This document shows, piece by piece, positions 1 through 32,487 of a stretch of DNA of 32,487 nt (within the stretch, counting starts at the first letter, position 1; each line of letters opens with the position of its first letter). Under the pieces are notes generated by a model. The model did not search any database. It saw nothing but the letters and a program-made list of their open reading frames with translations, and had not been told where the DNA came from. The stretch spans positions 2,033 to 34,519 of the forward strand of contig DHIZ01000190.1 of NCBI GenBank assembly GCA_002404055.1. Direction: 5' to 3'. Origin of the DNA: Chloroflexi bacterium UBA4733 (GTDB lineage Bacteria; Chloroflexota; UBA4733). Both the position numbers and the translations under genes were made by a program.

Positions 1-941
1 AACAGGTTGTAGTAGGTCCACATGGCATCGAAGAGATCGTTGAGTGCCTCAACTTGGGCGGGCGTGTCCAGCCGGGCGCGACCGAGGTAGGCGCGGACGA
101 GCGTATCGTTCTTCTGCTCGATGAAGCGATTGTCGTTCTTGTGGAAGGGCCGGCTGCGACTCAGTTGCACGTCCACGATGGCTTTCCCCCAGTAGCGCAC
201 CAGATGATGATTGAGGAACTCGCTGCCGTTGTCCGGATGCAGGTGCTTGATCGGGAAGGGCAAGCGCGCCAAGATCGCGACAAAGTCTGCCTCCATCGCC
301 CGCTGTCCGCGTCCCAGGATCGCCACCCGCTCGCTCCAACCCGTCGCGATGTCCACCATCTGTAAGGTATGGATGTAGTCACCGCTTGCCACCGGCCCGC
401 TGTGGTGGACCAAATCCACCTCGAAGTGCCCCGGCTCCGTCGTGTCCCAGGCTAATCGGCCCATCGGCAACGTTCGGGCAACCTGGTTGGCCGCCTCCGG
501 CCCGCGTCTTGGCAAGCGCGGGGTGTCCTGGCGCAGCGTATCCAATCGCCGCTGCACCGTCGCCCGACTGATCCGCCCCAGTTGCTCCCGCAGCTCCGGC
601 GTGAGCCGTACCTCCCCGAAGCCCGCCAAATGCTCCGCCGTCGGGAGCAGTGCCGGCGCCAGGCGCTCCGCACACACATAATCCAGACTCTCCCACACCA
701 CGCGAAGCACGTCATCGACTGCCGCGCCATACGCCCGCGCCCGTTCCTTCCCGCGTCGGCGGCGAATCAACCCGCCCGGCGCCAACAACCGCAGCAGATG
801 CTTGCGATGTAATCCCGTCACCACCTCCATCTCTGTCAAGAGCACCCCGCGCCCCGCCCGGTCCGCCACCCGGTATCGGCTCACCATCTGCCCCAGGTAC
901 TTCCGTCGCTCATCCAGTGTCATTCCCTCGTCGGCTCGCAT
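1..941 (-). CDS. DDE-type (integrase core) transposase, C-terminus missing at window edge
   Basis: This reading frame is open for 313 codons from an ATG and runs off the left edge. It would cut and rejoin the ends of its insertion sequence. An N-terminal helix-turn-helix-like part (about residues 1-140, with basic stretches such as RRRRGKERAR) precedes an rve-type catalytic core. The DDE triad is visible as D176 in FEVDLVHH, D237 in HPDNGSEF and E275 in NRFIEQKN. A second ATG lies six codons downstream and could also serve as start. No frameshift or stop interrupts the visible part, so the element may be active. The NGSEF and NRFIEQKN motifs resemble IS481-like and ISNCY integrase-core transposases; the exact family was not determined. 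Confidence 0.88.
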   Translation of the reverse strand, partial: MRADEGMTLDERRKYLGQMVSRYRVADRAGRGVLLTEMEVVTGLHRKHLLRLLAPGGLIRRRRGKERARAYGAAVDDVLRVVWESLDYVCAERLAPALLPTAEHLAGFGEVRLTPELREQLGRISRATVQRRLDTLRQDTPRLPRRGPEAANQVARTLPMGRLAWDTTEPGHFEVDLVHHSGPVASGDYIHTLQMVDIATGWSERVAILGRGQRAMEADFVAILARLPFPIKHLHPDNGSEFLNHHLVRYWGKAIVDVQLSRSRPFHKNDNRFIEQKNDTLVRAYLGRARLDTPAQVEALNDLFDAMWTYYNL

Positions 942-955
942 CGTCCCCTCGGTAA

Positions 956-1010
956 CATTTTCAAATGAGGGAACTGTAGGTCGCTCAGTAGCATTTTAGC
1001 TGAGGGAAAA
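956..1010. repeat. Two tandem motif copies in the IS terminus
   Basis: Positions 956-973 and 992-1010 share CATTTT followed by TGAGGGAA with only the middle bases differing. They lie between the transposase start codon and the IS tip, so they are probably transposase-binding sites in the terminal repeat. Confidence 0.65.
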
Positions 1011-1235
1011 CGGACACTTGCGCGCCAGGCAGCCGACGCACTACAATAGGCCGTAGCGCCCCGGAATGGGGTGGCGACCGATGAAATGAGGTGTGCGCCC
1101 AGCATCGACGGCTGCGGCTTCAGGGACATCGACCCGCTTGAGGGTATTGAAACTCGCAGTCTACGCAATACCCGATGTAGGTAGGCGCTTATGGGATCGG
1201 CGGTTTGACACGGGCGGTAGCCGAGGAGGTGCGCA

Positions 1236-1583
1236 ATGGCTATGTCAGCGGAGCAGACACAGCAGACAATGCAGGCGTTTGCCAATGCTATGCAGGGTCG
1301 CGGGGACTTCGCACAGTACTTCAACGATGACGTGATGTTAACCGTTGAGGGCACGGATCAGCGCTACCAGGGCCGGGAAGCCGTGCGCCAAGGGATTACC
1401 GGTACCGAGTCGTTAGGTGAGATCAAGCTGCGGAGCCTGTTTTGGAGCGAAGGACACGCGGCAGTTGAAGCGGATTTCATCCGCAAGGACGGACATCATG
1501 TGCCCTATTCGGTGATCTATGACCTTGCTGATGGCAAGATCACGGCGCTCCGTCTTTACTTTACGGGACCTATTCAGGCCTGA
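1236..1583 (+). CDS. SnoaL-like / NTF2-like small protein
   Basis: This 115-residue protein has the length and pattern of the SnoaL/NTF2-like cone-shaped fold: an N-terminal helix (QQTMQAFANAM), a segment around FAQYFNDDVMLTVEG, a helix with GREAVRQGI, and C-terminal strands ending in ITALRLYF. The fold serves many enzymes and binding proteins, so no substrate can be named. A strong ribosome-binding site (AGGAGGTG) stands 5 bp before the ATG, which fixes the start. The gene is isolated between two insertion sequences and stops only 21 bp before the inverted repeat of the second one, so any downstream partner may have been lost. It is intact. A cytoplasmic location is inferred from the absence of signal and membrane segments. 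Confidence 0.75.
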   Translation: MAMSAEQTQQTMQAFANAMQGRGDFAQYFNDDVMLTVEGTDQRYQGREAVRQGITGTESLGEIKLRSLFWSEGHAAVEADFIRKDGHHVPYSVIYDLADGKITALRLYFTGPIQA

Positions 1584-1604
1584 ACAGGCGCCTCTAACGG
1601 CCGG

Positions 1605-1624
1605 TTAGGGTCTTTTCATTAGGG
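1605..1624 (+). repeat. Left terminal inverted repeat of the ISAs1-type element
   Basis: These 20 bp are the exact reverse complement of 2905-2924 and mark the left border of the element. Confidence 0.9.
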
Positions 1625-1671
1625 TAGAGGGCGGCTATGCTTGGGCAGCAATGGTGGATCGGGAGGGGGAC

Positions 1672-2910
1672 ATGGCGGAGCAAACATTAGCGGCGGCGCT
1701 GGCCACGATCCCGGATCGGCGGCGCGCGCACCTGCGGGTGCATGAGTTTGGTGCCGCTGTTGCAGGTGGCGGTGGCAGCAATGCTGTGTGGCGCCCGCAG
1801 TCTCTATGCGATCGCGCAGTGGGGCCGGGAACGGCTGGAGGACAACCCCGGGCTGCTCGAAAAGCTCGGCCTGCGGCCAGGGCGCAGTCCCTGTGTGGCG
1901 ACGCTGCACCGGGTGTTCAAGGGGTTGGACGTGGCCGCGTTCGAGCGGGCGGTGGGGGGCTGGCTGGCCTAGACCGGGCTCAAGCCGGACGAAGTGTTGG
2001 CGGTGGATGGGAAGACGCTGCGCGGCATTAACGGCGAGCGCCTGCCGGGGGTGCATCTGGTGGCGGTGTATGCGATCCACCATGAGGTCGTCTTAGCCGA
2101 GGTGCTGGCGCCAGGCAAAGGGCAGGAGTTGGCGGCCACCAAGACGGCCCTCGCTCAGGCGCCGCTGGCGGGGGCGGTGGTGCTCGGGGACTCGCTGCAG
2201 ACGCAGCGGGAGGTGTGCACGCAGATCGTGGCGGCGGGCGGGGATTACGTCTTCCCGGTCAAGGAGAATCAGCCAGCGCTGCTCGCGGACCTGCGCCGGG
2301 CCTTCTCCCCCCCTGTGCGCCGGTAATCCGGCCGCGCCGGTCCCGCCGCGGTCTATACACCGCCTGGCCGCTGTGGGAACAGGGAGCGTGGCGCGAGCGC
2401 GGGGCGACGCTGACGGCGGCGGTGCAGGCGCCGGCCAAGCCCAGCCACGGGCGCCTCGAGCGGCGCGAACTCTGGGCGCTCGCCGACCCGGCGTGGAACC
2501 GACAGGTGGGGGAACTGGGGACCCACGGCCAGCCCTGGCCCCATGTCCACCAACTCTGGCGGCTGGTGCGCCGTCGGATCGACACGCACACCGGCGAGAT
2601 CACGGAGGAAGTGACGTTTGGCATCAGTAGCCTGCCACCCGATCGGGCCGACGCCGACCACCACTTGCGGATGATCCGCAGCTACTGGGGCATCGAGAAC
2701 CGCTTGCACCGTGTCCGTGACGTAACGATGGGCGAGGGTGCCTCCCAAGTCCGGACCGGCGCCGCCCCGCAGGCCGTGGCCGGACTGCGCAATCTCGGCC
2801 TGGCCCTCCTTCGTCGCTCCGGCGTCAGCAACATCGCCGAATCCCTGCGTACCTTCGCCGGCCGACCCACCCACGCTGTCGCACTCGTCCTCGGCCGTGC
2901 GCCTCCCTAA
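1672..2910 (+). pseudogene. ISAs1-family transposase, disrupted by two frameshifts and a stop
   Basis: Reading starts at ATG after GGGAGGGGGAC, with an N-terminal MAEQTLAAALATIPDRRRAH segment typical of ISAs1 (H-repeat associated) transposases. The frame breaks in a TTT at 1747-1749, where one extra T shifts it; removing that T restores VHELVPLLQVAVAAML. A TAG at 1970-1972 interrupts WLA/TGLKPDEVLAVDGKTLRG and probably replaces a CAG. Near a run of seven C (2307-2313) the frame shifts again by -1, after which GRLERRELWAL, the helix around RSYWGIENRLH and the C-terminus are readable. The DDE core parts VDGKTLRG, GDYVFPVKENQP and IENRLHRVRDV are all recognisable. Three lesions make a functional product unlikely. 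A programmed -1 shift on the C run is conceivable but would not rescue the other two. Confidence 0.88.
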
Positions 2911-2924
2911 TGAAAAGACCCTAA
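2905..2924 (-). repeat. Right terminal inverted repeat of the ISAs1-type element
   Basis: These 20 bp match 1605-1624 exactly in inverted orientation. On the minus strand the repeat begins with TTAG, and this TAG is the stop codon of the adjacent response regulator gene. Confidence 0.9.
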
Positions 2925-3619
2925 TCCTCAAGAGGGGCGAACTCGTACCCTCCGCTCTTGATGGTGACGATCCAGTTGCCCAGACCGCCCGCCAACTGCA
3001 GCTTCTTGCGCAGCCGCTGGACGTGAACATCGATCGTCCGGCTCGCCTGGTCGCCATCGTGATGCCATACGTCGCGACTCAACTCTTCCCGGCTCAGCAT
3101 GCGCCGGGGGCTGCGCGCCAGCTTTTCGAGCAGGCCCGCCTCCATCGGCGACAGTGACACGAGCGACCCTTTGTAGGTGAGCGATCGCCGTGCCATATCG
3201 AAGCGCAGGCCGCCATACTCCAGCACGCGGTCCGCCCCGTAGGTCGTCGCGCCTTGCCGTGCCCGCCGCAAGACTGCACGAATGCGCTCCTCAAGCTCAT
3301 CAAGGTCAAAGGGCTTACCGATGTAGTCGTCGGCGCCGGCACGGAGGCCGATGATTCGGTCGAAGGATTCGTTTCGGGAGCTGAGCAGGATGATCGGTAC
3401 TGCTGAGCGCTCGCGTAATAGCCGGCATATGGTGATGCCGTCGATGCCGGGCATCATGACGTCGAGTACCACGAGCGCCGGCTGCTCCCTCAGGATGGTT
3501 TGCACTGCGTCGTGACTGTTCGTACAGGTGACTACTGGCCACTCGAGGCTACCAAGATGGGCGTCCAGAAGCTGACAGAGGTCGTTGTCGTCGTCGACCA
3601 CCACTATTTTGGCATGCAT
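2921..3619 (-). CDS. OmpR/PhoB-type DNA-binding response regulator
   Basis: This 232-residue two-component regulator binds DNA in response to phosphorylation by a histidine kinase. The receiver domain (about 1-118) carries the acidic pocket D9-D11, the phospho-acceptor D53 in VVLDVMMPG, S80 and K102 in GKPFD. A winged-helix output domain (about 130-230) shows LSPMEAGLLEKL, the recognition-helix region RTIDVHVQRLRKKL and the wing ending GGYEFAP. The ATG follows GGGGGAAAAGAC. No kinase gene is adjacent, so it is an orphan here. The last base of the final Asp codon and the stop TAG lie inside the inverted repeat of the neighbouring insertion sequence, so the original C-terminal tail, probably only a few residues, was replaced. 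The domains themselves are complete. Confidence 0.92.
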   Translation of the reverse strand: MHAKIVVVDDDNDLCQLLDAHLGSLEWPVVTCTNSHDAVQTILREQPALVVLDVMMPGIDGITICRLLRERSAVPIILLSSRNESFDRIIGLRAGADDYIGKPFDLDELEERIRAVLRRARQGATTYGADRVLEYGGLRFDMARRSLTYKGSLVSLSPMEAGLLEKLARSPRRMLSREELSRDVWHHDGDQASRTIDVHVQRLRKKLQLAGGLGNWIVTIKSGGYEFAPLED

Positions 3620-3767
3620 GTCTTTTCCCCCGCTGCGTCTACCAAGCGTGCGCTCACTATAACCGTGTGGCTGTTTACGTGCAATGGCGGCAGTAAATTG
3701 GGGGATACACCGGAGTTACCGCACTCGCTGCACCGTGCCTGATCGTCCGGTGACGCAGCAGACTCCG

Positions 3768-3916
3768 AAGGCGCGAGCAGGGCCGCGACTGCGGTCTGCG
3801 GCCAAGTTAACGGGGCGACTGCGGTCGCGTGTGGCAGCGAGTATCAACGCGCCAGCGACCGCAGTCGCCCCTCGTCGCTTGGCCGCAGACCGCAGTCGCG
3901 GCCCTGCTCGCGCCTT
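3768..3916. repeat. Large palindrome with perfect 39-bp arms and inner hairpin
   Basis: The left arm 3768-3806 and right arm 3878-3916 are exact reverse complements. Inside them a second perfect inverted repeat pairs 3812-3828 with 3855-3871, so the whole 149 bp can fold into one long cruciform or RNA hairpin. The motif CCGCGACTGCGGT recurs inside. The element lies 17 bp after the ispG stop and upstream of the response regulator on the same strand, so it could end ispG transcription. A related copy begins near 32379. It has no coding capacity and resembles a MITE- or REP-like dispersed element. The remaining 148 bp up to the response regulator start show no gene. Confidence 0.9.
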
Positions 3917-3933
3917 ACTGAACTGTATTGGAC

Positions 3934-6060
3934 CTAGTTCAGCGCTTCCCTGTCGTCGTCCGGTTCCAGTTCTTGCCACCGGCCGTGCGCCTTCATCAGG
4001 GTGATCAGGCGCTCGTCGGCGTCCTGCTCCCGCACGTTCCGCTCGACGCAGGTCTTGCCGACATACAGGTTGACGTGCCCCGGGCTGCCGCCAACGTAGC
4101 CGAAGTCGGCATCCGCCATCTCGCCGGGACCGTTTACCACACAGCCCATTATGGCGATCTTGACGCCTACGAGATGCGATGTTCTGGCTTTTATGCGATC
4201 GGTGGTGCTCTGCAGGTCGAATAAGGTCCGGCCACAGGATGGACAGGCGACGTAATCAGTCTTCGACAGGCGGGAACCGGCTGCCTGTAACACGTTGAAG
4301 GTGAAGCGCACTTCCTCCTGGCCGGCCTCGGGGACGGTAGCCTGAACGGCATCGCCAAGCCCATCGCAAAGCAAGCTACCCAGGCTGACCGACGCCGGGA
4401 TCAGCGGCTCGGCGTCCGGCCGGGTTGTGAGCAACAGGGGAGCGCGACAGCCGGTAGCAGCCAGATCGGTGACGAGCCGTCGTTGCGCTGTGATCCGCAA
4501 CGCTGCAGTTGGCGCATCCATACTCACAAGGAAGCAATCGCCCAGTTCGGCTCTGGCTGCCGCCACGGCCTGCAGCAAGGAAGCAACGGCATCCTGCGCC
4601 GGCACATTGGCTTCCGCCAACGGGCTGCCAACGTCACCGTGCAGGCTGAGCGCCTTGCCGGCGGCTCGGGATGCTCGCGCCAGGTCGCGGGCAGTCGCTG
4701 CATCCGGTTGAATAAGCATGACGCCGTCGGCGAAGGCCATCGCCCGGTGTAAGTGACCCGGTTCCCGACCAGCCGCGAGGATGGCGAGTTTGGGCAGGGA
4801 GGTGTCACCCCCATCCGGCATCATCGCCAGCCCGCGAGCGCTCGCCAGGCGACCGTGCAGCCGCCGCAATGCCTCAACGTCCGCTTCGCTATCCACCGGC
4901 CACAGCACGACGTCCGGCCGTTGGAGCCGGCGTGCGCCGGGGCTTGCCCAACGCAAGACCTGAGCGGTTGCGGCGTCGGTGGTTACCCCAGCCCGCGCCA
5001 CTACCGACACCGTGTTGCTACCGCCAATGGTGATCGGGCCGATAGTCACCGGCTGGCTTTCCCGGCGGGCGTAATGGAACGGGTCCCAGGGCGGGGCATC
5101 GCCCCCAAGAGACTCTCTAGGGTGGGAGGTGAGGTCCCGCCGGGCCAGCGCCTGAGCCACCGGAATTTCCGCCTCCGGTTCTTCGGCCAGCGATACGCGG
5201 ATCGTGTCGCCGAGACCATCCGCTAACAGGCTGCCGATGCCGATGGCGGATTTGATGCGGGCATCTTCGCCGTTTCCGGCTTCCGTCACCCCAAGGTGGA
5301 ATGGATACGTCATGTTCAGCGCCGCCATCCGCGCTGCTAGAAGCCGGTAGGCGGCGATCATCACCTTGGGGTTGCTGGCCTTCATCGACAGGATGACACT
5401 GAAGTAGTCGTACTTCTCGCAAATGCGGACGAACTCCAGGGCCGATTCCACCATCCCTTCGGGCGTATCACCGAAGCGGTTGACGATACGATCCGACAGC
5501 GATCCGTGGTTCGTGCCGACGCGCATGGCCACGCCACGGGCCTGGCACTTCAGGACCAGCGGCGCGAAGCGCTCCTCGATGCGTTGGAGCTCGGCTGCGT
5601 ACTCACTGTCGGTGTATTCCCGCACGGCGAACTGACGCGAATCGGCGTAGTTGCCCGGGTTCACCCGCACCTTCTCGACGTGGTTGGCGGCTTCGATCGC
5701 CGCGTCCGGTGAAAAATGGATGTCGGCCACCAGCGGTACGGAGACACCGCGCGCCGTCAAGCGCTCCTTGATGACGCCGAGGTTGCGCGCCGCCTTGACC
5801 GTTGGCGCGGTGATGCGCACGATCTCACAGCCCGCTTGAACGAGACGGACGGCTTGCTCGACGGTCGCTTCGGTATTGAGTGTCTTCGTGGTCGTCATGG
5901 ATTGGACGCGGATCGGCTGGTCGCCGCCCACACCAACGTTGCCGACCATCACGACGTGGGTGCGCCGTCGCGCGTAGGCGTAGAGCGACGTGCAGTACGG
6001 GGCAATCTGCCGGGCAACGCCGACAGTCGTCGTCAGATCGCGTTCTGCAGTAATCGCCAT
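3934..6060 (-). CDS. ispG: 4-hydroxy-3-methylbut-2-enyl diphosphate synthase, long form
   Basis: IspG (GcpE) converts methylerythritol cyclodiphosphate to HMBPP in the MEP isoprenoid pathway, using a [4Fe-4S] cluster and reduced ferredoxin or flavodoxin. The N-terminal TIM barrel shows GGDQPIRVQSMTTT, VRITAPTV, ADIHFSP and KVRVNPGNY. The C-terminal cluster domain has C606 and C609 in CPSCGR, C640 in MGCVVNGPGE and the fourth ligand E647. About 260 residues separate the barrel from the cluster domain, giving 708 residues instead of about 370, as in the plant, Chlamydia and Bacteroidetes long form. I chose the ATG preceded by GGAGGGATACC; an in-frame ATG 23 codons upstream lacks a binding site. 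The insert is Ala-rich and divergent. A 6-bp hairpin (3918-3923 with 3937-3942) spans the stop codon. Confidence 0.95.
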   Translation of the reverse strand: MAITAERDLTTTVGVARQIAPYCTSLYAYARRRTHVVMVGNVGVGGDQPIRVQSMTTTKTLNTEATVEQAVRLVQAGCEIVRITAPTVKAARNLGVIKERLTARGVSVPLVADIHFSPDAAIEAANHVEKVRVNPGNYADSRQFAVREYTDSEYAAELQRIEERFAPLVLKCQARGVAMRVGTNHGSLSDRIVNRFGDTPEGMVESALEFVRICEKYDYFSVILSMKASNPKVMIAAYRLLAARMAALNMTYPFHLGVTEAGNGEDARIKSAIGIGSLLADGLGDTIRVSLAEEPEAEIPVAQALARRDLTSHPRESLGGDAPPWDPFHYARRESQPVTIGPITIGGSNTVSVVARAGVTTDAATAQVLRWASPGARRLQRPDVVLWPVDSEADVEALRRLHGRLASARGLAMMPDGGDTSLPKLAILAAGREPGHLHRAMAFADGVMLIQPDAATARDLARASRAAGKALSLHGDVGSPLAEANVPAQDAVASLLQAVAAARAELGDCFLVSMDAPTAALRITAQRRLVTDLAATGCRAPLLLTTRPDAEPLIPASVSLGSLLCDGLGDAVQATVPEAGQEEVRFTFNVLQAAGSRLSKTDYVACPSCGRTLFDLQSTTDRIKARTSHLVGVKIAIMGCVVNGPGEMADADFGYVGGSPGHVNLYVGKTCVERNVREQDADERLITLMKAHGRWQELEPDDDREALN

Positions 6061-6170
6061 CGTTCTGGTATCCCTCCATGCTGCCGCGGTCGATGTGCCG
6101 CGGGCGGCGCGCGCGCACTGGCTCGCCATCAGGATACCAGGGGACGATCCGCTGCCCCGCTGTCGTGCGG

Positions 6171-6389
6171 CTACAGCCAGCCGCGCAGGGCAGCCAGCAC
6201 CTGGTTCAACGCCGGCAGCGGCGACCCCGCCTGGAAAAAACGGGCGGCGAAGCCCAGCCCGATCAGGGCCGATGCCAGCATAAGCGCCGCCTCCATAACC
6301 GTCTCTCGCTGCAACGCCCGACGCCGCTCGCGCGCCAGGATGGCGCTATGCAACTCGCCAAGTGTCTGGTGATAGCGATAAAAGCTCAT
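6171..6389 (-). CDS. Small single-pass membrane protein, unknown function
   Basis: The predicted product has 72 residues starting MSFYRYHQTLGELHSAIL. A basic stretch (ARERRRALQRE) is followed by a hydrophobic helix (VMEAALMLASALIGLGFAARFF), so a single membrane span with the N-terminus inside is likely. The start is preceded by GAGAGGATTACGC, giving a good Shine-Dalgarno sequence; a start seven codons upstream is also open but less well placed. It lies 110 bp upstream of ispG on the same strand and may be co-transcribed with it. I do not recognise the family. Its reality rests on the ribosome-binding site, the plausible topology and the lack of a better frame. Confidence 0.55.
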   Translation of the reverse strand: MSFYRYHQTLGELHSAILARERRRALQRETVMEAALMLASALIGLGFAARFFQAGSPLPALNQVLAALRGWL

Positions 6390-6527
6390 GCGTAATCCTC
6401 TCTCTATCATCCTCCTCGGTGCTTACATAACCACATCGCCTGTAGAATAGGGGCCGAGACCACTGGTGGTACTGGCGGTGGGCGGTCCTTCCGGTTCACA
6501 GCCAGCAGGAATGCGAGCGGAGCGGGC

Positions 6528-7847
6528 GTGAGCAGCGACGGTCATCACATGCTGCGCTTGATCGAGAAGACCAAGCAGCGACGCGCTTTGACCAGCGACG
6601 AGGTCGGCTGGTTGGTCAGGAGTTACGTCCGCGACGAGCTACCTGATTACCAGGTGGCGGCCTGGCTCATGGCCGTCGTGTTGAATGGTCTCAGTGCTGA
6701 CGAAACCGTCGCGCTGACGGAAGCGCTGGTCGCCAGCGGCCAGCGCCTGGACCTGGCGGCCCACGGGCTTGCCGCCGCCGACAAGCACTCGACCGGCGGC
6801 ATCGGTGACAAGACGACGCTGGTCCTCGCCCCAATGGTGGCGGCGGCGGGGCTCACGGTCGCCAAAATGTCCGGTCGCGGTCTGGGTTTCACCGGGGGAA
6901 CGCTGGACAAGCTGGAGGCCATACCGGGTATGCGCGTGGTTCTCAGCAGCGAGGCATTTTTGCGCCAGGCGCAGACCGTTGGCCTCGTCGTCGCGGGCCA
7001 AACCGCCGATCTGGCACCAGGTGACGGCAAGCTCTACGCCTTACGCGACGTAACGGGCACCGTTGACTCCATTCCGTTAATCGCCGCCTCCGTGATGAGC
7101 AAGAAGATTGCGGCGGGCGCTCGCTACGTGGTGCTGGACGTCAAGATGGGTGACGGGGCCTTTATGGAGCAGCCCGCCGCCGCCCGCGAGCTGGCGCAGA
7201 CCATGCTGGCCATTGGCAAGTCTGCCGGGTTGCACATCGCGGCTGCGTTGAGTTGGATGGACCAGCCGCTGGGCCGGGCGATCGGCAATGCCCTGGAAGT
7301 CACTGAAGCCGTCGAGACCTTGCGCGGTGGCGGCCCGACCGATGTACGCGACTTGTGCCTGCAACTGGGCGTGGAACTCCTGCAGTTGAGCGGGTTGGAG
7401 GGGAATGCTGTTGCTGCCCAGCGCCGGCTGGCGGAGGTCCTGGCGTCGGGTGCGGCGCTGGCCCGGTTGCGAGCGATGGTAGCGGCCCAAGGCGGGGACC
7501 CGCGCGTCATCGACGACCCTGCTTTACTGCCGCAGGCCCCGCTCCAGATTCCGGTTCGCGCCGAGCACGCCGGCTTCGTGGGCGCCATCGCCGCCCGCGA
7601 ACTGGGCTATGCCGCGATTGCCCTGGGTGCGGGGCGAACGCGGAAGGGCGAGGCCATCGACCACGCCACCGGCTTCGTGTTGCAGGCGAAAGTGGGGACG
7701 TCGGTGCTGCCGGGTGATCTCCTGGCCACCGTCCATGCCCGCAGCGAGCGCGCCGCCGAGCGAGCTGTGCAGGCGGTGCGCAACGCCTATCGCCTAGAAG
7801 GCCAGGCGCCACTGCCCCGCCCGCTTGTCGCTGAGGTACTGCGCTAG
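6528..7847 (+). CDS. pdp: Pyrimidine-nucleoside (thymidine) phosphorylase
   Basis: This 439-residue enzyme would cleave uridine, thymidine or deoxyuridine with phosphate to give the base and (deoxy)ribose 1-phosphate, in cytoplasmic nucleoside salvage. The family signature is clear in SGRGLGFTGGTLDKLE, with the phosphate- and substrate-binding segments DKHSTGGIGDK, DVTGTVDSIPLIAASVMSKK and VLDVKMGDGAFM. The C-terminal alpha/beta domain contains GRTRKGEAIDHATGF. The length matches the Firmicutes/Thermus Pdp group. Translation probably starts at GTG after GGAGCGGGC; an ATG seven codons later (MLRLIEKTKQRRAL) matches the usual N-terminus and is an alternative. It is divergent from the small membrane protein gene. 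Whether the enzyme prefers thymidine alone (DeoA) or all pyrimidines cannot be read from sequence. Confidence 0.95.
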   Translation: MSSDGHHMLRLIEKTKQRRALTSDEVGWLVRSYVRDELPDYQVAAWLMAVVLNGLSADETVALTEALVASGQRLDLAAHGLAAADKHSTGGIGDKTTLVLAPMVAAAGLTVAKMSGRGLGFTGGTLDKLEAIPGMRVVLSSEAFLRQAQTVGLVVAGQTADLAPGDGKLYALRDVTGTVDSIPLIAASVMSKKIAAGARYVVLDVKMGDGAFMEQPAAARELAQTMLAIGKSAGLHIAAALSWMDQPLGRAIGNALEVTEAVETLRGGGPTDVRDLCLQLGVELLQLSGLEGNAVAAQRRLAEVLASGAALARLRAMVAAQGGDPRVIDDPALLPQAPLQIPVRAEHAGFVGAIAARELGYAAIALGAGRTRKGEAIDHATGFVLQAKVGTSVLPGDLLATVHARSERAAERAVQAVRNAYRLEGQAPLPRPLVAEVLR

Positions 7848-7860
7848 TGGCGCGTCCCGG

Positions 7861-7965
7861 CCTGGCGACTGAAGTCGCGGCTACCATCGCCAAGTCCGCC
7901 TGCGCGGACTGATTCAGCCGCCGAAGGGCGGCTTGGCAGCGTTAGCCGCGCCTTCAGTCGCCAGG
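7861..7965. repeat. Palindromic intergenic repeat with three hairpins
   Basis: Outer arms 7861-7883 and 7943-7965 pair over 23 bp with one mismatch. Inside are two perfect tetraloop hairpins: 7893-7910 (7-bp stem, loop CTGC) and 7916-7933 (7-bp stem, loop GAAG). It fills the gap between the convergent phosphorylase gene (ending 13 bp before) and the next minus-strand gene (ending 4 bp after), so it is placed to end transcription from both sides. Its sequence differs from the other palindromes in the window. Confidence 0.88.
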
Positions 7966-7969
7966 CACG

Positions 7970-8479
7970 TTAGAACGTCCGCCCCAGGGTTTGGTCCCAC
8001 GGTTGGGGAGCAGCGAGGCGCAGAACGACATCCTCCCGGTCCCGAACGTAGAGGTAGAGTTGGGCAAAGAACTCCTCTTCCGGCAGGGGATATGTCGGGT
8101 TAATGCAGAGATAGGGATGCGGCCAGGGCGAGCTCACCTCTGGCGCGCAGAGCACTTCGATCCTCCGCCCGACGCGCAGGCGATAGGTGATGCCGCGGTG
8201 CTTGCCGGAAGGGAGGTCAAGGTAGCCCTGCTGTTGGGCGCGATTCCACAAGGCTTCACCGAGCGTGGTGCGCGCGACCTCGCGTGCCCGCTGGTGCGCC
8301 TCACGGCGCTGGCGGGTGCCGAACCCTGGCCCGGGGGACCGGCGTGGCAGGTGCTCCCAGCGCGCGCGCCAGGGCTGTTCAATGTGCGCGAGGTCAGCGG
8401 GTTGGCGGTGGCCAGGGGTACCGCGTCCGACCAGGCTTCGCCACCAGGCCGCCAGACTAGCCGCCGGCGATGGGGGCAA
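7970..8479 (-). CDS. Conserved protein of unknown function, partner of the Gly-Gly-tailed protein
   Basis: I do not recognise a named family. The product (169 residues if started at TTG) has a basic N-terminal half followed by a conserved-looking core: QQQGYLDLPS, GITYRLRVGRRIEVL, then PHPYLCINPTYPLPEEEF and a C-terminal segment LYLYVRDREDVVLRLA. Alternating strands followed by a Pro/His-rich turn and a Cys are faintly reminiscent of E2-like folds, but this is only a guess. No in-frame ATG or GTG suits; the TTG after GAGGAGTATCAGATCA overlaps the upstream gene by 23 bp and implies translational coupling. A longer frame reaches up to 8605 but overlaps that gene heavily. Two cysteines (in VLCAPEV and YLCINP) are the only candidates for catalysis or metal binding. 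It is probably cytoplasmic. Confidence 0.65.
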   Translation of the reverse strand: MPPSPAASLAAWWRSLVGRGTPGHRQPADLAHIEQPWRARWEHLPRRSPGPGFGTRQRREAHQRAREVARTTLGEALWNRAQQQGYLDLPSGKHRGITYRLRVGRRIEVLCAPEVSSPWPHPYLCINPTYPLPEEEFFAQLYLYVRDREDVVLRLAAPQPWDQTLGRTF

Positions 8480-8690
8480 TGATCTGATACTCCTCAACGC
8501 GGGGATCGAAGGGGCGGGTATCGAGGACGTGTCGTGGCCCCTCCTTGCGGGAGACGAGACACCCTTGCTCCCGTGCTTCCCGCAGGATGCGCTCGGCTGC
8601 GGCAATCTGTTGCCGGGCTTCCTCGGTGTCGGTCGTTTCCCATTCTACTACCTGGTGACCATAGCGGTTAGCCACGATGATGCGGTGCAT
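8457..8690 (-). CDS. Small protein with C-terminal Ile-Ala-Gly-Gly tail, unknown function
   Basis: This 77-residue protein (MHRIIVANRYGHQVVEWE at the start) has a predicted strand pair, a charged helix (TEEARQQIAAAERILREARE), further strands and the ending IIAPIAGG. A terminal PIAGG or PVAGG is the hallmark of MoaD/ThiS and other ubiquitin-like sulfur carriers and modifiers, but the rest does not obviously match a beta-grasp family. The ATG follows GAGAGGAGCGTTCC, a good ribosome-binding site. A TACAAT hexamer on the minus strand at 8771-8766 may be a -10 box, though I see no good -35. The gene overlaps the start of the next one and the two form a unit. No adjacent E1-like, JAB or ThiF gene is present. 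Confidence 0.75.
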   Translation of the reverse strand: MHRIIVANRYGHQVVEWETTDTEEARQQIAAAERILREAREQGCLVSRKEGPRHVLDTRPFDPRVEEYQIIAPIAGG

Positions 8691-8878
8691 GGAACGCTCC
8701 TCTCACTGCTGCCCGATGCGGGTGGCGACAAGGATGCAGCGGCGCCTATCCCGACGCGCAGCGTGATTGTATCTTACACCCAATGCCCGGAAGACACAAG
8801 AAGCAGCCGGTGGCACAGGAAGCGCCCCCTTGATGGGACGGCGCGGGACACTGCCAGCGTGTTCCGCGCCGCGCAGGC

Positions 8879-9496
8879 CTATTCGGTAGGTGGGGCCGGG
8901 ATCTCGGCAACCTCAGCCGGGGCCTCCTCCACGACGACGCGTGGCGCGTTGACTTTGGTAACGAGTTCGTCTGGATCGAGGATCGCTTCCACGCCGGCCG
9001 GCAACTTCAGGTCGCGGACGGCGATCGCGTCGTCGACGTGGAGGAGGCCGGAGATGTCCACAATGATCATGGACGGCATGTCGCCGGGGAGGGCGCGCAC
9101 GCGCACATGACTGAGCAGAGGCAGGATATTGCCGTTCTCGTCCCGCACGGCTGGCGCCTCGCCAATAAGGTGGATCGGCACTTCCGCCACGATTGGCTCG
9201 TCCATGCGCACGTGGTAGAGGTCGGCATGGATCGGGCGCCGGGTGATGGCGTTATAGGTGAGGCGGCGGATCAGGACGTTGCGCACACCCTTCTCTCCAT
9301 CGACGTGCAATTCCACCATGCCGCTGCTGCCGGCCTCGCGGGCCACCAACTCCAGTTCACGCTGGGGAATTTGCACCGCCTCCGACTGGCGGTTGTGGCC
9401 ATAGATGTTCGCCGGCACCAGACCTTCCTGGCGCAGGCGCTTCACCTGCTTCCCCAGAACCGTGCGCGTGGTCGCCTGCAATGTGCGAGTAGCCAA
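8879..9496 (-). CDS. rplY: 50S ribosomal protein L25 (general stress protein Ctc type)
   Basis: L25 binds 5S rRNA in the central protuberance of the large ribosomal subunit. The 205-residue product is the two-domain Ctc/TL5 type: an L25 domain (about 1-92; GKQVKRLRQEGLVPANIYG, then RRPIHADLYHV) and a C-terminal beta domain (about 98-185; VPIHLIGEAPAVRDENG, HVRALPGDMPSMIIVDISGL in part, DLKLPAGVEAI), followed by an acidic, Pro-rich tail. Translation starts at TTG, preceded by AAGGAAGGTAGAACG, and the second residue onward (ATRTLQATTRT) fits the family. The gene stands alone, divergent from the TPP-binding subunit gene. No pth gene, a common neighbour, is present. Confidence 0.95.
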   Translation of the reverse strand: MATRTLQATTRTVLGKQVKRLRQEGLVPANIYGHNRQSEAVQIPQRELELVAREAGSSGMVELHVDGEKGVRNVLIRRLTYNAITRRPIHADLYHVRMDEPIVAEVPIHLIGEAPAVRDENGNILPLLSHVRVRALPGDMPSMIIVDISGLLHVDDAIAVRDLKLPAGVEAILDPDELVTKVNAPRVVVEEAPAEVAEIPAPPTE

Positions 9497-9654
9497 CGTT
9501 CTACCTTCCTTTTGTGTTCTATCTGGAGTAATCGTACCCGTGTCTCACCGCCATCCTGCGCCGGCCAGCCGCAAACCGCGTAAAATGGCGGAAAGGGCCG
9601 GTACGGTTCGGTGTAGGATTGTGGCTGTGTTCAGCCTATTCTCGAAAGGAACGC

Positions 9655-10185
9655 ATGGCAATGATTCAGTCGCCAACGCTGACTGTTGCGGCAACTGACA
9701 CGCTCGATACAGCCGCCGTGCTGGCCAGCCTGAAGCGTCAGGGCGTTACCCACCTCGTCTGGCTCCCCGACAGCGAATCGGCAGTGCTTTACGACCTGGT
9801 CCGGCGTGACACCGATGTGACGTTGGTCCAGGTGTGTCGCGAAGGCGAGAGTTTCGGCGTGGCCGCCGGGCTCTTCGTGGCCGGTAAGAAGCCTGTGGTG
9901 GTCATCCAGAGCACGGGCTTCTACGAGTCGGGCGACTCGGTTCGCGGGCTGGCGCTCTGGCTTCGCCTGCCGCTCTTGCTCCTGATCGGCTACCGCGGCT
10001 TTCAGCCCGACGGACTATCGGAGGATACCGCCGCGCTGTTTCTGGAGCCGGTGCTCGACGCCTGGCAGATTGAGCACCACACAGTTCGCTCCACGGCCGA
10101 CGCCAGCGCTTTCGAGAGGGCGCTCGTGCAGGCGGAGACGAACAATGCGCCGGTTGCTGTGTTGATCGCGGCGGAATGGGCCTGA
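9655..10185 (+). CDS. TPP-binding (PYR domain) subunit of a ComD-like decarboxylase
   Basis: The 176-residue protein matches the N-terminal pyrimidine-binding domain of thiamine-diphosphate enzymes, as found alone in the alpha subunit of sulfopyruvate decarboxylase (ComD) and phosphonopyruvate decarboxylase relatives. The catalytic Glu that activates the cofactor is in VCREGESFGVAAGL, followed by KKPVVVIQSTGFYESGDSVRG and the segment LPLLLLIGYRG. Such subunits need a second PYR/PP subunit (ComE-like) supplying the pyrophosphate-binding GDG motif; none lies next to it in this window. The ATG follows GAAAGGAACGC; an ATG two codons on is also possible. The gene is convergent with the DegT-like gene. 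Substrate cannot be assigned; a 2-oxo acid is likely. Confidence 0.85.
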   Translation: MAMIQSPTLTVAATDTLDTAAVLASLKRQGVTHLVWLPDSESAVLYDLVRRDTDVTLVQVCREGESFGVAAGLFVAGKKPVVVIQSTGFYESGDSVRGLALWLRLPLLLLIGYRGFQPDGLSEDTAALFLEPVLDAWQIEHHTVRSTADASAFERALVQAETNNAPVAVLIAAEWA

Positions 10186-10292
10186 GTCGCGCACCACGTC
10201 ATCGCCGGTACCGACGATAAAGGGGGGCCGTGTCCCCGAAGCTTTATGACTTTGTTGGCGAACGTCCGGCATCGGCGCGTGCGGTGAGACCT

Positions 10293-10390
10293 GGGCGTAT
10301 GCAATACGCCCCTACGGCGTGCGGCGAGATGGCCGCGTGCAAACAAGAACGCCTGCAATCGAGGCCGTTAGGGGCGTATTGCATACGCCC
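10293..10390. repeat. Intergenic inverted repeat with perfect 22-bp arms
   Basis: Arms 10293-10314 and 10369-10390 are exact reverse complements, and each arm is itself nearly palindromic around GGGCGTATGCAATACGCCC. Weaker pairing continues outward. It sits between two convergent genes, 107 bp after one stop and 17 bp after the other. A bidirectional terminator role, a MITE-like origin, or both are plausible. Confidence 0.88.
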
Positions 10391-10407
10391 GGCTCGGGTC
10401 CTGCCGC

Positions 10408-11298
10408 TTAACGGAGGTTCGTCAGGCCAGCACGCCAGGCGTGGCTGCGTGGCCCTGGTGTCAGGTACAGCGGGGGCCACGACGCGGATCGTTCCCCTGC
10501 GTCCGCACTCCCGATGACGCGGGCAATGCGGTGCACATCCTCGGACTTCAGGCACTGGTGGCAGGGCAGGAGCAGCCGATTACAATGGACAGCGGGGCCG
10601 CTCTCGATGCCGGCGCGTCGCAAGCGGCTAAGCAGCGCGAACTGGCGCGGCGCATGCAAGGCATACACCATAGGCACGCTCCCCGGCGTCAGAGGTAGGT
10701 CGCTGTGATGTCCCAGCTTGCCGAGGAGGGAGTCGAGGAGGAGCCAGTTATGCCGGCGGGCCGCGGCGATGTCGCCTACCATTGGCAGCACAGCGTCGAA
10801 CTGCGCAGCAACTGCCGTATCCTCCGACCCGGCCGCGCTGCCAGTCAACCCCACTGCCAGCCCGCCCCGCGAAAGCGCAAAGTACTTTGGCAAGCTGAAG
10901 AGTGCGAAATCACCTAGAGTCCCCAGACGCTGTCCGGTAGCATCGGTGCTGGCAAAGGCGTGGGCAGCGTCCTCGATCAAGGGCCAGCCGTGGCGACGAC
11001 ACTGGTCACGAATAGCCGCCAGGTGCGGATGAGGCATCCCGTAGTCGTGAATGACGAGCGCAGCCACCGTCCGCGGGGCTGGCGCAAAGCCAAAACGGCA
11101 ATATCGGGCCACGGTTGCCGTCACACACGGGCTGACATGCAGACCTCGCGCATTGAGTGTCGTCGTGATCCAAATTTCATCGCGCGGCCGGGGCTTGAGG
11201 TACACCAGAATGCGTTCCAGCGCTTCGCGTCCGCTGCGGGTGACGAGGACGGGGCGCCCGAGGGGCGGAATGGGGGCACGGGGGAATGGGCAGAGCAC
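10408..11298 (-). CDS. DegT/DnrJ/EryC1/StrS-type PLP aminotransferase, short form
   Basis: This 296-residue protein resembles the sugar aminotransferases that use pyridoxal phosphate to aminate keto-sugars. Recognisable parts are IHDYGMPHPHLAAIRDQC, the cofactor-binding Asp in LIEDAAHAFAS, GTLGDFALFS and the probable Schiff-base lysine in LPKYFALSRGGLAVG. The family usually has 360-400 residues, so the C-terminal domain is short or divergent, and activity is uncertain. Start is GTG after GGGGACGACATAG; the N-terminus lacks the usual first helix. The upstream aminotransferase gene ends 28 bp before this start, so the two form an operon. No nucleotide-sugar genes are nearby to indicate a substrate. 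Confidence 0.8.
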   Translation of the reverse strand: MLCPFPRAPIPPLGRPVLVTRSGREALERILVYLKPRPRDEIWITTTLNARGLHVSPCVTATVARYCRFGFAPAPRTVAALVIHDYGMPHPHLAAIRDQCRRHGWPLIEDAAHAFASTDATGQRLGTLGDFALFSLPKYFALSRGGLAVGLTGSAAGSEDTAVAAQFDAVLPMVGDIAAARRHNWLLLDSLLGKLGHHSDLPLTPGSVPMVYALHAPRQFALLSRLRRAGIESGPAVHCNRLLLPCHQCLKSEDVHRIARVIGSADAGERSASWPPLYLTPGPRSHAWRAGLTNLR

Positions 11299-11326
11299 CT
11301 ATGTCGTCCCCAATCTCCTCATCTCC

Positions 11327-12481
11327 TCATCCCACCGGCACAGCCAGTCGTGCCGCCACTTTGCTGATGCCGGTGCGGATATGGGCTTCGCTGGCGGCAA
11401 GGGAGACGCGGACCCAGCCGCGCGAGACGTCGCCGAAGGTGCTGCCGGGAGCGAGCGCCACCCGATCCTGCTGCAGCAGGGACTTACAGAAGGCCATGTC
11501 GTCGCTGGTTTCGGCGCTGACGTCGATCATCAGGTAAAAGGCGCCGCACGGTGGGTAGAAGGTAGCGGCCTGCTGTCCGAGTAAGTCACAGGCAATGTCG
11601 CGCCGGCGCTGATAGGCGGAACGCATGTCGGCCACGCATTGCTGCGGACCCGCCAGGGCAGCTTCGGCTGCCTTCTGGGAAATGGCGGAGGCGCAGGCGA
11701 CGTAACCCTCCTGGACCTTGTTGCAGTTGGCGACGATCTCCTCCGACGCGACGAAATAGCCCAGCCGCCAGCCCGTCATGGCGTAGGTCTTGGAAAAACT
11801 GAAGACGCTGATGACGCGCGGGTCATCGGTCAAGGTGTAGGGGCTGACGTGCCCACCTTCGAAGATGATCTCCTCGTAGACCTCGTCCCCGATCAGATAC
11901 AGGTCATGGCGCTGGGCAAACTCCACAAGATCCTGCATGGCGGTCCGAGTGAACACGCAGCCTGTCGGATTGGACGGGCTGTTGATGAGGAGCACCTTGG
12001 TGCGGGGCGTGACGAGGCGCTCCAGTCGCGCCACTTCGGGCTGGAAACCTGCGGACGGCTCCAGCGGATAGCGAACCGGGATGGCGCGAGCGCCGGTACA
12101 CATCATCATGTAGTTGGGCCAGCCCGGGTCCGGTATCAGCACCTCGTCGCCTGGGTCGCAGAGCGCGCGGATGAGCACCGCAAGACCGCTCGTGGACCCG
12201 GCGGTGACGACGACCTCGTTCGGGTTCGCCCGAATGCCGTTACGGACCTCCAGCTTCCGGCACAACGCCTCGCGCAGGGAGAGGAAGCCGGTGGTGGCCG
12301 TGTACCGTGTCCAGCCGTCGTGCATCGCACGCTGGGCTGCCACGCAGATGTGCTCCGGCGTCGCAAAGTCAGGGTCCCCAATCTCCAGGTGGATCGCGTC
12401 CGGCATGCCCAGCGCGAGCACCTGCATCTCCCGAATACCGGAGGAGGGAATGGCGCGAATGTCGTCCGAGATCGCTTTCAC
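11327..12481 (-). CDS. Class I/II PLP-dependent aminotransferase (aspartate aminotransferase family)
   Basis: The 384-residue enzyme would transfer amino groups between an amino acid and a 2-oxo acid. Fold type I features are clear: IHLEIGDPDFATPEHI, YTATTGFLSLREAL, the cofactor-contact segment NSPSNPTGCVF, DEVYEEIIF, and the Schiff-base lysine in SFSKTYAMTGWRLGY; the carboxylate-binding Arg is in GWVRVSLA. It belongs to the AspC/Ib subgroup; the exact amino acid is not determinable. The GTG start follows AAGGAG at 5 bp spacing and gives the family-typical N-terminus (KAISDDIRAIPSSGIREM); the frame is open further upstream but into the divergent kinase gene. It is followed by the DegT-like gene. 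Confidence 0.93.
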   Translation of the reverse strand: MKAISDDIRAIPSSGIREMQVLALGMPDAIHLEIGDPDFATPEHICVAAQRAMHDGWTRYTATTGFLSLREALCRKLEVRNGIRANPNEVVVTAGSTSGLAVLIRALCDPGDEVLIPDPGWPNYMMMCTGARAIPVRYPLEPSAGFQPEVARLERLVTPRTKVLLINSPSNPTGCVFTRTAMQDLVEFAQRHDLYLIGDEVYEEIIFEGGHVSPYTLTDDPRVISVFSFSKTYAMTGWRLGYFVASEEIVANCNKVQEGYVACASAISQKAAEAALAGPQQCVADMRSAYQRRRDIACDLLGQQAATFYPPCGAFYLMIDVSAETSDDMAFCKSLLQQDRVALAPGSTFGDVSRGWVRVSLAASEAHIRTGISKVAARLAVPVG

Positions 12482-12611
12482 GGCAACTCCTTGTCCTGAA
12501 TGGTCGTCTTGGACGCATGATAGCGACCTGGACGCCATAATAGGACCGTCCGGCGGGCCGGCCGGCGTAGCCAGGCATGCGGTGCGGTACCGCGAGCGGG
12601 ACGGAGGATAG

Positions 12612-14168
12612 GTGATCGAGCGAGCAGCGACGGCAGCGGTAACTGCAGCAGGAACGGTGACCCCGGAAGCGGCGGTAGGGCCACTGGTGCTTACCCTGGA
12701 CATCGGCACATCATCCTTGCGGACGGAACTGTACGATCGCCACGGGCGTGCCGTTGCGGGGCCTGGTGCGCGAAAAACCTATGAAGTGGTGACGACCGCT
12801 GATGGCGGCGTGGAACTGGACCCCGACGAGATCGTGAAGGCGGCCGTCACAGCGATTGATGAAATCGTGCAGCAGGCCGGCCCTCTGGCCGGACGCATCG
12901 GCGCTGTCGCTACCGACACGTTCTGGCACAACATGATCGCCCTGGACGGTGACGGGCGGCCGCTCAGTCCGATCTACACCTGGGCCGATACGCGCGCAAC
13001 TACCGCCGCCGAGCAACTCAAACAGGAACTGAATGAGCGGGCAGTGCATCAGCGCACCGGCTGTGTCCTCCACGCCAGCTACTGGCCGGCGAAGTTACGC
13101 TGGCTGGCCGTCTCGCGGCCAGATCTCGTGCAACGGACGCAACGCTGGGCCTCTATCGGGGAGTACCTGTATTTTCGGCTGACCGGGAAGTGGAACTGCA
13201 GTGTCTCGATGGCCTCCGGCACCGGCCTGCTCGACCAGCACCGCCGCACCTGGGATGCCGAGGTGCTGGCGGCCTTACATCTGCGCAGCGAGCAGTTGAG
13301 CCCATTGACCAGTGGCAGCGAGCCACTCGGCGGGCTGCTACCCGACTATGCCTCGCGCTGGCCGGGCTTACGGCAAGCTGTCTGGTATCCAGCCGCCGGT
13401 GATGGAGCGTGCAGCAATGTCGGCAGCGGCTGTACCGACCAGAGTCGCTTTGCCCTGATGATCGGCACCTCGGGGGCGATGCGCGTCTGCTTTGCCGCCG
13501 ACGACGTGGCAGTGCGCTGGGGTTTGTGGTGTTACCACGCCACGCCGGCCTACTTCGTGCTGGGGGGGGCGCTGTCGAACGGTGGCATCCTCTGGGAATG
13601 GTTGCAGCGCACCCTGCGCCTGCCGGAAGGGGAGGCCGCCGAGCAGGCGATGGCGGCAATGGAGCCGGATGCGCACGGGCTCACGGTGCTGCCGTTCCTG
13701 GCCGGCGAGCGCAGCCCCAACTGGGCGGGGCACGCGCGCGCCGCCTTCGTGGGAATAAGCCTCAACACGCAGCCGATCGATATGATGCGGGCCGGACTGG
13801 AATCCGTTTGCTACCGCTTCGCCCTGATCTATGAACTGCTGCAGACGATTGTGCCGGGAAAGCCGCAACTGGTGGCGAATGGCGGCGCGGTACTCCATTC
13901 GCCGCTCTGGATGCAGATGCTGGCGGATGTCTTAGGGTCTCCCCTCACGGCGTCTGGAGAACAGGAAGCGACAAGCCGTGGCGCTGCGCTACTGGCTCTG
14001 CTCAGCCTGGGCGCCATACCCTCCCTGACCGATGCATCGGCGCCGGCCGCCCTTGGCCGGACCTACGAGCCGGATGCCGCCCACCACGAGCGCTACCACG
14101 CCGCCGCCTTGCGTCAACGCCGACTCTATGAGTTGTTGATCGTGGGCGGACAGGGGCTGGGAGCCTAG
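12612..14168 (+). CDS. gntK: FGGY-family carbohydrate kinase, gluconokinase-like
   Basis: The 518-residue protein phosphorylates a sugar or sugar acid, most likely gluconate to 6-phosphogluconate. The ATPase fold shows the phosphate-1 loop in LDIGTSSLRTELYD, VATDTFWHNMIALD, TWADTRA, the catalytic Asp in PAAGDGACSNVGSG, phosphate 2 in IGTSGAMRV, GGALSNGGILWEWL and the adenosine motif in VANGGAVLHSPLW. The segments TFWHN, GDGACSNVGSGC and LAGERSPNW are typical of the gluconokinase branch. GTG starts 3 bp after GGAGGAT; the first 25 residues are Ala-rich and non-conserved. It is divergent from the aminotransferase operon across 130 bp. No gnd or gluconate permease gene is adjacent, so the substrate remains an inference. 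Confidence 0.88.
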   Translation: MIERAATAAVTAAGTVTPEAAVGPLVLTLDIGTSSLRTELYDRHGRAVAGPGARKTYEVVTTADGGVELDPDEIVKAAVTAIDEIVQQAGPLAGRIGAVATDTFWHNMIALDGDGRPLSPIYTWADTRATTAAEQLKQELNERAVHQRTGCVLHASYWPAKLRWLAVSRPDLVQRTQRWASIGEYLYFRLTGKWNCSVSMASGTGLLDQHRRTWDAEVLAALHLRSEQLSPLTSGSEPLGGLLPDYASRWPGLRQAVWYPAAGDGACSNVGSGCTDQSRFALMIGTSGAMRVCFAADDVAVRWGLWCYHATPAYFVLGGALSNGGILWEWLQRTLRLPEGEAAEQAMAAMEPDAHGLTVLPFLAGERSPNWAGHARAAFVGISLNTQPIDMMRAGLESVCYRFALIYELLQTIVPGKPQLVANGGAVLHSPLWMQMLADVLGSPLTASGEQEATSRGAALLALLSLGAIPSLTDASAPAALGRTYEPDAAHHERYHAAALRQRRLYELLIVGGQGLGA

Positions 14169-14199
14169 CCTCGCATTCCGCCATTATGCGGTGGTGAGG
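14169..14199 (+). terminator. Possible terminator hairpin after the kinase gene
   Basis: Directly after the kinase stop, CCTC (14169-14172) can pair with GAGG (14196-14199) and CCGC (14178-14181) with GCGG (14188-14191). There is no T-run, so the call is weak. Confidence 0.35.
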
Positions 14200-14446
14200 A
14201 GAGCGTCGGGCCAGGGTGTCGTCCGCCAGCACGAGCAGCGGCTGGTCGGCGGGCCCCAAAGCTTTAGCCAATTACACCGGCATCTGGCACCGCTTGCGCA
14301 GCGACAACCGCGGTCGCGCGCAGTAGCGACAGCATAAGGAGCGATTGCCGCTGCCTACGACACCCGCCGCCAGGGCGACGGCGGTGTGCTGGTGCGCCGG
14401 GCCCACACGCTGCACCTACCCGGCCACGACCCGACAGAATGCCTCT
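14200..14446. other. Gene-free stretch with a possible transposase remnant
   Basis: No intact gene is visible. On the minus strand, 14271-14200 can be read as ALGPADQPLLVLADDTLARR, which resembles the segment around the first catalytic Asp of IS701/DDE-superfamily transposases, but it is bounded by an in-frame stop just upstream and nothing else of such a gene is recognisable. It may be a relic of an insertion next to the RHS island. Confidence 0.3.
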
Positions 14447-14854
14447 TCACTGTGCGCCAAGCAAGTAGGTCTTGGTGGCAGGCTCGTAGAACAGGCCGCC
14501 CTGCCGATAGTTGTTGCCATCCGTCGCTTGTCCGGCCGGTGGCTCGCTGGCGCTGCCCGTGGGGCAGTAATTGCAGGTGGCGACCACGTTGCCGTTGGCG
14601 TCGTAGCTGTAGGTGGCCGTCTTGCCACCGCTGGTCGCCGTCATCCACTCGTTGGCGGCGTTGTAGCCCAGCGTCGTCAGCGTGCTGTTAGCGTTGAGGA
14701 CGGAGCCGCACCATAAATCCTGATTCTCGCGTTCGGCTTGTTGCGAGCGGATGGCCTGACATCGTGCGGGAGATCGCCTGTTTCCTCTGCCCGCGAATGT
14801 GTCGTCCTGCGGCGAACCGTGGGGAACGACCTCGGGCGAGGTCTCGTGCTTCAT
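14447..14854 (-). pseudogene. Orphan RHS/YD-repeat fragment
   Basis: From about residue 53 the 135-codon frame reads LNANSTLTTLGYNAANEW, then TYSYDANGN and VVATCNYCPTG, closely matching two separate parts of the full RHS gene downstream of 17004. In the full gene these parts (around 18000-18100 and 17570-17630) are more than 90 residues apart; here they are joined directly, so the fragment carries an internal deletion. It ends at QGGLFYEPATKTYLLGAQ, where an RHS core would continue into a YDP..GRF tip. The first 50 residues do not look like RHS. Its ATG overlaps the stop of the preceding gene as ATGA. It has no signal peptide and is best seen as a displaced or decayed toxin-gene remnant, though expression cannot be excluded. 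Confidence 0.75.
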
Positions 14855-15672
14855 TCGGATCTGCCGCCTGTACGATGCGGTTCGATCCCTTTGATTTGAA
14901 GCGACAATCGCTGCAGTTCGCGATCAACAGCCGTTATGGCAGTTAGTTCCGCCGTGAAGAAGGCATCCCTCGTCCGTTCAGGTTCCATCAACTCTGTCCG
15001 ACGCAACCAGAGGGCATTTTGGAACTGGGAGAGTGCTGCCAAGATGCTTGCCACGCGCTCCTCTTCACTTGGCACTGGTACCGCGTCAATTGCTCCCGGA
15101 TCGCGGCGCGCCCACCGGCGTGGCGTGTAGCGCTGCCCAATGCGTACGACGCCGCCCCACTTCTCTACGGGCTCAATAACCATGCGCTGCGCTGCGGCTG
15201 GGTAGTACAGATCGCTGGGCAATCCGTTGGCCGCCCAGCAAGCCTGGAGTTGCGCGAACTGCTTGGGACTGAGCGTGAGGAATCCGTATGCCATGCCGTC
15301 GCTTTGATCAAGCAACAGCTTGTCTCGCTGGTAAAGATTCAAGACATCCCCCAAGATAGGGTCTGGAAGGACAGCCAGCCAGGCGAATAGCTCATCAACA
15401 AATAGCTCCCGTTCCTCTATCGAAGACGGGAGCGCCCCTTGACGAAGCAAATCACGCTGGACACAGGGACGAGCCAGATAGCGATCAGCCCACTGCGCGA
15501 CACAACGGGCGGTGATACGAACGGCGCGCTCGAAAAGGGCCATATCCATCGCGAAACGGGGCTCGGCGTCGTTGAAGAAGTAGTCCGTCTCGAGCAAATA
15601 GTGCGCGTGGCCCAGTCCCGGAGGCCGCGTCGGCGGTGGCATGGTGCGCGACTCCGCACCAGCGCTCATCAT
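14851..15672 (-). CDS. Uncharacterised protein, paralogue of the RHS-adjacent protein; candidate immunity protein
   Basis: The 273-residue product matches the gene at 15947-16990 along its length: HYLLETDYFF, VRITARCVAQWADRYLARP, LNLYQRDKLLLDQSDG, ANGLPSDLYY, then VIEPVEKWGGVVRIGQRYTPRRWARRD, and a C-terminal helical unit (FQNALWLRRTELMEPERT). It has no signal peptide or membrane segment, so it is probably cytoplasmic. I know no named family for it. It lies between its larger paralogue and an RHS fragment on the same strand, the usual place for immunity genes of polymorphic toxins. Two consecutive ATGs form the start, preceded only by a weak GGTGA. The 274 bp separating it from the paralogue contain no convincing gene. 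Confidence 0.8.
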   Translation of the reverse strand: MMSAGAESRTMPPPTRPPGLGHAHYLLETDYFFNDAEPRFAMDMALFERAVRITARCVAQWADRYLARPCVQRDLLRQGALPSSIEERELFVDELFAWLAVLPDPILGDVLNLYQRDKLLLDQSDGMAYGFLTLSPKQFAQLQACWAANGLPSDLYYPAAAQRMVIEPVEKWGGVVRIGQRYTPRRWARRDPGAIDAVPVPSEEERVASILAALSQFQNALWLRRTELMEPERTRDAFFTAELTAITAVDRELQRLSLQIKGIEPHRTGGRSE

Positions 15673-15946
15673 CTGTCACCAACGGATGATCCATGTTCTC
15701 ACGCATTTCCTCTCACATTGATCAAGTCTCCGAAACGGCTGCACCAGAAAGGAAACCAATGATACGCGGTGCTGGCGGCGGGCAAAGTGGCCGGATCAGT
15801 GTTGTTCGCCCCGGGCGGTAATAGGGTTGGGGTGACCCACGGTCAAGGCCACTTGATACTTTTTGTGTTCGCTCCATCGCGATGCGGAAGGACACGATAC
15901 CTTGAACTCGGTCACCGCAACAACCTACCGAGAGAGTTGATCCCCA

Positions 15947-16990
15947 CTACTGATGCTCCAGTACCCCCGGTACAGTATCGTCCTGCCCGGTGCGTGCCTC
16001 CTCCTCATCGGCGCGCATTCGCGTATCGGTCACTAGTGCCATGAGCGCGTTCAGATCTGCGAGTTCGGCCGGATCTGGTCTCGTGCCGGGCTCGTTCAGT
16101 TCTGCCTTTCGTAGTGATATGGCCTTGGCAAACCGAAAACAAGCGGCGAAGAATGCTTTATCCTGTTGCTTCTGCACAACCGTCGGTGCCTGCTGGCGTC
16201 GGCCGAAACTGATCTGTCGACCAGCATATCGTTCGTAGATCCGCATGGTTAGGTCGCGCAGTCGTTCAAGCTCTGCTTGGTCCCTGCCTTGGACAGCCAT
16301 CTCAGATTGCGGTACACAATGCAAGCGCGTATTCAATACGTTCAGGAACCTTCGGCACGCCTCCGCGAATGTTGTCCGGCGTTGATCCTCACTGGGTATT
16401 AGCAGCGACGATGTCGCTGCAGCGTCTCGGCTAGACCAGTAGAGCGGAGTGTAGCGCTGGAGCATCCGCGCCACCCCGCCCGCGTACGCCACAGGTTCCA
16501 CGATCTGCCGCTGCTTGGTGGACAGATAATACAGGTCCGTTGGCAGTGCCTCTCGCCTCCATACGCTTTGCAGTGCCCTGAATTCACGCTCCTTCAGCAT
16601 CAATACGCCAGGGAAGCCATCGTACTGGTCAAGTAACGTAACATCGCCTTGATATAGATTTAGACCCATTGCGGCCACACTTTTCTGCGCGGCTGACCGT
16701 TCGATCCAACTCAGGACACTCTTGATCGCTGCCTCGCGCTCCGCCGAGCTGGCCGGTAACTGCTCTTGCTGCGATCCTTGAATGCCGCTCAACGAGCGTG
16801 CTAAATAGCTAGTCGACCATCGTGCAATGGCGAGTGCAGTTACGCGAGCAGTCCGAGCGGCCGGGAAGGCCGGCTCCTCAAACAAGTAATAGTACTCGGG
16901 GAGGTAATACGAATGCCCTGCCGCCGCCGGAGATTGCGGCGGCGGCGGCACTTGAAGCGGACCACGTCGGGCCAGGGAGCGCTCAGTCAA
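15947..16990 (-). CDS. Uncharacterised protein directly downstream of the RHS gene; candidate cognate immunity protein
   Basis: This 347-residue protein starts at TTG, 8 bp after GGAGG, which itself follows the RHS stop codon; only 13 bp separate the genes, so they are one operon. It shares with the shorter paralogue the motifs YYLPEYYYLFEEP, RWSTSYLARSL, LNLYQGDVTLLDQYDGFPG, LPTDLYY, IVEPVAYAGGVARMLQRYTP and the YWSSRD segment. It is larger because a C-terminal helical unit (FAEACRRF...AELERL, about 208-256) appears to be repeated (FFAACFRF...AELADL, about 280-327), joined by a basic linker. No signal peptide or membrane helix is present. Function is unknown; a role neutralising the RHS C-terminal domain is inferred from position only. 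At this length it is large for an immunity protein. Confidence 0.83.
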   Translation of the reverse strand: MTERSLARRGPLQVPPPPQSPAAAGHSYYLPEYYYLFEEPAFPAARTARVTALAIARWSTSYLARSLSGIQGSQQEQLPASSAEREAAIKSVLSWIERSAAQKSVAAMGLNLYQGDVTLLDQYDGFPGVLMLKEREFRALQSVWRREALPTDLYYLSTKQRQIVEPVAYAGGVARMLQRYTPLYWSSRDAAATSSLLIPSEDQRRTTFAEACRRFLNVLNTRLHCVPQSEMAVQGRDQAELERLRDLTMRIYERYAGRQISFGRRQQAPTVVQKQQDKAFFAACFRFAKAISLRKAELNEPGTRPDPAELADLNALMALVTDTRMRADEEEARTGQDDTVPGVLEHQ

Positions 16991-17003
16991 CCGTTTACCC
17001 TCC

Positions 17004-20000
17004 TTAGCGATATGCTGGAGGAATATCAATGAGTTCGGTTAGCTTGGGCACAAGGTTAGCAAGTACAAAATTGTAGATCTGCCTTGCTTGCCGCGAGTTG
17101 CTGAAGTTGACGCCGGACACGATCGTGGCAACTTCCCCGCCGGCTTCCTGGGGAGTCGTTCCCACTCGGCCATATACATCACTGGTGAAGCCGTTCTCGG
17201 GGACAGAGTAATCATACGTGATGTGCTGGTTCGAGTAGCCGGCCGTGACACTCACATGGCAGCCTATGCCGTGGTTCTCTGGCCCGCGTACGTTTACGTA
17301 GATCTCACCAAAGGTCCTGTCGGCAAAGGCCCCCGCACTCGGACAGGGGTTGGCTTGCACCTGCTGTCCCGTGGTGGCCTGGGCGGTGCGTGGGCAGAGG
17401 AAGCCAAAAAGGCCACCGAATGGCCCGCCGAGGATGAGGCAGAACTGGGACTGGGTGGCATTGCCCGAGTTCGCATCAATGCGCAAGACGCCGTCCCCAT
17501 AGGTCTGGGTGCCGGGATCCAAGGGCAGGCTGAACTGGCCAAAGTAGTTGCCGGCGGCGGCTGGTCCGCTCGGCGGCACGGCCGGGTTGCCGGTCGGGCA
17601 GTAGTGGTAGGTGGCGACGACGTTGCCGCTGGGGTCGACCAGCCGCACCACGCTGCCCTGGCCATCCAGCAGGTAGTGGTAGACCACCCCGTTCGGCAGC
17701 CGCTGGGAGATGAGCGTGCCGCCTGGGTCGCGGGTGTAGTAGGCGGTGCCCGTGTTGTCCGTGGCGTGCAGCAGCCCGGAGCCGTAGGTGTAGGTGGCGG
17801 GACCACCGGGGGTGTCGGGATTGCTCGCTACCCAGGCCGCCGAGACCCGCTCCGCCTGCCCCGGTCCGGTGTAGGTCATCGGGATGACGTTGCCCTGGGT
17901 ATCCGTCACACTCGCCGTCTGGTTCTTGGCGTTGTAGGTGATCTTCAGCGCCTTGGTCGGGTCGCCGAAACCGTCGTTGCCCAGCTCATTGCCGTTGGCG
18001 TCATAGGTGTAGTTGGCCGTCTTGCCACCAGACGTGGCGGTCATCCACTCGTTGGCGGCGTTGTAGCCCAGCGTGGTCAGCGTCCCGTTGGCGTTGATGC
18101 TGGTGCGGTTGCCGTCACCGTCAAAGCTGTACTGGTAGTTCAGGGCCGGGAAGGTCGAGCCGCTGCCCGGCGTGACCACCCAACTGGTCAGCCGGTTGGC
18201 GGCGTCGTACTGCTGGGCAGTGGTGGTGAGGTCGATGCCATCGGTGCTGCTGGAGACCAGCATGCCGTCTCCACCGCCCGGCTTGGTGTAGCTGTAGCTG
18301 AAGTTCGTGAGCTGGGTGCCGCCCGCCGTCTTGGCCGCGATCGTCGCCAAACGACCCGAGGTGTCGTAGGTTTGACTCTGCACCACGCCACCAGCGAAGG
18401 TGGTGCTCGTGCGCTGGCCGTTGGCGTCGTAGCCAAACGTCGTCTGCCCCAGGTTGCTCGGCTCGGTGAGCGTCACCGGCAGGTTGACGGCGTTGTAGGC
18501 GTAGCTGACCGTGCCGCCGCTGTCCGTCAAGGCGGTCAAGTTACCCACCGCATCGTAGCCGTAGCCGACGGTCACGCTGCCCGGCAACGTCTTCTGCGTC
18601 TTGCGATTCTGGGCATCGTAGGTGTAGCTGGTGGTGCCGGTATTGTCCACCATGCTGGTCTGATTGCCGTCGGCGTCGTAGGCCGAGGTGATGGTCGAGC
18701 CATCGGCGTAGCCCACCTGCGTCACCCGGTCCAGTGGATCGTAGGTGGAGGTGGTCTGCTGCCCCTTGCCGTCGGTCGTGCTGGTGGGGCGGCTCAGCCC
18801 GTCGTAGCGGATGGTCATCCCACCGAGCGGCGCGGGCGGGGTCACGGTGGTGAGGTTGCCCTTGGCGTCGTAGCCATAGCTGGTGGTGTTGCCGTTGAAG
18901 TCGGTCGCTGAGGCCACCGTGCCGTTGGCGTTGTAGACAGCGGTCGCCCGGTTCTGGCTGGCGAGCGCATCAGTGATCGTCGTCAGGTCGCCGTTGCCGT
19001 CGTAGCCGTAGCTGGTTACATTGCCCTGGGCATCGGTGCTGCTGGTGGGCACGTAGAAGTTGGGGATGTTGGTGACGGTACCGTAGACGGCCTTGGTCGT
19101 GGCGCCGGTCTGGAGCGCGACCTGCGTGAGGTTGTTATTGCTGTCGTAGCCGTAGGTCGTCACCTTGCCGTAGGCATCCGTCGTGGAGGCAGGATGGCTG
19201 TCCGCCGTCCAGGCCGTCTGGAAGCTGTTCCCGGCAGCGTCCACGACCTTCGTGACGCGGCCCAGGTAGTCGTAGTAGTAGGTGGTGGCATGGCCGTTGG
19301 GGTCCGTCACCACGGTGTTGCCGCTGTTGTAGGTGTAGCTGTAGACGGCCTGCACCGGGCTGCCGGCGGCCAACGTGACGCTCGTCACCCGGTAGGTGTT
19401 GGCCCCGTCGTAGGTGAGCTTGGTGATGGTGCCGTTGGGGTCGGTGATCTGGATCAGTTCATTACTCGTGTCGTAGGCGTACTGCGTCACCTTGTTGTTC
19501 GGATCGGTGTACTGCGTCAGGTTCTTGTTGCTGTCGTAGCCGTACTGGTAGGTGCGGCCGGACGGGTCGGTCATGGTGGTGATCAGGCCGCTGCTGTAGG
19601 AGCTGGTGTGGGCGAAGGTCGTCACCCGCCCTTGCGTGTCGGTCAGCGAGACCATGTTGCCCGATTGGTTGTAGCCGTAGCTGATCGTGTTGCCGTTCTT
19701 GTCCGATTGCGACAGCATCAAGCCGCCGCCGCTGGGCCAGCGATACTGCCCGCCGCTACCGTGGAAGGTGAGGGTGTAGGTTCCGTCACCATTCTTGACC
19801 AACGTCGCATCAATCCCCGTTGGACTGGTAAAGCTGCCGTCGGGGTTGCGGGGGAAGAAGACGCCCCAGTTGGCGCCGTAGATATCCGCCCCGTCGCCCT
19901 GGCCGTTGCCGTTGAGGACCAGCTCGATGTCGCTGCCGGTGTTCAAGGCCCAACTGTTGCCGACATCCCAGGAGGACACGGAGAGATTGTTGTAGGTGCG

Positions 20001-21602
20001 GTTGACCGCCAGGGGCAGGCCGGTGCCGGCGATGCCGAGGTCGCTCGCTTGGAGCATGAGGTTGCCGTTGGCGACGTTGACGCCCAGCCCGGAGCGGTCG
20101 GTGAGGGGGTAGCTGTTGAGGGTGGAGTAGCCTTTGGCCCCCAGCCACTGCTCCCACTTGATATTCAGGTAGGGCCAGTGGGCGCTGGTGACATCCTCGC
20201 TGGAATCGAAGCCCACCCAGTTGACCGTACTCTCGTTGGGTTCCTTGAGCAAGAGGCCATCGTTGGTGATCGTGCCGTTGGTCCAGCCCTGCACCAACGA
20301 GGTGATGTACCACTGGTAGAAGACGCCACTACTGGTACCGACGTTGGTGGTCCAGAGCGGGCTGGCGGTGTAGGTCCCACCGGGGCTGGTCCAGGCGCTG
20401 CTGCCGTCGGTGGTGTTCCAAGTGGCAGCCGTGGTCCAGGGCTGGGTCACCTGCTGCAAGGCCATGGCGGGGGCGCTGTTGGGGTTGTCCTGGGCGGTGA
20501 GCAGCAGATTGACGGAGGCTTCCAGGATGGTGAAGTTGTTCGGGAAGGCCTTGCCGTAGCCGCCTTCGATGTTGAAGTTGAGCAGGGTGCGATAGAGGTT
20601 GCTGCCGTCATAGCCCGCATACAGCGTGTCCTGACCGCACTGGCTGCTGTTGGCGTAGGCGCCGTTGACGAGGTAGCAGTCGGCGGTGGCGCCGACGAAG
20701 GAGATGGCGTTGATGTAGACGGTGGGATCGATCGTCACCGGGTAGACACGGGCCGGGTTGGCGAGCCAGGTGGGGTCGGCGCTGAGGGTGACGGTCTGGC
20801 CGGTGGCGTTGGTCCCCAAGGTGAGGCTGACGGCGGAGGAGACGCCGGAGGGCTTGCCCGAGCTGTCTTTCATGTAGGGCGTGGCGAAGCTGAACTGGAC
20901 CTTCCCCGCGCTGTCCAGGAAGGCAATACCGCCGTGGCCGTCCGCTTTGGCCGTGAGGCCGTTGGTCTGGAGGGTGTAGACGAAGCTATGGGGTGCGGCG
21001 GCGCTCTGCAGGACCACCGCCTCTTTGACGACATCGTTGCCGGCGGTGTAGCTGACGGTGACGCCCGGCAGCGCATTGGCGTAGGTGGCCGTGGCGGTCG
21101 CGGTGGCGGCGGTGGCGCTGCTCAACGCGCCGACCAGGGCGAACTGCACAAAGGCATTGCCGCTGCTCACCCGCACAGGGGCGCTGCCCAGCGTCTTGGG
21201 CAGGTGGACCTGGTAGCGGTTGGCCTGGTTGGTGTGGGCGTAGCCCGTGGTCGTATCCGCCACGAGGGTGTCGCTGATCGGCTGCCACTGGCCCGTCGCA
21301 TCCTGGTAGTTGACGGAGCCCCGGTAAATGCGAGTCTCGTAGTGGGCGCCGACGCGGAAGGTCTGGCTGGTCTGCGTGCGGCGGCTGGGCACTTCCACCG
21401 CTGTGCCGGTCGGGATGCCCACCGCTGCCCCGCTCGGCGTGACACCGGCCGGCTGCGTCGTGTTGACGGTCGTTGACGGGCTGTTGCCGATGCCGGCGAG
21501 GGAGCGAGCGAAGGCGGGGGCGGCGGGACCGCCGGCGCTGAGCGCCATGCTCAGCAGGAGCAGCACCCGGAACCAGACCACGAGACGGAGCGGACGGCGC
21601 AT
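17004..21602 (-). CDS. Secreted RHS/YD-repeat protein with variable C-terminal domain (putative polymorphic toxin)
   Basis: The 1532-residue protein starts at ATG after GAGGAGTTGCT and has a Sec signal peptide (RRPLRLVVWFRVLLLLSMALSAG...AFA). Residues about 300-490 resemble a DNRLRE-type cell-surface domain (DTLYAGYDGSNLYRTLLNFNI). A DUF6531-like segment follows near 515 (NGNLMLQASDLGIAGTG), then YD repeats to about 1340 that would form the RHS shell (YGYDSNKNLTQYTDPN and many similar). The tip is degenerate: QTYGDGVLRIDANSGNATQS replaces the usual YDP..GRF. The last ~115 residues after NPCPSAGAF are a distinct domain (FGEIYVNVRGPENHGIGCH, ITYDYSVPENGF, ARQIYNFVLANL) that I cannot assign; a toxic activity is inferred from architecture. 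It would act outside the cell or on contact. The candidate immunity gene follows in the same operon. Confidence 0.9.
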   Translation of the reverse strand: MRRPLRLVVWFRVLLLLSMALSAGGPAAPAFARSLAGIGNSPSTTVNTTQPAGVTPSGAAVGIPTGTAVEVPSRRTQTSQTFRVGAHYETRIYRGSVNYQDATGQWQPISDTLVADTTTGYAHTNQANRYQVHLPKTLGSAPVRVSSGNAFVQFALVGALSSATAATATATATYANALPGVTVSYTAGNDVVKEAVVLQSAAAPHSFVYTLQTNGLTAKADGHGGIAFLDSAGKVQFSFATPYMKDSSGKPSGVSSAVSLTLGTNATGQTVTLSADPTWLANPARVYPVTIDPTVYINAISFVGATADCYLVNGAYANSSQCGQDTLYAGYDGSNLYRTLLNFNIEGGYGKAFPNNFTILEASVNLLLTAQDNPNSAPAMALQQVTQPWTTAATWNTTDGSSAWTSPGGTYTASPLWTTNVGTSSGVFYQWYITSLVQGWTNGTITNDGLLLKEPNESTVNWVGFDSSEDVTSAHWPYLNIKWEQWLGAKGYSTLNSYPLTDRSGLGVNVANGNLMLQASDLGIAGTGLPLAVNRTYNNLSVSSWDVGNSWALNTGSDIELVLNGNGQGDGADIYGANWGVFFPRNPDGSFTSPTGIDATLVKNGDGTYTLTFHGSGGQYRWPSGGGLMLSQSDKNGNTISYGYNQSGNMVSLTDTQGRVTTFAHTSSYSSGLITTMTDPSGRTYQYGYDSNKNLTQYTDPNNKVTQYAYDTSNELIQITDPNGTITKLTYDGANTYRVTSVTLAAGSPVQAVYSYTYNSGNTVVTDPNGHATTYYYDYLGRVTKVVDAAGNSFQTAWTADSHPASTTDAYGKVTTYGYDSNNNLTQVALQTGATTKAVYGTVTNIPNFYVPTSSTDAQGNVTSYGYDGNGDLTTITDALASQNRATAVYNANGTVASATDFNGNTTSYGYDAKGNLTTVTPPAPLGGMTIRYDGLSRPTSTTDGKGQQTTSTYDPLDRVTQVGYADGSTITSAYDADGNQTSMVDNTGTTSYTYDAQNRKTQKTLPGSVTVGYGYDAVGNLTALTDSGGTVSYAYNAVNLPVTLTEPSNLGQTTFGYDANGQRTSTTFAGGVVQSQTYDTSGRLATIAAKTAGGTQLTNFSYSYTKPGGGDGMLVSSSTDGIDLTTTAQQYDAANRLTSWVVTPGSGSTFPALNYQYSFDGDGNRTSINANGTLTTLGYNAANEWMTATSGGKTANYTYDANGNELGNDGFGDPTKALKITYNAKNQTASVTDTQGNVIPMTYTGPGQAERVSAAWVASNPDTPGGPATYTYGSGLLHATDNTGTAYYTRDPGGTLISQRLPNGVVYHYLLDGQGSVVRLVDPSGNVVATYHYCPTGNPAVPPSGPAAAGNYFGQFSLPLDPGTQTYGDGVLRIDANSGNATQSQFCLILGGPFGGLFGFLCPRTAQATTGQQVQANPCPSAGAFADRTFGEIYVNVRGPENHGIGCHVSVTAGYSNQHITYDYSVPENGFTSDVYGRVGTTPQEAGGEVATIVSGVNFSNSRQARQIYNFVLANLVPKLTELIDIPPAYR

Positions 21603-22041
21603 AGCAACTCCTCACACGACGCTCCGCAGCGGCAGGAGCGCATGCCGAACGACCAACGCGGGGACTCGTGGGGACGATACCAGCGATACTGTGATCTGTC
21701 GATGGTACTTTGGCACTCAATATGTGCAAACATTGGCACTGCGAGCAAGTAGACACCGATGATAATACAGTCTTGTGGCCGACGCCGGGCCAGATGTGCT
21801 GCAGGTGGCAGGCTGCTCATTAGGCAGCCACAGGTCCAGCTCATCTGCGGTGCGGCCGCGCCGCAGGACGCCATCGTTTGCCGGTCGTTCGGGCGCCGCC
21901 TCATCCCCTCTCTCCGGCTAGAGCACTTGCGCGGCGTCGCACGAGACTCGTCCGTGCGAAGGAGGGAAGGGTCAGCTTGGGATCAGGGGGGCGTGCGTGT
22001 CAAACAAACGGACGACGTCACGATAATGGTGGAAGTCGAGC
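21603..22041. other. Intergenic region between rpoN and the RHS gene
   Basis: No gene is convincing here. It must hold the RHS promoter and the end of rpoN. I see two inverted repeats: 21811-21829 (6-bp stem, 7-base loop) and a near-perfect 22-bp palindrome at 21845-21866. Neither has a T-run. A weak TTGCTC...CATATT pair on the minus strand (around 21745-21716) could be the RHS promoter. Confidence 0.4.
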
Positions 22042-23457
22042 CTAACGGTAGCGGCTCGGCAAGATGCCGAGGGCGTCGCGGTACTTCGCTACGGTGCGCC
22101 GGGCGATGTGGAAGTGGCGCTCCGCCAGCTTCTCGGCGATGTGCTGGTCGCTCAGCGGCGCCTGCTCGGTTTCGTCGTCGATCAGCTCCCGCATGGTGTC
22201 CTTGATGCCGAGAGAGGCATCGAAGAAGTCGTCGTAGGAGATGGCGCGACCGTTCGGCAAGAGGACATACTTCTCGGCGGTGGCACGGCTGATCGTGCTC
22301 TCGTGCAGGCCGACCATATCGGCCAACTCGCTGCGCGTGAGCGGCTTCAGATAGCGCACGCCCTTGTCCAGAAACTCGCTCTGATAGTTGATCAGTTTGG
22401 TAGTGATCTGGCGCAATGTTTCCCAACGCTGGCGCACACAGTCGATAAAGAAGCGCGCCTTCGCCACGTGCTCTTTGATGTGGGCGCGATCTTCCGGGCT
22501 GAGGTGGGCGGCCATACCGTCCACATTGGTGCAGAGCGAACGGTAGCTGCTATTGATGCGCAGATCGAAGCGGACCGACTCGATCACCTCCACCTCGAAG
22601 GCGCCGGTCTGGGTGCGTCGGATGATGACGTCGGGCTTGAAGGACCGCGCCTGGGTGGCGGCGGCGTTTGATTGGTAGCCGTTGGCCGGATGCGGGTTGA
22701 GGCGTTCCTTAATGAACTTCCAGCCGTCCTTGACCTCCGTCAGGTTACAGCCAAGCGTGGATACTGCTTCCTGCCAGCGCCGTTCGGCCAGTGCTTTGAG
22801 CAGGTTGCGCTCCACGATGGCGCTGGCAACCGGGTTGGCGATACCGTTCTCCGCCAGCATGTTGAGTTGAATAGCCATGCACTCACGCAGGTCGCGCGCC
22901 CCGATGCCCGCCGGTTCGAGCGATTGCAGGACGGTCAACACCGCCAGCACGCGCTCTTGCGAGATATCCAAGGCACGGGCGGCATCTTCGACGCGAACAC
23001 TCAGGTAGCCGCGTTCGTCCAGGTTGCCGACCAGGTACTCGGTGATAGGCAAATCGGCATCAGCGACCTGCGCCGCGAGACCGACCAGGAGCATGTCCGC
23101 CAGTGACTCTTCCGAGGTAATACGGGCCAGGGGGTCATAGTCGTCATCGTCGCCGCCGTTGCGACCGGTGGCAGAGTCACCATAGCGTTCAGAGTCCCAG
23201 TCGCTGACTTCCTCTTCCTTGGCGCCGGTTGTTTCCGTTTGTCTGGTGCAATTGACACAGTTCCCGTCTTCTAGCGGGCCGCCACAGGTGGGACACTGGC
23301 TGATTTCCTCGACTTCCAACGCGGGGTTTTCCATCAGTTCGTGCTGGATGGTCTGGGCCAGCTCCTGTGACGACAAAGCCAGGATTTTGGTTGAGGCGAT
23401 GAGTTTCGGGGAGATCCGGACGCTAAATTCCGGTCGGATTTGTTGTTCGAGGTCCAC
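22042..23457 (-). CDS. rpoN: RNA polymerase sigma-54 factor with zinc-ribbon insert
   Basis: RpoN directs RNA polymerase to -24/-12 promoters and needs an ATP-driven activator. The 471-residue product has region I (about 1-50; ISPKLIASTKILALSSQELAQTIQHELMENPALEV), a core-binding domain (QSLEPAGIGARDLRECMAIQL) and a DNA-binding domain with the helix-turn-helix LTRSELADMVGLHESTISRAT and the RpoN box ARRTVAKYRD (452-461). Between regions I and III sits a CPTCGG...CVNC zinc-ribbon motif (C55, C58, C67, C70) and an acidic linker, absent from classical RpoN. I prefer the GTG start after GGAAGGCGGGCGC; an ATG 22 codons upstream has a poor binding site. No enhancer-binding activator is in the window. 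Confidence 0.94.
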   Translation of the reverse strand: MDLEQQIRPEFSVRISPKLIASTKILALSSQELAQTIQHELMENPALEVEEISQCPTCGGPLEDGNCVNCTRQTETTGAKEEEVSDWDSERYGDSATGRNGGDDDDYDPLARITSEESLADMLLVGLAAQVADADLPITEYLVGNLDERGYLSVRVEDAARALDISQERVLAVLTVLQSLEPAGIGARDLRECMAIQLNMLAENGIANPVASAIVERNLLKALAERRWQEAVSTLGCNLTEVKDGWKFIKERLNPHPANGYQSNAAATQARSFKPDVIIRRTQTGAFEVEVIESVRFDLRINSSYRSLCTNVDGMAAHLSPEDRAHIKEHVAKARFFIDCVRQRWETLRQITTKLINYQSEFLDKGVRYLKPLTRSELADMVGLHESTISRATAEKYVLLPNGRAISYDDFFDASLGIKDTMRELIDDETEQAPLSDQHIAEKLAERHFHIARRTVAKYRDALGILPSRYR

Positions 23458-23897
23458 GCGCCCGCCTTCCGGTAACCTGTGACGGCGGGAACCGGGCAAG
23501 GAGAAAGCACGCTGCTTTCCCATTGCATCCGTTCATGCCGCAAGTTTTATGCCATTCCTCGTTGTCAGAGCCTACCACAGTGATCGCCCCTCCGGCAAGT
23601 GCAAAGCCATTAGCAACGTTCGTGCCAGGGAAATAGTCGCGGCACTGTACTGCCTCCGCCGATTTGGCGGTGCTCCCGTCACTACGTATACTGTTGGTGA
23701 CGGTACGGGCCGTCAACGCTGTCCACGCCACGGTTTCGGCCGGTGCAAAAGGACAGCGTCGGCAAGCAGAACAGGATGGGTTTTGGACGACGGGCCTAGA
23801 CAGGGCGGACAGCGGTTCGCCCGTCACACGCGACCTGTAATGACGCGAACAGTCACACAGCGAGCAGTGGCTATTCCCGCGCTGAAACGGCTGATGT
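23458..23897. other. Intergenic region between divergent rpoN and the MgtE-like gene
   Basis: I find no supported gene. It should contain divergent promoters. On the minus strand, TTGACG (23716-23711) and TATACG (23690-23685) look like promoter hexamers for rpoN, but their spacing is 20 bp. A small hairpin lies at 23656-23670. Confidence 0.4.
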
Positions 23898-23974
23898 AGG
23901 CAACCGCGCTTCGCGGCGCTCGCCTCCCCGGCCGCCATCGGCCTGGGGAGTCACCTCGCATGGACATGGAGGTG
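23898..23974 (+). promoter_or_regulatory. Structured leader that can mask the ribosome-binding site
   Basis: Three consecutive hairpins lead into the start codon at 23983: 23904-23916 (CCGCG/CGCGG), 23924-23950 (ten pairs with one bulged T), and CACCTC (23952-23957) pairing with GAGGTG (23969-23974), which is the Shine-Dalgarno sequence. The last stem would block translation unless opened. It does not match a magnesium (M-box) riboswitch that I can recognise. Confidence 0.45.
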
Positions 23975-23982
23975 GTGCGACG

Positions 23983-25251
23983 ATGCCGTTTGTCAGCGAA
24001 GTGGTCAATGCCCCGGTTTTTGATGCCCGGCGCGAGCGCATCGGGAAGATCACCGACGTGCTGGTCCAGCCGACGATCCCCTATCCCACGGTGAGCGCCG
24101 TCGAGGTCACGGCAGGACGCAACGTCCTGCTCGTGCCCTGGTCGCTCATTAGCCAGTTCAACGCCGAAGCGGTCACGCTCTCCGTTGCCCGTGGCGAGGT
24201 GCCGACCAACGGGGTACCATCCGGCAATGGGCAGGTCCGGCTGGTGCGGGATGTCCTGGACAAGCAGATCCTCGATGCCGAGGGGTCGCGGCTCATCCGG
24301 GCCAACGATCTCCAGTTGGCCCAGAGCAACGGCAGTGTCCATCTGGTCGGCATCGATATCTCCGGCAAGGCGCTGATCCGGCGGCTCGGCCTGGGTCCCC
24401 TGGCCCGCAAGGTCGCCCAGCGCATGCCCGATACGGTCATCTCCTGGGACGACGTGGACCGCTTCGGCGGCAGCGGCGCTCCGGTGCGCCTGAAGGTCAG
24501 CGGGCGTTCCCTGGCCACCACACACCCGGCTGACCTTGCCGCTCTGGTCGATCAGCTTTCCGTCGCGGAGGGTCGCGCTCTAGTGCAAGCGCTGGACGAC
24601 GAGACAGCCGCCGACACGCTGGAGGAGGTAACCCCGGAGCGCCAGGTGTCGCTCCTCCAGGACATGGAAAGTGGCCGGGCCGCCGACATTCTGGAGGCGA
24701 TGGGACCGGACGATGCTGCGGACGTGCTGGGCGATATGGCGGACGCCAAAGCGCGCGAGCTGCTTGGCCTGATGGAAGACGCCGAAGCGCGGGAAGTGCG
24801 GGAACTGCTCGGCTACCCCGAAGATAGCGCCGGCGGCATTATGACCACGGACTATCTGGCGGTACCGCAGCGCATGACCGCGCAACAGACGATTGACGAA
24901 CTACGAGCCAACCGAGCGCCGGCTGAGATGGCCTACTACGTCTACGTGTTGGAGGACCGGGAGAGTGAGCGCCTGACCGGCGTCGTGTCGCTGCGGGAAC
25001 TGATCCTGGCTGACCCGTCCAAGCCGCTCACCGAGGTCATGACGCACAACCCGATAACGGTCAACGTCAATGACCACCAGGACGACGTTGCCAGGCTGAT
25101 CGCCAAGTATAATCTCTTGGCGGTCCCGGTTATCGACGATCAGCGGCGACTGCAAGGGGTCGTTACCGTCGACGACGCTATCGACATTCTCCTGCCCACC
25201 GCCTGGAAGAAGCGCCTGCCGCGCGTGTTTGCCCGGCAGCCGGTGTCCTAA
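23983..25251 (+). CDS. PRC-barrel, MgtE N-terminal and CBS-pair protein without membrane domain
   Basis: The 422-residue protein has one or two PRC-barrel-like segments at the N-terminus (about 1-60, SEVVNAPVFDARRERIGKITDVLV; and 85-150, RDVLDKQILDAEG), then the alpha-helical MgtE N-domain (about 185-285; LAALVDQLSVAEGRALVQALDDETAADTLEE in part, and DDAADVLGDM) and two CBS domains (about 290-410; AGGIMTTDYLAVP, LTEVMTHNPITV). In MgtE this cytoplasmic half senses Mg2+ and gates a five-helix pore; here the protein ends after the CBS pair and no pore follows. A regulatory or metal-sensing role is inferred. Related proteins often lie next to NRAMP-type transporters, but none is here. Its stop overlaps the stop of the convergent anti-sigma gene. 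The start has a GGAGGTGG site. Confidence 0.88.
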   Translation: MPFVSEVVNAPVFDARRERIGKITDVLVQPTIPYPTVSAVEVTAGRNVLLVPWSLISQFNAEAVTLSVARGEVPTNGVPSGNGQVRLVRDVLDKQILDAEGSRLIRANDLQLAQSNGSVHLVGIDISGKALIRRLGLGPLARKVAQRMPDTVISWDDVDRFGGSGAPVRLKVSGRSLATTHPADLAALVDQLSVAEGRALVQALDDETAADTLEEVTPERQVSLLQDMESGRAADILEAMGPDDAADVLGDMADAKARELLGLMEDAEAREVRELLGYPEDSAGGIMTTDYLAVPQRMTAQQTIDELRANRAPAEMAYYVYVLEDRESERLTGVVSLRELILADPSKPLTEVMTHNPITVNVNDHQDDVARLIAKYNLLAVPVIDDQRRLQGVVTVDDAIDILLPTAWKKRLPRVFARQPVS

Positions 25252-27092
25252 TCGCCGCCGGCTGCGTCGGACCAGGCAAACACGCCGCGATAGCTGGCGA
25301 GACCGGAGTTGCCGAAGTTCAGGTGTGGCAACTGTTGCAGGCCGACAATGCTATCGACGACGGGATGCGGGTCCGAGCCGTCGCGAGCCACCACCCACAA
25401 TTGTGCGCTGTCCCCCTCCTGGTGGACATAGATGATCTCCTTGCCGTCCTTCGACCACTGTGGAAAACTGTCCAGCGGTCCGGCACTGAGCGGCCGCCGC
25501 CCGCTGCCGTCGGGGCCTTCCAGCCAGATGCGGCGTGAACTGCCGGCAGCCGTGCTCGGGGATGGCAACAGGCTACTGGCGTAGGCAATGAGCACGCCGT
25601 CGGGCGACCAGGCCGCGTCCCCATCGGCTCGCCCCGGATCAGTCAGCTCGTGCGCCGGCCCCTGGGGGCGAACCGGCACCACCGTGACCTGGCCCGGTCC
25701 CTGATGGCCATCCCGTGTGCGTGAGGGCGCCACGGCGGCGAGCGCGTGGCCGTCGGGCGCCCAGGAGACGAAGTCCCGGTACATCAGGACGGCGGGTAGC
25801 ATGACTCGCTCGCCCCCGTGCCTGGACCAGAGGGCCAGCGGAGCCGGCGTACTCGCACGTTGTCCCAGGCCCCGCGACGTCCAGAAGGTAAACGCCTCGC
25901 TTTGTGGGTCCCAGGTACCAAGGACAGGGAGCGCTAATGGGTCGCCTGGTGCTGGCGCGATTGACGCCCCGGCGACGCCGGTGTTCGCTGGTCTCGCGTC
26001 GTTCATCCCGACAGATACCTGCGTGATGCTGCCACCCCGGCTGACCAGCCAGATGGACTGGGCCGCTCCGCCGACGCCGCGCCGCTCCACCGCGACTTCG
26101 GAGCCATCGGGCGACCAGGCAAGGTTCGTGATAGAACCGCCGGCAGGCAAGAGTGGCCGGGGCGAATCGCTTCCGGCCTGCACCAACCACAGACCACCGC
26201 TGGACGATGCAACGGCGATTTCGTCGCGCCGAGGAGACCAGCGAGCGAGTCCAGAATCTGCCGGTGCGGGTAGGCGCCAGGGCGCCGCACTGGCGCCCGG
26301 TTGCAGCAACCGAAGGACCGCCGAGGATGCCGGTCCGGTCGATTCGTACAGCAGCCAGCGGCCGGAAGGCGACCAGCGCGGCGCCGTCGCTGCGCCGGCC
26401 GAGGTGAGCAGGCGGCTCCCCGTCGCGCTGTACACGCGGAGATCACCGCTCAGCACAGCGGCGATCTTGCCCGAAAGATGAACTGTGTCGCTCACGGCCG
26501 GCAGGGGGGTGGCAGTGACAGCGTACCCTGGCGCCGCCGTGGCGCTGGCCCGTGGAGCCATCGACCGCGCCATCGCGGCGGGAGTCACTATCGCACCAAC
26601 CGGCGTGACCGTGGCGCCTATTATCGGTACGGCTGCCTGGTAACCAGGGTTCGTTGCAGCGACGGCTTCAGGGCGGATGTGTCTGCTTACAGCGAGAGGA
26701 ATCAGCAGCGCCGCAAGCACACTGACCAACAGACCGAGCGCCGTGCTGCGACGCACCGATGCATCCGCCCGCGGCTGTGTTGGCCTGTGTGCCGCGACGG
26801 GCGTGGAACCGGCGGATGCCGGATCACCGAGTCGCTCCCAACTCGGCGGTCCACGGCGGCGGATAGACCCTGTCGCCGTAGGAGGCGTTGTTGCGTCCCT
26901 GACCTGGCGGGCGACCATTGCGCCAATGAGCGTGTTGGTGCGCTGACGCAGGGCCTGCCACTCGGCCAGGCGCGCCCGGCAATGGACGCAATTCTGCACG
27001 TGCATTTCGATGGCGCGACGCTCGTCCGGCGTGGCCTCACCGTCGGCGTACACCATCAGCAGCAGATCAAACCTGCTGCAATCCTCAGTCAT
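25248..27092 (-). CDS. Membrane anti-sigma factor with zinc finger and beta-propeller sensor
   Basis: The 614-residue protein probably holds the neighbouring ECF sigma factor inactive. Its N-terminus carries the zinc-associated anti-sigma motif H31-x3-C35-x2-C38 (MHVQNCVHC). A single membrane helix follows at about 120-140 (ALGLLVSVLAALLIPLAV), then a low-complexity Ala/Thr/Pro linker and an extracellular TolB/PD40-like propeller (about 205-600) with repeated WSPSGRWLLYES, LAWSPDGSEVAVE, DAAWSPDGVLIAY and FPQWSKDGKEIIYV blades. The start ATG overlaps the sigma gene's end by 8 bp (ATGACTGA), so the two are translationally coupled. The ligand sensed by the propeller is unknown. The frame is open farther upstream, but only within the sigma gene. 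Confidence 0.9.
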   Translation of the reverse strand: MTEDCSRFDLLLMVYADGEATPDERRAIEMHVQNCVHCRARLAEWQALRQRTNTLIGAMVARQVRDATTPPTATGSIRRRGPPSWERLGDPASAGSTPVAAHRPTQPRADASVRRSTALGLLVSVLAALLIPLAVSRHIRPEAVAATNPGYQAAVPIIGATVTPVGAIVTPAAMARSMAPRASATAAPGYAVTATPLPAVSDTVHLSGKIAAVLSGDLRVYSATGSRLLTSAGAATAPRWSPSGRWLLYESTGPASSAVLRLLQPGASAAPWRLPAPADSGLARWSPRRDEIAVASSSGGLWLVQAGSDSPRPLLPAGGSITNLAWSPDGSEVAVERRGVGGAAQSIWLVSRGGSITQVSVGMNDARPANTGVAGASIAPAPGDPLALPVLGTWDPQSEAFTFWTSRGLGQRASTPAPLALWSRHGGERVMLPAVLMYRDFVSWAPDGHALAAVAPSRTRDGHQGPGQVTVVPVRPQGPAHELTDPGRADGDAAWSPDGVLIAYASSLLPSPSTAAGSSRRIWLEGPDGSGRRPLSAGPLDSFPQWSKDGKEIIYVHQEGDSAQLWVVARDGSDPHPVVDSIVGLQQLPHLNFGNSGLASYRGVFAWSDAAGGD

Positions 27093-27660
27093 CACCGTTC
27101 CGTTGCGCTCGATGAGTCGCTGGCGGGGAGGCGGCGTCGCGGGACTCGGCAGCATAGGCGGCCCGAAACGCGAGCCGGGCGCGATAGATGCGCTGTTTCA
27201 CCGCCGCCACCGAACAATCGAGAGTCTGGCTCAAGTCCGCGTAGGTCAGACCTTCGGCGTGGCCAAGGAGGCATGCCACGTGTTCGGGCGGCAGATTGGC
27301 CAGGGCACGCGCAACGGCGTCACCAGCGGCGATATCGTCGCCGAGGTCACGCCGTCCTGAGCGGTCATGCAGGTAGAGGTCGAAGGGTACCCAGGCGACG
27401 ATGCGCTTCCGACGGAGGGCGCTGATTGCCTTGTTCGTGGCGATGCGGTAGAGCCACGGTACCAGATACGCTTCATCCTGGAGGGTGGGCAACGCCTTGT
27501 AGGCCGAGACGAAAGTGTCCTGGCACAGGTCCTCAGCAAGTGCAGCATCGCGCACCATGCCGGCCAGGTAGCGCCCGATGGCCGGGCGGTACGTCTCGAA
27601 GATCGCCTCGAAAGAGAGCGACCGTGCCCGCCCGGCGACCTGCACCAGTCCGATGTCCAT
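27085..27660 (-). CDS. ECF (extracytoplasmic function) RNA polymerase sigma factor
   Basis: The 191-residue sigma-70 family factor has region 2 (about 15-85; FEAIFETYRPAIGRYLAGMVRDAALAEDLCQDTFVSAYKAL in part, then YLVPWLYRIATNKAISALRRKR) and region 4 (about 120-175; LANLPPEHVACLLGHAEGLTYADLSQTL and the helix CSVAAVKQRIYRAR). The ATG is preceded by GGAGG at 7 bp spacing and gives the normal N-terminal length, although the frame is open about 97 codons farther upstream into the FmdB gene. It is co-directional with the FmdB gene (106 bp upstream) and coupled to its anti-sigma factor. The target regulon cannot be read here; no clear autoregulatory promoter was found. Confidence 0.93.
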   Translation of the reverse strand: MDIGLVQVAGRARSLSFEAIFETYRPAIGRYLAGMVRDAALAEDLCQDTFVSAYKALPTLQDEAYLVPWLYRIATNKAISALRRKRIVAWVPFDLYLHDRSGRRDLGDDIAAGDAVARALANLPPEHVACLLGHAEGLTYADLSQTLDCSVAAVKQRIYRARLAFRAAYAAESRDAASPPATHRAQRNGDD

Positions 27661-27766
27661 ACCGCTGCCTCCCGCGCCAGCGCACAGCACATTCACCACA
27701 TCGTTGTCGATCCAACGGTAGCCGCGCTGGAGCACGGTGGGCGTGCCGCAGCGATGGATGCGTCGC

Positions 27767-28156
27767 TCAGTCGTCCAGTCCGCCCATATCGTCGCCGCCG
27801 GGCATGTCGCCCAGCGCCGGGTCGCCGTCCAGCCCGGCTGGATCCTCACCGCGCTCGACGGCGTCGACCATCTCGTCGAACTCCGGGCCGAGGTCCTCGC
27901 CAAGTTCCTTCCCCATGCGCCGTGCCCAACGTGCCACGCTGCGCGGGTCATTCTCGTCTAGGTCGCCGAACATACTGGGGTCGCTCATTTCGTCGGCCCG
28001 GCTCTCTTCCGACTTCACCGTGGAGAAGAGCGAGACGAGTTTCTGCATGGGTTGGCCGCAGCGTGGGCAGACCGGGGCCTGAGCTTCGGCGTATGTCAGG
28101 AAAAAGGCGCTCGTTCGCCGTCGGCACGCCGGGCAACGGTATTCATAGACAGGCAT
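27767..28156 (-). CDS. FmdB-family zinc-ribbon protein
   Basis: The 129-residue protein begins MPVYEYRCPACRRR with a second knuckle VCPRCGQPM, forming the CxxC...CxxC zinc ribbon of the FmdB family (putative regulatory proteins, named from the formamidase operon). The remainder is acidic and Gly/Asp-rich (ending GDMPGGDDMGGLDD) with a short helix SVARWARRMGKELGEDL, a tail common in Chloroflexota and Actinobacteria members. The precise role is unknown; nucleic-acid or protein binding is assumed for the family. The ATG follows GGAAGAGAACAGCCC. It opens a minus-strand cluster with the ECF sigma and anti-sigma genes and is divergent from the toxin-antitoxin pair. Confidence 0.9.
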   Translation of the reverse strand: MPVYEYRCPACRRRTSAFFLTYAEAQAPVCPRCGQPMQKLVSLFSTVKSEESRADEMSDPSMFGDLDENDPRSVARWARRMGKELGEDLGPEFDEMVDAVERGEDPAGLDGDPALGDMPGGDDMGGLDD

Positions 28157-28323
28157 GGGCTGTTCTCTTCCTACGCTTGCCGCATCGCAACTGGCTGGTG
28201 GTGCATTGTGCTCGCCTTCAGGCTACGCGCACTCGGCGGCGGCTGTCAATGGCGGCGGGAACGACGGTGCAGCAAACGTCCAGGCAACGCCGAAACGACG
28301 GAAGGTACAGCGCCACCGAACCA

Positions 28324-28364
28324 CTGACAGGCCAATGCGTATCTGTCGTATACTGCATGCATAC
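28324..28364 (+). promoter_or_regulatory. Probable promoter and operator of the toxin-antitoxin operon
   Basis: CTGACA at 28324-28329 and TATACT at 28349-28354 resemble -35 and -10 hexamers, with a long 19-bp spacer. The -10 box is embedded in an imperfect palindrome, GTATACTGCATGCATAC (28348-28364), a suitable site for autorepression by the AbrB-type antitoxin. Confidence 0.5.
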
Positions 28365-28380
28365 ACGAAAAGGAAGGTGA

Positions 28381-28599
28381 ATGATGGTCACGGCCAAACT
28401 TCGACGGAGCGGGAACAGCTTCATTGTCACGGTCCCTCGATCGGAAGTCGATCGACTGCGATTGAGCGAAGGCCAGACCGTGGCCGTGGAAGTACACGCC
28501 GTGGAAGTCCGACCGGTGTTGTCACCGGAGTTACAGGCTATATTTGACGAGGTCTTTCCTGAGATTGAACCGGCGCTGCGCTACCTGGCGGATCGCTAA
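28381..28599 (+). CDS. AbrB/MazE-type antitoxin of a Doc module
   Basis: The 72-residue protein has an AbrB/SpoVT swapped-hairpin DNA-binding domain (about 1-45; TAKLRRSGNSFIVTVPRSEVDRLRLSEGQTVAVE) and a C-terminal tail (LSPELQAIFDEVFPEIEPALRYLADR in two pieces) that probably binds and neutralises the toxin encoded next. It would also repress its own operon. Two adjacent ATG codons follow AAGGAAGGTGA; the second has the better spacing. The toxin gene starts 2 bp after this stop. Pairing of an AbrB-type rather than Phd-type antitoxin with Doc is known in several genomes. Confidence 0.88.
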   Translation: MMVTAKLRRSGNSFIVTVPRSEVDRLRLSEGQTVAVEVHAVEVRPVLSPELQAIFDEVFPEIEPALRYLADR

Positions 28600-28601
28600 C
28601 C

Positions 28602-29012
28602 GTGGCTGGGGAGACGAAGTACCTGGGCGTCGCTGACGTCATCGCTCTTCATAATGCCATGATGGAGCGTCTCGGCGTCCAACCGGAACCCTTGCGTGAT
28701 GCCGGTTTGCTGGAGTCTGCCTTGTTGAAGCCGCAGATGGCTGCTCATTACGAGCAGGCGGATTTGATCCGGCAAGCAACGCTGCTGGCTGTAGGTGTGG
28801 CGCAGAACCAACCGTTCGTTGATGGTAACAAACGAACAGCATTTACTGCATGTTCGGTCTTCTTGCGCCAAAATCACCTGCTATTTCGCGGGGATGTTAT
28901 TGAGATGGCAAACCAATTGATCCTGCTTGCCGAGCGGACCGATGGCCTTGACGCCGCCACGGGGCGTTTTGAGGCGTGGTTGCGCGCACACGTCGTCGAG
29001 GAGACTCGCTAA
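28602..29012 (+). CDS. doc: Doc-like toxin of the Fic superfamily with altered motif
   Basis: Doc toxins phosphorylate elongation factor Tu and stop translation. The 136-residue product has the normal length and the helical Fic fold, with LRDAGLLESALLKPQ near the N-terminus and the nucleotide-binding loop at 70-78 reading QPFVDGNKR. In typical Doc/Fic proteins the first position is the catalytic His (HPFxDxNKR); here it is Gln70, while the Asp, Gly-Asn-Lys and Arg are kept. The enzyme could be inactive or use altered chemistry. The GTG start lies 2 bp after the antitoxin stop, so translation is coupled. The operon ends here; nothing nearby suggests a prophage. Confidence 0.88.
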   Translation: MAGETKYLGVADVIALHNAMMERLGVQPEPLRDAGLLESALLKPQMAAHYEQADLIRQATLLAVGVAQNQPFVDGNKRTAFTACSVFLRQNHLLFRGDVIEMANQLILLAERTDGLDAATGRFEAWLRAHVVEETR

Positions 29013-29215
29013 CAGCGGGGAAAGCCTGGGCTGCAGCGCGCCAGCGCGATGATGATAGGACTCTTGGCGCCCCTCAATTTGCTATTGTTGGCGTGCGCGC
29101 TGTTCCCTATGCTACTGCCGTAGCGATAGCTATAGAGTTGATACACGGCGTGCATCGCCTGGCACGTCTATTGCGTCATACTAGTTTCGAAGCGGAGGAA
29201 CAGAGGAGACAGGGC

Positions 29216-29413
29216 ATGCAAGCCACGATTGAACGCGACACCACGCAACTGATGACACGACGCCAGGTCGTTGTTGATGTAGCACCCGAGCGGTTGACGA
29301 CGCCGTACCGAGCGCCGTTAGCCACGTTTCTCGCCCTGGTCGCATCAGGTCGTGCTAGCGCATGCACTGCTCAAATGGTCGACCGTGACAACCTTATGGG
29401 CGCCCACGCTTAA
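29216..29413 (+). CDS. Possible small gene, unknown function
   Basis: A 65-residue frame (MQATIERDTTQLMTRRQVVV at the start) follows a good ribosome-binding site (GGAGACAGGGC before the ATG). A TTGTTG/TATGCT pair with 17-bp spacing near 29096-29124 could be its promoter. The product is soluble-looking, with no recognisable domain. The same frame stays open upstream to 28976, inside the doc gene, without a better start. The stretch 29013-29215 otherwise holds no gene. It may be a chance frame. Confidence 0.3.
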   Translation: MQATIERDTTQLMTRRQVVVDVAPERLTTPYRAPLATFLALVASGRASACTAQMVDRDNLMGAHA

Positions 29414-29440
29414 CATATTCCTTCAGCCCCCGTTCAGCGC

Positions 29441-29866
29441 ATGGTAACGCTCCTCGTTCAGCGTCTGATGCCTTCAGCCCTACTGCCCGCTTACTCTCGA
29501 CCGGGAGATGCCGGCCTTGACCTGTTCGCCGCCGAGGCGTACGAACTGGCGCCCGGCGAACGGCACGCATTCGGTACAGCGATCGCCGTTGCTGTGCCCG
29601 ATGGCTACGTCGGGCTCGTCTGGGACCGCTCAGGTCTGGCCGTTCGGGCGGGTCTCACGACCATGGGCGGTGTGATCGACGCCACCTATCGCGGCGAGAT
29701 CAAAGTCCCGCTACTCAACACCGGGGACGCACCGTACCGTGTGCAGGTCGGTGACCGCATCGGGCAACTGTTGATTCAGCCCATTCCCGTCGTTGAGGTC
29801 TCCGAGGTACCGGACCTGCCTCCAACGCAGCGCGGGAGCGCCGGCTTTGGCTCCAGCGGCCGGTAG
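29441..29866 (+). CDS. dut: Deoxyuridine 5'-triphosphate nucleotidohydrolase (dUTPase)
   Basis: dUTPase hydrolyses dUTP to dUMP and pyrophosphate, keeping uracil out of DNA and supplying the precursor of dTMP. The 141-residue trimeric form is complete: motif 1 PGDAGLDL, motif 2 DRSGLAVRAG, motif 3 GVIDATYRGEI with the catalytic Asp, motif 4 GDRIGQLLI and motif 5 RGSAGFGSSG, the flexible lid. The ATG lacks a clear Shine-Dalgarno sequence; since conserved sequence (VQRLMPSALLPAY) begins close behind it, the start is still likely correct. It is the first gene of a forward housekeeping run and is followed by a hairpin before tilS. Confidence 0.96.
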   Translation: MVTLLVQRLMPSALLPAYSRPGDAGLDLFAAEAYELAPGERHAFGTAIAVAVPDGYVGLVWDRSGLAVRAGLTTMGGVIDATYRGEIKVPLLNTGDAPYRVQVGDRIGQLLIQPIPVVEVSEVPDLPPTQRGSAGFGSSGR

Positions 29867-29890
29867 CACGCCAGGCAGCGCCAGGCGTGC
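29866..29890 (+). terminator. Hairpin between dut and tilS
   Basis: GCACGCC (29866-29872, starting at the last base of the dut stop) pairs with GGCGTGC (29884-29890) across 11 bases. No T-run follows; it may weaken read-through into tilS or be a processing site. Confidence 0.4.
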
Positions 29891-29903
29891 GCTAGACTAA
29901 AGT

Positions 29904-31307
29904 GTGAGCGCAACATTGACGGGACGCAGGGACGCGCTGCGAGCAGACGTGCGCGGATACTGCCGTGACCGGCAACTCCTGTCCCCCGGCACACTGGTCG
30001 TAGCGGTTTCCGGCGGGGCCGATTCCGTTTGCCTGTTGCACGTCCTGCACGACCTGGCGCCGGAATTCGGCCTCACGTTGCATATCGCCCATTTCAACCA
30101 TGAACTGCGCGGCAAGGAGTCCGATGTTGACGCCCGACTCGTCGCGGAACTGGCGGATCGACTCCAAATCCGCGCAGACTTTGGAACTGGCGACGTGGGG
30201 GCAATGGCGGCCTCGGCCCATCGTTCGCTCGAAGCTGTCGCCCATGACATGCGCTGGGCGTTCCTGGAGGCGGTACGCCGGCGCCAGGGCGCCTACGCCG
30301 TCGCCACCGGCCACACTGCGGACGATCAGGCGGAGACGGTGCTGATGCACCTCTTGCGCGGCGCCGGCCTGCGCGGCCTGGCCGGCATGGCGCCCCTAGG
30401 ACCGACGGTGCGGCGACCGCTGCTGGCCACGCGGCATGACGCCTGCGTGTCCTGGTGCCGGGAGCACGGCGTACACTGGCGGGAAGATAGCTCCAACGCT
30501 GAGGTCTTCTGTCGGCGCAATGCCGTCCGGTTGGATGTGTTGCCTTTCCTCCGTCGCTACAACCCGGCAATCGATGCCGCGCTGACCGGGATGGCCGAGG
30601 CGGTCCAGGTTGATCTTGCCTATCTGGACACGCGCGCCGTCGACGCGTTGCACGCACTCGTTCGCCGGGCCGATAGTGGCGTGGAGCACCTGGCCCTGGC
30701 CGGCTACCTGGCTTTGCCCGAGGCGATACGCCGCCAGGTCCTCCTGAACTGGCTGGGACCTAACTCCCGGCGCGTACAGGTCACGAGTGTCGATGCCCTG
30801 TTGCGCACCGGGCACGCCGGTGATGCGGTGGCCCTGCCGGGTAATCGGCAGGTGGTCAAGCGCTACGACGATGCCATCCTGGAGGCGCGGACCCTGCCGC
30901 CACGTTTGCCCGCCGTGGCGTTGACGGTGCCGGGAGCCACCAGAGCAGTCGGCTGGAACTGGACTATTCAGACCGAATACCTCCCACGGGGGACTACCAG
31001 ACCCGCCAACCGTTGGTCTATCGATCTGGACGCGGAGCGGGTTCGCCTGCCGCTCACGCTCCGCCCGCGCAGCACGGGCGATCGTCTTGACCTCCCCGGC
31101 CTGACCGGCTCGAAGAAGCTGCAGGATATGCTCGTGGACGCTAAAATGCCTCGGCGGGAGCGCGACCGCCTGGGGATCATTGAGGCCGCGAACGGGATTA
31201 TCTGGTTGGCCGGCTGGCGCGCGGCAGCCTGGGCCACGGCCGACACGAACAGCGACAGCGTCCTGCGTCTGACTGTGGCGCATAGCGAGAATCAAGAAGC
31301 CGAATGA
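29904..31307 (+). CDS. tilS: tRNA(Ile)-lysidine synthase
   Basis: TilS attaches lysine to C34 of the CAU-anticodon tRNA-Ile so that it reads AUA codons. The 467-residue protein has the N-type ATP-pyrophosphatase domain with the P-loop SGGADSVCLLHVL (about 36-48), AHFNHELRGKESDVDA and TGHTADDQAETVLMHLLRG, followed by the helical middle domain (NAVRLDVLPFLRRYNP) and a C-terminal domain (LRPRSTGDRLDLPGLTGSKKLQDMLVDAKMP in pieces). The start GTG has no Shine-Dalgarno; a TAGACT hexamer only 5 bp before it might be a -10 box of a leaderless transcript. The stop overlaps the hpt start by four bases. tilS-hpt is a common bacterial pair, often followed by ftsH, which is absent here. Confidence 0.95.
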   Translation: MSATLTGRRDALRADVRGYCRDRQLLSPGTLVVAVSGGADSVCLLHVLHDLAPEFGLTLHIAHFNHELRGKESDVDARLVAELADRLQIRADFGTGDVGAMAASAHRSLEAVAHDMRWAFLEAVRRRQGAYAVATGHTADDQAETVLMHLLRGAGLRGLAGMAPLGPTVRRPLLATRHDACVSWCREHGVHWREDSSNAEVFCRRNAVRLDVLPFLRRYNPAIDAALTGMAEAVQVDLAYLDTRAVDALHALVRRADSGVEHLALAGYLALPEAIRRQVLLNWLGPNSRRVQVTSVDALLRTGHAGDAVALPGNRQVVKRYDDAILEARTLPPRLPAVALTVPGATRAVGWNWTIQTEYLPRGTTRPANRWSIDLDAERVRLPLTLRPRSTGDRLDLPGLTGSKKLQDMLVDAKMPRRERDRLGIIEAANGIIWLAGWRAAAWATADTNSDSVLRLTVAHSENQEAE

Positions 31308-31942
31308 GCAGTTCCGGCGATACTGTCGCTGCGTCGCCCTTGCCCCTTGCCTCCGTCCCTGGGGCCCCGTCCCCCATGGACGCCGACATGTTGACGGTCT
31401 TGATCGGCTCCGAGGAGTTGCAACGCCGCGTGGGCGAACTGGCCGCCGAGTTGGTTGGCGTCTACCGCAACCGCAATCCGGTGCTTGTTGGCGTTTTGAA
31501 GGGGGCGATGGTGTTCATGGTCGATTTGATGCGTGCCATGGCCATCCCGCTGCAGGTGGAGTTTATGGCCGTCAGCAGCTACCAGGGCGGCACGCGCAGT
31601 AGCGGGGCCGTGCGCATCCTGATGGACCTCAAGACGAGCGTGGAAGGTCGCGATGTGGTCATCGTCGAGGACATCGTGGACAGTGGTCTCACCCTGCGTT
31701 ACTTGCGCGACTATCTGCTCTCCCAACGGCCGGCCAGCCTGTGCATCGTGGCGCTGCTCGACAAGGAGATCGAGCGCGCCGATGGCCTGCGCATCGATTA
31801 CACCGGTTTCCGCATCCCTGACCGATTTGTTGTGGGCTATGGCTTAGACTACGCAGAGCGGTATCGCAATCTGCCGTATGTCGGCGTGATCAAGCCGACC
31901 GTCCTCGGCGGAGAGCCGGCCGAGGCAGAAAGGCAGCCGTAG
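31304..31942 (+). CDS. hpt: Hypoxanthine phosphoribosyltransferase
   Basis: This purine-salvage enzyme joins hypoxanthine or guanine to PRPP to form IMP or GMP. The 212-residue product shows LVGVLKGAMVFMVDLMRAM, the flexible-loop region SSYQGGTRSSG, the PRPP-binding signature VVIVEDIVDSGLTL and the base-binding segment RFVVGYGLDYAERYRNLPYVG. The first ATG overlaps the tilS stop (ATGA), indicating coupling; it adds about 24 non-conserved residues before MDADMLTVLIGSEEL, which matches the usual N-terminus and could instead be the true start, though no binding site precedes it. Confidence 0.95.
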   Translation: MSSSGDTVAASPLPLASVPGAPSPMDADMLTVLIGSEELQRRVGELAAELVGVYRNRNPVLVGVLKGAMVFMVDLMRAMAIPLQVEFMAVSSYQGGTRSSGAVRILMDLKTSVEGRDVVIVEDIVDSGLTLRYLRDYLLSQRPASLCIVALLDKEIERADGLRIDYTGFRIPDRFVVGYGLDYAERYRNLPYVGVIKPTVLGGEPAEAERQP

Positions 31943-31979
31943 CGGTTGCTGTGTATGATGTCGATTTGGAGGGACAACC

Positions 31980-32372
31980 ATGGCGGATGAGAAGCGCATC
32001 GTGCGGACCGATCTCGCACCGCAGCCGGTAGGGCCGTATTCGCAGGCCACGGTCTGGAATGGACTGGTCTTCGTTGCCGGGCAAGGACCGACCAATCCCG
32101 CCACCGGCCAGCGGGTGGAAGACATTGAGGGCCAGACGCATCAGGTCATGCGCAACCTGGCGGCGATCTTGGAGGCCGCCGACAGCGCGCTGGATCTGGC
32201 CCTGCGTTGCACCTGCTATTTGCGCGACATGAACGACTTCCAGCGCTTTAACGCGGTCTACGCCCAATACTTCCCGCAGAACCCGCCAGCCCGGACAACC
32301 ATCCAGGCCGGTCGCCTACCCGGTGATATTGCTGTGGAGATTGACATTATCGCGGCGGTGAGGGCGAGTTAG
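31980..32372 (+). CDS. ridA: RidA-family reactive enamine/imine deaminase
   Basis: RidA hydrolyses reactive enamine and imine intermediates, such as 2-aminoacrylate from PLP enzymes, to 2-oxo acids and ammonia. The 130-residue YjgF/YER057c/UK114-type subunit keeps the key Arg105 in NPPARTTIQ and Glu120, and the conserved PVGPYSQATVWNGLVFVAGQ region. It forms a cytoplasmic trimer in the family. The ATG follows GGAGGGACAACC. It lies 37 bp after hpt on the same strand and probably ends the operon, with a palindromic repeat beginning just downstream. Some family members have other roles, but the active-site residues support the deaminase role. Confidence 0.93.
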   Translation: MADEKRIVRTDLAPQPVGPYSQATVWNGLVFVAGQGPTNPATGQRVEDIEGQTHQVMRNLAAILEAADSALDLALRCTCYLRDMNDFQRFNAVYAQYFPQNPPARTTIQAGRLPGDIAVEIDIIAAVRAS

Positions 32373-32378
32373 GCGAAC

Positions 32379-32487
32379 GGGCCGCGATTGCGGGAGAAAC
32401 CGGGCCGCGATTGCGATCGGCGGCCAAGGACGGGGGGGCACTGCGGTGCCAAAGTTCCCGTGACCGCAGTCGCCCTCGTCGCTTGGC
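32379..32487. repeat. Second copy of the ispG-side palindrome family, cut by right edge
   Basis: GGGCCGCGATTGCG occurs twice (32379-32392 and 32402-32415); the second is followed by CGGCCAAG, and the stretch ends in GACCGCAGTCGCC and CTCGTCGCTTGGC. These match, with a few changes, the left and right parts of the palindrome at 3768-3916. GCCAAG (32423-32428) pairs with CTTGGC (32482-32487), with an inner hairpin at 32437-32450. It begins 6 bp after the ridA stop and continues beyond the window. Confidence 0.8.

Follow-up and report, generated by a model that had tools for sequence, protein, structure and literature searches.

The WapA/WapI system of Bacillus subtilis comprises an RHS protein with a signal peptide and a variable C-terminal toxin, and an immunity gene located downstream. 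The locus described here likewise encodes an RHS protein with a signal peptide and a C-terminal tip, followed by a candidate immunity gene; unlike in WapA/WapI, neither tip nor partner matches any model searched, and the partner is 347 aa long. WapA of Streptococcus suis is the subject of PMC12704120. The Rhs-CT/RhsI and CdiA-CT/CdiI loci, in the portion of PMC3150448 drawn upon here, consist of a main toxin gene and an immunity gene, followed by an orphan module with a scaffold remnant. The window (the whole stretch of DNA analysed, 32,487 nucleotides) shows the same order of RHS gene, partner gene and module with a scaffold remnant, although its displaced module (the 273-aa gene and an RHS fragment) retains the partner gene and no recognisable old tip, unlike the orphan modules covered by that portion.

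Poly-immunity loci and proteins are described in the available part of Zhang et al. 2012 (PMC3482391); the paralogous candidate immunity genes in a row and a tandem double protein of the same family (P0003) are comparable to these. The family in the window, compared by way of Pfam, matches none of its models. Literature searches on Rhs with Ktedonobacter returned nothing, and those on Rhs immunity in Chloroflexota returned no title on this pair. Judged by title, surveys were found and no dedicated study of such weapons in the phylum. The tip/partner pair itself was not found in the literature, as judged from listings rather than full texts.

Layout of the RHS locus

Between an FGGY kinase gene (12612-14168, plus strand) and a sigma-54 gene (22042-23523, minus strand), four frames lie on the minus strand in the same orientation (Table 1), and those of 1532, 347 and 273 aa are open throughout. 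The arrangement proposed in the first-pass annotation, namely a 1532-residue RHS protein, a 347-residue neighbour 13 nt further on, a shorter paralogue and a degenerate RHS fragment, is borne out by the open reading frames, E-values and identities. The start codon of the 347-aa gene is the TTG at 16990, separated from the RHS stop codon by 13 nt, whereas the mechanically called frame (15947-17029, 360 aa) begins 13 codons further upstream. Because the gap is so short and the Shine-Dalgarno-like AAGGAGGG overlaps the RHS stop, translational coupling of the two genes is likely. The 347-aa and 273-aa proteins share 39% identity across 206 aligned positions (E 9e-42), and the degenerate fragment contains 37 aa that are 89% identical to residues 1169-1205 of the RHS protein (129 nt at 83% at the nucleotide level).

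Table 1. Features of the RHS locus, in window coordinates
Feature	Position	Strand	Basis
Sec-type signal peptide, residues 1-33	21504..21602	-	by eye: RRPLR, hydrophobic run, AFA
RHS/YD-repeat protein, 1532 aa	17004..21602	-	Pfam RHS_repeat, DUF6531; YD_repeat_2x and DNRLRE
DNRLRE domain, residues 308-481	20160..20681	-	NCBIfam NF033679, E 7.8e-22
Scaffold end, residues 1338-1393	17424..17591	-	degenerate equivalent of Rhs-associated core end, by eye
Putative foreign C-terminal stretch with candidate toxin tip, residues 1394-1532	17007..17423	-	GC3 change point; L018 relative
Shine-Dalgarno-like AAGGAGGG of the 347-aa gene	16998..17005	-	sequence; overlaps RHS stop TAA (17006-17004)
Candidate immunity protein, 347 aa, TTG start	15947..16990	-	alpha/beta core (about 27-195) and two helical hairpins (about 199-340)
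Paralogous candidate immunity protein, 273 aa	14851..15672	-	core and one hairpin; 39% identity to 347-aa protein, alignments
Degenerate RHS fragment, 135-aa ORF	14447..14854	-	RHS-like part about 14450-14706; Pfam RHS_repeat E 2.4e-5

Fifteen RHS_repeat stretches were detected in the RHS protein (Pfam, E 3.7e-82), together with a DUF6531 domain at residues 508-560 (Pfam). Its highest 19-residue hydrophobicity begins at residues 4-7, which, with the signal peptide recognised by eye, agrees with the earlier proposal of a secreted protein. The Rhs_assc_core model (TIGR03696), found in all 4 of the 4 full-length relatives compared, gave no match in the window protein at E<=10. The DPxGL motif, after which the Rhs-CT regions begin in the portion of PMC3150448 used here, is also missing, by eye, from the scaffold-end stretch. 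The missing Rhs_assc_core makes it doubtful that the tip is released in the usual way, and since both this model and the DPxG end are missing, we file the protein as an RHS-scaffold polymorphic toxin in the broad sense, not as a canonical Rhs_assc_core protein. The broad class is defined by an export signal with an RHS/YD-repeat filament, found here as the 15 stretches and the signal peptide (by eye and from hydrophobicity); an exchangeable C-terminal domain with a recombination junction, to which a GC3 change point and the other tips read on related scaffold ends correspond; and a partner gene directly downstream that moves with the tip, represented by the 13-nt gap and a second tip/partner pair (n = 2 tips).

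The other genes of the window include that of an ECF-type sigma factor (27085-27951, minus strand) and, after it, that of a zinc-finger anti-sigma-like protein (25248-27155, minus strand) which matches a PD40 propeller. The protein encoded at 23983-25251 combines a PRC barrel with MgtE_N and CBS domains; at E<=0.001, Pfam gave no match to an MgtE membrane domain in it. The frames of an aminotransferase (11327-12709, minus strand) and of the FGGY kinase share about 100 nt in a head-to-head arrangement, so that at least one of the two probably starts further in.

Composition and relatives of the C-terminal tip

The GC content of third codon positions (GC3) in the RHS gene changes at about residue 1394, from 0.907 before to 0.655 after this point (log-likelihood ratio 28.7, compared with a maximum of 8.1 across 200 permutations). 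Each 114-codon window of residues 1-1418 has a GC3 of at least 0.86 (mean 0.908, sd 0.019), whereas that of the last 114 codons is 0.64. The values are 0.614 for the 347-aa gene, 0.648 for the 273-aa gene and 0.76-0.81 for five other genes of the window, placing the scaffold above the neighbouring genes, and the tip and both partner genes below them. Scaffold and tip with partner genes therefore have different histories, as expected for a tip-swapped toxin locus, and the composition supports a putative foreign tip/partner cassette on an older scaffold. A distinct C-terminal domain had been proposed at about 115 residues; the domain stands, and by composition it extends over about 139 residues (1394-1532).

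The tip is predicted to be soluble and slightly acidic (pI 5.5). In agreement with the earlier remark that it matches no recognised toxin, profile searches of Pfam and NCBIfam matched no family model, and a fold search with a poor structure model (pLDDT 58.5) returned no match. Comparison with DUF4160 gave an hhalign probability of 0.15% over 11 columns, with just 2 sequences on each side. The end of the RHS protein, searched against 5.8 billion proteins, had no match among 120 candidates.

A single convincing relative of the tip was identified, in genome G104, with the match spanning about residues 1431-1530 (about 17013-17312). This frame (L018, 9193-9549, minus strand) has no attached RHS scaffold and lies directly upstream of a member of the 347-aa family (8106-9134, minus strand), the ATG of which follows the stop codon of the tip frame by 55 nt. 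Aligned by Smith-Waterman, the two tips score 88, whereas the best of 2000 shuffles reached 59. In a single-sequence search of 7 genomes, G104 was matched at E 5.2e-5, and otherwise just G041, weakly (E 0.0145). A tip profile that includes the G104 sequence was run on 400 phylum genomes and on the 47 genomes of its class, and both times matched G104 alone; searched against proteins, the two-row profile matched 1 of 20 candidates, the 97-aa P0006, identical in reading to the G104 frame. The G104 pair looks like an orphan tip/immunity cassette, and it is the strongest single piece of evidence for a toxin/immunity reading of the window.

Both tips contain IY, VRGPE... (RGPE in both), GCHVxV and HITY. 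The candidate tip is probably an enzyme working inside the target cell, a guess taken from these conserved letters because there are two tip sequences only, the model is of low confidence and no fold was matched. The portion of PMC3482391 available describes a class of predicted RNase toxins with two conserved histidine residues, which the GCH and HITY histidines of the window tip, with R, E and Y, recall, with no match in sequence or fold. If the tip is a toxin, the conserved R, E, CH and HxxY make a two-histidine RNase possible, as a guess with the odds against it.

Relatives of RHS residues 1250-1418 were detected in 41 of the 400 phylum genomes, and the tip profile had no match at these related scaffold ends. 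Eleven scaffold-end stretches, picked from the best and most clustered matches, were read, plus 8 more. Seven of the 11 carry two or more RHS ends in a row (L070-L074, L078 and L079), four of them with a long RHS gene (L070, L071, L072 and L074). The tips at these ends differ and, by eye, are mostly hydrophobic; short putative membrane proteins lie between them. Related scaffolds thus apparently exchange tips within the phylum. The window thus resembles these arrays, with their rows of different tips, in its related scaffold end, but differs in having a soluble tip and a large soluble partner, where the arrays have mostly hydrophobic tips and putative membrane partners of about 70-120 aa. The arrays themselves suggest tips that act on membranes, paired with immunity proteins located in the membrane. 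In another stretch (L085, 5933-11260), an RHS protein of 1776 aa carries a cysteine-rich, hydrophobic tip.

The partner family and its genomic surroundings

The 347-aa and 273-aa proteins matched 0 families in Pfam and NCBIfam at E<=1, and the searches gave stray matches only, one to Med11 in 1 of 11 family members (E 0.012) and one to an AAA-lid; the view that the candidate immunity proteins belong to no recognised family thus holds in these databases. Tip and partner together form a putative toxin/immunity pair that has no Pfam or NCBIfam model and shares the layout of an already known type of weapon. A protein search with the family gave 5 matches among 7996 scored candidates, including the window's own, and a genome-contig search gave one locus (L001), in a Chloroflexi MAG (G001). 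The family was detected in 7 of 400 phylum genomes with a first profile and in 8 of 400 with a wider one; by class, the counts were 1/29, 1/47, 1/1 and 3/158 genomes. To judge by its nearest relatives, the source organism itself probably belongs to Chloroflexota.

Outside the window, the family occupies nine places in eight genomes. A second match in G104 is the second hairpin of one gene and was not counted as a place. In G041, the second place (L024) partially duplicates the end of the first (L019), with 73 of 75 aligned residues identical; both lie at contig ends, and the copy may have been left by recombination or have arisen in the assembly. The family is modular, consisting of an alpha/beta core with zero, one or two helical hairpins. 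A ferritin/Dps-like four-helix bundle is a possible fold for the C-terminal part of the 347-aa protein. A tandem double was found once (P0003, 566 aa), and core-only genes of about 180-200 aa lie beside unrelated genes in G108, G232 and G359.

Surroundings were read for 8 of the 9 places (G239 was left out), and some stretches end at contig ends. The first-pass annotation had named homologues located mostly away from RHS genes as evidence against its reading, and this is partly the case: most places are away from them, and the expected association was found at 2 of the 9, which adjoin an RHS fragment or a tip. One is the G104 pair; the other is in G001, where an RHS-like fragment downstream of the family member matches Pfam RHS_repeat at E 0.0068, below the Pfam cut-off, and is missed by our home-made YD profile. 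Both places in G041 are near large MBG_2/TIG proteins, one of them after two mutually similar genes without a Pfam match. On L024 (1-5139), an MBG/TIG-domain protein is followed by mutually related 175-aa and 460-aa proteins and then by the partial family copy; this may be a row of mixed immunity genes next to a different toxin. In G359, an FG-GAP/laminin-G protein precedes the family gene by about 1 kb, and 628 nt of contig are left downstream; in G283, a short family fragment lies near a contig end. No RHS or tip was found within 18 kb in G232 and G108, or near any of the three core-only genes in the stretches read, across which the YD and tip profiles gave nothing further.

These core-only genes beside unrelated genes are what would be expected if the 347-aa proteins belonged to a Chloroflexota family with a wider protective or housekeeping role, repeatedly recruited beside toxins, rather than to a tip-specific immunity family. 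However, the patchy spread (8/400), the 39% paralogy and the tandem fusion in P0003 are traits of immunity families, and among hairpin-bearing places, the window's two included, 4 of 6 adjoin RHS or a tip (4 of 5 if the partial copy of G041 is set aside; short fragments of G239 and G283 are omitted). We consider the broader family unlikely, albeit the best surviving of the alternatives.

Reading of the locus

The reading we prefer, with a probability of roughly 0.82, is that of a polymorphic toxin locus built on an RHS scaffold. As its architecture suggests, the RHS protein would be exported via Sec and present its C-terminal tip to neighbouring cells. Recombination near residue 1394 would have fused a cassette of tip and 347-aa gene to the older scaffold, in keeping with the composition and the recurrence of the pair. 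The 347-aa protein would bind the tip in the cytoplasm and shield the producer and its kin, and the 273-aa paralogue and RHS fragment would be the rest of an earlier cassette that may still protect from the older tip. The earlier proposal of a polymorphic toxin with an immunity gene, a displaced older immunity gene and an RHS remnant is thus supported by the GC3 junction, the G104 pair, the RHS-like fragment in G001 (below cut-off) and the tip-swapped arrays of the phylum.

Alternatively, the tip would be a structural or adhesive domain with which a surface RHS protein ends, and the proteins downstream would be unrelated cytoplasmic or regulatory ones that lie there by chance; this would agree with a soluble, slightly acidic tip that matches no toxin family model and with the majority of family places lying away from RHS. 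Such a domain would, however, leave unexplained the G104 tip, which lacks an RHS scaffold yet has the same family downstream, the foreign composition common to tip and neighbours, and the 13 nt from RHS stop to a start codon with a Shine-Dalgarno site, and we regard it as improbable. Least probable is a decaying island that makes no functional toxin, in line with the degenerate RHS fragment and the missing Rhs_assc_core, but against which stand the three open frames and the Shine-Dalgarno site at the junction.

Going beyond the preferred polymorphic toxin reading, the tip could be a toxin enzyme with a new fold and a new target, and its partner the founder of a modular immunity family in which hairpins gained or lost, or tandem cores, alter specificity, with core-only members serving as stand-alone guards away from toxins; we consider this unlikely. 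The locus adds a candidate toxin tip and a candidate immunity family, neither of which has a Pfam or NCBIfam model; by title, no dedicated study of such weapons was found for the phylum. Duplicated hairpins and fused tandem copies among the partner proteins would provide a natural series for studying how immunity specificity changes.
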